Positions 1 through 64,000 of a DNA stretch of 64,000 nt are shown here, piece after piece; the first letter of the stretch is position 1, and each line of letters begins with the position of its first letter. The stretch is from NCBI GenBank assembly GCA_905339295.1, contig CAJPFI010000024.1, positions 1 to 64,000 of the forward strand. The letters are read 5' to 3'. This DNA is from Burkholderiales bacterium. GTDB lineage: Bacteria > Pseudomonadota > Gammaproteobacteria > Burkholderiales > Casimicrobiaceae. Both the position numbers and the translations under genes were made by a program. The notes under the pieces were generated by a model. The model did not search any database, was not told where the DNA came from, and was given only the letters and a program-made list of their open reading frames with translations.

Positions 1-1
1 C

Positions 2-1660
2 GAGGAGCGTGTCAACGGCCTGCAGGACGCGCCGATGCGCCCGATCAGCGACCGCTTCCTCGAACGCGGCGGCATGCTGGAGGTGGCCACCGACGACATC
101 TACGAACGCGACCCGCACGCCATCCTCGAAACCTTCTACACCTACCAGACGACGGTGGGCCCCAAGGGCCTGTCGGCACGTACGCTGCGCGCGCTCTACA
201 ACGCACGCGAGCTGATGAACAGCGAGTGGCGCCACGACCCGGTGAACCGCGCCATCTTCATGAAGATCCTGCAGGCGCCCGAGGGCCAGACACACGCCTT
301 CCGCCTGCTCAACCAGACCTCCGTGCTCGGGCGCTACCTGTGGGTGTTTCGCCGCATCGTCGGGCAGATGCAGCACGACCTGTTCCACGTCTATACGGTC
401 GACGAGCACATCCTGATGGTGATCCGCAACCTGCGCCGGTTCACCGAGGCGCAGCACGCGCACGAGTATCCGCTCTGCTCGCGCCTGATCGCGGACGTGC
501 CGCGCAAGGAGGTCCTCTACCTCGCCGGGCTGTTCCACGACATCGCGAAGGGCCGCGGCGGCGACCATTCGGCGCTGGGAGCGCGCGACGCGAAGCGCTT
601 CTGTCGCGCGCACGCGATGCCGGAGGACCACGCCGCCGACGTCGCCTGGCTGGTCGAGCATCACCTGACGATGTCGTCGACCGCGCAGAAGCAGGACATC
701 TCGGACCCGGACGTCGTCGCCGCGTTCGCAGCGAAGGTCGGCGGCGAGGAGCGGCTCGTGCTGCTCTACCTTCTCACGGTCGCCGACATCCGCGGCACGA
801 GCCCGAAGGTATGGAACGCGTGGAAGGCGCAGCTCCTCGAGGATCTGTTCCACGCGACGCGGCGCGTGCTGGGCGGGACGGACGCGAAGCGCACGCTCGG
901 CGACTCGCTGCAGGCGCGGCAGGCGGACGCGCAGCGGCTGCTCCGCCTCTACGCGGTGCCGGATGGCGCCGAGGGGAAGCTGTGGCGCCACCTCGACACC
1001 CCCTACTTCCAGCGCCACTCGGCCGACGAGATCGCGTGGCACGCGCGCAACCTGTACTGGCGCGTCGACCGCACCGAGCCGGTCGTCAAGGCGCGGCTCG
1101 CGCGCACGGGCGCGGGGCTGCAGGCGCTCGTCTACATGCCCGACCGCAAGGCGCTGTTCGCGAGCGTCTGCGGCTACTTCGGCCGCGCCGGCCTGTCGAT
1201 CCTCGACGCGAAGGTGCACACGACGCGGCACGGCTACGCGCTCGACACGTTCGCGGTGCAGGACGCGGCCCCGGGCGGCGGCGCGTCGCGCGAGACGGTG
1301 ACGCGGGTCGAGCACGACCTGCACGAGCTGCTCGTGTCGGGCGCGCCGGTCGAGCCGCCGTCGCCGGGCCGCGTGCCGCGCCAGCTGCGACACTTCCCGC
1401 TGACGCCGGAGATCCGGATCTTTCCCGACGACAAGGGCACGCACTACATCCTCGAGGTCGTGGCCGGCGACCGGCCGGGCCTGCTCGCGCGCGTCGCGTG
1501 GGTGCTCGCGAACGCGAACGTCAACGTCGCGAGCGCGAAGATCAACACGCTGGGCGAGCGCGCCGAGGACGTCTTCCTGGTCGACGGCGCGCGGCTGCAC
1601 GACGAGCACGCGCTGCTCAGGCTCGAGCAGGCGCTCTACGAGCAGCTGCGGGTGGCGTGA
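2..1660 (+). CDS. glnD: [Protein-PII] uridylyltransferase / uridylyl-removing enzyme, C-terminal part
   Basis: GlnD uridylylates PII proteins when glutamine is low and removes UMP when it is high, setting nitrogen control. The 5' end lies outside the window; the frame is open from base 2, so the N-terminal nucleotidyltransferase domain is not seen. What is visible is the HD phosphohydrolase domain with its metal motif HDIAKGRGGDHS, followed by two C-terminal ACT domains, the first around LVYMPDRKALFASV and the second around LEVVAGDRPGLLARV, which sense glutamine in this family. It ends in TGA and is convergent with def. Identification is firm because HD plus a tandem ACT tail in this order is specific to GlnD. 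Confidence 0.96.
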   Translation, partial: EERVNGLQDAPMRPISDRFLERGGMLEVATDDIYERDPHAILETFYTYQTTVGPKGLSARTLRALYNARELMNSEWRHDPVNRAIFMKILQAPEGQTHAFRLLNQTSVLGRYLWVFRRIVGQMQHDLFHVYTVDEHILMVIRNLRRFTEAQHAHEYPLCSRLIADVPRKEVLYLAGLFHDIAKGRGGDHSALGARDAKRFCRAHAMPEDHAADVAWLVEHHLTMSSTAQKQDISDPDVVAAFAAKVGGEERLVLLYLLTVADIRGTSPKVWNAWKAQLLEDLFHATRRVLGGTDAKRTLGDSLQARQADAQRLLRLYAVPDGAEGKLWRHLDTPYFQRHSADEIAWHARNLYWRVDRTEPVVKARLARTGAGLQALVYMPDRKALFASVCGYFGRAGLSILDAKVHTTRHGYALDTFAVQDAAPGGGASRETVTRVEHDLHELLVSGAPVEPPSPGRVPRQLRHFPLTPEIRIFPDDKGTHYILEVVAGDRPGLLARVAWVLANANVNVASAKINTLGERAEDVFLVDGARLHDEHALLRLEQALYEQLRVA

Positions 1661-1765
1661 ACGGGTGGCGGCCGACGGGTCCGGCCCCCTGCCCGCGCGC
1701 GGGGCAGCGGAACCCCGGATGTCGGGCACCGGAGGATCAGCGCCCGGCCCCGATCGACTTCCTCT

Positions 1766-2296
1766 TCAGTCTTCTTCCCCCGCCGCATCGGGGAACAGGA
1801 TCTCGGTGTACCCGAACCGCCGCATGTCGGTCATGCGCATCGGGTAGAGGATGCCGTCGAGGTGGTCGCACTCGTGCTGCACGACGCGCGCGTGGAAGTC
1901 GGTCACCTCGCGGCGGATCGGTCGGCCGTCGGGATCGTAGCCCTCGTAGCGCAGCGCGGCGTAGCGCGGCACGACGCCGCGCAGCCCGGGCACCGACAGG
2001 CAGCCTTCCCAGCCCTCCTCCATCTCGTCGCCCAGCGGCGTCAGGACCGGATTGACGAGCTCGGTGTAGGGGACCGGCTCCGCGTCGGGGTAGCGCGGGT
2101 TGAAATCGACGCCGAAGATCACGACGCGCAGGGGCACGCCGATCTGCGGCGCGGCAAGCCCCGCACCGCTCTGCGCGGCCATCGTGTCGCGCAGGTCCTG
2201 CACCAGCTCGGCGAGCTCCGGCGTTCCGAAGCGCTCGACCGGCGCGCTTACGCGCCACAGGCGCGGATCGCCCATCTTCAGGACGTCGCGGATCAT
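1766..2296 (-). CDS. def: Peptide deformylase
   Basis: Removes the formyl group from the N-terminal methionine of new proteins in the cytosol. The 176-residue protein carries all three family motifs: [16 protein letters not shown] with the metal-binding cysteine, and QHECDHLDG with the two metal-binding histidines and the catalytic glutamate. Size is normal for the family. The start at MIRDVL overlaps the stop of the upstream phosphorylase gene as ATGA, so the two are translationally coupled. It is not next to fmt, unlike the common def-fmt arrangement, so it may be one of several deformylase paralogues in the genome. Confidence 0.95.
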
Positions 2297-3063
2297 CGCG
2301 ATGCCTCCGCGGCGTTGCCGGGCGGCGTCATGATCGGCGCCAGGTGCTCGAGCAGCGCGCGTACCTTGTCGATGCCGGATTCCAGCGTCCTCGACAGCGC
2401 GTCCATCGAGATCGTCTCGGCGCTGTCGCCGCGGCCGGCCGCGTGGTTGACGACGACGCAGATCGCCGCGTACGGAAGGTCGAGCTCGCGCGCGAGCACG
2501 GCTTCGGGCATCCCGGTCATCCCGACCATCGTCGCGCCGTCGCGGTCCATTCGCTCGATCTCGGCCGCCGACTCCAGGCGCGGGCCGTTGACCGCGCCAT
2601 AGACGCCGCCGTCGGCGAGCGCCAGGCCGGCGCGTGCCGCCGCGTCGAGGCAGCGCGCGCGCATCCAGGGCGAGTACGGGCGCGTGAAGTCGACGTGCAC
2701 GACCTTGCCCTCCTCGCCGTCGAAATACGTGGCCGCCCGCCCGCTCGTGTAGTCCACGAGCTGGTCGGGCAGCACCAGCGCGCCGGGCAGCGCGTCGCGG
2801 ATGCCGCCGACGGACGCGACCGCGAGCACCGCCGTCGCCCCGCGCGCCTTCAGCGCCCAGAGGTTGGCCCGGTAATTGACCCGGTGCGGCGGAATCGTGT
2901 GGCCGTGGCCGTGACGGGCCAGGAACACGGCCGGCCGGGCGGCGATGCTGCCGAACAGGAGCGGCGCCGACGGCTCGCCGTAGGGCGTCCGGACCACCTC
3001 GCGGCGCGTGACCGCCAGCGTGGAGAGTTGCGTGAGGCCGCTGCCTCCGATGATTGCAAGCAT
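2293..3063 (-). CDS. S-methyl-5'-thioinosine phosphorylase (MTAP/PNP family)
   Basis: This protein cleaves a methylthio-nucleoside with phosphate in the methylthioadenosine salvage route. The start [10 protein letters not shown] is chosen because the family begins with this phosphate-binding Gly-rich strand; an in-frame ATG 23 codons upstream adds unrelated sequence. The 256-residue chain has the family's phosphate and ribose motifs ([37 protein letters not shown]). The base-contacting stretch reads VVNHAAGRG. To my knowledge true methylthioadenosine phosphorylases have an Asp-containing segment there, while the Pseudomonas-type methylthioinosine enzymes read NxAAG, so methylthioinosine is the better guess. 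It is followed directly by def. Confidence 0.85.
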
Positions 3064-3248
3064 GGAAATTGCTTGGGAAACGGGTCCGAAGGGCATGGCG
3101 GCCCGCAGGGCCGCCCCGGAAGGAACGGGCACGGCGCCCCAAGTGGCCCCTCGCCCGGAAACATGACATCATCATGGCGCCGCTCGCGGGCCCGGACGCC
3201 GGGCCCCGGGGGGCGCGCCGACCATTGTAGCCGCGGGAACCTGCGCCC

Positions 3249-4427
3249 ATGTACCTTGACCGCCTGTTCAAGCTGATGGCCGAGAGGCAGGCCTCGGACA
3301 TCTTCATCTCGTGCGGCGCCCCGATCAACATCAAGATCAACGGGGTCGTCTCGCCGGTTTCCACGCAGCCGATGGACCCCGAGACCGTCCGCCGCATCGC
3401 CTACGAGCTGATGAGCAAGGAACAGGCGCGCGAGTTCGAGAACGAGCTCGAGATGAACCTGTCGCACCTCGACCGGGCGGTCGGCAACTTCCGGATCAAC
3501 ATCTTCCGCCAGCGGGGAACGCTCGCGCTGGTCATCCGCTATGTCCGCAGCAGCGTCCCGCCGTTCGAGCAGCTGCGCCTGCCGCCGGTGCTGCTCGACA
3601 TGGTGATGGAAAAGCGCGGCCTCGTGCTCGTCGCCGGCGCGACCGGCTCGGGCAAGTCGACCACGCTCGCGGCGATGATCGACTTCCGCAACTCCGGCAA
3701 GTCCGGGCACATCCTGACGATCGAGGACCCGATCGAGTACCTGTACGAGCACCGCCGGAGCATCGTCAACCAGCGCGAGATCGGCATCGACACGCAGAAC
3801 TACCAGCTCGCGCTGCAGAACGCTCTGCGCGAGGCGCCCGACCTCATCATGATCGGCGAGATCCGCGACCGCGAGACGATGCAGTCCGCGCTGCTGCACA
3901 CGCTGACCGGCCATCTGTGCCTGTCGACGATCCACGCGAACAACAGCTACCACGCGCTGTCGCGGATCATCAACCTGTTCCCGTACGATTCGCGCTCGGC
4001 GGTGCTGTCCGACCTTTCGATCGGGTTGCGTGCCATCGTCTCGCAGCGGCTGGTCCGCAACGTCGACGGCGAGCAGCAGCCGGCGGTCGAGATCCTGATG
4101 AACACCTCGCTGATCGCCGAGCTGATCAAGAGCGGCGAGTTCGCGCAGATCAAGGAGGCGATGGAGCAGTCGCTCTATCCCGGATCGCAGACCTTCGAGC
4201 AGTCGCTGTGCCGCCTCTACCTCGACGGCGCGATCTCGTACGACGAGGCGATGAGCGCGTCGGACTCGCCGACCAACCTCGCCTGGCAGATCAACCAGAG
4301 CAGTCCGACGGCGCGCGTCGAGAACCTCGAGACCTCGATGGCCGACCGCGAGGCGCGCCGCCCCGGCGCGGACTTCGCGACGATGACGATCGACCCGGCG
4401 ATGCTCGACCGGCAGCAGCAGCACTGA
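3249..4427 (+). CDS. pilU: Type IV pilus retraction ATPase PilU
   Basis: Cytoplasmic hexameric ATPase that assists PilT in pilus retraction and twitching. The 392-residue protein has Walker [10 protein letters not shown] (about residues 130-138), the Asp box [12 protein letters not shown], the Walker B region [11 protein letters not shown] and the His box [20 protein letters not shown] and the roughly 390-residue length point to PilU rather than PilT, which usually has GEMRDLETI and about 345 residues. PilU genes commonly follow pilT, but here the upstream neighbour is the reverse-strand phosphorylase gene, so pilT must lie elsewhere. The 185-base divergent gap upstream should hold its promoter. 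Confidence 0.93.
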
Positions 4428-5729
<1,302 letters not shown>

Positions 5730-5820
5730 CCCGGCGGGCAACGATCGCCGCCGGACCGCGGCCCCTCCCCTCGGGGAGAGCGTGCGACGCCGCGAAGCGG
5801 CTGGCCCGGGGGAAGCCGAC

Positions 5821-6720
5821 ATGACGTCACCGGTCCACGAGCTCGAGACGGTCCGCGACTGGCTGCGCTGGTCGGTGACTCGATTCACCGAGGAGAAGCT
5901 CGACTTCGGCCACGGCACGACCAACGCGTGGGACGAGGCGGCCTACCTCGTGCTGCGCGCACTGTCGCTGCCGCTCGACCGGCTCGAGCCGTTCCTCGAC
6001 GCGCGGCTCACGCAGCACGAGCGCGCGCGGCTGGGCGAACTGCTCGCGCGCCGCATCGACGCCCGCGTGCCCGCTGCGTACCTGACGCGCGAGGCCTGGC
6101 TGGGCGACTTCCGCTTCTACGTGGACGAGCGCGTGATCGTCCCGCGCTCGTACATCGCGGAACTGCTGCCCGGTCGGCTCGCGCCGTGGATCCCGGACCC
6201 CGACGCGATCCGCGCGGCGCTCGACCTGTGCACCGGGTCCGGCTGCCTCGCGATCCTGCTCGCGCACGCGTACCCGGAGGCGGAGATCGACGCCGCGGAC
6301 CTGTCCTCCGACGCGCTCGCGGTCGCGCAGCGCAACGTCGCCGACTACGGACTCGACGGGCGGATCAACCTGATCCGCTCGGACCTCTACGCGAACCTGG
6401 TCGAGAAGAGCTACGACCTCGTCATCAGCAACCCGCCGTACGTGACCGACCGGTCGATGGAAACGCTGCCGGCCGAGTACCGGCACGAACCGGCGCTGGC
6501 GCTCGCCGGCGGCGAGGACGGGCTCGACGCCATTCGCGGGATCGTGAAGGACGCGCCCCGCTTCCTCAATCCCGGCGCGTTGCTGGTCGTCGAGGTCGGC
6601 CACGGCCGCGCCGCGGTGGAGGCGGCGTTCCCGCGCATGCCGTTCGTCTGGCTCGGCACCGAGGGGCACGACGACGCAGTGTTCGCGATCCTGCGCGAGG
6701 ACATCGTCGCGGGCCGCTGA
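5821..6720 (+). CDS. prmB: Ribosomal protein L3 N5-glutamine methyltransferase
   Basis: SAM-dependent enzyme that methylates a glutamine of ribosomal protein L3. The 299-residue chain has an N-terminal helical domain, the SAM-binding strand LDLCTGSGCLAILLA and the glutamine methyltransferase signature DLVISNPPYVTDR. PrmB and PrmC share NPPY; the long N-terminus (VRDWLRWSVTRF) and the position next to dapE favour PrmB. The ATG at 5821 begins the conserved N-terminus. The gene converges with the reverse-strand mscS-like gene with only 14 bases between the two stop codons. Confidence 0.94.
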   Translation: MTSPVHELETVRDWLRWSVTRFTEEKLDFGHGTTNAWDEAAYLVLRALSLPLDRLEPFLDARLTQHERARLGELLARRIDARVPAAYLTREAWLGDFRFYVDERVIVPRSYIAELLPGRLAPWIPDPDAIRAALDLCTGSGCLAILLAHAYPEAEIDAADLSSDALAVAQRNVADYGLDGRINLIRSDLYANLVEKSYDLVISNPPYVTDRSMETLPAEYRHEPALALAGGEDGLDAIRGIVKDAPRFLNPGALLVVEVGHGRAAVEAAFPRMPFVWLGTEGHDDAVFAILREDIVAGR

Positions 6721-6734
6721 CGCGCCCCCCGTCC

Positions 6735-8243
6735 TCAGCTCTTGAGGCCGAAGAATTCCCGGATCTTGCGCACGAAATCGCCGGCCGAGCCGGCCGCCTG
6801 CCGCGCCCGCTCCGCGTCGAGCGCCTGCATCGTCGCGAGGTTCGCCGCCTGCCGCTCGGCAAGCACCTCGGACATCGCCGTCGCGATCTGCGGGCGCGCC
6901 TGCAGGACCGTGTCGAAGCCGCGCCGATCGAGCTGGTAGCACATCACGACGCCCGACGCGACCACCGTCGCCCCGCGCGGCGCACCGAGCAGCAGGCCCA
7001 TCTCGCCGAAGTACGCCGGAGCGTCCAGCGTCGCGAGCCGGCTGCGCGTCGCCCCGTCCGGCGCGTCGCGGACGACGTGGACCCGCCCGTGCGCGAGGAG
7101 GTAGAGCGAGTCGGCCTGTTCGCCCTCGCGGAACACGATGTCGTCGGCGACGAACGGCACCGTCCTGAGCTGGCCCGCGAGCGCGTCCTTTTCCTGCGGC
7201 GTGAGCGACGCGAACAGCTCGGCATGGTCGAGCGCCGCGCGCTTGAGGGTGAAGTCCTCGCGCGCGTGCCTGCCGCGCTCGTCGCGGATCAGCTCGATGA
7301 CCTGGCGCGGGTACGGGATCGGCATCTTCGCCCGCACCAGCGCGGCGTAGATGTGCGCGAGCACGTCCGACTTCGTCGGCCACTCGCGCCGGGGATCGAT
7401 GAGGAAGTACACCGCCGCGTACTCGGCGCCGCTTTCCCGGTAGGCCTCGCACAGACACATCGGCGCCGGATCGCGCGCCACGTTCGGGATCTCCGCGCGC
7501 TGCAGCGCCTCGGTGACCGCCTCGCACACGCGCGCGGGCGTGTAGTCGTAGTCGACGCTGAACAGGCAGCTGCGCCGCCACACCGCGCGCTCGTCGCCGC
7601 GGCGCGCGACGACGATCACCTTGTCCTTCATCAGCACCGAGTTCGGGATGACGATCGTCTCGTTGTTGTTCGTCACGATCGCCATCGAGCGCCAGCGGAT
7701 GTTGACGACCTGCCCGACCTCGTTGCCGACCTTGATCCAGTCGCCCAGGCGCACCGTGTTCTCGAGCTGCAGCGAGATCCCGGCCCACAGGTTGCCGAGC
7801 GTCTCCTGCGCCGAGAACGCGAGCGCGGCGGAGAGCACGGCCGACGTCGTCACGATGCCGGCGAGGTTGACGCCGACCGCCTTCAGGCGGAACAGCGCGT
7901 AGACGATGAGCAGGATGACGAGCAGGAACTCGGACAGGATCCGCGGGACCGTGAAGCGCGCGAGCAGCGTCGACAGCACGAAGATCATGAACACGCGGAT
8001 CACGGCGAACGCGATCACGAACAGCAGGAACTCGCGGAGGAACACGGCGATCGTGTCCGACCCCAGGGTGTCCTGGTAGCGCATCTGCGTCCACAGCGCG
8101 CCGACGCCGATCGACGCGACGACGGCCATCGTGAGCAGCCCGCGGCGCCGCTCGGGAGGGAACAGGAACGACACGAGCGCGACCGCGAGCGCGATCGCCG
8201 CGAACGTGATCGCGTCGTGCAGGGTGTCGGGCGAGACGGTCAT
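6735..8243 (-). CDS. MscS-family channel with C-terminal cyclic-nucleotide-binding domain
   Basis: Inner-membrane channel protein of about 502 residues. Several hydrophobic segments in the first 150 residues lead into the MscS pore and beta domain (VNLAGIVTTSAVLSAALAF, then ETLGNLWAGISLQLENTVR and GDWIKVG). The last 150 residues form a cyclic-nucleotide-binding fold, visible as VFREGEQADSLYLLAHG and FGEMGLLLGAPRGATVVA. This is the architecture of the proteins described as bacterial cyclic-nucleotide-gated channels, in which the MscS pore is reported to respond weakly or not at all to tension. An alternative ATG lies 8 codons upstream (8267). Ligand and ion are not predictable. Confidence 0.88.
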   Translation of the reverse strand: MTVSPDTLHDAITFAAIALAVALVSFLFPPERRRGLLTMAVVASIGVGALWTQMRYQDTLGSDTIAVFLREFLLFVIAFAVIRVFMIFVLSTLLARFTVPRILSEFLLVILLIVYALFRLKAVGVNLAGIVTTSAVLSAALAFSAQETLGNLWAGISLQLENTVRLGDWIKVGNEVGQVVNIRWRSMAIVTNNNETIVIPNSVLMKDKVIVVARRGDERAVWRRSCLFSVDYDYTPARVCEAVTEALQRAEIPNVARDPAPMCLCEAYRESGAEYAAVYFLIDPRREWPTKSDVLAHIYAALVRAKMPIPYPRQVIELIRDERGRHAREDFTLKRAALDHAELFASLTPQEKDALAGQLRTVPFVADDIVFREGEQADSLYLLAHGRVHVVRDAPDGATRSRLATLDAPAYFGEMGLLLGAPRGATVVASGVVMCYQLDRRGFDTVLQARPQIATAMSEVLAERQAANLATMQALDAERARQAAGSAGDFVRKIREFFGLKS

Positions 8244-8348
8244 CGGAAGGCGCGCCGGTCGCGGCAACCGGCGGCTCGCGGATTATAGGCGGACTGGCGG
8301 GGCCGTTCGCGTAGAATCCGCCGCTTCCCCCGAGGAACCCTTTCCCCG

Positions 8349-10025
8349 ATGCAACAGCGCTCCGGCGGCGAGATCCTGGTCGCGAGCCTCGTCGCGCAGG
8401 GTACGAGGCACCTGTTCGGCGTGCCGGGCGAGAGCTACCTGCCGGTGCTCGATGCACTCGTCGACGTCGCCGCCCGGCTGACCTTTGTCGCCTGCCGGCA
8501 GGAAGGCGGCGCCGCGTTCATGGCGGAGGCCGCCGGCAAGCTCACCGGACGGCCGGGCGTGGCGATCGTCACCCGCGGGCCGGGCGCGGCCAACGCCGCG
8601 ATCGGCGTCCACGTGGCCCGGCAGGACTCGACGCCGATGGTGCTCCTGGTGGGCCAGGTCGGCGCCGACGTGGTCGACCGCGAGGCCTTCCAGGAAGTGG
8701 ACTACCGGCGCATGTACGCCGACGTCGCCAAGTGGGTGGCCCAGGTCGACCGGCCGGACCGCATCCCCGAGTACGTCGCGCATGCATGGCGCCTCGCGAT
8801 GTCGGGCCGGCCCGGCCCGGTCGTGCTCGCGCTGCCCGAGGACGTGCTCTCGGCGAGCGCCGGCGTCGGCGATCCCCCGCGCGCGACGCACTCGCCCGCC
8901 GCCGCCGACGTCGCGCAGGTGGCCGAGGTCCGGGAGCGGCTCGCCGCCGCCCGCGCACCGCTCGTGCTCGTCGGCGGAAGCCGCTGGGATCCCGACGCCT
9001 GCGCGGACCTCGCGCTGCTCGCGCGACGCTGGTCGCTCCCGGTCGCCTGCGCGTTCCGCCGGCAGGACCTGCACGACAACCGGCTGCCGACCTATGCCGG
9101 CGACCTCGGCATCGCCCCCAACCCGGCGCTCGTGGCCCGCGTGCGCGACGCCGATCTCCTGATCGTCATCGGCGAGCGGCTGGGCGAGATGACGACGTCG
9201 GGCTACACGCTCCTCGACATCCCGTCGCCGCGACAGGCGCTCGTGCACGTCCATCCCGGACCCGAGGAGATCGGCCGCGTCTACCAGCCCGCCGTCGGCC
9301 TGTGCGCGACGCCGGGCGCGTTCCTCGGCGCGATGCTCGCGCAGGGCGGCCCGGAGCGCCCGGTGGCGTGGCCGTCGAGCGTCCCGGCGGCGCACGCGGA
9401 CTACGAGCGCTGGCGCGAGCCGCGCCCGGTCCCCGGCGCGGTCGACCTCTGGCGCATCGTCCGCTGGCTCGACGAGCGGCTGCCCGACGACGCGATCCTC
9501 GCCAACGGCGCGGGCAACTACACGACGTGGCTGCACCGGATCTACCGTCATCGCCGGTTCGGGACCCAACTCGCGCCGTACGCGGGTGCCATGGGCTACG
9601 GCGTCCCGGCGGCGGTCGCAGCGAAGCTCCTCAGGCCGGACGCGACGGTGGTCTCGTGGAACGGCGACGGGTGCTTCACGATGAACGGGCAGGAGCTCGC
9701 GACCGCGGTGCAGCATCGCCTCGCCATCGTATTCGTCGTGATCGACAACGGCATGTACGGCACGATACGCATGCACCAGGAGCGGGCCTACCCGGGGCGC
9801 GTGTCGGGCACAGCGCTCGTCAATCCCGATTTCGCCGCGCTGGCGCGCGCCCATGGCGCGCGCGGGGAGACGGTCGCGACGACCGACGAGTTCGCACCCG
9901 CCTTCGAGCGCGCACTCGCGCACGACGGTCCGGCGCTCGTGCACGTCCTGCTCGACCCGCAGGCGCTCACGATGAACGCGTCGCTCGACGCCCTGCGCGA
10001 GACCGCGCTGCGCGCCCGGCCGTAG
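8349..10025 (+). CDS. Thiamine-diphosphate-dependent enzyme, acetolactate synthase-like
   Basis: A 558-residue member of the ThDP decarboxylase/synthase superfamily. The N-terminal Pyr domain has FGVPGES and the cofactor-activating glutamate in CRQEGGAAFMAEA; the C-terminal PP domain has the Mg-ThDP motif NGDGCFTMNGQELATA ending at VVIDNGMYG. It resembles the large subunit of acetolactate synthase, but it is single, has no small regulatory subunit gene beside it and is not in an ilv operon. It probably acts on another 2-oxo acid or aldehyde. The ATG at 8349 directly precedes the conserved N-terminus. mnmC starts 8 bases after its stop. Confidence 0.85.
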   Translation: MQQRSGGEILVASLVAQGTRHLFGVPGESYLPVLDALVDVAARLTFVACRQEGGAAFMAEAAGKLTGRPGVAIVTRGPGAANAAIGVHVARQDSTPMVLLVGQVGADVVDREAFQEVDYRRMYADVAKWVAQVDRPDRIPEYVAHAWRLAMSGRPGPVVLALPEDVLSASAGVGDPPRATHSPAAADVAQVAEVRERLAAARAPLVLVGGSRWDPDACADLALLARRWSLPVACAFRRQDLHDNRLPTYAGDLGIAPNPALVARVRDADLLIVIGERLGEMTTSGYTLLDIPSPRQALVHVHPGPEEIGRVYQPAVGLCATPGAFLGAMLAQGGPERPVAWPSSVPAAHADYERWREPRPVPGAVDLWRIVRWLDERLPDDAILANGAGNYTTWLHRIYRHRRFGTQLAPYAGAMGYGVPAAVAAKLLRPDATVVSWNGDGCFTMNGQELATAVQHRLAIVFVVIDNGMYGTIRMHQERAYPGRVSGTALVNPDFAALARAHGARGETVATTDEFAPAFERALAHDGPALVHVLLDPQALTMNASLDALRETALRARP

Positions 10026-10033
10026 CCCGCGAC

Positions 10034-11953
10034 ATGCCGCGCCTCGAGCCGGCGACGCGCGCCCTGGCCGACGACGGCACGCCGATCTCGCCGCGCTACG
10101 GCGACGTCTACCACAGCGCCGATTCCGGCCCCGGACAGGCGCATCACGTCTTCCTGGGCGGCAACGGCCTGCCCGAACGCTGGCGGGGGCGCGCGTCGTT
10201 CACGATCCTCGAGACCGGATTCGGCCTGGGCGTCAATTTCCTGGCGACGTGGCAGGCATGGCGCGCGGACCCCGCGCGATCGCGACGCCTGCACTATGTC
10301 GCGATCGAGAAGCACCCGTTCCTGCGCGACGACCTCGCCGCGTTGCTCGCCGCGTATCCCGGGTTCGCGGAGCTCGCCGACGAGCTCGCCGGCCGCTGGC
10401 CGCCGGCGCTCCCGGGCACCCACCGCCGGGCGTTCGACGACGGCCGTCTCGTGCTCACGCTCGTGCTCGACGACGTCGAGTCCGCGCTGCGCCGGCTCGA
10501 CGCCGTCGCCGACGCGATCTACCTCGACGGGTTCGCGCCCGCGCGCAATCCCGCGATGTGGTCGCCGCAGGTGCTTCGCGGCGTCGCCCGGCATGCGCTG
10601 CCCGGCGCGACCTGCGCGACGTGGTCCACCGCGCGCGCGGTGCGCGACGCGCTGGCGGACGCGGGATTCGCCCTCGAGACGCGACCGGGCTTCGGCCACA
10701 AGCGCGAGATGCTCGCCGGTCGCCGCCTCCCTCGCGGGACGCCTCGCGGCCCGACGACACCGTCTCCGCCCGACGGCGAGCGGCACGCGATCGTCGTGGG
10801 CGCCGGGCTTGCGGGGGCGTCCGCTGCGTGGCAGCTCGCGCGCCGCCGCTGGCGCGTCACGCTCGTCGACGCCGCCGCCGGTCCCGCGACCGGCGCGTCG
10901 TCGCTGCACGCCGGCAGCTTCCACCCGCTCGTCGCGCGCGACGACAGCCTGCTCGCGCGCCTTTCGCGCGCCGCGTTCCTGCACGCGCTCGACGCGTGGC
11001 GCGAGCTCGAGCGGCGCGGGCACGCGATCGCCTGGTCGCGGTGCGGCGTCCTCCAGCTCGCGCGGCGGCACGGCGGCGACGCCGCATTGCGCGCCACCAT
11101 CGACGAGCTCGGCTTCCCCGCGTCGTTCGTCGAGTTCGTCGATGCCGACACCGGCAGCGCGCGCGCGGGACTGCGCGTCGACAGGGCCGGCGCGTGGTTT
11201 CCCGAGGGCGGCTGGGCGCGCGCATCGTCGATCGTGCGGGCCCAGCTCGACGAGGTATCGAGCCGCCACGACGCGCGGTTCCTCGCGTCGCGGCGCGTGG
11301 CGTCGCTCGCGCGCACCGCCGACGGCTGGCGCGTGATGGACGCGAGCGGCGAGTGCATCGCCGACGCGCCGGTCGCCGTGCTGGCGAACGCCACCGACCT
11401 CGCGCGCCTCTCGCCGATCGGCACGCCGGTCCGCTCCGTTCGCGGGCAGGTGAGCCACGTGCCGGCCGCGGCGCTCGCGCCGCCGCGCGCCGTGGTCATC
11501 GGCCATGGCTACGTGCTGCCCGCGATCGGGGGCATCGTCGTCGCCGGGAGTTCCTACGACGTCGAATCGACGCAGGCCGAGCCGACGCCGGCGTCGCACG
11601 AGGGCAACCTCGCGCGCCTGCGGGCGCTTTCGCCGGAGATCGTGATCGACGCGGAAGCGGCGGCGCTCGGCGGCGGCGTCGGGTTCCGCGCGGTCGTCGC
11701 CGACAGGCTGCCGATCGTCGGCGCGCTGCCCGACCTCGAGCAGCCCGGCGGATCCGTCGATCGCGTCGCGTTGCGCGACGGGCTGTTCGCGATCGGCGCG
11801 TTCGCGTCGCGCGGTCTCGTGTGGTCCTCCCTCGCCGGCGAGATCCTCGCCGCCCGGATCGACGGCGATCCGTTGCCCGTCGAGACCGACCTCGCCGCGG
11901 CGATCGACCCGGCGCGATTCGTGCGGCGCGCACGCCGCCGGGCGGCCGGCTAG
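10034..11953 (+). CDS. mnmC: Bifunctional tRNA wobble-uridine 5-methylaminomethyl-2-thiouridine biosynthesis protein MnmC
   Basis: Completes the mnm5s2U modification at tRNA position 34. The 639-residue protein is a fusion. The N-terminal SAM-dependent methyltransferase (MnmC2 activity) shows LETGFGLGVNFLATW and YLDGFAPARNPAMWSPQ. The C-terminal FAD oxidase (MnmC1 activity), from about residue 250, opens with the dinucleotide fold IVVGAGLAGASAAWQLA and the TGASSLHAGSFHPLVARDDS stretch that contacts FAD. The ATG at 10034 is the first in frame before the conserved region. Length and domain order match other proteobacterial MnmC proteins. Confidence 0.94.
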   Translation: MPRLEPATRALADDGTPISPRYGDVYHSADSGPGQAHHVFLGGNGLPERWRGRASFTILETGFGLGVNFLATWQAWRADPARSRRLHYVAIEKHPFLRDDLAALLAAYPGFAELADELAGRWPPALPGTHRRAFDDGRLVLTLVLDDVESALRRLDAVADAIYLDGFAPARNPAMWSPQVLRGVARHALPGATCATWSTARAVRDALADAGFALETRPGFGHKREMLAGRRLPRGTPRGPTTPSPPDGERHAIVVGAGLAGASAAWQLARRRWRVTLVDAAAGPATGASSLHAGSFHPLVARDDSLLARLSRAAFLHALDAWRELERRGHAIAWSRCGVLQLARRHGGDAALRATIDELGFPASFVEFVDADTGSARAGLRVDRAGAWFPEGGWARASSIVRAQLDEVSSRHDARFLASRRVASLARTADGWRVMDASGECIADAPVAVLANATDLARLSPIGTPVRSVRGQVSHVPAAALAPPRAVVIGHGYVLPAIGGIVVAGSSYDVESTQAEPTPASHEGNLARLRALSPEIVIDAEAAALGGGVGFRAVVADRLPIVGALPDLEQPGGSVDRVALRDGLFAIGAFASRGLVWSSLAGEILAARIDGDPLPVETDLAAAIDPARFVRRARRRAAG

Positions 11954-12213
11954 CGAACCTCCGCGCAATCCCCGCATGGCGTCGGCGTGCATCAACCCTT
12001 GTGCGGAGAACCCGCGTGCCGTCGGTGGGTCGACCGTTCGGCAAGCGCCAACCGTGGCGCGGGCTTCGTCGCCGCCCCTGGGTACGGGGCGTGCGGCACC
12101 CTGCAGGCGTCGTCCCGCCATCGTCCACGGGCGCCGCGTCCTCGACCGGTGACACCGCCGGGCGCTGCTGTCACACTTCCCCCGCCGCGTCGTCGCACCC
12201 GTCCGGAGGCCCC

Positions 12214-12388
12214 ATGATTCGCGCCCTGCCGCTCCTCGCCGCCATCGTGTCCGCGCGCATGGGCCGGCGCCAACAACCTGTTCGTCTTCAATGCCGTGCC
12301 GACGCTCGACGAGATCGGGCTCGGCATGCTCATCGCGCTGGTCGCGGGCGTGGCGGGATGGGCGGTGCGCCGGCGCGGGCGCCGCTGA
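12214..12388 (+). pseudogene. IPTL-CTERM mini-protein, copy 1, with a frameshift
   Basis: A good Shine-Dalgarno (GGAGG, 12205-12209) precedes ATG 12214, which opens a hydrophobic leader MIRALPLLAAIVSA. The family tail follows in a different frame: AWA, then GANNLFVFNAVPTLDE, then a membrane helix and the basic end RRRGRR with stop TGA at 12386. Start and tail differ by one base, so an indel, most likely in the GCGCGC run near 12252-12257, splits the gene. Apart from that it matches the intact second copy 200 bases downstream nearly residue for residue. A sequencing or assembly error is possible. The flanking sequence from 11954 to 12213 shows no other gene. Confidence 0.6.
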
Positions 12389-12414
12389 TCGGCGCCGAAC
12401 CAGGGGGGAACACC

Positions 12415-12597
12415 TTGATCCGACTTGCCGCATTCGCCGTGGCCGCCGCCGCCAGCACGCCGGCGTGGGCCCTCATGAACAACGCCTTCCTGTTCGTGGC
12501 GGTTCCGACGCTCGACGAGGTCGGGCTCGGCCTGCTCATCGCGCTGGTCGCGGGCGTGGCGGGATGGGCGGTGCGCAGGCGGTCGGGCCGCAGGTGA
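12415..12597 (+). CDS. 60-residue secreted mini-protein with IPTL-CTERM-like sorting tail
   Basis: Too small for routine gene calling. A TTG start at 12415 is preceded by a strong ribosome site (AGGGGGG). The protein is a signal peptide (MIRLAAFAVAAAASTPAWA), about ten residues (LMNNAFLFVA), the sorting signal VPTLDEVG, a hydrophobic helix (LGLLIALVAGVAGWAV) and a basic tail RRRSGRR. This tripartite tail is that of IPTL-CTERM proteins, which are processed by exosortase H at IPTLxxWG. Isoleucine is replaced by valine and tryptophan by valine here. The mature peptide between the two cleavage sites would be only about ten residues. No exosortase gene lies in the window. Function is unknown. Confidence 0.72.
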   Translation: MIRLAAFAVAAAASTPAWALMNNAFLFVAVPTLDEVGLGLLIALVAGVAGWAVRRRSGRR

Positions 12598-12631
12598 CGG
12601 GCCGGACGCGCCGGAGCCCGGGATCGGCGCG

Positions 12632-13450
12632 ATGACGGCGGAAGGCGTCTCGCTCCTCACGTCGATCTACCTCGGCCTGTTCGTCGGCGGCCTCGCGTTC
12701 TTCTGGCTGTGGGAGGACGGCGCGCCGCTGCGGCCGTTCCCCGACGCGCGCGCCCGCCGGCGCCACGCGCTTCGCAACCTCGGCGTGCTCGCGGCGGTGA
12801 TCCTGTTCGCCGACCTCCTCGTCGGATCGTGGCTGCTGCGCGCCGGCGAGCGCGTGCTCGAGACCCCGCCCGGCCTCCTCACCCCGCTCGCGCTGCCGAT
12901 CGCGGCGCAGGTCGCGATCGCCTTCGTCCTGATCGACGCGATCGAGTACGGGCTGCACCGGCTCGCGCACGCATGGCGCCCGCTGTGGCTCATTCACACC
13001 GTGCACCACAGCGACCCTCACGTGGATGCGACCACCGGCGTGCGGAACCACCCGCTCGAGACGACGGTCGCGATCGTCGTGCGTGTCGGCCTCTACCTCG
13101 CGCTCGGCCTGCCGTTGTGGATCGAGCTCGTCCGCGTGATCGTCGTCAACACGCTCTTCCTCTGGCAGCACTCGAACGTCGTGAGCCCGCGCTGGCTCGA
13201 GGCGCTGCGCTTGGTGTTCGTCACGCCTGCCGTCCACCGGCAGCACCACAGTCCCGTGCCGCCGTTGATCGACCGCAACTTCGGGCAGATGTTCTCGCTC
13301 TGGGACCGGATCTTCGGCACCTACGCCGAGCCGCAGTCGGAGGCGCCGCCCGAGTACGGATTGCGCAAGCTGGCCGGCGAGCACTGGCAATCGCTGCCGG
13401 GGCTGCTGCTCACGCCGCTGCGCGCGCGCCTCGTGCCCGACCCGCTCTGA
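12632..13450 (+). CDS. Fatty acid hydroxylase / sterol desaturase family membrane protein
   Basis: Integral membrane di-iron oxygenase of 272 residues. The histidine clusters of the superfamily are present: HRLAH, HTVHHSD and HRQHHSP, lying between and after hydrophobic segments (IYLGLFVGGLAFFWLW, LAAVILFADLLVGSWLL, LPIAAQVAIAFVLI). Such enzymes hydroxylate or desaturate fatty acids, sterols or carotenoids; the substrate here is not evident. It follows the IPTL-CTERM pair by 34 bases, but a functional link is only a guess. Confidence 0.87.
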   Translation: MTAEGVSLLTSIYLGLFVGGLAFFWLWEDGAPLRPFPDARARRRHALRNLGVLAAVILFADLLVGSWLLRAGERVLETPPGLLTPLALPIAAQVAIAFVLIDAIEYGLHRLAHAWRPLWLIHTVHHSDPHVDATTGVRNHPLETTVAIVVRVGLYLALGLPLWIELVRVIVVNTLFLWQHSNVVSPRWLEALRLVFVTPAVHRQHHSPVPPLIDRNFGQMFSLWDRIFGTYAEPQSEAPPEYGLRKLAGEHWQSLPGLLLTPLRARLVPDPL

Positions 13451-13936
13451 TCGTCCGGCACGCCGCCGGCGTACGCGCATCCGCGCACCCGGCTGCAGCG
13501 GCGGGATCCGCAACGCGCCGGAGCGCTCCGAATGCCCCGGCAGAGCGCCGTGACCCCTGCAGGGCCGGCGTTTCGGGCTCCGCGCGGCGCCCGGACGCGT
13601 TCGCCCGAGATGCGCTGCAGGGTGCGGCCACCTGCGGCGAGTGCCCGGCGCACGCTCGGCGCGCCACACGGCGACAGGCCGGTCGTCGTCGGCGCGCCGC
13701 GGCGCGGTCGCGCACCCGGGCTCGTGCGCCCCCGCGTGCCCCCGTGCCCCCGTGCCCGCCGCCATCCGTCGGGCGGCCGGGCCCTCTCGCAGGAATCCAT
13801 GCCAAATATTGATCCAATTTTATAAAAATTAATCGCTTGCGGTTATGTATCGCGTGTTTGCATACTCGCCGGGCGTCCCGCCGGTGCGTCGCCGCGCCTC
13901 GGCACGACGCGTTCGAACACGGACCGCGGAGGAACG
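13451..13936 (+). other. Intergenic region upstream of mutase operon 1
   Basis: No gene is supported in these 486 bases. The first 350 bases are GC-rich and without recognisable content. From 13803 to about 13865 the composition turns sharply AT-rich, unlike everything around it, and this probably holds the operon promoter. A weak sigma-70-like pair can be read as TTGCGG (13837-13842) and CATACT (13861-13866) with an 18-base spacer. A clear Shine-Dalgarno (GGAGGAA) precedes the mutase ATG. Confidence 0.5.
13816..13830. promoter_or_regulatory. AT-rich inverted repeat, candidate operator of mutase operon 1
   Basis: Perfect 6-base arms AATTTT and AAAATT separated by ATA, inside the only strongly AT-rich stretch for kilobases and about 110 bases before the first gene of a seven-gene operon. 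It lies just upstream of the weak promoter-like pair, where an activator or repressor could bind. A chance AT-rich palindrome cannot be excluded. Confidence 0.35.
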
Positions 13937-15610
13937 ATGTTGCGCGAAGACCTGAAAGTCGCCGAGGCGGCGTGGCGAGGCAGGCACGCCGCCGAGCTGG
14001 CCGACGCGGCGGCGACGCCCGCCCGGTGCGAGGACGGCCTGCCGCTGAAGGTCGTCTACACGCCGCTCGACCTCGAGGACGGGTCCGCCGACGTCGCCGG
14101 ATTCCCGGGCGAGTTCCCGTACACGCGCGGCAACGACGCCACCGGCTACCGCAGGAAGCTCTGGACGATCAGCCACTACGCCGGGTTCGGCAGCCCGCGC
14201 GAGACCAACGTCCTGTTCCGCAAGATGATCGACCACGGGGGCGTGCCGCCCTACATGGCGCTCGATCTCCCGACGCAGCTCGGGCTCGATCCGGACGATC
14301 CGATGGCGGCCGGCGAGGTCGGCCTCACCGGCACGTCCATCGCGTCGTTGCGCGACTGGGAAACGATCTTCGACGGCATCGCCCTCGAGAGCACGTTCGT
14401 CGGCACGGTGATCAACGCGCCGGCCGCCGTGATCCTCGCGATGCACATCGTGCTCGCGCAGAAGCAGGGGGCGGACCTCGCCAAGGTGCGCGGCAACCTG
14501 CAGAACGACATCCTCAAGGAGTTCACGGCGCGCGGGAATTTCATCTTCCCGGTCGCCCCTTCGCTGCGGCTCGTCACCGACACGGTCGAGTACTGCGCGC
14601 GACACCTGCCGTCGTTCTGGCCCCTCAACGTCACGGGCGGCCATTTCGCCGAGGCGGGCGCCGACCGCGTCCACGAGGTGGCCTTCGCCTTCGCCGACGC
14701 GTTCACCTACATCGAGCGCCTCCTCGAGCGCGGCGTGCCGATCGACGCGTTCGCCAGGAACATGTTCTTCCTGATGAAGACCAACCACTTCGACCTGTTC
14801 GAGGAGGCGGCGAAGTTCCGGGCGATGCGCAGGATCTGGGCGACGCGTCTGCGCGACCGCTACGGCGCGCGCGACCCGGAGAGCCTCAAGTGCAAGGTGC
14901 TCGGACACAGCGGCGGCTCGCAGATGACGCGCGAGCGGCCCGAGCTCAACATCGCGCGCACGACGCTGGCGTGCCTCGCCGGTGCGCTCGGCGGCATCCA
15001 GCTGATCGGGCTGCGCACGATGGACGAGGTGTTCGGCATCCCGACCGAGAAGTCCGAGATGATCGCGATCGGCACCCAGCACGTCGTCGCTCACGAGACG
15101 GGCGTGCCCGACGTCGTCGACCCGCTCGGCGGCTCGTACTACGTCGAGTCGCTCACCCGCGAGTTCGAGGCGCGCGTCCAGGCGGAGCTCGACCGCATCG
15201 AGAGCGAGGGCGGCGTGGTCCGCGCGATCGAGACCGGCTCGATCAGACGCGAGATCGCCCGGGACGCCTACGAGGCGCAGCGCGCGGTCGAGCGCGGCGA
15301 CAAGGTGAAGGTCGGGGTCAACAAGTACCGCATCGACGAGGTCGAGCCGCCGCGCCGGCCCTACAAGCTCGATCCCGCCGAGGAGGGCCGCCGCGTGGAG
15401 GACGTGCGCGCGGTCCGCCGCGAGCGCGACAACGCGACCGCGATGGCCGCGCTCGAGGAATTGCGCCGCGTCGCCCGGATGCCCGAGGGCAGCGACAGCA
15501 ACCTCATGGGACCGATCATCGAGGCGGTCCGCGCGTACGCGACGATGGGCGAGATCTGCGGAGCGCTGAAGGACGTGTTCGGCGAGTACGTCGAGCGCGG
15601 GCGCGTCTGA
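13937..15610 (+). CDS. B12-dependent acyl-CoA mutase, large (substrate-binding) subunit, divergent
   Basis: A stand-alone 557-residue catalytic subunit of the methylmalonyl-CoA mutase superfamily, which moves a carbonyl-CoA group by radical chemistry. FPYTRGN, WTISHYAGFGS, the GGHFAEAG histidine (His236, equivalent to His244 of the Propionibacterium enzyme) and VDPLGGSYYVESLT mark the barrel. Tyr71 and Arg199 align with Tyr89 and Arg207, the pair that binds the free carboxylate of methylmalonyl-CoA. 2-Hydroxyisobutyryl-CoA and isobutyryl-CoA mutases have Gln at the Arg position. Two features are unusual: the normal TIRQ reads TISH, and the HTNxxDEA loop reads IGLRTMDEV. The substrate is probably a branched dicarboxylic acyl-CoA. 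The B12 subunit gene follows after 11 bases. Confidence 0.85.
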   Translation: MLREDLKVAEAAWRGRHAAELADAAATPARCEDGLPLKVVYTPLDLEDGSADVAGFPGEFPYTRGNDATGYRRKLWTISHYAGFGSPRETNVLFRKMIDHGGVPPYMALDLPTQLGLDPDDPMAAGEVGLTGTSIASLRDWETIFDGIALESTFVGTVINAPAAVILAMHIVLAQKQGADLAKVRGNLQNDILKEFTARGNFIFPVAPSLRLVTDTVEYCARHLPSFWPLNVTGGHFAEAGADRVHEVAFAFADAFTYIERLLERGVPIDAFARNMFFLMKTNHFDLFEEAAKFRAMRRIWATRLRDRYGARDPESLKCKVLGHSGGSQMTRERPELNIARTTLACLAGALGGIQLIGLRTMDEVFGIPTEKSEMIAIGTQHVVAHETGVPDVVDPLGGSYYVESLTREFEARVQAELDRIESEGGVVRAIETGSIRREIARDAYEAQRAVERGDKVKVGVNKYRIDEVEPPRRPYKLDPAEEGRRVEDVRAVRRERDNATAMAALEELRRVARMPEGSDSNLMGPIIEAVRAYATMGEICGALKDVFGEYVERGRV

Positions 15611-15621
15611 GGGAAACGGCG

Positions 15622-16032
15622 ATGGACAAGCGAGTACCCCGAGTCCTGATGGGCAAGCCCGGGCTGTGCGGTCACGACCGCGGCATCATGCTCGTCATCA
15701 TGGCGCTGCGCGACGCCGGCATGGAGGTGATCTACTCCGGCCGGCACAATTCGCCCGAGCAGCTGGTCGACATCGCCGTGCAGGAGGATGTCGACGTGCT
15801 CGGCGTCTCGATCCTGTCCGGCGCCCACATGGCGCTGTGCGCCCGCATCGCGGAACGGCTGAAGGAACAGGGCGCCGGCGACATCGTCCTGCTCGCCGGC
15901 GGCTTCATCCCGCCGGAGGACATCCCCGCCCTGAAGGCGCTGGGCGTGCGCGAGGTGTTCACCGAAGGGGCGAGGCTCGACGACGTCGTCGCGTTCGTCC
16001 GCCGCGCCAGCGAGGAGCGGCTGCCGGCATGA
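15622..16032 (+). CDS. B12-binding small subunit of acyl-CoA mutase 1, with CxHxxG in place of DxHxxG
   Basis: 136-residue cobalamin-binding domain protein, the partner of the upstream large subunit. It has the usual start (RVLMGKPGL), the B12 lower-ligand motif with His18 and Gly21, GVSILSGAH in place of the common GVSxLAAGH, and LLAGGFIPPEDIPALKALG. The motif reads CGHDRG: Cys16 (codon TGC, 15667-15669) stands where nearly all B12 mutases have the aspartate that hydrogen-bonds the cobalt-ligating histidine. The paralogous subunit at 55499-55930 keeps the aspartate. The gene overlaps the next ATG by four bases. Confidence 0.88.
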   Translation: MDKRVPRVLMGKPGLCGHDRGIMLVIMALRDAGMEVIYSGRHNSPEQLVDIAVQEDVDVLGVSILSGAHMALCARIAERLKEQGAGDIVLLAGGFIPPEDIPALKALGVREVFTEGARLDDVVAFVRRASEERLPA

Positions 16033-17561
16033 ACATCTCCGAGTGGCTGGTCCGCAACGCGGCCCGCGATCCCGCCGGTCCGGCGATTCATTTCGAGGGC
16101 CGCACGATCACGCACGGCGAGCTCGCCTCGCGCGTCGAGGCGTTCGCGTCCGCGCTCGCCGCGCTGGGCGTCGGCCCCGGGGACCGCGTCGGGCTGTTCC
16201 TCGCCAACTGCCCCGAGTTCCTGATCGCCCGCTGGGCGGCGATCCGTCTCGGCGCCGCCGCCGCGCCGATGAACGTGATGTTCCAGGCGCGCGAGGCGCA
16301 GTACGTGCTGAACAACGCCGCGCCGCGCGTGCTCGTCACCGAGTCGTCGCAGCTTCCGCTCGTCGAGCAGGTCTGGCCCGACTGCCCGCACCTCGCCCAC
16401 CTCGTCGTCACCGACGCCGCGATCCACGGCGCGCACTCGTTCGCGACGCTCGAGCGCGAGCATGCGGGACGCAGCGTGCCGATGCACGACTGCGGCCCCG
16501 ACGACGTCTGCGACCTCTACTACACGTCGGGCACGACCGGGCGGCCGAAGGGCGTGATGTGCTCGCACTTCAACTTCGAGAGCCTGCTGCGCTACGAGCA
16601 GCTCATATGGAACATGGGGCCGTCCGACCACACGATCGTCGCGCTCCCGCTGTTCCACGCGAAGGGCCTCATCATCCCGTGCCTGCTCGCGACCTACGTC
16701 GGCTGTCCCCAGACGCTGCTGCGGCGCTGGGACACGCGCGCCGTGCTCGAGCTGATCGAGCGCAACAAGGTCACGTTCTTCGCCGGCGTGCCGACGATGT
16801 ACGCCTACCTCAACGCCTTCGAGGACTTCGAGCGTTACGACATCGGCTCGCTCCGGATCTGCCGCGTCGGCGGCGCCCCCATGCCCGTCGAGATGCAGCG
16901 CGTGTTCGAGCGGCGCACCGGCGCCGCGATCATCGAGGGTTGGGGCTGCACCGGCTGGACCGGGACCTCGAACCCGCTCGACGGCGACCGCGCGATCGGG
17001 TCGATCGGCAAGGCGCTGGGCGAGCTCGACCCGTCGATCCGCTGCGAGATCCGCATCGTCGACGACGCCGGAGCCGACGTGGCCCCCGGCGGCGAGGGCG
17101 AGGTCGTCATCCGCGGCGACCAGATCCCGAAGGGCTTCTGGCGCATGCCGAACAAGACGGCGTCGGATTATCGCGCCGGGTGGTTCCACACCGGCGACAT
17201 CGGCCGGCGCGACGAGCGCGGATTCATCTTTCTCGTCGGACGCAAGGACGACCTGATCATCACCGCGGGCTTCAACGTCTACCCGCGCGAGGTCGAGGAG
17301 GTGCTCTATGCGCATCCGTCGGTGGACGACGTCGCGGTCGTCGGCGTTCCCGACGGCGACAGGGGGCAGTCGATCAAGGCGTTCGTCGTGCGCAAGCCCG
17401 GCACCGATGCGAGCGAGGCCGCGCTGATCGAGCACTGCCGCTCGCAGCTCGCGAAGTACAAGGCGCCGCGCGCGGTCGAGTTCCTCGACGCGCTGCCGAA
17501 GACCGCGTCCGGCAAGGTTCAGCGCTTCCTGCTGACCGGCACGCCACCCGGCCGGGGATGA
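16029..17561 (+). CDS. Acyl-CoA synthetase (AMP-forming)
   Basis: Activates a carboxylic acid to its CoA thioester through an acyl-adenylate. The 510-residue ANL enzyme shows the P-loop-like motif YYTSGTTGRPKGVM, the A5 region EGWGCTGWTGTSNP, the A7/A8 motifs WFHTGDIGRRDERGF and GRKDDLIITAGFNVYPREVE, and the catalytic lysine in PKTASGKVQR. The A5 motif, normally YGxTE, reads WGCTGW, suggesting an unusual acid pocket. Its place between the mutase and the dehydrogenase suggests it makes the CoA ester that the mutase or dehydrogenase uses. It overlaps the B12 subunit gene by four bases. Confidence 0.88.
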   Translation: MNISEWLVRNAARDPAGPAIHFEGRTITHGELASRVEAFASALAALGVGPGDRVGLFLANCPEFLIARWAAIRLGAAAAPMNVMFQAREAQYVLNNAAPRVLVTESSQLPLVEQVWPDCPHLAHLVVTDAAIHGAHSFATLEREHAGRSVPMHDCGPDDVCDLYYTSGTTGRPKGVMCSHFNFESLLRYEQLIWNMGPSDHTIVALPLFHAKGLIIPCLLATYVGCPQTLLRRWDTRAVLELIERNKVTFFAGVPTMYAYLNAFEDFERYDIGSLRICRVGGAPMPVEMQRVFERRTGAAIIEGWGCTGWTGTSNPLDGDRAIGSIGKALGELDPSIRCEIRIVDDAGADVAPGGEGEVVIRGDQIPKGFWRMPNKTASDYRAGWFHTGDIGRRDERGFIFLVGRKDDLIITAGFNVYPREVEEVLYAHPSVDDVAVVGVPDGDRGQSIKAFVVRKPGTDASEAALIEHCRSQLAKYKAPRAVEFLDALPKTASGKVQRFLLTGTPPGRG

Positions 17562-17562
17562 C

Positions 17563-18738
17563 ATGTACGCGAAGAATCCCCGCTGGTTCCTGACCGAGGA
17601 GCAGGATGCGCTGCGCATGAGCGTCGCGCGGCTCGCCCGCGAGCGCGTGGCGCCGCGCGCCGCCGAGGTCGACGCCACCGCCGCGTACCCGCAGGACATC
17701 TTCGAGCTGCTCGCGCAGAACGGGCTCACCGGCATCACGATTCCCGAGCGCTACGGCGGCGCGGGCGCCGGCCTGCTCGAGCTCTGCATCGTCGTCGAGG
17801 AGCTCGCCAAGGTCTGCACGACGACCGCGCTGATGCCGGTGATGTCCAACATCGCCGGCGTCATGCTCCTGCGCTTCGGAAGCGACGAGCAGAAGTCGAC
17901 GCTGCTTCCGAGGCTCGCGCGCGGCGAGTACCGGTTCTCGAACGCGTTGACGGAGGCGGATGCCGGGTCGGACGCGGCGTCGATCCGGAGCAAGGCGGTC
18001 GCGACGGCCGACGGCTACGAGATCACCGGCGCGAAGTCCTACATCACAGGCACGACGCTGTCGGACATCTTCATCGTGTTCGCGAAGCACGTGGACGGCG
18101 ACGCCGCCGGTCGCGTGTCGGCCTTCCTCGTCCCGCGCGACCGTCCGGGCATCACGGTCGGGCCGCTCGAAAAGAAGATGGGGATCCGCGGCATGCCGAC
18201 CGGCGGACTCTTCTTCGACAGGGTCACGGTGCCGCGCGACGCGCGCCTGGGCGCCGAGGGCCAGGGACTGTCCGTCCTGCTGAGCTCGATGACCGGCAAT
18301 CGGCCGGCGATCGGCGCCCGCGGCGTGGGTCTCGCCCAGGGCGCATTCGAGATCGCCGTCGACCACTGCCTCAGCCGGAAGATGCTGGGCGGCACGCTGA
18401 TGGACCTCCAGGGGCTCCAGTTCAAGCTCGCCGACCTGGCGATCGCGATCGAGGCGTCGCGCCAACTCGTCCACGCGGGCGCGCGGCTCGTCGACCGGGG
18501 CGTGGCCACGAAGGACCTGATGGGGATGCTCGCGATGGGCAAGTGCCTCGCGACCGACACGGCGATGCAGGTCGCGATCGAGGCGGTCCAGTGCCTCGGC
18601 GCCACCGGCTATTCCAGCGATGCTCCGGTCGAGCGTCTGATGCGCGACGCCAAGCACCTGCAGCTCGTCGACGGATCCAACGAGATTCAGCGCGTGCTGA
18701 TCGGTCGCGCGCTAAGGGAGTGGCGCACGCATGGATAA
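17563..18738 (+). CDS. Acyl-CoA dehydrogenase with Asp at the usual catalytic Glu position
   Basis: FAD flavoprotein that introduces a double bond next to a CoA thioester. The 391-residue chain has the family layout: ITIPERYGGAGAG, the flavin motif FSNALTEADAGSDAASI, YITGTTLSD, RQ-type helix and the C-terminal LVDGSNEIQRVLIGRAL. In most family members the segment reads YEGTxxIQR with Glu as the base; here it is VDGSNEIQR, with Asp370. No glutamate is seen at the alternative isovaleryl-CoA dehydrogenase position either. Asp is reported in dehydrogenases of cyclic acyl-CoAs. Start lies two bases after the synthetase stop; the next gene overlaps by eight bases. Confidence 0.9.
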   Translation: MYAKNPRWFLTEEQDALRMSVARLARERVAPRAAEVDATAAYPQDIFELLAQNGLTGITIPERYGGAGAGLLELCIVVEELAKVCTTTALMPVMSNIAGVMLLRFGSDEQKSTLLPRLARGEYRFSNALTEADAGSDAASIRSKAVATADGYEITGAKSYITGTTLSDIFIVFAKHVDGDAAGRVSAFLVPRDRPGITVGPLEKKMGIRGMPTGGLFFDRVTVPRDARLGAEGQGLSVLLSSMTGNRPAIGARGVGLAQGAFEIAVDHCLSRKMLGGTLMDLQGLQFKLADLAIAIEASRQLVHAGARLVDRGVATKDLMGMLAMGKCLATDTAMQVAIEAVQCLGATGYSSDAPVERLMRDAKHLQLVDGSNEIQRVLIGRALREWRTHG

Positions 18739-20122
18739 CCAGAGACCGGCGACGCTGTCGGAGTCGTTGTGGCGCCGGGCGAGCGCGTTGCGCTACGACG
18801 CCCTGCCCGCCCCCGTCGTCGACAAGATCAAGGATCTCGCGCTCGACACGCTCGGCGTCGCGCTGGGGTCGGCCCGGCTCGACTTCGGCGTCGCGACGCG
18901 CGCGCTCGTGCGCTCGTGGGAAAGCGCGGGGGGCGCGAGCGTCTGCGGCGAGCCGCTCCGCGTGCCCGCCCACGCCGCCGCGCTCGTCAACGGCGTGCTC
19001 GCGCACGGCCAGGACTTCGACGACACGCACACCGAGTCGGTCACGCATCCGAGCGCGTGCATCGTGCCGGCCGCGCTCGCGGTGGCCGAGTCGCGCGGCG
19101 CCAGCGGCCGCGACGCGATCCTGGCGATGGCCGCGGGCTTCGAGTCGATGATCCGGCTCGCGCTGCCGGCGCGCAACCGGTTCCACCTGCGCGGGTTCCA
19201 CACGACCTCGATCGCGGGCACGTTCGCCGCCGCCGTCGTCGCGTCGAAGCTCGGCGCGCTGGACGACGCCGCAGCCGCGAACGCGATCGGCGTCGCCGGC
19301 AGCTTCACGAGCGGACTGCTCGAGTGCGTCCCCGCAGGGGCCGGCTCGAAGCGCCTGCACGCCGGCTGGGCCGCGATGGGCGGCATCATGGCGGCGGATT
19401 TCGCGGGCCGGGGACTGACGGGACCCGCGACGGTGTTCGAAGGCAGGCTCGGCGTGTTCCATTCCTTCCTGCGCGGCGAGTCGATCGCCGTCACGGAGAT
19501 CCTCGACGGGTTCGGCGTCGACTGGACGCTGCTCGACACGCGGCCGAAGCTCTACCCGTGCTGCCACTACCTGCAGTCGTTCATCGACTGCGCGCGCCGG
19601 CTGCGCGACGAGCGCGGCGTTCGCGCCGCCGACGTCGCGGCCGTCCGCTGCCGCGTCGCCGAAGGCTCGGTCAACATGATCTGCACGCCGTGGGCCGCGA
19701 AGCAGGCGCCACGCGACGCCTACGAGGCGAAGTTCAGCCTCCCCTTCGCCGTGGCGATCGCGCTGCACGACGGGCGCGCAGGCACGTCGGAATTCACGCT
19801 GGACAATGCGCGGCGGCCCGAGATCGCCGCGCTGATGGCGCGCGTGACGCACGAGGTCGATCCCGCGTTCAGCGTCAAGGACATGCCGGGCGACGTCGAG
19901 GTCGTGCTCGCGGACGGGCGCACCGAGCGCTGCGTGCAGCCCCGCGTGCGCGGCGATCGCGGCGCCCCGGTGTCGCGCGCCGAGCTCCTCGACAAGTTCC
20001 ACGACAACCTGCGCCCCACGCCGTTCTCGCATCGCGCGGATGCGATCGCCGCGACCGTGCTCGGCCTCGACACGCAACGGGACCTCGACGCGCTGGGCGC
20101 GCTCCTGCGCGGCGCGGAATGA
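18731..20122 (+). CDS. MmgE/PrpD family protein 1
   Basis: 463-residue member of the family that contains 2-methylcitrate dehydratase PrpD and cis-aconitate decarboxylase. It has the conserved HGQDFDDTHTESVTHPS segment, GSFTSGLLECVPAG followed by KRLHAGWAA, and the cysteine-containing LYPCCHYLQSFID near residue 275. These enzymes add or remove water or CO2 from polycarboxylic acids, or epimerise them. Because its neighbours are an acyl-CoA synthetase and a mutase whose substrate residues suggest a dicarboxylic CoA ester, a branched di- or tricarboxylate is a reasonable substrate; the exact reaction is unknown. Overlaps both neighbours (8 and 4 bases). Confidence 0.85.
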   Translation: MDNQRPATLSESLWRRASALRYDALPAPVVDKIKDLALDTLGVALGSARLDFGVATRALVRSWESAGGASVCGEPLRVPAHAAALVNGVLAHGQDFDDTHTESVTHPSACIVPAALAVAESRGASGRDAILAMAAGFESMIRLALPARNRFHLRGFHTTSIAGTFAAAVVASKLGALDDAAAANAIGVAGSFTSGLLECVPAGAGSKRLHAGWAAMGGIMAADFAGRGLTGPATVFEGRLGVFHSFLRGESIAVTEILDGFGVDWTLLDTRPKLYPCCHYLQSFIDCARRLRDERGVRAADVAAVRCRVAEGSVNMICTPWAAKQAPRDAYEAKFSLPFAVAIALHDGRAGTSEFTLDNARRPEIAALMARVTHEVDPAFSVKDMPGDVEVVLADGRTERCVQPRVRGDRGAPVSRAELLDKFHDNLRPTPFSHRADAIAATVLGLDTQRDLDALGALLRGAE

Positions 20123-21372
20123 CCGCGCCGCCTCGACCGGCGTCGGGTGCGCCGAGGCTGCCGATCCGGACCGCGCAAGGCGTGCTCGCGGCGACGTTCG
20201 CGCTGCACGCGCTGCAGGCGAGCGCACCCTACGGCCTTCCGGCGCTGCTCCCGTTCGTCCGCAGCGACCTCGGGGGCGGGTACTTCGAGGCGGCGCTGGT
20301 GTCGTCGGCGTTCCTGCTCGGCATCGTCGCGGGCTCGCCGATCGCGGGCGGCGCGGTCGACGCGTTCGGCGTCCGGCGTTCGATCGTCGGCGGCACCGCG
20401 CTGGCCACGGTCATGCTGGCCCTGGTCCCCGGCGCGCCGTCGCTGTGGCTGGTGTGCACGCTGCTCGCCGTGGCGGGCATCGGCTACAGCGTCCTCACGC
20501 CCGGGACCAACACCGCGATGCTGGGCTGGTTCGCGCATCGCCATCGAGCGACCGCTGCCGGCATCAAGCAGACCGGCGTGAGCGCCGGCGGCATCGCCGT
20601 GGCGAGCTTCGTGCCCGCCGTGTCGCTCGCGTGGGGCTGGCAGGCGTCGTTTCACGTCATCGCGCTCTTCTACGCCGCGGCGTTCGCGATCGCGTGGATC
20701 ACGCTCCTGGACGGACCGTCCGGGCCCGCGCCCCGCGCCGCGCGGCCGTCCCTGCGCGATGCCATCGCGGCGATGCTCGGCGACCGGCCGACGATGCTGC
20801 TCGCGGCCGACGGCTTCCTGCGCGTCGGCATCCAGTACGCATTCCTCACCTACCTGATCGCCTACGCGATCGACAGCCTCCACTCGCCGGTCGCGTGGGG
20901 CGCGCTGATCTACGCGCTTGCGCACCTCTTCGGCGCGGTGGGCCGCGTCGGGTGGGGCTGGGCCAGCGACCGGGTCTTCCACGGGCGCCGGCGCGGGCCG
21001 TATGCCGCGATCGCGATCACCGCGGCCGCCGGGTTCGCGCTGCTCGCGCTCGCCGCGCCGCTGCACTGGGCGTTCCTGCTCGGCTCCGTCGCACTCCTCG
21101 GCCTGTCGGCCGCCGGATTCCAGGGCGTGGGCCTGTCGCTTCTCGCGGAGGTCGGCGGCGCCCGCGCTGGCACGGCCTCGGGACTGGTCAACGCGCTGTC
21201 GTTCCTCGGCGCGGCGGTGATGGTGCCGCTGTGCGGACAGTTGCTCGACGCGGGAGCGTCGTTCGCGACGCTGTTCGGCGTGCTGGCGGCGATGTCCGTC
21301 GTGACGGCGGCAATCACGCTTGCGTTGCCTTCCACGACGGACGGGGCGCCGGTCGTCCATGCTGCCCGCTGA
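20119..21372 (+). CDS. Major facilitator superfamily transporter
   Basis: 417-residue membrane protein with about twelve hydrophobic segments and the MFS loop motif between helices 2 and 3 (AGGAVDAFGVRRSIVGG region). It likely imports the organic acid used by this operon, judging only from its position. A second, unrelated uptake system (TAXI receptor plus TRAP permease) is encoded in the facing operon. Start overlaps the PrpD stop as ATGA, and the gene ends 14 bases inside the MeaB gene, so translation is coupled along the operon. Confidence 0.87.
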   Translation: MTAPPRPASGAPRLPIRTAQGVLAATFALHALQASAPYGLPALLPFVRSDLGGGYFEAALVSSAFLLGIVAGSPIAGGAVDAFGVRRSIVGGTALATVMLALVPGAPSLWLVCTLLAVAGIGYSVLTPGTNTAMLGWFAHRHRATAAGIKQTGVSAGGIAVASFVPAVSLAWGWQASFHVIALFYAAAFAIAWITLLDGPSGPAPRAARPSLRDAIAAMLGDRPTMLLAADGFLRVGIQYAFLTYLIAYAIDSLHSPVAWGALIYALAHLFGAVGRVGWGWASDRVFHGRRRGPYAAIAITAAAGFALLALAAPLHWAFLLGSVALLGLSAAGFQGVGLSLLAEVGGARAGTASGLVNALSFLGAAVMVPLCGQLLDAGASFATLFGVLAAMSVVTAAITLALPSTTDGAPVVHAAR

Positions 21373-22390
21373 CGAAACCTCTTCGGCGCGCAACGGTGTC
21401 GTGACCGCCGAGGACGCCGGCGGACTTGTCGCAGGGATCCGCGCCGGACGCGCGCGCGCCATCGGTCGCGCCATCAGCGAGGTCGAGCGCGATTCCGAGG
21501 TCGGACGCAGCGTCGTCGCCGCCCTCGCCGAGACCACGGGCCGCGCGCACCGCATCGGCATCACCGGACCGCCCGGCGCGGGGAAGTCGTCGCTCGTCGG
21601 CGAATTGATCCAGGCGTACGGGCGCCGCGGGCATCGCGTGGGGGTCATCGCGGTCGACCCGTCGAGCCGTGGGAGCGGAGGGGCGATCCTCGGCGATCGC
21701 GTGCGGATGGAGAAGCACGCCGGAGGCGGCGGCGCGTACATACGCTCGCTGGGCTCCCGAGGCGATACGGGCGGGCTCTCGCTCGCCGCATCCCGCGCCG
21801 CCGACATCCTCGACGCAGCCGGCTACGACCCGATCGTGATCGAGACGGTCGGCGCGGGCCAGGCCGAGATCGAGGTGGGCGAGGTCGCGCACACGCGCGT
21901 CGTCGTCCTGCCGCCCGGACTGGGCGACGAGGTCCAGGCCGTCAAGGCCGGCATGATGGAGATCGCCGACGTCTTCGTCGTCAGCAAGTCGGACCACGAA
22001 GGCGCGGAACGCACGCGCGCCGACCTGATCGCCTTTCTCCGGCTCCGCGGCGCCGACGCCCCCGAGATCCGCGTGATCGCGACCTCGATCGTCGACGGCG
22101 CGGGCGTCGATGCATTGGTCGATGCGCTGGTCGAGCGCGACGCACGCCGGCCGGCGGGCGTCGCCGACGGCGCGCTGGCGCGGCTCGTCGTCCGCCGCGC
22201 GCTGCGCATGACCGAGCTCGAGCTCGCCACGCTGCCGCAAGCCTGCCTGCAGGACCTCGGTGCCGGCGTGCGCCGCGGCGAGCTCACGCTCGCGCAGGCC
22301 GCTCGCGCCGCGCTCGACGGCGCACGCGCGACCGCGAATTCGCCGCCCTCCGCGCGATCTGCCGACGCTTCGGAAGCGCTGGACGGCTGA
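21359..22390 (+). CDS. MeaB/ArgK-type G3E GTPase, chaperone of mutase 1
   Basis: GTPase that loads and protects B12-dependent acyl-CoA mutases. The 343-residue protein has Walker A GITGPPGAGKSS, the metal-binding DPSSRGSGGAILGDRVRM, VIETVGAGQAEIEVG and LPPGLGDEVQAVKAGMMEIAD. The base-specificity motif, normally NKxD, reads SKSD here, while the second MeaB in the window has NKGD. Being the last gene of the operon that begins with mutase 1, it is most likely its dedicated chaperone. Start ATG 21359 is inside the MFS gene; a GTG a little downstream is an alternative. The C-terminal 20 residues are low complexity. Confidence 0.9.
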   Translation: MLPADETSSARNGVVTAEDAGGLVAGIRAGRARAIGRAISEVERDSEVGRSVVAALAETTGRAHRIGITGPPGAGKSSLVGELIQAYGRRGHRVGVIAVDPSSRGSGGAILGDRVRMEKHAGGGGAYIRSLGSRGDTGGLSLAASRAADILDAAGYDPIVIETVGAGQAEIEVGEVAHTRVVVLPPGLGDEVQAVKAGMMEIADVFVVSKSDHEGAERTRADLIAFLRLRGADAPEIRVIATSIVDGAGVDALVDALVERDARRPAGVADGALARLVVRRALRMTELELATLPQACLQDLGAGVRRGELTLAQAARAALDGARATANSPPSARSADASEALDG

Positions 22391-22550
22391 ACGCGACAGG
22401 CTGCCGCGCGACGACGAACCGAAGGCGCCGCCGCCATCGTCCGTGGCGAGCCGGCCTGCGACGACGGACTCGCCGCGCTGCGGAAGCACGCCGGGCCGAC
22501 CCGCGAGCGCCGCGCGCGTCGACGTCCCGGGCAGCGGGCGCGTCGAGCCG

Positions 22551-23537
22551 TCAGATGGCGCGCGCGAGCTCGAGCAGCAATCGGTGAACGGCCGGATCGA
22601 CCTCGACGTCGCCGTCGCCATGATCGCGCCGCGCCTGCTGCGAGCGATCGCCAGGCATTCGAACCTCGGCGTGTCCCACGGCGGGCCGAGAGCGCCGCAC
22701 GGCATCGCGCAGGGCCGCCACGCGGGTCTCGAACGCCTCCGCCGGCATCAGCAGGTCGGGCTTGAGCGCCAGGAAGAAGAACCCCGAGTTGCGGGTCTCG
22801 CGGAGCACCGGATCGCTTCCGGCGAGCATCCCGAAAAGCTGCGCGGCGAACGCCAGGCAACTCCCGCGCGGGCCGCCCCAGCTCAGGAACGCGCCGGCGA
22901 GCGCCGCCGCCGGATCGGTCGTCTCGCGCCCTTCCGCGTCGACCGCGGTGCCCGCATCGAGCGGCCGACCGGTCGCCTGCCGGAGCAGCGCCTCGCCCCA
23001 GGTGACGCCGCTGGTGCCGATGTCGAGGACCACCGGATCGTCGCCGCAGGGGAACGCGAACGCGACCGGATTCGTGCCGAGGATGCGCTCGGCGCCACCG
23101 AAGGGAGCCACGCGCGCCGTCGTGTTCGCCGTGTGCATCGCGACGAATCCCGCGCGCGCCATCCGCTCGACGTAGTACGCGAGCCGTCCGCTGAACCAGG
23201 TGTTGCACGCGCCGACCACCGCAATCCCCGAGGTACTGGCGATCTCGATCGCCTTGTCGGCCGCCGCCAGCGACACGACATAGCCGTTGACGTCGCCCCC
23301 GTCGATCGTGGCCGAAACCGGCGTCTGCGTCGTCACGCGGATCGCGCCGCCGGCCCCCTTCCTGACGAGCTCGGCGACGATCGCGGGCACGCGCGGGAGT
23401 CCCGCGAACGCGTGGCCGGTGACCATCGCGTCGACCAGGTGCGCGGCCACGTCCCCGGCGTGGGCGGGCGGCATGCCGTGGCGCACGAGCGCCGCGACGG
23501 CCAGCGCGCGGGCGTCAGCCTGCGACAGCCTGATCAT
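22551..23537 (-). CDS. Ldh2/MDH2-type NAD(P)-dependent 2-hydroxyacid dehydrogenase
   Basis: 328-residue oxidoreductase of the malate/L-lactate dehydrogenase family, which does not share the classical Rossmann-type LDH fold. Recognisable parts are HAFAGLPRVPAIV, VVGACNTWFSGRLAYYVERM, HTANTTARVAPFGGAERILG followed by TNPVAFAFPCGDDPVVLDIG, and a C-terminal segment with NSGFFFLALKPDLLMP. Members oxidise malate, ureidoglycolate, sulfolactate or similar acids, so the substrate is probably a 2-hydroxy acid from the catabolic cluster. It is the last gene of the reverse operon and overlaps the PrpD-like gene by 23 bases. Confidence 0.87.
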   Translation of the reverse strand: MIRLSQADARALAVAALVRHGMPPAHAGDVAAHLVDAMVTGHAFAGLPRVPAIVAELVRKGAGGAIRVTTQTPVSATIDGGDVNGYVVSLAAADKAIEIASTSGIAVVGACNTWFSGRLAYYVERMARAGFVAMHTANTTARVAPFGGAERILGTNPVAFAFPCGDDPVVLDIGTSGVTWGEALLRQATGRPLDAGTAVDAEGRETTDPAAALAGAFLSWGGPRGSCLAFAAQLFGMLAGSDPVLRETRNSGFFFLALKPDLLMPAEAFETRVAALRDAVRRSRPAVGHAEVRMPGDRSQQARRDHGDGDVEVDPAVHRLLLELARAI

Positions 23538-24903
23538 GCTTCGGCCCGGTGCCGGTCCACGCATGCGCGCGCCGGCGTTCCAGCGCGTCGAGCAGCGGCG
23601 CGAGCGTGGGCTGCCGCTCGAGATCGAGGACGAAATCGCGCACCCGGTCGGTGTCGTCGCCCAGCACCGGGCCCGCCAGCTCGTCGTACTTGCGGCACAG
23701 CGCCTCGGGCGCGACGGGATTCTCCGGCTCGCCTGCCGGATAGTCGAGCGAGAGCGTGTGCACGCCCGACGCCGTCTCGATCGCAACGCGCGATGCCCGC
23801 TTCGCAGGGTAGCCGGCATCCAGCGCCGGATCGTACAGCACCGCGATCCGGGCCATCAGCGCGCGGACGCGCGGATCTTCCAGCCTGCGCTGGGTGAACG
23901 CGAAGGCGCTCGTCTCGCCGTGCACCGCGGCGACGGCGATCGCGAACGCGATGCTGAACTGCGCCTGCGCGGGCGTCGCCGGATGCTCGATCTCGGCGGC
24001 GAGCGTGTAGCGGTCGACGTGGACCGACACCGAGCGAAGGTCCGCGGCCGGCGCCGGGTGCTGCCGGCTGAGCGCGAGGAACGCGTCGAGCGGCGCATGG
24101 TTGCCGCGGCAGCCGCCGTGCATCTTGACGTAGGTCCCGAGCATCCGCGGGACGGAAGGCTCCGGCACCACGCGCTCGCCGTTCGCGTACGCAGGGAAGA
24201 ACCCCTCCGCGAGAATCGACTCGTGCCCGCGCGCGCCGGCGGCGGCCATCAGCGCCGCGACGCGGCCCGCCTCGCAGCCCTGGGCGACCTGGAGCGGCTG
24301 CGTCGCCGACGCCCGCAGCGCCGCCTTGAGACCAGCGCCCAGGCTCGCCGCGATGGCGAGCGCGTGCATCGTCTCGGTTTCGGGGAGGCGGAGCAGCCGC
24401 GCGGTCGCCGCGGCGGACGCAAGGGGCGCGAGCACCGCCGTGCTCTGGAAACCGCGATCGACGATGGCGGGATACGCGCGCTCGCCCACGCGCAGGAACA
24501 CCTCGTAGCCGGACGCGACGGCCGCGAGCAGGTCGTCGGGCCGCGGAAGCGCCGCCCGCAGGCCGCCCGCCACGGTGAGCGCGGTGGGCGTGACCACGCA
24601 GGACGGATGGCCCCCGGTCGAGCGCGAGCCGTCCTCCATGTAGGCCGCGTGCGACATGAACACGTTCACGCGCAACGCGTCGGCGGTCGCGCGTTCCGCG
24701 CCCTCGAACCAGCTATGGGCGGGTCCCGGAGCGTCGAGCGCGCGCGCGAGACTCCGCCAGGTGCCGATCCGGTATCCCGCGCAGGCGCACCCGATGAGGT
24801 CGAGCACGCGCAGCCGGGTCGCCTCCCGCACCTTCGCATCGGGCGCGCCCGCCTCCGCCGCGCGCTGCGCGAGCGCGCGGACGTCCAGCGCGTCCGCCGT
24901 CAT
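23515..24903 (-). CDS. MmgE/PrpD family protein 2
   Basis: 462-residue second member of the MmgE/PrpD family in the island, clearly different from the first. The helical N-domain has LRVLDLIGCACAGYRIG. The normally DFDD-rich segment reads SHAAYMEDGSRSTGGHPSC. A later cysteine/histidine segment reads KMHGGCRGNHAPLDAFLAL, replacing the YPCC motif of protein 1. This variant is common among MmgE/PrpD proteins encoded beside TRAP transporters. The function may be dehydration, isomerisation or decarboxylation of an imported acid. Its stop-start overlap with the TRAP permease gene (ATGA) ties it to uptake. Confidence 0.83.
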   Translation of the reverse strand: MTADALDVRALAQRAAEAGAPDAKVREATRLRVLDLIGCACAGYRIGTWRSLARALDAPGPAHSWFEGAERATADALRVNVFMSHAAYMEDGSRSTGGHPSCVVTPTALTVAGGLRAALPRPDDLLAAVASGYEVFLRVGERAYPAIVDRGFQSTAVLAPLASAAATARLLRLPETETMHALAIAASLGAGLKAALRASATQPLQVAQGCEAGRVAALMAAAGARGHESILAEGFFPAYANGERVVPEPSVPRMLGTYVKMHGGCRGNHAPLDAFLALSRQHPAPAADLRSVSVHVDRYTLAAEIEHPATPAQAQFSIAFAIAVAAVHGETSAFAFTQRRLEDPRVRALMARIAVLYDPALDAGYPAKRASRVAIETASGVHTLSLDYPAGEPENPVAPEALCRKYDELAGPVLGDDTDRVRDFVLDLERQPTLAPLLDALERRRAHAWTGTGPKHDQAVAG

Positions 24904-26855
24904 CGCGCCGCGTGCAGCCGCGTCCGCCGCAGCGTCATCCACTGGCGCCCCAGCACGGCCAGGAAAGCGATCATGCCGACCGCATCGGAGACGTGCCCCG
25001 GAAAGGCCATCGCGCACCCGGCCGCGACCAGCACGATGCGTTCCCAGGTTGCGAGGGGCGCGATCAGGAAGCCGATCATGCCGGCGCCGTACGGAATCGC
25101 CGCCAGAAACAGCATCGCCCACGTGTATACGACGCTGCCGTTGAATCCGTCGGGCATCAGCATCGGCGTGTACACGAACATGAACGGCATCAGGTAGAGA
25201 AAGGACGAGAGCTTCATCGCATGGAAGCCGGTCCGATAGGGGTGCCCCCCCGCGATTCCCGCGCCCGCAAACGCGGCCATGCAAACCGGCGGAGTCACGT
25301 TCGAGCTCTGGCTGAACCAGAACACCACGAAGTGCGCTGCGATGAGCGGGACGCCAAGTTGTCCCAGCGCGGGCACCGCGAGCAGCGCCAGGATCAGGTA
25401 GTCCGCCGTCACCGTGATGCCCATGCCCAGGATGAAGGTCGCGAACAGCACGAGCAGCAGCGCCAGCCACACCATCCCGTAGGTCTGCGCCATCACGATC
25501 TCGGAGAATCGGAACGCCAGTCCGGTGAGCAGCGCGATTCCGACGATGATCCCGACCGGCCCGGCCGTCACGCCCACGATCAGCGACTTCTCGCCCCCGC
25601 TGGCGAGCCCGTCGTACAGGGCCGGGAAGAATCGGCGCACCTGGCCGCTCATCGCAAAGCGCGTGAACATGAGCGCGACGAAGCTCACGATCGCCCAGAA
25701 CGCGGCGAACGAAGGCGTGTAGCCCTCGAACAGGGTCACGAACAGCACGACCAGCGGCAGCAGGTAGTACCAGCCTCCGCGCACGACGGCCCCGATCGCA
25801 GGCCTCAGCGACTTCGGTATCGCACCCAGCCCCGAGCGGCCCGCTTCGAAGTGGACCATGACCAGCACGGAGAAGAAATACAGGATTGCCGGCACGAACG
25901 CGATCTTGACGATGTACGCGTACGGGACCTTGAGCATCTCCGCCATCAGGAACGCGCCGGCGCCCATCACCGGCGGCATGAACATGCCCCCGGTCGACGC
26001 TGCCGCCTCGACCGCACCCGCCACCTCGGGCCGGTAGCCCGTCTTCTTCATCAGCGGGATCGTGAACGTGCCCGTGGCGACGGTATTGGCGACGGCGCTG
26101 CCCGAGATCATCCCGAACATGCCGCTTGCCACGACCGCTGCCTTGGCGGGGCCGCCGCGAAAGCGGGCGGTCAGCGCCACCGGCAGGTCGATGAAGAAGC
26201 GTCCGGCGCCGAACTGCTCGAACAGCGCGCCCATGATGATGAACAGCATCACGTACGCGATGAACACGTAGGCGACGAAGCCGAAGATGCCGTTGGTGGA
26301 CGCGTAGCTGTCGCCGATCACCTGGCTGTAGCCGAACCCCTGGTGCGCGAGGACGCCCGTCGGCAGGACCTGCCCGAGAAGCGCGTAGACGAGCATGGCC
26401 AGCGCGAGGATCGGCAGGACCACGCTCATCGCGCGGCGGCACGCCTCCAGCACCAGCGCGATCGCGATCGTCCCGAGCACGAGGTCGCGGGGCGTCGCCG
26501 TGCCGGCGCGCCAGGCCATGTTCTCGTAGTCGACGATGAAGTTGCCGAACGCGAGCACCGTGAGCGCGATCAGGACGAGGTCCAGCGCGCCGGGGCGGTC
26601 GCGCGGCGCGTGCCGCGTCGCCGGATAGCGCAGGAAGACGAGCGTGAGGATCGCGAGCAGGAAGCCGCCGCGCAGCGTGGACGTGCCGACGTCGTCGACG
26701 AGGACGACGAGGATCAGCAGCAGGCTGTAAGTCGCGGCGAGCAGCTTGTAGGCATGCTTCCAGAACCCCTCGAATTCGCGGACCGCCCGGGTCCCTTCGG
26801 CCTCTTCGAGGAGCTGGAGAAAGCGCGACGGGCGTGCTCCTGAGGGCGTCGGCAT
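24900..26855 (-). CDS. TRAP transporter permease, fused small and large subunits (TAXI type)
   Basis: Inner-membrane secondary transporter of about 651 residues, working with the TAXI receptor encoded just upstream. It fuses a four-helix DctQ-like part with a DctM-like part; conserved DctM stretches include GMFGMISGSAVANTVATG and FTIPLMKKTGYRPEVAGAVE, then GGMFMPPVMGAGAFLMAE. The ATG at 26855 is preferred. Another in-frame ATG at 26918 would place a 10-base-pair hairpin inside the coding region and add a non-conserved Pro/Arg-rich leader. Overlaps the downstream PrpD-like gene by four bases. Confidence 0.92.
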   Translation of the reverse strand: MPTPSGARPSRFLQLLEEAEGTRAVREFEGFWKHAYKLLAATYSLLLILVVLVDDVGTSTLRGGFLLAILTLVFLRYPATRHAPRDRPGALDLVLIALTVLAFGNFIVDYENMAWRAGTATPRDLVLGTIAIALVLEACRRAMSVVLPILALAMLVYALLGQVLPTGVLAHQGFGYSQVIGDSYASTNGIFGFVAYVFIAYVMLFIIMGALFEQFGAGRFFIDLPVALTARFRGGPAKAAVVASGMFGMISGSAVANTVATGTFTIPLMKKTGYRPEVAGAVEAAASTGGMFMPPVMGAGAFLMAEMLKVPYAYIVKIAFVPAILYFFSVLVMVHFEAGRSGLGAIPKSLRPAIGAVVRGGWYYLLPLVVLFVTLFEGYTPSFAAFWAIVSFVALMFTRFAMSGQVRRFFPALYDGLASGGEKSLIVGVTAGPVGIIVGIALLTGLAFRFSEIVMAQTYGMVWLALLLVLFATFILGMGITVTADYLILALLAVPALGQLGVPLIAAHFVVFWFSQSSNVTPPVCMAAFAGAGIAGGHPYRTGFHAMKLSSFLYLMPFMFVYTPMLMPDGFNGSVVYTWAMLFLAAIPYGAGMIGFLIAPLATWERIVLVAAGCAMAFPGHVSDAVGMIAFLAVLGRQWMTLRRTRLHAAR

Positions 26856-26886
26856 CGCGTGGCCTGGATCGGGCGGTGGAGAGGAC

Positions 26887-26913
26887 GCGCGGCGGGCAGG
26901 TGACCCGCCGCGC
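26887..26913 (-). promoter_or_regulatory. Intercistronic stem-loop between TAXI receptor and TRAP permease genes
   Basis: Perfect 10-base-pair stem GCGCGGCGGG / CCCGCCGCGC with a 7-base loop, just after the receptor stop codon (26925) and before the permease start. Hairpins between a binding-protein gene and its permease gene are known to stabilise the upstream mRNA or attenuate transcription, giving more receptor than permease. There is no U-run, so it is not a classical terminator. Confidence 0.6.
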
Positions 26914-26924
26914 GACATGCCGTG

Positions 26925-27923
26925 CTACTTCAGCGCGGGCTCCGGGACCTTGACGTTGAGCTCGTTCCAGAACTTCGCGGCGCCCGGGTGCAGCGGGCCG
27001 ATGTTGCCCTCGAGCGGATTGGCGCGGTTCAGGTTGGCGCCCTTGAACGCCATCCCGACCTTGCTGACCGCGCCGTCCGAGTAGGCGAGGCGCGTGAACT
27101 CGTAGACGAGCTCGTTGGGAACGTCCTTGTGCGCGATCAGGAAGCCGGCGTTGCCGAACAGCGTGACGTCCCTCTCCTGCCCCTTGTAGGTGCCCGCCTT
27201 GACGACGACCTTCTGGTAGAACGGGTACTTGTCGAGGAACTTCGAGCGCTCGAGCTCGGGACCGAAGTCCACGAGGTTGATCGGACGGCTCGCCGCGACC
27301 TCGTCGACCACCGCGGCGGGCACCGAGCCCAGCCGGCTGAACGCCTGGATCTTGCCGTCGAGCAGCTGCGACGGATAGTCCTGGTGGCCTTCCATGCGGA
27401 TGCGCACGTCGTTCTTCATGCCGACGTGGTCGAGGAACAGCGACATCGCCATCGTCGACCCGGAGCCCGGGGCGCCGATCGCGAACGTCTGGCCCTTGAG
27501 GTCCGACGCCGTACGGATGTTGTCCTTCTGCAGCGCGATCACGTGGTTGGCCATCGGCGGCGTCACGACGCCGATCACGCGCCAGTTGCGCATCGGCTTG
27601 TCGAACGGCTTCTCGCCGTTCCAGGCCTGCGACATCGTCTCGGGCTGCGTCATGCCGAACTGCGCCTGCCCGGACTCGACCCGGCGCAGGTTCTCGAACC
27701 CGCCGCCCGACGTGCTGGGCGACACGCGCAGGATCTTCGAGTTCTCGTTGATGAAGTTCGCGAGCGGCGCCGCGATCATGTAGTAGGTGCCGGTCACGCC
27801 GCCGGTCGTGATCTGCGTGGCGGTCTGGGCGGCCGCGGTCGCGGCCCCCCCGGCAGCGCCGAGCGCGAGCGCCGCGGCGGCCAGTGCCTGGGCAGCGTTG
27901 CGGGCAAAGGGAATGCGACTCAT
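26925..27923 (-). CDS. TAXI family TRAP transporter solute-binding receptor
   Basis: Periplasmic receptor of 332 residues that delivers a small carboxylate to the TRAP permease. A signal peptide (hydrophobic ALAAAALALGAAGGAATAAAQ) precedes the family motif TGGVTGTYYMIAAPLANFI. Further conserved parts include SGGGFENLRRVESGQAQFGM and the APGSGSTM ligand loop. The start at 27923 has a very strong ribosome site (AGGAGGA). It is the first gene of the reverse operon; a divergent LysR regulator lies 171 bases away. Confidence 0.93.
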   Translation of the reverse strand: MSRIPFARNAAQALAAAALALGAAGGAATAAAQTATQITTGGVTGTYYMIAAPLANFINENSKILRVSPSTSGGGFENLRRVESGQAQFGMTQPETMSQAWNGEKPFDKPMRNWRVIGVVTPPMANHVIALQKDNIRTASDLKGQTFAIGAPGSGSTMAMSLFLDHVGMKNDVRIRMEGHQDYPSQLLDGKIQAFSRLGSVPAAVVDEVAASRPINLVDFGPELERSKFLDKYPFYQKVVVKAGTYKGQERDVTLFGNAGFLIAHKDVPNELVYEFTRLAYSDGAVSKVGMAFKGANLNRANPLEGNIGPLHPGAAKFWNELNVKVPEPALK

Positions 27924-28054
27924 GGGTTCCTCCTGTGACGCGGGGTTCCGGGTCCCGGTGAGCGCGCCGCCTCGCGCGATCGATGCGTTGTTCGAACTTG
28001 TCGACCCGATCGCGGCTATACTACTCATCGACGATTCATCATAGCAAATTGTAT

Positions 28055-28078
28055 TATTTGATCCGATTCGATCAAATA
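28055..28078. promoter_or_regulatory. Inverted repeat, candidate LysR operator
   Basis: Arms TATTTGATC and GATCAAATA (9 bases, perfect) separated by six bases, in an AT-rich patch between the divergent TAXI and LysR genes, ending 16 bases before the LysR ATG. It contains the T-N11-A pattern of LysR sites. Its position suggests autorepression of the regulator and ligand-dependent control of the transport operon. Confidence 0.6.
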
Positions 28079-28094
28079 TCGTGATGCACGGCCG

Positions 28095-29066
28095 ATGACG
28101 CTCAAGCACCTGGAAGCGCTCTACTGGGTCTGGCGACTCGGGAGCTTCACCGCGGCCTCCGAGCGGCTGCACTCGACGCAGTCGGCCATCTCGATGCGCA
28201 TCCGCGACCTCGAGGAGGCCCTCGGGCAGGAGCTGTTCGACCGCACGGCGCGTGCCGCCCGACTCACCGCCAAGGGCCAGGAGCTCGTCGGCTACGCCGA
28301 GCGGGTGATGGAACTGATGGCGGAGATCAAGGCGCGCATCGGCGACCCGACGATCGTGTCCGGCATCGTCCGCGTCGGCGTCACCGAGTACGTGGCGCTC
28401 ACCTGGCTTCCGGACCTGGTGCGCGAGCTCAACGCCCGCTACCCGAGGGTGACGCTGGAAATGAACGTCGACCTCACGCTTTCCTTGCTGGAGAAGCTGC
28501 GGGGCGGCGAGATCGACCTCGCCCTTCTCCCCGGCCCGATCGCGCAGCCCGGGCTTCGCAACATCTCGCTCGGGCTCGTCGAGTTCGCGTGGATGGCCAG
28601 CCCCGCGCTCAAGATTCCCGACCGCAGCCTGACGCCGCGCGACCTCGACAACTGGCCGATCCTGACGCTGTCGAAGACGTCCAATCTGTACGCGGTGCTG
28701 GAGCGATGGTTCGAGGAGTCCGGCGCCGTCGGACGCCGGACCGACACCTGCAACAGCCTTTCGGTCCTCGCGTCCTGGACGATCGCCGGGCTCGGCATCG
28801 GCTACCTGCCGGTCGCGCATTTCGGCCGCGACATCCGCGCGGGACGGTTGCGCATCGTCGACGTGACGCCGAGGCTGCCGGACATCGAGTACGTCGCGGC
28901 GCTGGACCTTCGCCATCCGCAGCCGCTCACGCAGTCGGTGGCGGAGCTCGCGGTGGCGGTCAGCGACTTCGAGCGCAGGACGCCCGGGCCCGCGGTTCCG
29001 GCGAAGCCGGCCCCGGCCGCGAACGGCCCGCGTCGAAAATCGGCGGCGGGCGGCCGTGCGCGCTGA
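28095..29066 (+). CDS. LysR-family transcriptional regulator 1
   Basis: 323-residue regulator with an N-terminal winged helix (LEALYWVWRLGSFTAASERL then HSTQSAISMRIRDLEEALG) and a C-terminal periplasmic-binding-protein-like effector domain starting near GIVRVGVTEYVAL. It is divergent from the TAXI-TRAP operon and separated by an AT-rich region with a 9+9 palindrome, so it very likely regulates that operon in response to the transported acid or a product. The last 25 residues are Pro/Ala/Arg-rich and not part of the fold. Confidence 0.92.
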   Translation: MTLKHLEALYWVWRLGSFTAASERLHSTQSAISMRIRDLEEALGQELFDRTARAARLTAKGQELVGYAERVMELMAEIKARIGDPTIVSGIVRVGVTEYVALTWLPDLVRELNARYPRVTLEMNVDLTLSLLEKLRGGEIDLALLPGPIAQPGLRNISLGLVEFAWMASPALKIPDRSLTPRDLDNWPILTLSKTSNLYAVLERWFEESGAVGRRTDTCNSLSVLASWTIAGLGIGYLPVAHFGRDIRAGRLRIVDVTPRLPDIEYVAALDLRHPQPLTQSVAELAVAVSDFERRTPGPAVPAKPAPAANGPRRKSAAGGRAR

Positions 29067-29198
29067 CACGCGGCTGGCGCCAAGGGGAGCGCGCAGCGCA
29101 GGGACGCACGCATCGCGTTCCCGCCAGCGACGACCCGGCGACCGGCGCCGGCGCGCTCGCATGCGCCATGGCGGTCGACGAACCGCACCGGAGGCGCC

Positions 29199-29570
29199 AT
29201 GGACGCAAGCGCCGCGGACGCCTGGGTAGGCGACCTGCTCGCCGCGGTCGACGCGAAGGACGCCGACCGCTTCGTCGGCTTCCTGACCGAGGACGCCGCG
29301 TTCTCGTACGCGAACGCGCCGGCGGCGGTCGGCCGGGAGGCCGTGCACGCGGCCGTCACCGCGTTCTTCGCCGCGGTGCGCTCGCTCGCGCACACGCCTC
29401 GGCGCGTCTGGCCGGTGCCGGGTCACGTCGTCGTCGAGGGAACCGTGCGCTACGAGCGGCTCGACGGCCGCGTCGTGACGCTGCCGTTCGTCAACGTCCT
29501 CTCGCTCGAGGGCGAGCGGATCGACGACTACCGCGTCTACATCGACGGCTCGCCGCTCTTCGCGCCGTGA
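29199..29570 (+). CDS. SnoaL-like (NTF2 fold) small protein
   Basis: 123-residue protein with the pattern of the SnoaL/NTF2-like cone fold: an N-terminal helix (AWVGDLLAAVDAKDADRFVGF), LTEDAAFSYANAPAAVGREA, and a C-terminal strand pair VVTLPFVNVLSLEGERIDDY followed by RVYIDGSPLF. Members act as isomerases, hydratases or ligand binders; no catalytic residues decide between these here. It stands alone between two LysR genes. Confidence 0.75.
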   Translation: MDASAADAWVGDLLAAVDAKDADRFVGFLTEDAAFSYANAPAAVGREAVHAAVTAFFAAVRSLAHTPRRVWPVPGHVVVEGTVRYERLDGRVVTLPFVNVLSLEGERIDDYRVYIDGSPLFAP

Positions 29571-29649
29571 GCGCGCCGCGCACGGCCGATCGGGCCACAC
29601 GCCCCCTGCCCCGCCGATGCGCGCGGAGCGCGTGGGACAATCGCCGCCC

Positions 29650-30573
29650 ATGCCGATCCATTTCGACCTCGTCGACCTGCGCCTGATGGTGCACGTCGCC
29701 GAAGCGAACAGCCTCACCCGGGGCGCCGAGGCGTCGCACATCTCGCTCCCCGCGGCGAGCACGCGCATCAGGAACCTCGAGGAGAGCATCGGAACCAAGC
29801 TGCTCTACCGCACGAGCCAGGGCGTGACGCTGACGCCGCCGGGGCAGGCGTTCGTGCACCATGCGCGGACCGTGCTGGGACAGCTCGAGCACCTGCGCGG
29901 CGACCTTCAGGAGTACGCGCGCGGCATCAAGGGGCACCTGCGCGTCTTCGCGAACACGACGGCGCTCGGCGAGTTCCTGCCGCCGGTGCTGCGCAGCTAC
30001 CTGCTCTCCCATCCGGACGTCAACATCGACCTGCGCGAGCAGCTGTCGCACGACATCGTCCGGGCGGTGACCGACGGGAGGACCGACCTCGGCATCGTCG
30101 CGGGCCTCGTGCGCACCGAGAACCTCGAGACGCTTCCCTACCGGCGCGACAGGCTGGTGCTCGTCGTGCCGCGGACGCACCGGCTGGCCGGCGCCGCGTC
30201 GGTCGCCTTCGCCGACACGCTCGACGAGGACCACGTCGGCCTGCACGAGTCGAGCGCCATCCACGTGTTCCTGCGGCAGGTCTGCGACCAGTTGCACCGG
30301 CCGCTCAAGCTGCGCATCCAGGTGGGCAACTTCGAGGCCGCCTGCCGGATGGTCGAGGCCGGCGTCGGCGTGGCGATCCTGCCCCGGTCCGCGGCGCGGC
30401 GGCATGCGCAGGCGATGGACATCGCGATCGTTGCGCTGTCGGATCCCTGGGCGATACGCGAGATGCTGATCTGCATGCGCAGCCTCGATGCGCTGCCCGT
30501 GTTCGCGCGCGAGCTGGTGGACCTGCTGGTCGAGGACGCGCGTCGTGCCGCCACGCAGGACGAGGCGCACTGA
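29650..30573 (+). CDS. LysR-family transcriptional regulator 2
   Basis: 307-residue regulator. The helix-turn-helix runs through LRLMVHVAEANSLTRGAEAS and PAASTRIRNLEESIGTKLLY, followed by the effector domain from GHLRVFANTTALGEFLPPVL. The ATG at 29650 (MPIHFDLVDL) is chosen because it starts the conserved domain; an ATG 11 codons upstream is possible. It precedes fadD on the same strand by about 200 bases; a target cannot be named. Confidence 0.9.
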   Translation: MPIHFDLVDLRLMVHVAEANSLTRGAEASHISLPAASTRIRNLEESIGTKLLYRTSQGVTLTPPGQAFVHHARTVLGQLEHLRGDLQEYARGIKGHLRVFANTTALGEFLPPVLRSYLLSHPDVNIDLREQLSHDIVRAVTDGRTDLGIVAGLVRTENLETLPYRRDRLVLVVPRTHRLAGAASVAFADTLDEDHVGLHESSAIHVFLRQVCDQLHRPLKLRIQVGNFEAACRMVEAGVGVAILPRSAARRHAQAMDIAIVALSDPWAIREMLICMRSLDALPVFARELVDLLVEDARRAATQDEAH

Positions 30574-30771
30574 GGCGGCGGGCCAGGACGCGTCGGCGGG
30601 CGGCTCGAGATCGCGGCCGTCGCGCGGGTCGGCGGCGATTGGGCGCAGTATGCAGGGTGTGCCGGCCAGAGCCGCCGCCTCCCCGGGGCGGCCGGGACGA
30701 CCGTCGACCGGGCCGCCCTCCGCGGCTGCCCCGGACCGAAGCACCAAGTCAGGCAGCGGCAGGAGGCGATG

Positions 30772-32460
30772 ATGGCGGACCGGATCTGGCTCAGGAGCTA
30801 CCCCGTCGGCATGCCCGCCGAGATCGACGCCGACGCGTTCGGGTCGATCCCGGACCTGCTCGGGAAGATCGCCGTCAAGTTCGCCGGCCGACCGGCCTTC
30901 CACAATCTCGGCCGCACCGTGAGCTATGCCGAGCTGGAGCGGCTGTCGCGCGACTTCGCCGCGTTCCTGCAGACACTGCCCGGCATGGGCAAGGGCGATC
31001 GCGTGGCCATCATGTCGCCCAACCTGCTGCAGTACCCGGTGGCGCTGTTCGGCATCCTGCGCGCCGGCATGACCGTGGTGAACGTCAATCCGCTCTACAC
31101 GCCGCGCGAGCTCGAGCACCAGCTCAAGGACTCCGGCGCCAAGGCGATCGTCATCCTCGAGAACTTCGCGAGCGTGCTGCAGCAGGTCGTCGCGAGCACG
31201 CCGGTCGAGCACGTGATCACTACCCAGATCGGCGACATGCTGCCGAGGCCGAAGCGCTGGCTCGTCAATCTCGTGATCAAGAAGGTGAAGAAGATGGTGC
31301 CGGCCTGGCGCATCGAGCGCGCCATCCGGTTCAGGACGGCGCTCGCGCGCGGCGCGGCGACGGCGCTCCGGCCGGTCGAGGTGTCACGCGAGGATCTCGC
31401 GTTCCTGCAGTACACCGGCGGCACCACCGGCCTGTCGAAGGGCGCGATGCTCACCCACCGCAACATCCTCGCCAACCTCGAGCAGACCGGCGTGTGGGTC
31501 TCGGCCAGCTTCAGGGAGGGCGCCGAGGTCGTCATCGCCCCGCTGCCGATGTACCACATCTTCTGCCTCACCTCGACGCTGTCGTTCATGAAGTGGGGCA
31601 GCCTGATCGTGCTCGTCACCAATCCGCGCGACCTGCCGGCCCTTGTCAAGGAGCTCGGACGATGGAAGTGGAGCGTCATGACCGGCGTCAACACGCTGTT
31701 CAACGGTCTGCTGAACGCACCGGGCTTCGACAAGCTCGACTTCTCCACGCTGAAGGTCGTGGTCGGCGGCGGCGCGGCCGTCCAGAAGCCGGTGGCCGAG
31801 CGCTGGGAGCAGGCCACGCGGCGGGGCATCACCGAGGCCTACGGCCTGACCGAGGCCTCGCCCGGCGTCTGCGCCAATCCGCTGGGCGCGCCGTGGAGGG
31901 GCACGATCGGCCTGCCTTTCCCGTCCACCGACGTGTCGATCCGCGGCGCCGACTTCGCTGAACTCCCGCCGTGGACCGGCGAAGGCGACATCGAGAAGCA
32001 CACCGGCGAGATATGCGTGCGCGGCCCGCAGGTGATGAAGGGCTACTGGAACAACGCGGCGGAAACCGCCAAGGTGATGCAGGACGGCTGGCTCAAGACC
32101 GGCGACGTCGGTCATCTGGATGCCGACGGCTACTTCACGATCACCGACCGCAAGAAGGACATGATCCTGGTGTCCGGGTTCAACGTCTACCCGAACGAGA
32201 TCGAGAGCGTGGTCGCCATGCATCCGGGCGTGCTCGAATGCGGGGTGGTGGGCGTGCCCGACGCCAGGACGGGCGAGGCGGTGAAGGTGGTGATCGTGAG
32301 GAAGGATCCGGGGCTCACGCCGGACGCGGTGCTCGAGCACTGCAGGCTCCAGCTCACCGGCTACAAGCTGCCGCGCCACGTGGAGTTCCGCGACGCGTTG
32401 CCGAAGACGCCGATCGGGAAGGTCCTGCGGCGGGAGTTGCGCGGCACGCCGAATCCGTAG
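30772..32460 (+). CDS. fadD: Long-chain-fatty-acid--CoA ligase
   Basis: Activates fatty acids to acyl-CoA at the inner membrane. The 562-residue ANL enzyme has YTGGTTGLSKGAMLTHRN, ITEAYGLTEASPGVCANPLG, the FadD-type linker WLKTGDVGHLDADGYFTITD with RKKDMILVSGFNVYPNEIE, and the catalytic lysine in PKTPIGKVLRREL. The Shine-Dalgarno AGGAGG at 30761-30766 sits five bases before the second of two adjacent ATG codons (30772), so that one is preferred over 30769. Compared with the 510-residue synthetase of the mutase operon it has the full FadD layout. Confidence 0.9.
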   Translation: MADRIWLRSYPVGMPAEIDADAFGSIPDLLGKIAVKFAGRPAFHNLGRTVSYAELERLSRDFAAFLQTLPGMGKGDRVAIMSPNLLQYPVALFGILRAGMTVVNVNPLYTPRELEHQLKDSGAKAIVILENFASVLQQVVASTPVEHVITTQIGDMLPRPKRWLVNLVIKKVKKMVPAWRIERAIRFRTALARGAATALRPVEVSREDLAFLQYTGGTTGLSKGAMLTHRNILANLEQTGVWVSASFREGAEVVIAPLPMYHIFCLTSTLSFMKWGSLIVLVTNPRDLPALVKELGRWKWSVMTGVNTLFNGLLNAPGFDKLDFSTLKVVVGGGAAVQKPVAERWEQATRRGITEAYGLTEASPGVCANPLGAPWRGTIGLPFPSTDVSIRGADFAELPPWTGEGDIEKHTGEICVRGPQVMKGYWNNAAETAKVMQDGWLKTGDVGHLDADGYFTITDRKKDMILVSGFNVYPNEIESVVAMHPGVLECGVVGVPDARTGEAVKVVIVRKDPGLTPDAVLEHCRLQLTGYKLPRHVEFRDALPKTPIGKVLRRELRGTPNP

Positions 32461-32613
32461 CGTCGCCTCTGCACCGGCACCCGGCGGGGCAGGGAAAACG
32501 TCACGTCGGGCACAACGTCGATCGCGCGGAACCTGCCGCCAGGAACCCTCCGACGGATGCGAAGGCCCGCGGACTCCTCCCGAACGCCGGGCAGGCTCCT
32601 CTCGCCACTGACG

Positions 32614-33510
32614 ATGCGGGCCCTGCCCCGCGGACGCTCGCCGGGGCTGGTCCGGCTCCTTGTCGTCGCCCTCGTCCAGTGGGGAGCGGGGATCGCCCAT
32701 GCCGACGATCCGGCCACGAACGCCGCATCGCTGCACGCCAGGTACGAGTCGCTGCGCGAGCGATTGAGCGACAACCCGTACGGGACCCCGATCCACGTGG
32801 AATCGCGTCAGGCCGCGGACCATCTGGAAGGTGACCTGTACGGCGTGATCGATCATCCGTTCGCGACCGTGAGTCCGGCGCTGAAGGGGACCGCTCACTG
32901 GTGCGACATCCTCGTCCTGCATCTCAATGTCAAGGATTGCCGGCCCTCGGATCAGGGATCGACGAGCTCGCTCGCGGTGTTCGTCGGCGGCAAGCACGCC
33001 CGCACGGCGGACGCGGCGACGCGCATGGACTACGCCTATCGCACCGTCGCCGACGCGCCCGATTACCTTCGGATCATGCTGGTCGCCGACGCGGGTCCCT
33101 TCGGGACAAGGGAGTACCGGATCATGCTCGAAGCGATTCCGCTGGGGCGCGAGCAGGCCTTTGTCCACCTCGGCTATTCCTATGCGTACGGCCCCATCGC
33201 CCGGTTCGCGGTCGAGGTCTATCTCCAGACGATCGGGCACGCCAAGGTGGGCTTCACCGTCACCGGATGGCGGCCCGACGGCCGGCCCATCCACGTCGGT
33301 GGCGTCCGTGGCGTGGTGGAACGCAACGCGATGCGCTATTACCTGGCCGTCGTCGCCCACCTCGGCGCTCTGTCCGACGTGCCGCACGAGCAGTTCGACA
33401 AGCGCCTGCGCGACTGGTTTGCCTTCACGGAGCGGTACCCCCGCCAGCTGCACGAGCTGGAGCGGGACGAATACCTGAGCATCAAACGCGGGATGGATCG
33501 GCGTCCGTAA
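32614..33510 (+). CDS. Exported protein of unknown function
   Basis: About 298 residues from the ATG at 32614, which directly precedes a signal peptide (RLLVVALVQWGAGIAHA, cleavage before DDPAT); an ATG 19 codons upstream would bury it. The mature part is soluble-looking, with a cysteine pair in AHWCDILVLHLNVKDCRPSD and aromatic-rich strands such as QAFVHLGYSYAYGPIARFAV. I do not recognise a family. It follows fadD by 153 bases on the same strand and might be an outer-membrane or periplasmic accessory, but nothing shows this directly. Confidence 0.7.
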   Translation: MRALPRGRSPGLVRLLVVALVQWGAGIAHADDPATNAASLHARYESLRERLSDNPYGTPIHVESRQAADHLEGDLYGVIDHPFATVSPALKGTAHWCDILVLHLNVKDCRPSDQGSTSSLAVFVGGKHARTADAATRMDYAYRTVADAPDYLRIMLVADAGPFGTREYRIMLEAIPLGREQAFVHLGYSYAYGPIARFAVEVYLQTIGHAKVGFTVTGWRPDGRPIHVGGVRGVVERNAMRYYLAVVAHLGALSDVPHEQFDKRLRDWFAFTERYPRQLHELERDEYLSIKRGMDRRP

Positions 33511-33901
33511 CGCCGCGGCTTCCTTCCAACCACGCGCCCCGCGCCCTCGTCGCCGGCGTCAGCCGCAGCTCCAACCGCACCCCTGTCGCAGATCCGAGGC
33601 TCTCCACCGCGGCACGCGCCGAGCGCCTGTCACTGCCGAACCGCGGTCGACCCGGGCGGATCGCCGCCGCCATGCCGGGGGACGGTGGCCGCGACGGCTC
33701 GCGACTCCTTGTGAAATACTCCCGCTCTGCGCGGGAGGGAGCCGCTGCAGCGTGTCGCGGCGCAGTCCGTGCGCGGAAGGCGCGGACCGCGCGCCGCGAC
33801 CATCTCGCGTGGCCGGCGCAGTGCCGGGCCCGACAGCCGCGGGTGCGGCCGCCGGCTGCCGCCCGCCCTGGAAGGCATGGCGTCGAAGCAGGAGGGCAAT
33901 C
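33511..33901 (+). other. Intergenic region before the alpha/beta hydrolase gene
   Basis: No gene is supported in these 391 bases. A short perfect hairpin, CTCCCGC / GCGGGAG with a five-base loop (33719-33737), and a slightly AT-richer patch before it (33708-33720) are the only structure seen. Confidence 0.4.
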
Positions 33902-34708
33902 GTGCGATTCGCGCAGACTCGACTTGCGACCGGCCCACGGATCCACTATGCCGAGCAGGGCGATGCCGGCGGCGAAGCGATCGTGTTCCTGCACGGCTGG
34001 CCCGACTCCTGGTTCTCGTTCAGCCGGGTGCTGCCGTCGCTGCCGACGCAGTACCGCTGCTTCGTTCCCGATCAACGCGGTTTCGGCGACTCGGAACGTC
34101 CCGAGCGCGGCTATGCCACGCGCGACCTCGCGGCCGATGCCGTCGCCTTCCTGGACGCGGTCGGCATCGGGCGCGCGACCATCGTGGGGCACTCGATGGG
34201 AAGCTTCGTCGCGCGACAGGTCGCCATCGCTTCCCCTGACCGGGTCGCGCGACTGGCGCTGATCGGCAGCGGCTGGTCGTCGAGGAATCCGGTGACGCTC
34301 GAGGTTCAGGCATCGCTGCGCGACCTTGCCGATCCCGTGCCGATGGCGTTCGCGCGCGACTTCCAGGCGGGCACCGTCCACCGATCGGTACCCGGGCCGT
34401 TCTTCGAGCGGATCGTCGCGGAGAGCCTGAAGCTGCCGGCCCGTCTCTGGCGCGACGTGCTCGACGGCCTGATGGAATACGACGATCTCGGTGAGCTGTC
34501 CCGGATCGCGGCCCCGACGCTCCTGGTGTGGGGAGAGCGCGACGCCTTGTTTCCGAGGGAGGATCAGGACCGTCTGTTGGCTGCGATCCCCGGCGCCACG
34601 CTGCGGATCCATCCGGAAACCGGCCACTGCCCGAACTGGGAGTGCCCGGAGCAGGTCGGCGCCGATCTCGTCGCGTTCATGTCGGCGCATCCGGCGAGCC
34701 CGCGATAG
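33902..34708 (+). CDS. Alpha/beta-fold hydrolase
   Basis: 268-residue serine hydrolase. The oxyanion motif FLHGWPDSWFS, a conserved acid-loop region DQRGFGDSERPE, the nucleophile elbow GHSMGS, LLVWGERDALFPRED and the catalytic histidine in ETGHCPNWECPEQV are all in order. The start is a GTG at 33902, fixed by a perfect AGGAGG at 33890-33895 with six-base spacing; no ATG fits. Similar proteins are esterases, epoxide hydrolases or lactonases, and the substrate is unknown. It converges with the Crp/Fnr gene. Confidence 0.85.
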   Translation: MRFAQTRLATGPRIHYAEQGDAGGEAIVFLHGWPDSWFSFSRVLPSLPTQYRCFVPDQRGFGDSERPERGYATRDLAADAVAFLDAVGIGRATIVGHSMGSFVARQVAIASPDRVARLALIGSGWSSRNPVTLEVQASLRDLADPVPMAFARDFQAGTVHRSVPGPFFERIVAESLKLPARLWRDVLDGLMEYDDLGELSRIAAPTLLVWGERDALFPREDQDRLLAAIPGATLRIHPETGHCPNWECPEQVGADLVAFMSAHPASPR

Positions 34709-34742
34709 GCGCGATCGCCGGATATCGGTCGCGGATGCGGCG

Positions 34743-35444
34743 CTAACCCTGCGCGCGATCGAACACCGATTTCACGATCTGGTAGCAGGTGCAGGACGAC
34801 GCCTTGAGCCCCTTGGCGTCCAGCACCCGCAGCGAGCCGCGCGAATAGCTGATCAGGCCGCGTTTCCTGAGCGCGCCGGCCGCCTCCGTGACCCCCTCGC
34901 GCCGCAGGCCCAGCATGTGCGCCAGGAACTCCTGCGTCAGCAGGAATTCGTCCGATCCCACGCGATCCCGCGTCATCAGCAGCCAGCGGGCCAGGCGCGC
35001 TTCCGCATCGTGAAAACGGTTGCAGGCCGCGGTCTGCGAAATCTGCGCCATCAGCGCGTAGGTGTACCGGTACAGCGCGTCCCGCAGCGGCCGATTCCGG
35101 TCGAACTCGATGCGGAATGGCGCCGAGGCCATGCGCAGCGCGTCGCCACCGCCCTGGACGAGCGCCCTGACCCCGGAAACGCCCATGCCCAGGATGAACG
35201 GCATTCCGGCCATGCCCTCGTTGCCCACCATGCCGACTTCGAGCGTGCGGCGCTTGTCGACCGCGGTAAGCAGCGACACGAGGCAGCCGAGCGGAAAGTA
35301 GACGTGCCGTATTGCCTTCCGGGGCTCGTAGAGCACCTGCCCGAAACCCAGGGTCACCGGCTCGAGATCTCGCTCGAGGCGGCGGAAATCCTTCGTCGGA
35401 ATGCTGGCCAGCACCCGATTGCCCATGTGCGTTCGAACGGTCAT
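34743..35444 (-). CDS. Crp/Fnr-family transcriptional regulator
   Basis: 233-residue regulator with an N-terminal cyclic-nucleotide-binding-like barrel (GQVLYEPRKAIRHVYFPLGC, VGNEGMAGMP) and a C-terminal winged helix (LTQEFLAHMLGLRREGVTEA). It lacks the N-terminal cysteines of FNR, so it is not an iron-sulfur oxygen sensor of that type. This subgroup is common in betaproteobacteria; the effector is unknown. The C-terminus has a CTC pair (SSCTCYQIV). Confidence 0.88.
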   Translation of the reverse strand: MTVRTHMGNRVLASIPTKDFRRLERDLEPVTLGFGQVLYEPRKAIRHVYFPLGCLVSLLTAVDKRRTLEVGMVGNEGMAGMPFILGMGVSGVRALVQGGGDALRMASAPFRIEFDRNRPLRDALYRYTYALMAQISQTAACNRFHDAEARLARWLLMTRDRVGSDEFLLTQEFLAHMLGLRREGVTEAAGALRKRGLISYSRGSLRVLDAKGLKASSCTCYQIVKSVFDRAQG

Positions 35445-35944
35445 TCGGTGCTTTCTCGTCGTTCACCGGGCCTGCCGCAACGTCCGGACGACTTGCGATG
35501 GGTGTCGATGGAGACGCCGACGCTGACCGGATTCGTTGCGATGACATTGCCCGCGAGCGAGCATGCTGCGCCGAACGCGCGGCACTGTATGTGCGGCACC
35601 GCACCCGCCGTTCGCGCGCGCAACCACGCGCTGCCGCGTTTCCTTCCAGCGACGCGATGGTGACGCGAAGACGCACACGATGCCATGGGCGCGCGGACGT
35701 GCGAGCCGCGCGCCCCCGGCGAGTTCGCGATGCCCACCCGACTTCGAAGCGGTCGTACGGACATGTCGGGCGTTCTGCAGGTGCCGCCCGCGGCAGAGGC
35801 AGACGGCGTCCGGCCCGGTCCCCGGCGTCCGACCGCGTCAGCGCCGGCGAGCGCTCCCGGGCCGGGCGCACGCCCCCGAATCGTCGCGACGCGGTAATCG
35901 CCGGGGGGCGCCGCCGCCTTGGCGGTCCGGTTATTCGTAGCGGC

Positions 35945-35972
35945 TTGACACGTCCGTTGTTTCGATTATCAT
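35945..35972 (+). promoter_or_regulatory. Sigma-70 promoter of arsR-arsM
   Basis: A consensus -35 TTGACA (35945-35950) and -10 TATCAT (35967-35972) separated by 16 bases, about 32 bases before the arsR GTG start. It is one of the clearest promoters in the window, in an AT-rich patch. Confidence 0.75.
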
Positions 35973-35984
35973 AGAAATATCGAA
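35961..35984. promoter_or_regulatory. Candidate ArsR operator overlapping the -10 element
   Basis: Inverted repeat TTCGAT (35961-35966) and ATCGAA (35979-35984) with a 12-base spacer that covers the -10 hexamer. Binding there would block RNA polymerase, the expected mode of ArsR autorepression. A further small palindrome CAATATTG follows at 35985-35992. Confidence 0.55.
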
Positions 35985-36003
35985 CAATATTGAAAGAACG
36001 GTC

Positions 36004-36348
36004 GTGACCCCGAAACCCGCGCTGGACGACGTGCCCCGCTACGCCGACATGCTGTCGGCCATGGGGACCGAGCCGCGCCTGCGGATCATGCGGCTGCTGC
36101 TCTCGGCCCATCCCGAGGGGATGGTCGTGGGAGACATCGGCGCCGAGCTCGAGATCCCGAACTCGACGCTTTCGCACCACCTGGAGAAGCTCCGCAACGA
36201 GGATCTGGTCCGGGTCCGCCGCGAAGGAACGTTTCTCCGCTATTCGGCCAACGGTGCGGCGCTGCAGGAACTGCTCCGCTTCCTCTACGCCGAGTGCTGC
36301 ACCCGCAACCGGGCGATCGAGCCGCTGACGATCGTCGCCAACCCCTGA
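36004..36348 (+). CDS. arsR: ArsR/SmtB-family metalloregulator
   Basis: 114-residue winged-helix repressor that leaves DNA on binding arsenite or antimonite. The recognition helix region reads [20 protein letters not shown]. It starts with GTG at 36004. A vicinal cysteine pair lies near the C-terminus ([12 protein letters not shown], about residues 98-99) rather than in the classical ELCVCDL helix, a location known from variant ArsR proteins with C-terminal cysteines. It is followed after 14 bases by arsM, so the inducer is probably trivalent arsenic. Confidence 0.88.
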
Positions 36349-36362
36349 CGAAAGGAAGACCC

Positions 36363-37217
36363 ATGTCCCAGCCGGGCGATGTGAAGGAGATCGTGCGCGA
36401 GAAGTACGGCCAGGCCGCGTTGCGCGTGCAGGCGGGCCAAGGCAGCAGCTGCTGCGGGAGTGCGCCGAGCGCAACGAGTTGCTGCAACCCGATCACCTCC
36501 AACCTCTACGAGGCCGGACAGGCGGGCGAAGTGCCCGATGCGGCGCTGAAGGCGTCGCTGGGGTGCGGCAATCCCACGGCGCTCGCCGAGCTGAAGCCGG
36601 GCGAGACCGTGCTCGACCTCGGGTCGGGCGGCGGGATCGACGTGCTGTTGTCGGCGCGGCGCGTCGGGCCAGCCGGCAAGGCCTACGGCCTCGACATGAC
36701 CGACGAGATGCTCGCGCTCGCCGAGGAGAACAGGCGCAGGAGCGGACTTGCGAACGTCGAGTTCCTGAAGGGCGAGATCGAGCACATCCCGCTGCCCGAC
36801 AACTCGGTGGACGTGATCATCTCGAACTGCGTCATCAACCTCTCGGGCGACAAGGACCTGGTGCTCAAGGAGGCGTTCCGGGTGCTGAAGCCGGGCGGTC
36901 GCTTCGCCGTGTCGGACGTGGTCGTTCGCGGCGACGTGCCCCCTGCCATCCGCAAGAGCATGGAGCTGTGGGTGGGCTGCGTCGCCGGCGCGCTCTCCGA
37001 GACCGACTACAGGAGCAAGCTCGCGAGCGCCGGATTCGGCGACATCGATCTCGAGGTCACGCGCGTGTACGACAGCGAGGATGCCCGCGCCTTCCTCGCC
37101 GCCGAAGGCATCGACCGCGACAGGATCGCCGGCGAGGTCGAAGGCAGGTTCGTGAGTGCCTTCATCCGTGCCGCGAAGCCCGCATCCTGCTGCGCGCCGG
37201 GTTGCTGCGCGCGCTAG
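36363..37217 (+). CDS. arsM: Arsenite S-adenosylmethionine methyltransferase
   Basis: Methylates arsenite stepwise to volatile or less retained species in the cytosol. The 284-residue protein has the SAM motif [17 protein letters not shown] and the cysteines that bind As(III): Cys68 in SLGCGNPTA, Cys156 in ISNCVINL and Cys206 in WVGCVAGAL. Extra cysteine pairs lie at the N-terminus (SSCCGS, TSCCNP) and the C-terminus (SCCAPGCC), as in many ArsM proteins. The ATG at 36363 follows the arsR gene closely, under the same promoter. Confidence 0.93.
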
Positions 37218-37322
37218 GGGCTCCCGGAGCTGACGTGCGCGATGCCGGCCATGTCGGGCCAACCGTGGCCCCATCGCTGCACCGCCGCGTCTGCCCACCG
37301 ACGCGGTCTGCTGCGGGAATCG

Positions 37323-38765
37323 TCAGGTTCGCTGCGGTCGCGCGCTGATCCGCGCCGAGGTCGGCGAGGCGCGCGCGTGCCCGCGCGATTCGCCCGCAGC
37401 ATCCGGACGAGTCCGAGGCGCCGGCGTGGCGCTCGACCTGCCGATCGACCGAGGCTCGATCCATCCCGGGGTGATCGCGCGATGCATCCCCCAGCCGCGC
37501 TCGAGCATCGGGCAGTCCGCGCACTCCATGGATCGCACCTCGCACAGCTTGATGTCGCACAGCACGCTGCGGCCCTGCAGGATCAGCCGCACGCGGTCGA
37601 GCTTCTGTCCCCGCCGCCCCTTGAGCAGCACGACGTCGCCGGATTGCAGCATCGCCTGCATGGCCGCAGCCGCTTCCTGAACCGTGCGGCCGCCGTCGGT
37701 GACGGCGTGCCTCGGCATGCCGGCCCGCCGCGCGCCCGTCCAATAGCGGCGGAAGCCTCGGCCGACCAGCACGAGCCGCGATGCGACCGCGGCGACCCGC
37801 ATGCCGATCGTCACGTAGACCGGCCACTCGCGGCCCTGGATCTCCGACATGTCCCCGAACAGGACGATGCGGCGGTCCGCGGGAATCTGCGCCAGCACGT
37901 CGAGGGCGGCGTGGATGGTTTCGAGCGTTGCCTTGTGGTCGTCGCGCAGCACGACGGCCCCGCCGGGAAGCAGGACGGGCTCCATCCGCCCCGGCGTGGG
38001 CGCGAGCGCCCGGCAGCGCGACAGCGCCTCGTCGAGGGAAACGCCTTCCGCCAGGGCGACGGCGATCGCGGCGAGGACCGGATAGACCATCTGGCGGCCG
38101 ATGAGACCGATCTCGACCTCCCGTTCCTGGCCGAACGCGCTCAGGTGGAACCGCATTCCGCGAGGCCAGTCGAGACGATCGTCGGTCGCGCGCACGTCGC
38201 ACAGCGGACCGAACCCGAACGTGACGACCGATCCGGGCGCATGCGCCTTCATCCACATGACGTTGGCGTCGTCTCCGTTCAGGACGGCAACCCCCGAAGC
38301 GGGGAGCGCCCGAACCATGCGCGCCTTTTCCGCGCGAGTGATGTCCAGCGTCGGCATCAGGGCGTGGTGCTCGCTGCCGATCGACGTGACGACGGTGACC
38401 TCCGGCCGGATCATGCGCGCGTAGCGCTCCATCTGGCCGGGTCCCGAGATGCCCGCCTCGATCACCGCATGCCGCTGCGACGGCCCGATGCGAAGCACGG
38501 CCATGGCGACCGAGGTCCACGCGTTGTGCGTCATCCTCCGGTGCGCCGGCGCCGCGATCGCCGCGGCGACGGCGCGTGCCGCGGTCGACTTGCCGAACGA
38601 TCCGACGACCGCCACGACGCGCGTGTTCCGCGCCACGGTACGGCGGTACAGGCGGGCCAGGCGCGACAGCGGCGGCCACAATCGATAGAGGATCCCGTCG
38701 CTCACCTGTCGCCGGCCACCCGGCGTACGGAGCATCGTCGGGATATCCCTCAGTCGATAGCGCAT
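37323..38765 (-). CDS. MurF-like Mur ligase family protein with C-terminal Cys4 motif
   Basis: About 480 residues from the ATG at 38765. The ATP-binding loop VVGSFGKSTAARA, the substrate segment HNAWTSVAMAVLRIG, IEAGISGPGQMERYA, VTSIGSEHHALMPTLD, NGDDANV and the C-domain DDHKATLETIHAALDVL identify a Mur ligase closest to MurF, which adds a dipeptide or amino acid to a UDP-muramyl peptide. It is not in a cell-wall cluster and has no upstream partner. Cys403, Cys408, Cys415 and Cys418 (spacing 4-6-2) near the C-terminus look like a metal site, followed by a 60-residue low-complexity tail. It may make another amide-linked product. Confidence 0.75.
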   Translation of the reverse strand: MRYRLRDIPTMLRTPGGRRQVSDGILYRLWPPLSRLARLYRRTVARNTRVVAVVGSFGKSTAARAVAAAIAAPAHRRMTHNAWTSVAMAVLRIGPSQRHAVIEAGISGPGQMERYARMIRPEVTVVTSIGSEHHALMPTLDITRAEKARMVRALPASGVAVLNGDDANVMWMKAHAPGSVVTFGFGPLCDVRATDDRLDWPRGMRFHLSAFGQEREVEIGLIGRQMVYPVLAAIAVALAEGVSLDEALSRCRALAPTPGRMEPVLLPGGAVVLRDDHKATLETIHAALDVLAQIPADRRIVLFGDMSEIQGREWPVYVTIGMRVAAVASRLVLVGRGFRRYWTGARRAGMPRHAVTDGGRTVQEAAAAMQAMLQSGDVVLLKGRRGQKLDRVRLILQGRSVLCDIKLCEVRSMECADCPMLERGWGMHRAITPGWIEPRSIGRSSATPAPRTRPDAAGESRGHARASPTSARISARPQRT

Positions 38766-39618
38766 CGACAACGGTTGCGTCCTTGGCGGTCGGGGACGAC
38801 GTTGGAATCGCGCTGCGTGTCGCCCCGGGCGCCGCTGCGCGGCCCGAGGTGCGGGGGCGCGCACGCGCGTTGCATCGCCGAAGGTAGCACAGGATGAATG
38901 GCTGGCTGCCGCGCCGGGACGGATCGCCGACACGCACGAAAGCGTCGGCGCGACGCCGCGGGAGCGTGCGTTGGCGGCGCGCCTGGTCGTGGCGCGGGAC
39001 GACTTCCACGCGCGCCCCGGACCACGGGACGAAGGGCCAATGCGGCGCCGTTTGGATCGGTGTATTGCGGAGCGTGCGTTGCGGAACCCGGCAGGATCGT
39101 GCCGAGCCGAGGGGGGCCGATTCCCGCACGAATTGCACGGTGAACCCGGCGACGAGCCTCGCCGAAACCCTTTCATCACCCCGACCAGGGCGAACGCTGC
39201 GCGGGCCGGAATCCGGCGGTCCGGGATTCTCGGCGCAGGTCACGGCTACCTCGGACGCAAGCCGGGGACCGTGAGCCGCGCGATCCCGCGCTTCCGGGAG
39301 AACGATCTCGTCGCGGTCCGGCACCGCTGCCTCGAGCGGGGGGACGTTGTCGGATTGCGCGCGGAGGAGGATCGGCCATCACGCGACGCGCCACCGGCCG
39401 GAGACGCTTCGACCGATCGTCGCGGCGTTCGCAGCCGCGCCGGACGTCAGCGGCGCCGCGGCGATCGATCGCCGCGCCTCGATCCGGGTCGTCGCTCCCG
39501 GGTCGTCGCTCCCGGGTCGTCGCTCCCGGGTCGTCGCTCCCGGGTCGCGCCTGCGATTCGCCCGGCATCCGGGCCGAAACGGCTGCGGCGACCGCACGCC
39601 GCCGAATTCGCCGCGGGG
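38766..39618 (+). other. Large intergenic region with a short tandem repeat
   Basis: 853 bases between the Mur ligase start and the pqiC stop. The open frames here have no family resemblance and are arginine-rich, as expected of non-coding GC-rich DNA. The only structure found is the 14-base tandem repeat at 39486-39547. Confidence 0.5.
39486..39547. repeat. Tandem repeat, 14-base unit, about 4.4 copies
   Basis: The unit GGGTCGTCGCTCCC is repeated perfectly four times (39486-39541) and then begins a fifth (GGGTCG). It lies downstream of pqiC in non-coding DNA. The unit contains GGG and CCC ends, so neighbouring units can pair; slippage could vary the copy number. Confidence 0.9.
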
Positions 39619-40221
39619 CTAAGGCGCGCTTTGCAGGGCCAGCGTCGCGCTGGCGATGTCCTGGCTCACACGGGCAGCGGCACGGCTGTGGGCGGCCGCC
39701 AGCGCTTCGTAGCCGCTCTCCGTAACCGTTTCGCGCGCCGACGTGCGGCCGGTCTGCGTCCTGCCGTCCTTCGCCCGCCGCACCGTCCACACCGCGTCGA
39801 GCACCGTCGACTTGCCCGGCGTCGATTCGAACGTGCGGACTTCGATCGCCACGCGATAGTCCGGCTCGGTGGCGAGCGTCTGCGGGAACCGGACCACGCG
39901 CGGCGTGCCCAGGATCGCCACGAGGTTCTCGGCGACCGCGCGCGTCAGGCTGTCCTGCAGCGGCGACGCCCACCGGTTGAAATCGTCGAGCCGCACCTCG
40001 TTGGGGCCGGTGCTCACCACGAACTCCGGCCGGTCGACGACCGAGGGCACCGTCACCGGGCCCACCGCGATCACCAGCGTCGACGGCTGCGACGTGGACG
40101 TTGCTGTAGCCGTCGCCGTCGCGGCCAGCGTGTAGAACCGCGACGGCGGCGGCGTGCTGCATCCCGCCGCGAGCCCGACGGCGACGGAAAGTGCCGCAAG
40201 GGCAACTCGTAGGCGCATCAT
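39619..40221 (-). CDS. pqiC: PqiC-type lipoprotein
   Basis: 200-residue lipoprotein with a type II signal peptide ending in the lipobox LAAGCS. It belongs to the PqiC/YmbA family (SRFYTLAA, VGPVTVPSVVDRPEFVV, FNRWASPLQDSLTRAVAENL), which sits in the outer membrane and docks the PqiB MCE tunnel. The start overlaps the pqiB stop (ATGA), completing a pqiABC operon. Confidence 0.9.
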   Translation of the reverse strand: MMRLRVALAALSVAVGLAAGCSTPPPSRFYTLAATATATATSTSQPSTLVIAVGPVTVPSVVDRPEFVVSTGPNEVRLDDFNRWASPLQDSLTRAVAENLVAILGTPRVVRFPQTLATEPDYRVAIEVRTFESTPGKSTVLDAVWTVRRAKDGRTQTGRTSARETVTESGYEALAAAHSRAAARVSQDIASATLALQSAP

Positions 40222-41900
40222 TTGGCCCCGCTCCTGTCTTCGAGCTTGCCGCGAATCGGCGATTCGGGGTGGCGCTCGAGGTAGTCGAGGAACACGCGCA
40301 TGCTGCGAGCCGCGCGCGTGAACTCGTTCAGCGCGTCGCGCAGCTCCTGCTGCGCCGGCGCGTCGGGCCCGAGGAGCGTCGCATCCGCGTTCCTGAGCGT
40401 GCGCTCCATGCTCCCGAGCGCGCGGTGCAGCGCCTCGAGGTCGGCCTTGAGCGTCGGCACGAGCTCGGTGTCGACGCGCTTGATCAGGCTGGTCGCGCCG
40501 GTCAGCGCCTCGTCCAGCGACACGAGGTCTCTCCTGAGCTCGGTCGCGATCTGGTCGAGCGGGAGCTTGTCGATCTTGTCGAGGATGCTCGCCAGCTTCG
40601 CCTCGAGGTCGACGAGGCCGCTCGGCACCACCGGCAACTCGGCCACGCCGCGGTTCGAGGTGATGCTCGCCTTGGCGGCCTTCGGGAAATAGTCGAAGGC
40701 GACGTAGAGCTGGCCGGTCAGCAGGCTGCCGGTCCTCAGCTGCGCGCGCAACCCGCGCTCGTCGACCATGCGCTGCAGGAACGCATTGCGGCGCCTGTCG
40801 TCGCCCTTGAGGACCTGCTCGATCCGCGCCTGCTGGCCCGGGTCCTTGACGGTGAGCAGGCGCTCGGGATAGAAGGTGATCGTCACGCGCGGGACGATGT
40901 TCGCCTTCTCCGGCTCGAAGTCGAAGCCGATGTCGACGACCTCGCCGATCTGCACGCCGAGGTAGGTCACGGGGGCGCCGACCGCGAGGCCGCGCAGCGA
41001 CTCGTTGAAGCGGAGCACGTACAGGCGCGTCATCGCGTCGCGCGCCTTCATCGCGATGGCCCGGTCGTTGTAGAGCTGGAAGACCGCGGCGGACGTCGCG
41101 ATCGTCGTGTCGTGCAGGAACGGCGGAGCGTCGAACGCGAGGCCGCCGACCAGCAGCGCCGCGAGCGACTCCGTGCGAACGTCCACGCCGTTCGCATCGA
41201 CGGTGACCTCGATCCCGCTCACGCGCCAGAACCGCGTGCCCAGGCTCACGAACTGGTCGTAGGGCGAATTGACGAACACGTGCAGCTCGACCGACTTGCC
41301 GTCCGGCGTGAGGTCGAAGCTGACGACCTGGCCCACCGGAAGGCGGCGGTAATAGACCGGCGAGCCCACCGCGAGCGAGCCGAGGTCGTCCGCCCTGAGC
41401 TTGTACTCGTGTCCCAGGCGGCCCGCGACGAACGGCGCCTTCTCCAGTCCCACGAAGTCGGTGTCCTCGACGGTCGACGTCCCGGGCTGGAAGCCGATGT
41501 AGTTGCCGGACAGCAGCGTGTTGAGCCCCGAGATCCCGCTGAGGCTGATCGTGGGGCGCACGACCCAGAACTGCGCGTCCTCGACCATCAGGCCGGCCGC
41601 GCGTTTGCTCATCTTGGCCGTGACCTCGACGTTCGCGTAGTCCTCGGTGAACTGCACGGTCTTCACCTGGCCGATGATCACGTCCTTGTACTTGATGAAC
41701 GTCTTGCCTGCTTCGATACCTTCGGCGGCCCGGAAGATGATCGTGATCGTCGGGCCCTCGGCGCGGATGCGCTGCACGACGATCCCGATGCCCACCAGCA
41801 CCGCGAGCACCGGGATGATCCACACGATGGACAGCCGGCTGCGCCGGGGCTTCACCACCATCGCTTGCGGCAGTTCGACGTCGTCGTTGGGTTCAGCCAC
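40218..41900 (-). CDS. pqiB: MCE-domain intermembrane transport protein PqiB
   Basis: Spans the periplasm as a tube for lipid transport between the membranes. The 560-residue protein has one N-terminal transmembrane helix (LSIVWIIPVLAVLVGIGIVV) and three MCE domains, beginning near GPTITIIFRAAEGIEAGKT, near VGQVVSFDLTPDGKSV and near PVTYLGVQIGEVVDIGFDFE. A long C-terminal helical region follows. Length and layout match PqiB. It overlaps pqiA by eight bases. Confidence 0.94.
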   Translation of the reverse strand: MAEPNDDVELPQAMVVKPRRSRLSIVWIIPVLAVLVGIGIVVQRIRAEGPTITIIFRAAEGIEAGKTFIKYKDVIIGQVKTVQFTEDYANVEVTAKMSKRAAGLMVEDAQFWVVRPTISLSGISGLNTLLSGNYIGFQPGTSTVEDTDFVGLEKAPFVAGRLGHEYKLRADDLGSLAVGSPVYYRRLPVGQVVSFDLTPDGKSVELHVFVNSPYDQFVSLGTRFWRVSGIEVTVDANGVDVRTESLAALLVGGLAFDAPPFLHDTTIATSAAVFQLYNDRAIAMKARDAMTRLYVLRFNESLRGLAVGAPVTYLGVQIGEVVDIGFDFEPEKANIVPRVTITFYPERLLTVKDPGQQARIEQVLKGDDRRRNAFLQRMVDERGLRAQLRTGSLLTGQLYVAFDYFPKAAKASITSNRGVAELPVVPSGLVDLEAKLASILDKIDKLPLDQIATELRRDLVSLDEALTGATSLIKRVDTELVPTLKADLEALHRALGSMERTLRNADATLLGPDAPAQQELRDALNEFTRAARSMRVFLDYLERHPESPIRGKLEDRSGAK

Positions 41901-43206
41901 GCGGACTCCGTTGCGTCACGACAGGGTTCCAGATCAGGCGCGGATCGAACGTGTGGGCGGCGATCATCGTCAGCACCACGACCGCCATGAAGTACATCAC
42001 GCCGATGCCCGGCGCCACCGACATCAGCGGGTCGAGCTGCACCAGCGCCGTGATGAACGCGACGACGAAGACGTCGAGCATCGACCAGCGGCCGACCAGC
42101 TCGACCAGCCGGTACAGCCGCGTCCGGTCGTGGTTGCTCGTGATCGAGCCCCGCTGCACCGTGACCATCAGGTAGCCCAGCGCCACCAGCTTGCCGAGCG
42201 GCACGACCACGCTCGCGACCAGCACGATCAGCGCCAGCACCCACGACCCGTCCTGGTAGAGGAACACGACCCCCTGGAGGATCGTCGACGGCTCGGTCGA
42301 TCCGAGCGTCGTCGACACCAGCACGGGAAACGCATTGGCCGGAACGAACAGGATCGCCGCGGCGATCACCAGCGCCCACGTCGTCTGGATCGAGAAATGG
42401 TGCCGCGTCGCCAGCGTGGCTCCGCAGCGGGGGCAATGCCCGAGCTGGTCCGGCCCGGCCGGGCGGGACAGGAGCCCGCAGGTCGTGCACGACGCGAGCC
42501 CCGGATGCGCCGAGACCCAGGGACTGTCCGGCGCTCGGCCGCCCGGTCCCGCGCGTCGCGGTCGAAGGTCTGGCGGCAGCGTCCCGTCGGCCCAGACGAC
42601 CCGGCTCCAGATCGCCCGGGGCTCGAAGATCGAGGAGGTGACGGCGAGCAGCACAACGAGCAGGCCCACGGCGAACAGCCCGATGCCCGGGATGACCGTC
42701 GCGAGATGCGCGATCTTGATGAGCGCCACCAGGATGCCGAGCAGCATCACCTCGCTCATCGACCAGGGCTGGACGAGCGTCGCCATGCGCAGCAGCCGGC
42801 CGACCCAGCGCGGGGCGGGCGTCCGCGTCGCCCCGAGCAGGACGGCCAGCATGAACGCGATGAACGCTCCGGGCGCGATCACGGCGCAGAACGCCACCAT
42901 CACGGCGGTGATCTCGCTGCCCTGCGTCCACATCTCCTGCGCGCCGCCGAGGATCGTCGTCGACGCTTCGCGTCCGGCCGCCGAGAGACCCATCAGCGGG
43001 GTCGTGTTGGCGATCAGGAAGACCACCGCGGCCGCCACGCTCAACGCCAGCGGGCGGCCGATCGGATCGACCGGGTTTCGCGCGATGGTGACGCGGCACC
43101 GCGCGCAGCGGGCGCTCCCGCCCGGCACGAGCGGCGGGATGGATTGCTGCAACTCGCAATCCGGGCACGCGACCGTGTCCAGGGCGCGGTGGCGCATCGC
43201 GTTCAT
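41893..43206 (-). CDS. pqiA: Inner-membrane protein PqiA
   Basis: 437-residue polytopic protein made of two PqiA domains. Each starts with a zinc-ribbon-like cysteine set, CPDC with CARC near the N-terminus and CTTC with CPRC near residue 255, followed by four hydrophobic segments. PqiA partners PqiB in the membrane-integrity transport system. It is the first gene of pqiABC, and its promoter should lie in the 690 bases upstream. Confidence 0.93.
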   Translation of the reverse strand: MNAMRHRALDTVACPDCELQQSIPPLVPGGSARCARCRVTIARNPVDPIGRPLALSVAAAVVFLIANTTPLMGLSAAGREASTTILGGAQEMWTQGSEITAVMVAFCAVIAPGAFIAFMLAVLLGATRTPAPRWVGRLLRMATLVQPWSMSEVMLLGILVALIKIAHLATVIPGIGLFAVGLLVVLLAVTSSIFEPRAIWSRVVWADGTLPPDLRPRRAGPGGRAPDSPWVSAHPGLASCTTCGLLSRPAGPDQLGHCPRCGATLATRHHFSIQTTWALVIAAAILFVPANAFPVLVSTTLGSTEPSTILQGVVFLYQDGSWVLALIVLVASVVVPLGKLVALGYLMVTVQRGSITSNHDRTRLYRLVELVGRWSMLDVFVVAFITALVQLDPLMSVAPGIGVMYFMAVVVLTMIAAHTFDPRLIWNPVVTQRSPRG

Positions 43207-43897
43207 GGTGCCTGCAGCTTCGTCATGCCTGGGCGTTGTCGGATCCGGCGGGACGGGGTCGCCTGCCCCCCTTTCGCAGCCGCGAAGACCGCGGCGTGGC
43301 GAGGCGCATGGGTCGCGCCGGCGTCGCCGGCAGGCGAGCGTCCCCGAGCCTTATATCAGACCTCGGGCGCCACGCACGCCGGGGGGACGAATGGCGGTCT
43401 CGAAAAGTCGCGAACGCGGCCGAATTCCAACACCGTCACGGCGGTCCGGCCGCGGCGCGCCGAACATGCACGCAGTGGCGCCGATCGGGAGCATCGCGCA
43501 GCACGCCGGGTTGATCGCCCGTACGTTCGCGCATTCGCTCGGTCCCGTCGCGCCAATCGCGACCGACGACGACGCGGGTCCATCTCCCGTGTCGTAGGGG
43601 TCACCGGTCGGGGCGCATCACCACGCACCACTCGGCGGCGGAGTTGCAGACTGCCTGCCATGCCGCCGATGAAGGTTCGCCGATCCATCGCCGAACGTCC
43701 CCGCTGACGTCGTCGGGCCCGGCGACAGTACGCTTGCCCAGGGTCGGCGGCCTCGTTGCCGCTTGCCGTTCGTGGCGCGCCGCGGCCGGCGCGGAGCGGC
43801 CTTGCGGCGGGGCGTCTTGACTGTCCGAAAGCGGACGTCGCGCAACCCGCGTCGCCACGCGTCGCCACCTGTCGCTCCGCCGGATTCCTGGGTCACG
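43207..43897 (-). other. Intergenic region upstream of pqiA
   Basis: 691 bases without a complete gene. It contains a short inverted repeat, CCCGAG / CTCGGG with a TTATAT-containing loop (about 43344-43368), that could belong to the pqiA promoter. It also contains a possible remnant of a Tat-type signal peptide (see 43610-43688). Nothing else is recognised. Confidence 0.4.
43610..43688 (-). pseudogene. Possible remnant of a Tat-signal substrate-binding protein gene
   Basis: Reading from the ATG at 43688 on the reverse strand gives MDRRTFIGGMAGSLQ, very like the start of ABC-type substrate-binding proteins with Tat leaders (usually MDRRTFxGxxAGxLLAAPL). After about 15 codons the frame loses all resemblance, and no downstream part of such a protein is found. 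It is best read as a short degraded 5' fragment; coincidence cannot be excluded for so short a match. Confidence 0.3.
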
Positions 43898-44989
43898 CTA
43901 TGGAACCGCCCGCCGCTCCGACGCCGAAGTGCTGCGCGGCCCTCGGCCAAAGGCCCTCCGGTACTGGGCGGGGGCGAGCCCGGTCCGCCTCTTGAACAGC
44001 CGCCGGAAGAACGAGGCGTCCTCGTAACCGACTTCGGCGCTGATCTCGTCCGCCGGGCGGGAGGTGGATTCGAGCTGGCGCTTGGCCTCCTCGATCCGAA
44101 GGTTCTGAACGTAGTCGATCAGCGTCATGCCCGTCGCCTGCCTGAAGCGCCGCTTGAGCGTCCGTTCGGGAAGTCGGGAATGCATGACCGCACGGGCGAC
44201 GGCCCCGGATTCGCGGTAGTGCCCGGCCAGCCACTCCTCGCACGCCTGCACGATCGCGTCCGCATGGCCTTGCGGTCGCACGAGCGGCGCGTAGGGAAGC
44301 TGACCTTCGGTGTGCAGCTTGAGCAGGTAGACCTTGGCGATGCGCATCGCCTCCCCCGGGCTTGCGTGGCGCGCGATGATGTGGAGCGCAAGATCGTGCC
44401 AGCTGGTCGTGCCACCGGCGGTGACGATGCGTCCGCTCGTGTCCGCGAAGCAGAGGGTCGGCTCGGGGCGAAACCGGATCTGCGGATAGTGGCGCCGGAA
44501 GAGGTCCTGGTACCCCCAATGCGACGTCGCCTCGCGCCCGTCCAGCAATCCCGTCTCGGCGAGCATCAGTGACCCGGAGCAGGCGGAATAGACATGGGAT
44601 CCCGTTCGGTAACGCGTCCGAATCCACTCGAGCAGCGCCGGGTATCGTCCGGAAGGCGGCTCGTCCGGGCCGAGCCAGAGCTCCGGCAGCACGATGACGT
44701 CCGCGCGCGGATCATCGCGAACGGCGACATCGGGGACGACCGGCACACCGTTGCCGCAGCGAAAGGCCCGCGCATGCGCGCCGACGATCCGCACGCGGAA
44801 CGGCTGGCTTGCATCCTCCGAACGCGCGAGCGTCTGCCAGAGATTGCCCGCGGCCGTGAGCACGTCGACCATGCCGTAGAGGGCGGAGCCCGCGGTCTCC
44901 GGCACGGCGACGATCAGGGTCTCGACGGGTGCCTTCCGGCGTACGGTGCGCAAGCGGGTCTCCTGGCACGAAAGAACCGGTTTCGGCAA
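43898..44989 (-). CDS. GlxA-family transcriptional regulator (DJ-1/PfpI plus AraC domains)
   Basis: 363-residue regulator. The N-terminal half is a DJ-1/PfpI-like glutamine-amidotransferase fold with VYSACSGSLMLAETGLLDG, where the cysteine is the usual nucleophile position. The C-terminal half, from about residue 250, is a double helix-turn-helix AraC domain (RTLKRRFRQATGMTLIDYV then ISAEVGYEDASFFRRLFKRR). It is divergent from the OsmC gene and separated by 108 bases, so it probably controls that gene; the signal is unknown. Confidence 0.9.
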   Translation of the reverse strand: MPKPVLSCQETRLRTVRRKAPVETLIVAVPETAGSALYGMVDVLTAAGNLWQTLARSEDASQPFRVRIVGAHARAFRCGNGVPVVPDVAVRDDPRADVIVLPELWLGPDEPPSGRYPALLEWIRTRYRTGSHVYSACSGSLMLAETGLLDGREATSHWGYQDLFRRHYPQIRFRPEPTLCFADTSGRIVTAGGTTSWHDLALHIIARHASPGEAMRIAKVYLLKLHTEGQLPYAPLVRPQGHADAIVQACEEWLAGHYRESGAVARAVMHSRLPERTLKRRFRQATGMTLIDYVQNLRIEEAKRQLESTSRPADEISAEVGYEDASFFRRLFKRRTGLAPAQYRRAFGRGPRSTSASERRAVP

Positions 44990-45097
44990 ATCTCCCGCTT
45001 ACCGGGCGCGACGTCAACCCCTATCGTGGCGGCATCCGGGATCGACGCGGTTCGTCGGGACCGGCAACCCCCCAACGCCATCGAAAGGAGACGACAC

Positions 45098-45697
45098 ATG
45101 GAAACCCAAGCCGCGGTCCAACGCACCGGGAAGTCGCAAGCGAATCGGATGAACGGACTCGACCTCGACAGGATGCGCGAGACGATCGAGGCCCTGAAGA
45201 GCAGCCCGGTACTCGCCAGGTTCGAGTTCCGCGCACGGAACAAGTGGATCGACGGCGGCGAGAACCGCTCGACGATCAAGGGCTTCTACGGCGCGGGCGC
45301 CGAGGACGCCTCGCGGGCGAAGCCGTTCGTCTTCACCAACGGAGAGCCCCCGGTGCTCCTGGGGAACAACGAGGGCGCCAACCCGGTGGAGTTCCTCCTG
45401 CACGCGCTCGCCGGCTGCGTGACCACCACGACGGTCCTGCACGCGGCCGCACGCGGCATCCGCATCGAGTCCATGTCGACCGAACTCGTGGGCGACATCG
45501 ATCTCCAGGGGTTGCTGGGACTCGACGACGCCGTCGCTCCCGGCTACCGCGAGATCCGGATCAAGGTGGACATCAAGGCGGACTGCAGCGACGAGGAGCT
45601 CGACGCGCTGCTCGGCTACGCCCAGCAGCACTCGCCGGTCTGCAACACGGTGTGCCGCCCCGTCCCGGTGGTCATCGAACGGGTCGCGAGTCGATAA
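45098..45697 (+). CDS. OsmC family protein
   Basis: 199-residue OsmC/YhfA-like protein. The conserved helix NPVEFLLHALAGCVTTTTVL with its cysteine and the later HSPVCNTVCRPVPVVIE cysteines are those used by OsmC peroxiredoxins to reduce organic hydroperoxides. The N-terminal 35 residues are an added helical stretch. The ATG at 45098 has an AAAGGAG ribosome site. A strong stem-loop follows the stop, and a GlxA-type regulator is divergent. Confidence 0.88.
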   Translation: METQAAVQRTGKSQANRMNGLDLDRMRETIEALKSSPVLARFEFRARNKWIDGGENRSTIKGFYGAGAEDASRAKPFVFTNGEPPVLLGNNEGANPVEFLLHALAGCVTTTTVLHAAARGIRIESMSTELVGDIDLQGLLGLDDAVAPGYREIRIKVDIKADCSDEELDALLGYAQQHSPVCNTVCRPVPVVIERVASR

Positions 45698-45709
45698 CGG
45701 CAAGCGAGA

Positions 45710-45737
45710 GGGCCGCCGGGCGCCATCCCGGCGGCCC
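45710..45737 (+). terminator. GC-rich stem-loop after the OsmC gene
   Basis: Perfect 11-base-pair stem GGGCCGCCGGG / CCCGGCGGCCC with loop CGCCAT, 12 bases after the OsmC stop codon. No T-run follows, so it is either an atypical terminator or an mRNA 3'-end stabiliser. Confidence 0.6.
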
Positions 45738-45827
45738 GACAGCCTCGGCTACTTGACCCCGCACGAATTCAAGCAGCACCATCCGCCCATTCAGGACCAC
45801 CCACCCCGAGCCATTCCCCAGGAATGA
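45738..45827 (+). mobile_element. Remnant of an IS transposase C-terminus
   Basis: Reading from 45738 gives DSLGYLTPHEFKQHH, ending at TGA 45825-45827. LGYLTPxEF is the typical last segment of DDE transposases of the IS3-like group. Only about 30 codons survive and no inverted repeat is recognisable. It lies directly before the integrase remnant. Confidence 0.45.
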
Positions 45828-46265
45828 TTGGCTCGAAATTCCGGACTCAGGTCAATCGAGGCGCGGCGCGGGAGCGATCCCGTCTTCGTCTTTACCTACC
45901 GGGGCAAGCCGCTGCAAGAGCTCCACAACACGGCATGGCAAAACGCTTGGAAGAAAGCCGGACTCCCTCGGGAGGCGGGCATCCTTCGCGGCGTGCATAA
46001 CCTGCGGCACACCTTCGGGCGCAGGTTGCGGGGTGCGGGCGTTCCGCTCGAAACCCGCAAGACGCTCCTGGGCCATGCGATCGGCGATATCACGACCCAC
46101 TACTCGGCAGCCGAGTTGCGCGAGCTTCTCGACGCCGCCGAGCGCATCAACGAACGGGGGAACACCGAGACACCGACGCTCACGCTTGTCGGACGCGTGC
46201 AGGCTGTCGGAAATGTGTCGGAAAAAGAAAAAGGGCTAGCGAGAGAATCTGCGCTAACCCTTTGA
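45828..46265 (+). pseudogene. Truncated tyrosine recombinase (phage-type integrase), C-terminal part
   Basis: 145 codons from a TTG, matching only the end of a tyrosine integrase. FVFTYRGKPLQELHNTAWQN, HNLRHTF (His57, Arg60), LLGH (His83) and the nucleophile Tyr92 in THYS are present. The N-terminal DNA-binding domains and the first catalytic arginine are missing. It ends four bases before the encoded CCA end of tRNA-Arg, the classical integration site for genomic islands, so it is a scar of a lost or decayed island. Its AT content is higher than that of its neighbours. Confidence 0.8.
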
Positions 46266-46269
46266 TTAT

Positions 46270-46346
46270 TGGCGCGCCCGGCAGGATTTGAACCCACGAC
46301 CCCCTGGTTCGTAGCCAGGTACTCTATCCAACTGAGCTACGGGCGC
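46270..46346 (-). tRNA. tRNA-Arg (anticodon ACG)
   Basis: 77 bases on the reverse strand with a 7-base-pair acceptor stem (GCGCCCG / CGGGCGC), D arm GCTCAGTTGGATAGAGT (D stem GCTC/GAGT), anticodon stem CCTGG / CCAGG around loop CTACGAA, and T arm with GGTTCAAATC. The discriminator is G and CCA is encoded (46270-46272). Anticodon ACG reads CGN arginine codons after deamination to inosine. Confidence 0.97.
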
Positions 46347-46367
46347 GAAGCCTTTCATTATACCGGA

Positions 46368-47852
46368 TCAGTCCGCCGGGTCGCCAGCGTCCGGGTCCGC
46401 CTCGGGGACCGGCTCCGGCTGCGTCCGCTTGAGCGAGAACGCCTTGATCAGCCACGCGATTCCCATCCAGGTGGCGACCACGGCCAGCGGCCAGGCGATG
46501 ACCGAGGGCCAGAATGCGGCCACGCCGCCCAGCCCGATCGCGACGATCGACATCTTCACCAGCAACCCGGCTTCGGCGGGGCCGAGCGGCCGGCGATTGG
46601 TCAGCGCCGCGGACAGCGTGCTGCCCATGCTGACCGCGCCGGCCGCCGCGCGCCCTGCACTGCCCGAGGGCGCGCGGCGCACGTCGACCGGCTCGGCGTC
46701 CCCGGTCGGGCGGACGCGATGGCGGCGGGTCAGGACGATCTCGGTGGAATGCGCGAGGTCGGCCAGGTACTGGTCGGCCATGAGTCCCGCAAACGCGCGA
46801 TCCTGGATCGCGACGTCGAGCTCGTAGTTGCCCATCCAGCTCGCCAGATTGAGGTTGGTCGAGCCGACGCGCGCCCACACGCCGTCCGCGACCGCGGTCT
46901 TCGCGTGCAGCATCGTGCCGTTCCACTCGAACACGCGCACGCCGCCGTCGAGCAGCGGCTTGTACCCGGCGCGCGATACCGGCGAGATCATCGGGATGTC
47001 GGACGCGCCCGGCACGAGCAGGCGCACGTCGAGACCGTCGCGCGCGGCGGCCGCGAGCGCCTGCACGTACGCCGCGGTCCCGACGAAGTACGCGTCGGTC
47101 AGCCACAGGTATTCGCGCGCCACCGACGCGATCGTGAGGTCGAGTCGGTAGGTGCCGGCGGCATTGGGCGTCCCGGCGACCACGCGCAGCGTCACGTCGC
47201 CCGCCTCGGGAATCGTCGCGGGATCGGACAGGAACTCGGGGCCCAGCTCCTCGCCGGCCACGTCCCACACGAGCGCGAACGCGCGCTGGAGCGCGGCCAC
47301 GGCGGGTCCTTCGACCGCGATGCCGGTGTCGCGCCACGGCTCGAGCCGCTTCGCCGGATTGCCCTGCCACTTGGCGCTCACGCACAGGCCGCTCACGAAC
47401 CCGATCCGGTCGTCGATGGTGATCGTCTTGCGGTGATCGCGCGAGAGCCACGCCAGCGGGCTCGCGAGCCCGGGCGCATTGAACATCCGCATCTCGGCAC
47501 CGGTCCCGTCCAGCGCCTTCCACGCGTTCTTGCCTCGCCTGCCGCCGAGCCAGTCGACCAGCACCTTGACGGCCACTCCGGCGCGCGCGCGCTCGGCGAG
47601 CGCCTCGGCGAACGCGCGACCGATGTCGTCGTCGTCGACGATGTACATCTCGAACAGGATCGCGCGCCGCGCGCTGCGGATCGCCTCGAGCCACGCCGGG
47701 AAGTTCTCGTGCGCGTCGATGAGCAGCCGAACCGCGTTGCCGTGGATCGCGTCGGCGCCGGTCGTGCGCAGGAACGCGCGCTCGGCCAGCACCGAGGAGT
47801 CCTCGGCCGTGACCGGCGCGGCAGCGATGGCGGGATGGTCGTCGGCGATCAT
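46368..47852 (-). CDS. Phospholipase D-like protein, cardiolipin synthase type
   Basis: 494-residue member of the PLD superfamily with two complete HKD motifs: HRKTITIDD followed by GFVSGLC, and HAKTAVADGVWARVGSTN. This pair identifies cardiolipin-synthase-like enzymes that transfer phosphatidyl groups. It lacks the N-terminal transmembrane helices of ClsA and resembles ClsB, but it has an added C-terminal segment with two hydrophobic helices (LLVKMSIVAIGLGGVAAFW, VIAWPLAVVATWMGIAWL) that may anchor it. The real substrate is not provable here. Confidence 0.88.
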   Translation of the reverse strand: MIADDHPAIAAAPVTAEDSSVLAERAFLRTTGADAIHGNAVRLLIDAHENFPAWLEAIRSARRAILFEMYIVDDDDIGRAFAEALAERARAGVAVKVLVDWLGGRRGKNAWKALDGTGAEMRMFNAPGLASPLAWLSRDHRKTITIDDRIGFVSGLCVSAKWQGNPAKRLEPWRDTGIAVEGPAVAALQRAFALVWDVAGEELGPEFLSDPATIPEAGDVTLRVVAGTPNAAGTYRLDLTIASVAREYLWLTDAYFVGTAAYVQALAAAARDGLDVRLLVPGASDIPMISPVSRAGYKPLLDGGVRVFEWNGTMLHAKTAVADGVWARVGSTNLNLASWMGNYELDVAIQDRAFAGLMADQYLADLAHSTEIVLTRRHRVRPTGDAEPVDVRRAPSGSAGRAAAGAVSMGSTLSAALTNRRPLGPAEAGLLVKMSIVAIGLGGVAAFWPSVIAWPLAVVATWMGIAWLIKAFSLKRTQPEPVPEADPDAGDPAD

Positions 47853-48044
47853 CGCGGGCGGTCGCGCCGCGATGCGGTTTCGTCGCGGCGACGTTAAGGT
47901 ATCACGCCGGCACGATGACGCATGAAGGCCGTGCGCCCCATTGCGCCTCCCGACCGGCGCAGGCGATACCGTCGCGGCGCGCCCGCCCGCCCCGGCGATG
48001 CGGCCGCCGGCGGGCGCGCGACGCGCCCGAAGCCTGTCGTCGCG

Positions 48045-49067
48045 TCAGACCGGGACGCAGACCGTGTTCGCGTCCTCGGGAACGAAGCCCAGCGCGAGCA
48101 TCTGGTTGCGGATCGCCAGGCTCGTCGTGTAGCGATGGTTGGGTGCGCCGGACATCCCGTTGTTGTAGACGCGGTAGAGCGGGATGCTGCCCGCCGGGCA
48201 AATGCCGCCCGACGGCAGCTTCACCTTGAACGCGATCTTCTCGAACTGCCAGACGAAGCTGTTGAGGATCAGGCCCGCGCACTCGTAGTCGATCGCCGTG
48301 TAGAAATGCGAGCTCTTCGGCGCGAAGTACACCTGGAAGAACCGGCAGACGTCGAACAGCACGACGCCCGACGTCCACACCTTGAACGTCTGGCCGGTGC
48401 GCTGCCAGGCGCCGCCGTACGCGCCGCCGTCGATTCCATTGATCTCGTCGGCGTCCGCGGTCACGAAGTAGTGGCCGAACCCCGCGTGGTAGTACTCGAC
48501 CGCCGTGGTCGTCGTCGCGGCTCCTCCGCCGAACGTCGTCACGTTGCCGCCGATGACCTGCACCTGGCTCTGGAACGTGAAGTAGTCGTCGAGGCAGTAG
48601 CCGCTCGTGCTGCCGCAGCTGTTCTCGTACTCGAATGCCCCGAGGTAGATGTAGTAGACCCCGTCGGGGACCAGCTGGCGCGGCCTGGTCGTGAAGTAAT
48701 CGTAGTAGTAGAAGTTCGCCGGCAGCGGGTTCAGCTGATCGCTCGCAAGGATCCAGTAGTCGAATCCCTGCCCCGGAACGATCGGGAACTGCGTCAGGAA
48801 GAGCATGATCCGGATCGAGCCCGAGTTGTAGATCATGCTCTGGTTGTCGAGCCGGTCGAACGCCATTTCGACGGTCCCGGCGCCGTTGTTGACGGCGTAC
48901 GAGCCGCTGCCGCTGAACTCGAGGAAGCCGTAGACGTCCTGCGACTTGGCTTCCGACTTCGCCACGGTCTCCGCAGCGACGGGCGGATGGTCCATGGCGT
49001 TCTGCCCGTGAGCGAACGAGACGCCCGCAAGCAACGCGATGCCGAGTCCCCATGCCTCGAGCTTCAT
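48045..49067 (-). CDS. Exported protein with DUF5648-like repeats
   Basis: 340-residue secreted protein. The signal peptide is MKLEAWGLGIALLAGVSFAHG; the ATG at 49067 follows a GGGGAGA ribosome site. The C-terminal half has the aromatic, HFYT-type repeats of DUF5648 (EYYHAGFGHYFVTADADEI, SSHFYTAIDYECAG, IPLYRVYNNG, APNHRYTTSLAIRNQM). The N-terminal half, with NNGAGTVEMAFDRLDNQS, resembles a beta-sandwich. Cysteines come in likely disulfide pairs. It is probably a cell-surface or extracellular protein; its function is not known. Confidence 0.8.
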   Translation of the reverse strand: MKLEAWGLGIALLAGVSFAHGQNAMDHPPVAAETVAKSEAKSQDVYGFLEFSGSGSYAVNNGAGTVEMAFDRLDNQSMIYNSGSIRIMLFLTQFPIVPGQGFDYWILASDQLNPLPANFYYYDYFTTRPRQLVPDGVYYIYLGAFEYENSCGSTSGYCLDDYFTFQSQVQVIGGNVTTFGGGAATTTTAVEYYHAGFGHYFVTADADEINGIDGGAYGGAWQRTGQTFKVWTSGVVLFDVCRFFQVYFAPKSSHFYTAIDYECAGLILNSFVWQFEKIAFKVKLPSGGICPAGSIPLYRVYNNGMSGAPNHRYTTSLAIRNQMLALGFVPEDANTVCVPV

Positions 49068-49321
49068 GTTTCTCCCCTCGTTGTGTCCCGGTTCGCAGGC
49101 ACGGCAGACGGTACCGACGAACGCTTCGCTCGCGCCGTGCGCATGCGGCCGCACGAACGCGCCCGGCAAAAGTGTGCCACGATTCGACGCCCCACGGTCA
49201 TACGATCACGGGAATATTCCCGGCGCGGGTGTCGCCGTGTCATGCCGTGCGGGCTGCATGCGCACGACGGTGCGGGTCCGGCTCGCGCGAGTCGGCGCCC
49301 CACCGCGCGGCCGACTCGCGC

Positions 49322-50412
49322 TCACTGCCTGCGGATGCCGAGCCTGCGCACGACGTCCCCCCACTTGGCGACATCGGCCCGGATCACCGCGTCGAACTCG
49401 ACGGGCGTCCCGCCCGCCGGCTCGAGCCCCTGCACGTCGAACCAGCGCCGCACCTCCGCGCTCGCGAGGATGGCGTCGACCGTGCGATCGAGCAGCGCGA
49501 CGATCGCCGCCGGCGTGCCGGCCGGCGCCACGAAGCCGAGCCAGGTGCCGACGTCGAGGGAAGGAAAGCCGGCTTCCGCGAGGGTCGGCACGTGCGGAAG
49601 CTGCCGCGAGCGGCGATCGCCGAGGATCGCCAGCGCGCGCACCTGGCCCGTCCGGATCGCGCCCAGCGACGCGGTGACGCTCGCGAGCAGCACGTGGACC
49701 TCGCCGGTGGAGATCGCCGCCATCGTCTGGCCGGATCCGCGGTAGGGAACGTGATGCAACGCGATGCCGGCCGTCGAGGCGAGCAGCTCGGTGTCGAGGT
49801 GGCTGGACGACCCGATCCCGGTCGACGCGTAGTTGAGTACGCCGGGACGAGCGCGCGCGTAGTCGACGAACTCGGCCAGCGTCGCCACCGGCAGCGCCGT
49901 GCTGACCAGCGCGACCTTGGTCTGCCAGGCGATGTTGACGACCGGAGCGAAGTCGGCGAGCGGATCGAAGGTCACGTTCGGCAGCACGCTCGGCGCCATC
50001 ACGTGCGTCGCGGTCGACGCGAGCAGCAGCGTGTGGCCGTCCGGCGCCGAGCGTTTCGCGGCGTCGGTGCCGATGAGCCCGTTCGCGCCCGGGCGGTTGT
50101 CGACGACGAACGGCGCGCCCAGCTCGGCTTCGAGACGCTCGCCCAGCATGCGCGCGACGAGGTCCGCGGTGCCGCCCACGGCCTGCGGCACGACGATGCG
50201 CACGCTGCGGGACGGCCACCCGTCGCCCGTGTGCCTGGCGCCGTCGCCGCGCTCGCGCGTCGCGCGTGCCGATCCGACCTGCGGCGCCGATGGCGCGGGG
50301 ACAATGCCGCCGGCGAGCGCGAGCGCGGCCAGCAACGCCCGGCGCCGCGACGCCGACGCCGGCCCGTCGGGTCGCGTCCGCGCGGTCGCGCCGCGGTCGG
50401 CACGCGCCGGCA

Positions 50413-50413
<1 letters not shown>
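49322..50413 (-). CDS. Bug-family tripartite tricarboxylate transporter receptor
   Basis: 363-residue periplasmic binding protein. After an Arg-rich leader with SRRRALLAALALAGG come the family features: SVRIVVPQAVGGTADLVARM, VVDNRPGANGLIGTDAAKRS followed by APDGHTLLLAST, and VPYRGSGQTMAAISTGEV. Bug proteins bind carboxylates such as tricarballylate, glutamate or nicotinate. No TctA or TctB membrane genes are nearby, as is usual for orphan Bug receptors. The start shares one base with the stop of the upstream adenylation-carrier gene, so it likely captures the acid that enzyme activates. Confidence 0.9.
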
Positions 50414-52212
<1,799 letters not shown>

Positions 52213-52549
52213 CGGGCAATCGAAGGAAGCGTGGAAGTTCTGCGGGGCGTCCGACCGGCCAGGGGCGCCACCGGCGGCGGCGATGTCAGCCGAATCCTTC
52301 CTCGTCGCGAGGACCTGCCGAAGCGCTTCCCGAACGCAGCGTCCGATGCCCCGCCGGTGGTCCGTCAGTTTACCGGCTGCGGGCGACGCGGGCGGCCGGT
52401 GTTGCCGGCGGCGGGACCGACGGGGTTCGATCCGCGCTCGGCACCGACCGCCTCGCGTACGGGTTGCCGGACCGGAGGATCGCAGGCCGCCATCCGACTG
52501 CCGCGACCCGACCGGGCGCGCACGGCGGCGCGCGCGACGCCGCCGCGCC
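52213..52549 (-). other. Gap between MeaB-thioesterase and adenylation-carrier genes
   Basis: 337 bases without a supported gene between two reverse-strand genes. It begins, in reading direction, with a GC stem-loop just after the upstream stop and probably contains a promoter for the downstream pair, but no clear -35/-10 is visible. Confidence 0.45.
52524..52544 (-). terminator. Stem-loop after the MeaB-thioesterase gene
   Basis: 7-base-pair stem GGCGGCG / CGCCGCC with a 7-base loop, six bases past the stop codon of the fused gene. There is no T-run, so termination strength is uncertain. Confidence 0.4.
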
Positions 52550-53800
52550 TTACGGCGTCAGGTGCGGCGCGTGCCGCCGAGTGGTCAGGTAGACGGTTCC
52601 GGTGAACGACGACACCACGGTGCCGTCGCCGCGCGTCACGTCGACGCGATAGATGGCGAGCTTGGCGGTGCGGCTCACCTCGGTCGACCGCGCCGTGAGC
52701 ACGTCCCCCTCGCTCACGGCGACCTGGAACGTCATGTGCGTGTCGATGCCCGCGGCGATGACGCCGTACTGGTTCGCCGCGATGCCGAACGCGCTGTCGG
52801 CGAGGCAGAAGATCGCGCCGCCATGGCACTTGCCGTTGAAGTTGAGGTGCGACTTCCCGACGCGCATGCGCATCGTCGCGCTGCCGGGGGCGGACTCGAC
52901 GAACTCGATCGCATTGAGGCGCTGGTACGGATCGCTCTCGCAGAAACGGCGCAGCGTGTCGCTGACGGCGTCGCCCGGCGGCGGCGTCGCGGCCTGCCGC
53001 CGACGCCTGCCCACGCCCGCCTCGGCCGCATGCGCATCGAGCGTGTCGACCAGCGCGGACACGCCCTCGCCGGTGGTGGCCGTCGTGCGCAGCACGCGCA
53101 CGCGCCAGCCCGGGCGGCGCGCGCGCAGGTGCAGCATGTCGTCGAGCTCGCGTTCCGTCCGGTCCGCGAGCGGCTGGTCGCCCTTGTTCACGACGAGCAC
53201 GTCGGCGATCTCGAGGATGCCGGCCTTGATCGCCTGGACGTCGTCGCCCAGGCCGGGCGGGCAGACGACGACGCTCGTGTCGGCCAGCGACGCGATGTCG
53301 ACGTCGGACTGCCCGGCGCCCACCGTCTCGACGATGACCACGTCGAATCCCGCGGCGTCGAGCAGGTCGACGATGCGGCGCGTCGCGCGCGCGAGCCCGC
53401 CCGCATGCCCGCGCGAGGCGAGCGAGCGGATGAAGACCCCGTCGGCGCCGCCCGAGCTGCCCATCCGGATGCGATCGCCGAGCACGGCGCCGCCGGTGAT
53501 CGGGCTCGACGGGTCGATGGCCGCGACGGCCACGCGCCGGCCGCGCGCCGCGTACTGCTGCAGCAGCGCGTTGATCAGCGTCGACTTGCCGGCGCCCGGC
53601 GCGCCGGTGATCCCCACGACGTGCGCGCGGCCGATGTCGGCAGCGATCGCCGCCGAAAGCGCCCCCGATTGAGGCAGGTCGTTTTCGATCTCGGTGATCG
53701 CGCGCGCGATCGTCGCGCGATGGCCGGCGCGGATGGCCGCCACGCGCTTGTCGACGCCGGACGGCGCGCCGGCGCCGCCCTTCGGATCCGCGCGCTTCAT
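52550..53800 (-). CDS. MeaB-type G-protein fused to a PaaI-like hotdog thioesterase
   Basis: One uninterrupted 416-residue frame with two enzymes. Residues about 15-262 are a MeaB GTPase: GITGAPGAGKST, IDPSSPITGGAVLGDRIRM, VIVETVGAGQSDVD, PPGLGDDVQAIKAGILEIAD and NKGD. An Arg/Pro-rich linker (about 263-278) leads to a hotdog domain with the PaaI signature HLNFNGKCHGGAIFCLADSA and the later strands THMTFQVAVSEGDVLTARST. MeaB loads B12 into acyl-CoA mutases; PaaI-type thioesterases hydrolyse stalled acyl-CoAs. The start is ten bases after the mutase stop, so this is the mutase's own chaperone. The MeaB C-terminal dimerisation arm seems replaced by the hotdog domain. Confidence 0.88.
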   Translation of the reverse strand: MKRADPKGGAGAPSGVDKRVAAIRAGHRATIARAITEIENDLPQSGALSAAIAADIGRAHVVGITGAPGAGKSTLINALLQQYAARGRRVAVAAIDPSSPITGGAVLGDRIRMGSSGGADGVFIRSLASRGHAGGLARATRRIVDLLDAAGFDVVIVETVGAGQSDVDIASLADTSVVVCPPGLGDDVQAIKAGILEIADVLVVNKGDQPLADRTERELDDMLHLRARRPGWRVRVLRTTATTGEGVSALVDTLDAHAAEAGVGRRRRQAATPPPGDAVSDTLRRFCESDPYQRLNAIEFVESAPGSATMRMRVGKSHLNFNGKCHGGAIFCLADSAFGIAANQYGVIAAGIDTHMTFQVAVSEGDVLTARSTEVSRTAKLAIYRVDVTRGDGTVVSSFTGTVYLTTRRHAPHLTP

Positions 53801-53810
53801 CTCGACCGCG

Positions 53811-55502
53811 TCAGACGACGACCAGCGGATGGCCGAAGCCGAGCTCGCGCCGCAGCGTGCCGCAGATCTCGCCGTGCGTGCAGCCGACGTCCGCGGCCGC
53901 GACCACCTGGCCGAAGAGGTTTCCGCCGCCCGTTCCCGTCGCCTGCGCGGTCCGCGCGAGGTCGGCGAGCGCCCTGTCCACGGCGCTGGCCGAGCGTCGC
54001 GCCTTCCAGTCGGCGAAGCCGCGCACGTGCGCGCGCATTCCGGCCGGATCGGGCTTCGGCAACGCCGGGCGCGCGCTCGCATCCTCGTCGACCCGGTACG
54101 CGTTGACGCCCACGACGGTCTGCGCACCGCTGTCGATGCGCCCCTGGTGCATGCGCGCCGACTCGCCGATGCGCCGCTGCACCATGCCCGACTCGACAGC
54201 GCGGTACATGCCGCCCGCCGCCTCGACCTCGTCGATGATCGCCAGGATCCGCGCCTCCATCTCGTCGGTCAGCGACTCGACGAAGTACGAGCCGCCGAGC
54301 GGATCGATGACGTCGGTCAGGTGCGCCTCCTCGCGCAGGATGTTCTGCGTGGCGACCGCGATTCGCGCGCCGAACTGCGTCGGGCACGAGAGCGCCTCGT
54401 CGTAGGCATCGGTGTGCAGCGACTGCAGCCCGCCGAAGATGCCGGCCATCGCCTGCGCGGCGACGCGCGCGATGTTGTTGAGCGGCTGCTGCCGCGTGAG
54501 GTCCACGCCCGACGTCTGGCCGTGGAACTTGAAGCGCCACGAGCGCGGGTCGCGCGCGCCGTAGCGTTCGCGCGTGAGTCGCGCCCAGATGCGGCGGCCG
54601 GCGCGGAACTTGGCGATTTCCTCGAAGAACGAGATCGAGATGTCGAAGAAGAACGTGAAGCGCGGCAGGAACGCGTCGGGGGACATGCCGGCGGCCACGC
54701 AGTCGTCGGCGTACTGGAGCGCCGACGACAGCGTGAACGCCATCGCCTCCGCCGGCGTCGCGCCCGCCTGCTGCATGTGCTGGCCGACCACCGACAGCGG
54801 GTTCCAGCGCGGCACGTGCTCGCCGCACCACGCGATGTGGTCGGTGAGCACCCGGCGCGCGCCGGGGAGCGCCAGGCGGAAGAACATGTGGTTGGCGACG
54901 AAGTGCGACAGGTAGTCGCTCTGGTTCGACGTGCCGCTGATCGTGCGCCAGTCCACGCCGCGCCGCCGCGCCGTGGCGAGCATGAACGCGAGCAGCGTGA
55001 ACGGCGACGGGTCGTTCATCGCGCACGACGTCGTCGACAGGTCGACGCCGTCGAGGCACGTCGTCATGTGGTCGGCGCTGTTGACGACCACGCCGCAGGT
55101 GCCGAGCAGCTCCTCGTCCACCTCGTCCATGTCGTAGCCGCGGAACACCGAGTTGCACGGGATGAGCGAGACGGCGGACGCGCCCTGATCCAGGATGTCG
55201 CGCAGCCGCGCGTTGTACTCGGCGGGCGTGCCCAGCCCGATCAGCTGGCGCTGCGTCCAGGTGCGGCCGCGGTGCATCGTCGCGTAGATGCCCCGCGTGT
55301 ACGGCGGCTGGCCGGGAAAGCCGACGTCGGTGTCGAACCGCGCCGGATCGACGTCGAGCGGCGTGTACAGCGGCTTGATCGGGATGCCCGACCGGTTCTG
55401 CACCGGCCTGTCGTGCCCGACCTGCGCGGCGTACTCCGCCGCCCAGCGCACCTGCGCTTCGTCGATCGATGCGGGGACCGGATCGGCAAGTGGCTTGTTC
55501 AT
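53811..55502 (-). CDS. B12-dependent acyl-CoA mutase 2, large subunit, novel substrate residues
   Basis: 563-residue catalytic subunit. Barrel motifs are well preserved: [39 protein letters not shown] (His242, equivalent to His244 of methylmalonyl-CoA mutase), [31 protein letters not shown] and [16 protein letters not shown]. The substrate residues are not those of a known type. The Tyr89 position is His77, and the Arg207 position (Gln in isobutyryl- and 2-hydroxyisobutyryl-CoA mutases) aligns with Asn204 if one gap is allowed. It overlaps the B12 subunit gene as ATGA and is followed by the MeaB-thioesterase gene. Confidence 0.9.
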
Positions 55503-55930
55503 CGGATCGCGTCCAGTGCGGGAAAGCGGGCGGCGCGCACGCGCGCGGTCGCCTCGACGATGTAGGCGGCGATGTCCTCGAGCGGCGACCCCGGGTGGAA
55601 GACGCGCGCCACGCCCGCGTCGAGCAGCGCCTGTTCGTCCTCGTCCGGCACGATGCCGCCCACGATCACCGCGACGTCGGAGAGGTCCGCCTCGCGCAGC
55701 GCCGCCATGAGCTTCGGCACGATCAGGTGATCGGTCGCGAGCGACGACACGCCGATCACGTCGACGTCCTCCTCGACGGCGAGCTTGACGACGTTCCCGA
55801 TCTCCTGCCAAGGCGGCGTGTAGACGACCTCCATGCCGGCGTCGCGCAGGTGCGCGGCCACGATGCGGCTGCCGCGGTCGTGGCCGTCGAGGCCGATCTT
55901 GGTGATGAGCACCTTCGGTCGTGTCTTCAT
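55499..55930 (-). CDS. B12-binding small subunit of acyl-CoA mutase 2
   Basis: 143-residue cobalamin-binding subunit with the complete lower-ligand motif DGHDRG (Asp15, His17, Gly20) after KVLITKIGL, then [18 protein letters not shown] and [19 protein letters not shown]. It contrasts with the subunit at 15622-16032, where the aspartate is cysteine. It precedes and overlaps the large-subunit gene, an order opposite to that in operon 1, so the two systems are separate acquisitions or old paralogues rather than a recent duplication. Confidence 0.93.
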
Positions 55931-55988
55931 TCGTGCCTGGGGTCGCGGCGTGGGTCGAATCGGGGGTGTCGGCGCGGCGCGGGGGCGG

Positions 55989-56588
55989 TCAGGCGTCGAG
56001 AGGATCGCGGAGGAGGCGCACGAAGCGGCGCGCCAGCGTCTGGGGCGAGTCCTTGCCGGACCGGTACCACGTCTGCGACCAGTTGAGCGCGCCCAGCAGC
56101 ATGAGCTTGAGCGCGCGGCGGTCGGTGCGCGACGGCAGCGGCAGGGCCTGGATCGCCTGCGCGAACGTCCGCTCGTACTCGTCCCGCAGCGCGACCAGGC
56201 GCGCGGCGACCTCGGGGGCGTCGTCGGGCCGGACGCGGATCACGACCTGGCCGTAGTCGCTGTCCTCGAGGAGGCCCTCGAGGTGCGCGGCGCACACGTT
56301 CTCGAGCCGCGCCCACGGATCGCCGGCCTTCGCGAGCGCGGGCGCCACCGCTGCCTTGATGCGGCGCACGCCCTCCGCGTAGACCGCGACCAGCAGCTCC
56401 TCCTTGGAGGCGAAGTGGTAGTACAGCGACCCGGGCAGCATGCCGGCCATGCCCGCGATGTCGCGCATCGAGGTGAACCCGAAGCCCTTCTCGGCGAAAA
56501 ACCTCGCTGCCGCATCAAGAATCAGCGGCAGCCGGTTGTCGGCGCGGGATGCGACGGCGAGTCGGGCGGCGCTGCGGACGGCGGCCAT
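55989..56588 (-). CDS. TetR-family transcriptional regulator
   Basis: 199-residue repressor. The helix-turn-helix runs through ILDAAARFFAEKGFGFTSMR followed by DIAGMAGMLPGSLYYHF and SKEELL. The C-terminal domain has the WSQTWYRSGKDSP tail seen in acyl-CoA-responsive TetR proteins of the fatty-acid type. The ATG at 56588 lies 14 bases from a perfect palindrome in the divergent promoter region. It is probably an acyl-CoA-sensing repressor of both the mutase 2 operon and the facing dehydrogenase operon. Confidence 0.92.
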   Translation of the reverse strand: MAAVRSAARLAVASRADNRLPLILDAAARFFAEKGFGFTSMRDIAGMAGMLPGSLYYHFASKEELLVAVYAEGVRRIKAAVAPALAKAGDPWARLENVCAAHLEGLLEDSDYGQVVIRVRPDDAPEVAARLVALRDEYERTFAQAIQALPLPSRTDRRALKLMLLGALNWSQTWYRSGKDSPQTLARRFVRLLRDPLDA

Positions 56589-56602
56589 GGGTCTTTCCAA
56601 AA

Positions 56603-56616
56603 CAAACAGTTGTTTG
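56603..56616. promoter_or_regulatory. Palindromic operator between tetR and the hydroxyacid dehydrogenase operon
   Basis: CAAACAGTTGTTTG is a palindrome of arms CAAACA and TGTTTG. It fits the PsrA/FadR-type TetR consensus (C/G)AAAC-N4-GTTT(G/C). A -10-like TATGAT (56618-56623) follows immediately on the forward strand, so binding would cover the forward promoter as well as the tetR promoter. Confidence 0.75.
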
Positions 56617-56761
56617 GTATGATGCCGGACGGGTCGCGCGCTGTCAATCGACGGACCTGCCGCCGGGGTTCGGCGGTCGCGTCGGACGCGCACGACCGAT
56701 GCGCCCGCGCCCGGCTGCAACGGGCCCGGCCGCACGCACGTCACGCCAACGAGGAGGCCGC

Positions 56762-58192
56762 ATGGAGGCCGCAGCGGTTACAGCGGGTCATTTCGCGGAA
56801 CTGCGCGAGCGCGCGGGCGAGGAGCACAGCCTGCCGCCGCCGTTGCTGGACGAGCTGCGCCGCCTCTTCGGCGACCGGCTCGCGACCACCCGGCAGGTCC
56901 GCGAGCATCACGGCACCGACATCTCGTCATACCCCGTCACGCCGCCCGATGCGGTCGTGTTCCCGCAGGACACGAACGAGGTCGTCGCGACCGTCGGCCT
57001 CTGCGCGCGCCATCGCACGCCGATGATCCCGTTCGGCATCGGCACGTCGGTCGAGGGCCACGTGCTGGCCACCCATGGCGGCGTCTGCATCGACCTTTCG
57101 CGGATGAACCGGATCCTGGAAGTCAACGCGAGCGACCTCGACGTGCGCGTCGAGCCCGGCGTCACGCGCAAGCAGCTCAACGCGTACCTGCACGACACGG
57201 GGCTGTTCTTTCCGATCGATCCGGGCGCCGACGCCACGCTGGGCGGAATGGCGTCGACACGCGCGTCCGGCACCAATGCGGTCCGCTACGGGACGATGCG
57301 CGAGAACGTGCTCGGCGCGACCGTCGTTCTCGCCGACGGCCGCGTGATCCGCACCGGCGGACGCGCGCGCAAGTCGGCCGCCGGCTACGACCTGACGCGC
57401 CTCTTCGTCGGCGCCGAGGGCACGCTCGGCATTCTCACCGAGCTCACGCTGCGCCTCTACCCGATTCCCGACGGCCTGTCGGCCGCCGTATGCGCGTTCC
57501 CCACCGTGACGGCGGCGGTCGATTCGGTGATCGAGGCGATCCAGTGCGGCATCCCGGTCGCGCGCGTCGAGCTGCTCGACACGCTCACGGTCAAGGCGGT
57601 CAACCGCTACAGCAAGCTGACGCTGCGCGAGGCCCCGACGCTGTGGTACGAGTTCCACGGCACGACGCGCGGCGTCGAGGAGCAGGCGACCCAGATGCAG
57701 GAGATCGCCCGTTCCCACGGCGGCCTCGATTTCGAGTGGGCGACGCGCCCCGAGGAGCGCACGCGGCTGTGGCAGGCGCGGCACGACGCGTACTTCGCGT
57801 GCCTGCAGCTGCGCAAGGGCAGCCGGATGATCGCCACCGACGTCTGCGTGCCGATCTCGCGCCTCGCCGAGTGCATCGCCGACACCGAGCAGGACGTCGC
57901 GCGCTCGACGATGCCGATCCCGCTGTTCGGCCACGTCGGCGACGGCAACTTCCACCTGATGATCCTCGTCGACCCGGACAGCGACGCCGACCTGCGGGAG
58001 GCGTGGGACCTCAACACGCGCCTCGTGCGCCGCGCGCTGGCGATGGGCGGCACGTGCACGGGTGAACACGGCATCGGGCTGGGCAAGCGCGAGTTCCTCG
58101 TCGAGGAGTTCGGCGCCGGCGTCGACGTCATGCGGCAGCTCAAGGCCACGCTCGACCCGGGCAACCTGCTCAATCCGGGGAAGGTGATCTAG
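56762..58192 (+). CDS. FAD-linked D-2-hydroxyacid dehydrogenase (D-lactate dehydrogenase/GlcD type)
   Basis: 476-residue flavoprotein of the VAO family. The FAD-binding N-domain shows PFGIGTSVEGHV, PGADATLGGMASTRASGTNA, and AEGTLGILTELTLRLYP; the C-terminal cap has the metal/substrate motif FGHVGDGNFHLM, GEHGIGLGKREF and LLNPGKVI. Enzymes of this type oxidise D-lactate and larger D-2-hydroxy acids to 2-oxo acids and pass electrons to quinone or cytochrome. The ATG at 56762 opens the operon that encodes an oxidoreductase for 2-oxo acids 17 bases downstream, which fits consecutive steps. Confidence 0.9.
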   Translation: MEAAAVTAGHFAELRERAGEEHSLPPPLLDELRRLFGDRLATTRQVREHHGTDISSYPVTPPDAVVFPQDTNEVVATVGLCARHRTPMIPFGIGTSVEGHVLATHGGVCIDLSRMNRILEVNASDLDVRVEPGVTRKQLNAYLHDTGLFFPIDPGADATLGGMASTRASGTNAVRYGTMRENVLGATVVLADGRVIRTGGRARKSAAGYDLTRLFVGAEGTLGILTELTLRLYPIPDGLSAAVCAFPTVTAAVDSVIEAIQCGIPVARVELLDTLTVKAVNRYSKLTLREAPTLWYEFHGTTRGVEEQATQMQEIARSHGGLDFEWATRPEERTRLWQARHDAYFACLQLRKGSRMIATDVCVPISRLAECIADTEQDVARSTMPIPLFGHVGDGNFHLMILVDPDSDADLREAWDLNTRLVRRALAMGGTCTGEHGIGLGKREFLVEEFGAGVDVMRQLKATLDPGNLLNPGKVI

Positions 58193-58209
58193 GGTCCGGG
58201 AGAATCGCC

Positions 58210-61200
58210 ATGCAGCTCGCCGACGTCAAGCTCGACGACAAATACACGCTGGAGCGCGGTCGCGTCTACCTGAACGGGATCCAGGCGCTCACGCGCCTGC
58301 TCATCGTGCAGCGCGTCCGCGACGCGGCGGCCGGGCTCAACACGGCCGGATTCGTGTCGGGGTTCCAGGGCTCGCCGCTCAACAACATGGACAAGACGCT
58401 GTGGGAGGCGCAGGCCCTGCTCCGGCAGCACCACATCCATTTCCAGCCGGGGCAGAACGAGGAGCTCGCGGTCATGGGCGTGTGGGGCTCGCAGCAGGTG
58501 GCGCTCGACCCGCACGCGCGCTACCAGGGCGTGTTCGGCATGTGGTACGGCAAGTGGGCAGGACTCGCCCGCTCGGGCGACGCGCTGCTGCACGGCAACT
58601 CGGCGGGCGCGGCGCGACACGGCGGCGTGCTGCTCGTGTGCGGCGACGACCACATGGCGCGCTCGTCCACCGTCGCGACGCAAAGCGAGCCGATGCTGAC
58701 TTCCCCGCTCATCCCGGTGCTCGTGCCGTCGGGCGTGCAGGAGTACCTCGACCTCGGCGTGCACGGCTACGCGATGTCGCGGTACTCGGGCTCGTGGCTC
58801 GCGTTCAAGGCGCTCGACGACACGATCGAATGCTCGGCGTCGGTGAGCGTCGACCCGGCGCGAATCACGGTCCGCCTCCCGGAGGACTTCACGCTGCCGC
58901 CCGGCGGCCTCGGCCTGAGGCTCCCCGACCAGCCGCTGTCGATGGAGCGGCGCATCCACGACCTGCGCCTTCCCGCGGTGCTCGCGTACGCGCGCGCCAA
59001 CCGGCTCAACTTCCTCGCCTACGACAGCCCGCAAGCACGGCTCGGGATCGTCGCCGCCGGCAAGTCGTATCTCGACGTGCGCCAGGCGCTCGAGCACCTC
59101 GGCATCGACGAGCAGGCCGCCGCGCGCCTCGGCATCCGCGTCTACAAGCTGGGCCTCACGTGGCCGCTCGAGCCGCAGGGAATGCACGCCTTCGCGCTCG
59201 GCCTCGAGGAGATCCTCGTGGTCGAGGAGAAGCGCCCGATCATCGAGGACCAGGTCCGCGCGCTGCTCTACCACTGGCCCGACGCGCGGCGGCCGCGCAT
59301 CGTCGGCAAGCGCGACGAGGAACGCGGGCCGAACGAGTGGCTGCTGCCGCCGAACGGCGAGCTCTCGGCCGAGCAGGTCGCACTGGTGATCGCCGCGCGG
59401 CTGAAGCGCTTCCACGCCGACCCGCGCATCGAGGAGCGCGCCGCGTGGCTGCAGGCGAAGGAGGACGCGCTGTCGAAGCCGTCGCTGTCGCCGCAGTTGC
59501 GCGGGTACCTGAGCGACGCCGGGCGCGTGCCCTACTTCTGCTCGGGCTGCCCGCACAACAGCTCGACGCGCGTTCCGGAGGGCAGCGAGGCGATCGCCGG
59601 GGTCGGCTGCCACTTCATGGCGACCTACATCTTCCCCGGAACCCGGATCTTCTCGCCCATGGGCTCGGAAGGCGCGGCCTGGGTCGGCCACGCGCCGTTC
59701 ACCGAGACGAAGCACATCTTCGCGAACATGGGCGACGGCACCTACTACCATTCGGGCCTGCTCGCGATCCGCGCGGCCGTATCCTCCGGCGCCGCCATCA
59801 CGTTCAAGATCCTCTACAACGATGCGACCGCCGCCACCGGCGGCCAGCCGCTGCCGGGCGCGCTCAACGTGCCCGCCCTCACGCGCCAGGTCGAGGCGGA
59901 GGGCGTCGGGCGCATCGTCGTCGTGACCGACCAGCCCGACAAGTACGGCAAGGACGCGCGCTTCGCCACCGGCGTCACGGTGCGCCATCGCGACCACCTC
60001 GACGCCGTGCAGCGCGAGCTGCGCGACATCGGCGGTGTGTCGGTTCTCGTGTACGACCAGACGTGCGCGGCCGAGAAGCGGCGGCGCCGCAAGCGCGGCA
60101 CGTTCCCCGACCCCGCGCGGCGGTCGTTCATCAACACGCGCGTCTGCGAGGGTTGCGGCGACTGCAGCACGAAGTCGAACTGCGTGTCGGTCACGCCGGT
60201 GGAGACCGAGTTCGGACGCAAGCGCGCGATCGACCAGTCGTCGTGCAACAAGGACTTCTCCTGCCAGAACGGCTTCTGCCCCAGCTTCGTCAGCGTCGAA
60301 GGCGGACGCCCGCGCCGCGGGCAGGCGATGGAGGCCGCCGATGGCCTTTTCGCGCACCTGCCCGAACCCGACCTCCCGGCGCTCGACCGGCCGTACTCGA
60401 TCGTCGTCGCGGGCGTGGGCGGGACCGGCATCATCACGGTCGGCGCGCTGCTCGGCATGGCCGCGCACCTCGAGGGCAAGGGCGTTTCCGTGCTCGACAT
60501 GACGGGCGTCGCGCAGAAAGGCGGAGCGGTCACGACGTTCGTGCGCGTCGCCGCGCGACCGCAGGACCTGCACACGATCCGCATCGCGGCCGGCGAGGCC
60601 AACGCGGTGATCGGCAGCGACCTGCTGGTGACGGCGGAGAACGCGATCCTCACGCGCATGCAGCGCGGCGTGACGCGCGCCGTGATCAACACCAACCGGA
60701 TGGCGACCGTCGCGTTCATCAGGAACCCGGACCTGCAGACGCCGTGGGTCGCGATGGAGGACGGCCTGCGCGAGGTCATCGGCGCCGACGCGGTGCGCTT
60801 CCTCGACGCGACGCGCCTGGCGACGGCATTGCTCGGCGACTCGCTCGGAACCAACATCTTCCTGCTGGGCTACGCCTACCAGATGGGGCTCGTGCCGGTG
60901 TCGCGCGAGGCGCTGTTCCGCGCGATCGAGCTGAACGGCGCCGCGGTGGACGCCAACCGGCGCGCGTTCACCTGGGGGCGCCTCGCGTTCCACGATCCCG
61001 CGAGCGTCGAGCGGCAGGCGCGACCCGCCGAGGCCACCCTCGGCAGCGACCTCGTCCTGGCGCCCGACCTCGACTCGGCCATCGCCCGCCGCGTCGACTT
61101 CCTGACGTCGTATCAGGACGCGAAACTCGCGCAGCGGTACCGGGCGCTGGTCGACCGGGTCCGCGCGACGGAAGCGCTCGTGACGCGCGGCGACACGCGG

Positions 61201-61728
61201 CTGACCGAGGCGGTCGCGCGCAACTACTTCAAGCTGCTCGCGATCAAGGACGAGTACGAGGTGGCGCGCCTGTACACCGACGGCGAGTTCGAGCGGCAGG
61301 TCGCCGCGGCGTTCGAGGGGGACTACAAGCTGCGCTACCATTTCGCGCCGCCGATGTGGGTGAAGCCCGACCGCGTGACGGGCGCCCCGGTGAAGCGCAC
61401 CTATGGCGCGTGGATGCGGCCGGTCCTGGCGGTGCTGGCAAGATTCAAGGGGCTGCGCGGAACGCGGCTCGATCCCTTCGGTCACTCCGAGGAGCGACGG
61501 CTGGAGCGGCAGCTCATCGCCGACTACGAGCGCACGGTGGAGCAGCTCGAGCGCGGGTTGCGCGCCGACAACGTGGACCTGGCCGCGGAAGTGGCCGCCC
61601 TTCCCTCGACGATCCGTGGATACGGGCACGTGAAGCGCCGCAGCATCGACGCCGCGAGGGCGCGGGAAGCCGCGCTGCTGGCACAATTCCGCAAGCCGGT
61701 CCCGCAACCGGAGGCCATCGCTGCGTAA
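58210..61728 (+). CDS. Fused indolepyruvate-type 2-oxoacid:ferredoxin oxidoreductase
   Basis: 1172-residue single-chain enzyme combining IorA- and IorB-like parts, which oxidatively decarboxylates an aryl or branched 2-oxo acid to an acyl-CoA. The order is pyrimidine and PP ThDP domains (FQGSPLNNMDKTLWEAQ, CSGCPHNSSTRVPEGSE, MGDGTYYHSGLLAIRAAVSS), a cysteine-rich iron-sulfur segment (VCEGCGDCSTKSNC then CNKDFSCQNGFCPS), the gamma domain (GVGGTGIITVGALLGMAAHL, GVAQKGGAVTTFVRV) and a C-terminal domain. Size matches the proteobacterial fused form. ATG 58210 starts the conserved N-terminus. Confidence 0.93.
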   Translation: MQLADVKLDDKYTLERGRVYLNGIQALTRLLIVQRVRDAAAGLNTAGFVSGFQGSPLNNMDKTLWEAQALLRQHHIHFQPGQNEELAVMGVWGSQQVALDPHARYQGVFGMWYGKWAGLARSGDALLHGNSAGAARHGGVLLVCGDDHMARSSTVATQSEPMLTSPLIPVLVPSGVQEYLDLGVHGYAMSRYSGSWLAFKALDDTIECSASVSVDPARITVRLPEDFTLPPGGLGLRLPDQPLSMERRIHDLRLPAVLAYARANRLNFLAYDSPQARLGIVAAGKSYLDVRQALEHLGIDEQAAARLGIRVYKLGLTWPLEPQGMHAFALGLEEILVVEEKRPIIEDQVRALLYHWPDARRPRIVGKRDEERGPNEWLLPPNGELSAEQVALVIAARLKRFHADPRIEERAAWLQAKEDALSKPSLSPQLRGYLSDAGRVPYFCSGCPHNSSTRVPEGSEAIAGVGCHFMATYIFPGTRIFSPMGSEGAAWVGHAPFTETKHIFANMGDGTYYHSGLLAIRAAVSSGAAITFKILYNDATAATGGQPLPGALNVPALTRQVEAEGVGRIVVVTDQPDKYGKDARFATGVTVRHRDHLDAVQRELRDIGGVSVLVYDQTCAAEKRRRRKRGTFPDPARRSFINTRVCEGCGDCSTKSNCVSVTPVETEFGRKRAIDQSSCNKDFSCQNGFCPSFVSVEGGRPRRGQAMEAADGLFAHLPEPDLPALDRPYSIVVAGVGGTGIITVGALLGMAAHLEGKGVSVLDMTGVAQKGGAVTTFVRVAARPQDLHTIRIAAGEANAVIGSDLLVTAENAILTRMQRGVTRAVINTNRMATVAFIRNPDLQTPWVAMEDGLREVIGADAVRFLDATRLATALLGDSLGTNIFLLGYAYQMGLVPVSREALFRAIELNGAAVDANRRAFTWGRLAFHDPASVERQARPAEATLGSDLVLAPDLDSAIARRVDFLTSYQDAKLAQRYRALVDRVRATEALVTRGDTRLTEAVARNYFKLLAIKDEYEVARLYTDGEFERQVAAAFEGDYKLRYHFAPPMWVKPDRVTGAPVKRTYGAWMRPVLAVLARFKGLRGTRLDPFGHSEERRLERQLIADYERTVEQLERGLRADNVDLAAEVAALPSTIRGYGHVKRRSIDAARAREAALLAQFRKPVPQPEAIAA

Positions 61729-61824
61729 GCGGCGCCGACGCCTCCCTCGATCCGCCTTCGCGCCCGATTCCGACCGCGGTGGCGCGCACCTGCGCGCCTC
61801 CTTCCCTCCTCCCGCCACCTCCCC

Positions 61825-63003
61825 ATGCAGCTGCACGGCATTCGCGTCGTCGACCTGTCGAGGATCCTCTCCGGTCCGTTCTGCTCGATGTTCCTGGCCG
61901 ACATGGGCGCCGAAGTCATCAAGGTCGAGGGCGTCGGCGACGGCGACCCGGTCCGCAGGCAGGGACACCTGCGCAACGGCTTCAGCCTCTACTTCGCGTC
62001 GTTCAACCGCAACAAGCGGTCGATGACCCTCGACCTGCGCAGCGACGAAGGCAAGGACGTGCTGCGCAAGCTGATCGCGACGGCCGACGTCGTGCTCGAC
62101 AACTTCCGGCCAGGCGTCATGGAGAGGATCGGACTGTCCCGTGCGGAGCTCGAGCGCATCAGGCCGGACATCGTGAGCTGCCACATCACGGGATTCGGCA
62201 TGGACGGACCGTATCGCGATCGGCCGTCGTTCGACTTCATCGCGCAGGCGATGAGCGGATTCATGAGCGTGAACGGCGCCGAAGGCGAGCCGCCGATGCG
62301 GGCCGCGCCGCCGCTGTCGGACCTGATCGCCGGAGCGTACGCGGCCATGGGCGTCTGCGCCGCGCTGGTCCGGCGGGAACGCACCGGCCGCGGCGAGGAG
62401 GTCGCGACGGCGCTGACCGACAGCATGATCGCCAACCTCGCGTTCCTGGCGACGCACTACTTCGAGACCGGCGAGCAGCCGCTGCGCACCGGCAACGACC
62501 ACGCGCTGGTCGCGCCGTACGGGCTGTTCGAGGCGGCCGACGGCGAGGTGGCGATCGCGCCGTCCAACGACCAGGTCTACCACCGGCTGCTCGACGTGCT
62601 CGGTCTCGCGGAGCTGCGCTCGCACCCGGAATTCCTCACCAACCGCGACCGGTTCGCGCGCCGCGGCGCGATCAATGCAATCATCAATTCGGCGATCGGC
62701 AGGCAGCCGATCGCGCACTGGCTCGACGTTCTCAACGCGGCAGGCGTGCCGTGCGGCCGCGTGATGGGGCTGAAGGAAGTGTTCGACGACCCGCAGGTCC
62801 GCCACCAGCAGATGAAGATCACGATCGAGCACCCGGAGCACGGCCCGCTCGACGTGCTCGGCTTCCCGATCAAATTCACCGACGACCCGTGCCGCATGCA
62901 CCGCCCGCCGCCGGACCTGGGGGCCGACACCGACGACATCCTCGGCGAGCTCGGATTCGATGCCGACGAGGTCTCCGCGCTGCATGCGAGGCGCATCGCG
63001 TGA
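61825..63003 (+). CDS. CaiB/BaiF family (class III) CoA-transferase
   Basis: 392-residue CoA-transferase with LHGIRVVDLSRILSGPFCSM at the N-terminus, ADVVLDNFRPGVMERIGL, and the catalytic aspartate in ALTDSMIANLAF. Such enzymes move CoA from one carboxylic acid to another, often from succinyl-CoA to the pathway substrate, saving ATP. The gene lies 96 bases after the oxidoreductase, in the same direction, and before the lyase-like gene. Confidence 0.92.
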   Translation: MQLHGIRVVDLSRILSGPFCSMFLADMGAEVIKVEGVGDGDPVRRQGHLRNGFSLYFASFNRNKRSMTLDLRSDEGKDVLRKLIATADVVLDNFRPGVMERIGLSRAELERIRPDIVSCHITGFGMDGPYRDRPSFDFIAQAMSGFMSVNGAEGEPPMRAAPPLSDLIAGAYAAMGVCAALVRRERTGRGEEVATALTDSMIANLAFLATHYFETGEQPLRTGNDHALVAPYGLFEAADGEVAIAPSNDQVYHRLLDVLGLAELRSHPEFLTNRDRFARRGAINAIINSAIGRQPIAHWLDVLNAAGVPCGRVMGLKEVFDDPQVRHQQMKITIEHPEHGPLDVLGFPIKFTDDPCRMHRPPPDLGADTDDILGELGFDADEVSALHARRIA

Positions 63004-63133
63004 GCCCGCACGGCCGTCGCCGACAGCGCCGCATCGACGCCGCGCCGGCACCACGACGTTGCGTTCCCTCACCGTCGCGCCTCCGGTCGATCGGGGCAGG
63101 ACGGCGGTGCGCAAGCTGCAAGAGGAGCCCCCG

Positions 63134-64000
63134 ATGAAATTCTCCGATCCGTCCACGACACGGCCGCGAGTCGCGATCACCGAGGTCGGGACGCGCGACG
63201 GGTTCCAGGCCGAGCCGACGCTCATTCCGTCCGCGGTCAAGGCGGGCGTCATCGACGCGCTGGTCTCGGCCGGCGTGCGTCGCATCGAAGCCACGTCGTT
63301 CGTCAGTCCGCGCGCCGTGCCGCAGCTCGCGGATGCGCACGAGATGCTCGCGCAGTTGCGCCGGCGCGCCGACGCCCACATCGCCGCGCTCGTCCCCAAT
63401 GCGCGCGGGGCGGAGCGGGCGCTGGGGGCCGGCGTCGACGAGTTCGTGTGCTTCGTCTCGGCCAGCGAGACGCACAACCGGGCCAATCTCAACGCGCCGA
63501 TTGCGGGCTCGCTGGTCCACGTGGCGGAGATCGCCGGGATCGCTCGCGGGAACGTCGCGCTGCGGGGCGCGGTCGCATGCGCGTTCGGATGCCCGTTCGA
63601 AGGCGACGTGCCCGTCGACGCGGTGCTCCGCATCGTCGACGCCTATGCGCGGCTCGGCGTGGACCGGCTGACGCTCGGCGACACGACCGGCATGGCGACG
63701 CCGCCCACGGTCGCGAAGCTCGTGGACGCCCTCGGCAGGGGTCACCCCGACCTGCCGATCGCGCTGCATTTCCACAACACGCGCGGCGTCGGCCTCGCCA
63801 ACGTCATGGTCGGGCTGGACCTCGGCATCCGCGAGTTCGAGTCGTCCATCGCCGGCCTCGGCGGGTGCCCGTTCGCGCCCGGCGCGACCGGCAACATCTG
63901 CACCGAGGACCTCGTCTACCTGCTGGAGGAATCCGGATTCGATACCGGCATCGACCTCGAGGCGCTGATCGCCGTGGCGCGGCAGGTCGAGGAAATCATC
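63134..64000 (+). CDS. Hydroxymethylglutaryl-CoA lyase-like protein, 3' end beyond the window
   Basis: At least 289 residues; the last part is cut off. The TIM-barrel lyase signature is present: TEVGTRDGFQAEPTLIPSAV, the metal-binding HFHNTRG and GLGGCPFAPGATGNICTEDL with the catalytic cysteine. Compared with standard 3-hydroxy-3-methylglutaryl-CoA lyases the first motif reads VGTRDGFQ instead of VGPRDGLQ, and the HxHDT motif reads HFHNT. It may therefore cleave a related 3-hydroxy-acyl-CoA rather than HMG-CoA itself. It is the fourth gene of the operon opened by the D-2-hydroxyacid dehydrogenase. Confidence 0.87.
   Translation, partial: MKFSDPSTTRPRVAITEVGTRDGFQAEPTLIPSAVKAGVIDALVSAGVRRIEATSFVSPRAVPQLADAHEMLAQLRRRADAHIAALVPNARGAERALGAGVDEFVCFVSASETHNRANLNAPIAGSLVHVAEIAGIARGNVALRGAVACAFGCPFEGDVPVDAVLRIVDAYARLGVDRLTLGDTTGMATPPTVAKLVDALGRGHPDLPIALHFHNTRGVGLANVMVGLDLGIREFESSIAGLGGCPFAPGATGNICTEDLVYLLEESGFDTGIDLEALIAVARQVEEII

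Follow-up and report, generated by a model that had tools for sequence, protein, structure and literature searches.

A clade of predicted acyl-CoA mutases with cysteine in place of the aspartate of the DxHxxG cobalamin motif

Introduction

No primary-sequence motif other than DxHxxG is reported to be conserved from B12 methyltransferases to isomerases (PMC3727330). In CobDH, Asp100 is reported to bond ND1 of the cobalt-ligating His102 (PMC3727330), and His-Asp/Glu linkages described as functionally analogous occur in MetH, MtaC and methylmalonyl-CoA mutase (MCM) (PMC4915002). The longer cobalamin fingerprint is given as DXHXXG-41/42-SXL-26/28-GG (PMC4915002).

The mutases closest to the pair described here are 2-hydroxyisobutyryl-CoA mutase (HCM, 4r3u) and MCM (1req, human MMUT). 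HCM consists of separate large and small subunits and has the motifs TMRQI, QTAA, HTN and DxHxxG, with Gln in place of MCM Arg207. In the solved MCM structures, the catalytic chain holds both domains, and the corresponding features are TIRQY, Tyr243, Gln330, Asn366 and DxHxxG. The HCM-subclass enzymes ActD and MatB, which belong to the actinonin and matlystatin biosynthetic clusters, are proposed to convert hexylmalonyl-CoA to 2-pentylsuccinyl-CoA (PMC5719088); this proposed conversion joins a substituted malonyl/succinyl pair like the one we consider below.

A second relevant family is MmgE/PrpD. The substrates of its known members are reported to share a 1,4-dicarboxylate backbone, and one member is a methylsuccinate isomerase; for iminodisuccinate (IDS) epimerase, the named residues are H85, D88, H99, H150, K198 and K266 (PMC12290011). 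The methylsuccinate utilisation cluster described in the same paper resembles our locus in combining MmgE/PrpD and acyl-CoA dehydrogenase genes, and its substrate is a substituted succinate, as may be the case here. However, its route consists of a CoA transferase, a hydratase and a lyase, and the word "mutase" is absent from its text (PMC12290011).

Results

We analyzed a 64,000-nucleotide stretch of a Burkholderiales genome (the window; contig CAJPFI010000024.1). It contains two adjacent, intact genes for the subunits of an acyl-CoA mutase, as the earlier note on this DNA had read them, with 11 bases between them (Table 1). In profile searches, the pair matched PF01642, the TIM-barrel domain (E 8.7e-167), and PF02310, the Rossmann B12-binding domain (E 6.1e-20). 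We assign it to the B12-dependent acyl-CoA mutases because of these domains, and call it a variant because the motif aspartate is cysteine. The best solved sequence matches were HCM, then MCM, for the large subunit, and the Aeropyrum mutase 2yxb and HCM, about equally, for the small subunit. Against the MCM equivalog NF006944/PRK09426, a two-domain model with a cut-off of 876 bits, the large subunit scored 426 bits and the small subunit 99.6 bits, below the cut-off. Both predicted folds agree with those of known mutases, and HCM was the best fold match for both: the large-subunit model (pLDDT 90.3) aligned to the 4r3u large subunit with a TM score of 0.88 (rmsd 9.5 Å, 553 columns), and the small-subunit model (pLDDT 94.9) to its small subunit with a TM score of 0.92 (rmsd 1.0 Å).

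Table 1. Features of the mutase locus, in window coordinates
Feature	Coordinates	Strand	Remarks
Acyl-CoA mutase large (TIM-barrel) subunit	13937..15610	+	557 aa, intact; T77-I-S-H-Y81, R199, H236, H324, G358-L-R360-T-M-D-E364
B12-binding small subunit	15622..16032	+	136 aa, intact; CxHxxG (C16, H18, G21); SxL and GG kept
Cys16 codon TGC	15667..15669	+	in small subunit; clade codons TGC 9/10, TGT 1/10
AMP-forming acyl-CoA ligase	16029..17561	+	4-base overlap with small subunit; best solved relatives malonyl-CoA synthetases (4fuq)
Acyl-CoA dehydrogenase	17563..18738	+	sequence match
MmgE/PrpD protein MmgEa	18731..20122	+	best solved relative iminodisuccinate epimerase 2hp0
MFS transporter	20119..21372	+	among clade stretches read, in window and G049 only
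MeaB/ArgK G-protein chaperone of mutase	21401..22390	+	start codon uncertain; above TIGR00750 cut-off
Ldh2-type dehydrogenase	22554..23537	-	best solved relative L-sulfolactate dehydrogenase 2x06; convergent
Second MmgE/PrpD protein (MmgE2)	23518..24903	-	3/6 IDS-epimerase residues kept
TRAP transporter DctM	24903..26855	-	3 other clade loci have homologues (38-68% identity)
NMT1_3 (TAXI-type) solute-binding protein	26928..27923	-	adjoins DctM
LysR regulator	28095..29063	+	homologues in 4 other clade loci

The motif of the small subunit reads GLCGHDRG (K12-P-G-L-C16-G-H18-D-R-G21), which bears out the cysteine noted earlier at the DxHxxG aspartate position. Measured against the fingerprint as published (PMC4915002), the protein departs only at this aspartate: the His, the Gly, SxL and GG are present, with spacings of 41 residues (G21-S63) and 27 residues (L65-G93). 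H18, G21, S63, G93 and G94 were invariant across 37 aligned small-subunit rows. Among 75 distinct B12-domain rows (89 rows minus 14 duplicates of the same loci), the motif residue was Asp in 64, Glu in one and Cys in 10, all of the latter in the single clade described below. Every readable small subunit of that clade (10/10) has the cysteine, encoded by both TGC and TGT, which rules out the sequencing error that the earlier note had allowed for. Since related bacteria keep the same swap, Cys16 is a genuine variant of the enzyme. A second cysteine, C73, is likewise kept in all 10.

Changes in the large subunit were mapped by alignment to MCM, using the literature numbering (chain index + 1). 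In all 10 clade rows, six positions differ from MCM (R87 to S79, Q88 to H80, T195 to N187, Y243 to G235, Q330 to H324 and N366 to R360, in window numbering) and six are kept (Y89 as Y81, Q197 as Q189, R207 as R199, H244 as H236, E247 as E239 and E370 as E364). The kept positions include Tyr89, Gln197, Arg207 and His244, which we take to be active-site residues of MCM. The six changed positions, common to MCM and HCM, presumably sit near the CoA and adenosyl groups; Gln330 and Asn366, which we assume to be adenosyl contacts, are His324 and Arg360 here.

Thus the window has TISHY and GLRTMDE where MCM has TIRQY and HTNxxDE. The reported change of TIRQ to TISH holds (T77-I-S-H-Y81), and the reported loss of HTNxxDEA holds in part: HTN is replaced, but DE, whose Glu corresponds to Glu370, remains. 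Likewise, two of the proposed dicarboxylate-binding residues, Arg199 and His236, were correctly named, whereas the "Tyr71" of that proposal is a different, nearly invariant tyrosine; the Tyr89 counterpart is Tyr81. With Tyr81 and Arg199, the window also lacks the HCM signature seen in 4r3u (Ile for Tyr89, Gln for Arg207), and HSGG stands in place of the QTAA of HCM.

On a tree that contained no named ethylmalonyl-CoA mutase (ECM) sequence, the CxHxxG proteins formed a clade of 10 rows with 100/100 support, drawn from three families of one order; the relatives' assemblies have an estimated contamination of 2-9%. Together with two D-type sisters (L100 and L101), the clade had 100/99 support. The sisters retain DxHxxG and are ~51% identical. 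Clade small subunits are 70-87% identical to the window's. We propose as marks of the clade the Cys motif together with T[IV]SHY, HSGG and GLRTMDE, all of which the window carries. T[IV]SHY occurs in 11/11 clade large subunits and GLRTMDE in all 10 that reach that site; TISHY, HSGG and the Tyr243-to-Gly change co-vary with the Cys motif.

The same is not true of the HTN loss, which the earlier note had expected to mark the same clade as the cysteine. Loss of Asn366 spans a wider group of 21-23 rows, and is found again in the separate, long-branched L092. The 13 members of that group outside the clade, which form its nearest groups on the tree, are L091 (from the window's own genome), L007, L018, L019, L020, L023, L024, L025, L030, L031, L033 and the sisters L100 and L101. 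Like the window, they keep Arg207 and Tyr89; unlike it, they have a DxHxxG small subunit in the same locus and Tyr at 243 (Phe in L020).

The mutase pair is under purifying selection. Relative to the nearest (90%) relative, dN/dS was 0.08 for the large and 0.13 for the small subunit, and relative to the other eight clade relatives it was 0.19-0.37, all values being based on dS of 0.5-1.2. Open frames and low dN/dS rule out a pseudogene and also decay, which the earlier note had judged unlikely. Its suggestion of a distinct mutase clade is likewise supported by the tree, the selection and the uniform cysteine.

Searches for further members gave few. With the window's own genome counted, matches were found in 1/369 genomes of a class sample (E<=1e-165), 1/398 of a phylum sample (1e-145) and 4/399 of an order sample (1e-165; own, G483, G526 and the sister in G713); in these larger samples at most three candidates per genome were scored among the rows shown, and absence there is not firm. 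By family, matches came from 3/64 genomes of the window's family (1e-150; own, G049 and G003), 2/4 of the family of G483, and 7/74 of the family of G713 (1e-145; six clade members and the sister). A contig scan of genomes confirmed 595 places, of which the best 80 reached no more than 46% identity, and plasmid records held no match of at least 60% to the large or small subunit. A degenerate DNA pattern for GLCGHDRG matched 4/339 phylum genomes, including the window's own. The other three matches (G1041, G877 and G823) were due to chance, with frames unlike B12 domains and blastp E values of at least 0.046 against the window genes. Because the pattern requires this exact octapeptide, other Cys variants would escape it.

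The mutase genes begin a run of seven on one strand (13937-22390), in which no overlap or gap among the first six exceeds 11 bases, in agreement with the seven-gene operon with MeaB proposed earlier. Among solved structures, the ligase has malonyl-CoA synthetases as its four closest relatives. Of the NCBIfam models, one for a long-chain fatty-acid ligase fits it best (447 bits, below the cut-off of 476), and it scored 376.5 bits against the malonyl-CoA synthase model (cut-off 558). MmgEa has all six of the IDS-epimerase catalytic residues as named in PMC12290011 (H92, D95, H106, H157, K207 and K273). A cobalamin riboswitch was absent from the window at Rfam gathering thresholds. An adenosyltransferase gene lies elsewhere in the genome, and a 16S gene was not present in the assembly.

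Parts of this neighbourhood recur across the clade. MeaB is present in 9/9 loci whose contig extends to its site and MmgEa in 9/11, the contigs of the other two stopping short; MmgE2 occurs in 6/11 and the Ldh2-type dehydrogenase in 4/11, window counted. The ligase and acyl-CoA dehydrogenase follow the mutase in 3/11 loci only (window, L089 and L090); in seven others a different MmgE/PrpD gene takes their position, and the eleventh locus is not visible. The earlier note had considered that DxHxxG homologues in an identical context might dominate the clade. Instead, both sisters have neighbours that differ from the clade's, with neither a window-type MeaB nor a close MmgE homologue in the 19.9 kb around each. 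On a Cupriavidus plasmid stretch (L123, which carries no annotation), examined as a copy of the methylsuccinate cluster, only the two MmgE genes of the window have matches.

Discussion

We favor, with a probability of roughly 60%, the reading that the pair is a two-subunit AdoCbl-dependent mutase that rearranges the skeleton of a dicarboxylic acyl-CoA during the breakdown of a substituted succinate or a comparable 1,4-dicarboxylate. This reading rests on the kept counterparts of MCM Tyr89, Gln197, Arg207, His244 and Glu370, and on the nearby genes for MeaB, an MmgE/PrpD protein with the six IDS-epimerase residues, a malonyl-CoA-synthetase-like ligase and a TRAP transporter. The kept Arg207 counterpart is not proof of a dicarboxylic substrate; the neighbouring genes also favor a dicarboxylyl-CoA. 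Against this reading stand the six changed pocket positions, among them Arg for Asn366 and the missing Arg87, through which the binding of AdoCbl or CoA could be impaired or different. The ligase scores, which lie below both cut-offs and are higher for the long-chain fatty-acid model, and the presence of just three IDS-epimerase residues in MmgE2 also count against it. Perhaps the most likely reaction turns a substituted succinyl-CoA into its substituted malonyl-CoA counterpart and back. MeaB in the operon and the adenosyltransferase in the genome could supply the cofactor.

From these comparisons we infer the activity, the substrate class, the order of steps, the hydrogen bonding and the effect of the cysteine. 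The acid would be taken up by the TRAP (DctM/TAXI) or MFS transporter, adjusted in stereochemistry or dehydrated as the free acid by MmgE/PrpD, converted to its CoA ester by the ligase and rearranged by the mutase; the product would be oxidised further by the acyl-CoA dehydrogenase. As the ligase and dehydrogenase follow the mutase in only three loci, this pathway is not fixed across the clade. Cobalamin would be bound base-off/His-on with His18 as ligand, and MeaB may load and protect the cofactor. Cys16 replaces the Asp that is hydrogen-bonded to the other nitrogen of this histidine. Whether present as a thiol or, close to the conserved Lys12, as a thiolate, the cysteine would interact more weakly or carry a different charge. 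Histidine basicity, the Co-N bond and the redox and homolysis behavior of the cofactor should then change.

Another account, which we consider unlikely, is that this is an ordinary HCM- or MCM-like mutase in which a neutral, tolerated swap was fixed once in an ancestor. The grouping of all Cys rows together on the tree, the otherwise intact fingerprint and the agreement of both predicted folds with known mutases would fit. However, the cysteine persists in 10/10 members despite drift of the small subunit to 70-87% identity, the other 65 distinct B12-domain rows all have Asp or Glu, and the changes in the adenosyl pocket and TIRQ loop are fixed to the same degree.

It is still less probable that the pair keeps the fold but has lost AdoCbl radical chemistry, serving as a CoA-ester-binding or regulatory complex or working with another corrinoid state. 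The N366-to-R, Q330-to-H and R87-to-S changes presumably alter the adenosyl and CoA surroundings, and Asp-to-Cys changes the relay below the cobalt. Yet the Y89, Q197, R207, H244 and E370 counterparts are kept, MeaB is present wherever the contig reaches its site, and the genome encodes an adenosyltransferase. We regard as very improbable a thiol redox or metal switch, in which Cys16 is oxidised, nitrosylated or bound to a metal or to cobalt, so that oxidative conditions inactivate the mutase. The position of Cys16, two residues before the cobalt-ligating histidine in all 10 readable clade members, and the equally constant C73 would fit such a switch, but C73 is not tied to Cys16, since D-type rows (L010, L013, L019, L023, L025, L031, L033 and L091) also carry it.

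Building on the dicarboxylyl-CoA mutase reading, we tentatively suggest that these proteins are an AdoCbl mutase clade not described before, in which a Cys-His pair stands in for the Asp-His relay beneath the cobalt and Arg replaces the adenosyl-contacting Asn. With Co-C homolysis retuned, such enzymes may rearrange the carbon skeleton of a substituted succinyl-CoA and form the central step of a dicarboxylate catabolic pathway, linked to MmgE/PrpD, that has not been described.

The role of the DxHxxG aspartate has so far been examined mainly through laboratory mutants. A clade-wide natural Asp-to-Cys change, together with D-type sisters at ~51% identity, provides an evolution-tested pair for how the histidine relay may tune Co-C homolysis, and the linked genes suggest an uncharacterised dicarboxylic-acid route in environmental bacteria.

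Cysteine replaces the motif aspartate in an intact mutase gene pair

The motif stretch of the small subunit reads GKPGLCGHDRG, with Cys16 at the position of the DxHxxG aspartate, just as the earlier note had described. Lys12, His18, Gly21, SxL, and GG are retained at the spacing of the published cobalamin fingerprint used for comparison (PMC4915002). When the large subunit was aligned with methylmalonyl-CoA mutase (MCM; literature numbering, which is chain index + 1), six MCM residues were found to be substituted, Arg87 (Ser79), Gln88 (His80), Thr195 (Asn187), Tyr243 (Gly235), Gln330 (His324), and Asn366 (Arg360), while Tyr89 (Tyr81), Gln197 (Gln189), Arg207 (Arg199), His244 (His236), Glu247 (Glu239), and Glu370 (Glu364) are kept. 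Thus, among the MCM substrate residues reported as conserved, Arg199 and His236 hold, but Tyr71 does not, since the counterpart of Tyr89 is Tyr81. The HTN of the HTNxxDEA motif is gone, as claimed, but its DE is still present.

Coordinates of mutase and MmgE/PrpD features in the window
Feature	Position	Strand	Pfam match
Mutase large subunit, 557 aa, intact	13937-15610	+	PF01642 8.7e-167
B12-binding small subunit, 136 aa, intact	15622-16032	+	PF02310 6.1e-20
MmgE/PrpD gene (MmgEa)	18731-20122	+	
Second MmgE/PrpD gene (MmgE2)	23518-24903	-	
Second B12 mutase gene run	49325-55930	-	

AlphaFold models, built solely from the window proteins and relatives from related loci, were confident, with pLDDT values of 94.9 (small subunit) and 90.3 (large subunit). 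With Foldseek, both subunits matched 2-hydroxyisobutyryl-CoA mutase (small subunit, TM 0.92, rmsd 1.0 Å; large subunit, TM 0.88, rmsd 9.5 Å over 553 columns); the large subunit matched IcmF entries with an rmsd of 2.5-2.7 Å. The predicted folds of both subunits are mutase folds, and this alone is what the models show.

The cysteine is conserved in a clade spanning three families

Genome searches yielded 11 clade large subunits, including that of the window, from three families of one order. Relatives came from the window's own family (G049, same genus, 90% identical; G003, 75%), a second family (G483 and G526, two of its four genomes), and a third (six genomes in four genera); these ten assemblies have estimated contamination of 2-9%. 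All 11 large subunits contain T[IV]SHY, and GLRTMDE is present in the ten that reach that position. The cysteine occurs in 10/10 readable small subunits, encoded by TGC in nine and TGT in one, and the eleventh lies off its contig end. A phmmer search of open frames with the small subunit gave 89 rows, or 75 after removal of 14 same-locus duplicates: 10 with Cys, 63 with Asp and the full motif, one with Glu, and one further Asp row, the IcmF of the same genome, in which the motif Gly is misaligned.

Recurrence of the cysteine in every readable small subunit, through two codons, rules out a sequencing error at Cys16. Decay of the gene pair, which the earlier note had considered unlikely, is ruled out by the open frames and by low dN/dS (Nei-Gojobori), which was 0.08 for the large and 0.13 for the small subunit in comparison with the G049 copy and 0.19-0.37 with the other eight clade copies, at dS 0.5-1.2.

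Loss of HTN is broader than the cysteine

The large-subunit tree contained 68 of 96 rows, with 28 of the 36 MCM-like rows omitted and a midpoint root as a drawing aid only. The ten Cys rows formed a single group (support 100/100), to which two mutases, of G713 and G483, are sister (12 rows jointly, 100/99). These sisters, about 51% identical to the window large subunit, carry DxHxxG and [LK]IRQY, yet have the same GLRTMDE as the clade. The surrounding group that lacks Asn366 comprises 21 rows (100/96), 22 with L020, a long branch (97/86), or 23 with L007 (90/93). Its non-clade members, from Actinomycetota, Planctomycetota, Bacteroidota, Rokuibacteriota, Pseudomonadota, Nitrososphaerota, and Thermodesulfobacteriota, retain Arg207 and Tyr89, and DxHxxG is present in 13/13 small subunits from their loci. 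Thus the cysteine and the loss of HTN, whose co-occurrence in one clade the earlier note proposed to check, are nested rather than co-extensive. On the simplest reading of these sequences, Asn366 would have been lost first, and Cys, TISHY, HSGG, and the Tyr243-to-Gly change would have arisen along the branch leading to the inner clade.

HTN is also missing outside this group, in another mutase of the window's genome (L092, with Ser, elsewhere on a long branch), and HTD replaces it in several other rows. In a multi-phylum group of nine mutases (L018, L019, L023, L024, L025, L030, L031, L033, and L091), QTSG/QTAG is replaced by GGGG or AGGG and Asn366 by Cys (Pro in L030), whereas Arg207 and DxHxxG are retained.

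Searching the window's genome with the large subunit revealed five mutase genes, and their motifs assign none of them to the classical MCM type. L092 (contig 21:58000-76000) holds a small subunit (7570-7968) with ExHxxG (TTMEAHDRG), a second departure from DxHxxG in this genome, and a large subunit (8057-9709) that aligns with Val at Tyr89, Met at Gln197, a gap at Arg207, and Gly at His244. In the second mutase run of the window, the small subunit has DxHxxG and the large subunit has Leu at Tyr89 and Asn at Arg207. This run also encodes a TctC receptor, an AMP ligase that bears a phosphopantetheine-attachment domain, and a MeaB-4HBT thioesterase domain fusion.

Neighboring genes suggest dicarboxylate substrates

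As the earlier note had it, the mutase pair opens a seven-gene operon with its own MeaB, in the order large subunit, small subunit, AMP-forming ligase, acyl-CoA dehydrogenase, MmgEa, MFS, and MeaB. Beyond MeaB lie convergent genes for an Ldh2 dehydrogenase, MmgE2, a DctM TRAP permease, and an NMT1_3 receptor, and after these a LysR gene. MmgEa and MeaB are each present in 9/9 clade loci whose contigs extend to them. Across all 11 loci, window included, MmgE2 occurs in six, LysR in five, Ldh2 and DctM in four each, and the ligase with the dehydrogenase in three (window, L089, and L090); the only ligase in L110 is a distant one (28%), located at the far edge of the stretch. Seven of the 11 have a different MmgE/PrpD gene (24-27% identity to MmgEa) after the small subunit. 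Within 19.9 kb around each DxHxxG sister, we found a distant ligase (29-31%) and no MeaB; one sister locus, L101, also encodes an enoyl-CoA hydratase, a UbiD protein, and, 6-8 kb away from its mutase genes, a distantly related MmgE (31%). Close to the mutase, upstream or downstream, some third-family clade loci (L108, L110, and L111) further encode a member of the Asp/Glu/hydantoin racemase family, several TctC receptors, and FAD-binding and NIPSNAP proteins.

Among solved structures, MmgEa best matches iminodisuccinate epimerase (1e-39), whose catalytic residues are present at 6/6 positions in MmgEa and 3/6 in MmgE2. Substrates of characterized MmgE/PrpD enzymes are described as sharing a 1,4-dicarboxylate backbone, and one such enzyme as a methylsuccinate isomerase that uses the free acid (PMC12290011). 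The closest solved relatives of the ligase are malonyl-CoA synthetases, but the NCBIfam model that it matches best describes a long-chain fatty-acid ligase, and it reached the cut-off of none of the 25 models listed of 111 matched. Together, the neighboring genes suggest dicarboxylates. A Variovorax plasmid carries an adjacent MmgEa- and MmgE2-like pair (50% and 46% identical) with no mutase in 19 kb of plasmid; therefore, the MmgEa/MmgE2 module can exist without this mutase. That pair (L114, Variovorax sp. WDL1 plasmid 4, 8986-11737) has a CoA-transferase gene and genes for tricarboxylate-transporter receptors nearby.

A putative adenosylcobalamin mutase with possibly altered cobalamin contacts

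In CobDH, the histidine that binds cobalt through NE2 is described as hydrogen bonded at ND1 to the DxHxxG aspartate (PMC3727330), and the His-Asp linkage of methionine synthase is said to stabilize Co(III) (PMC4915002). Cysteine at this position would alter the basicity of the cobalt-ligating histidine. The counterparts of Asn366 and Gln330, adenosyl contacts in MCM, are changed in the window large subunit, and that of Glu370 is present. Glu370 is reported to help stabilize the dissociated radical pair in bacterial MCM (PMC4413051). Because Glu370 is kept, an adenosyltransferase is encoded in the genome, and MeaB is in the operon, we favor, at a probability of roughly 0.6, the reading that the pair is a working adenosylcobalamin mutase for a dicarboxylyl-CoA. 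Since Arg207 is kept, Gly in place of Tyr243 would widen the pocket, and the neighboring genes point to dicarboxylates, our best guess is that it would interconvert a substituted succinyl-CoA and a substituted malonyl-CoA.

We found no mention of CXHXXG, EXHXXG, or NXHXXG motifs in the open-licence PMC literature, and among the papers retrieved there on DxHxxG and mutases, no title or opening part of an abstract describes Cys in place of the motif aspartate. The CxHxxG mutase is a new variant within a known kind of enzyme.
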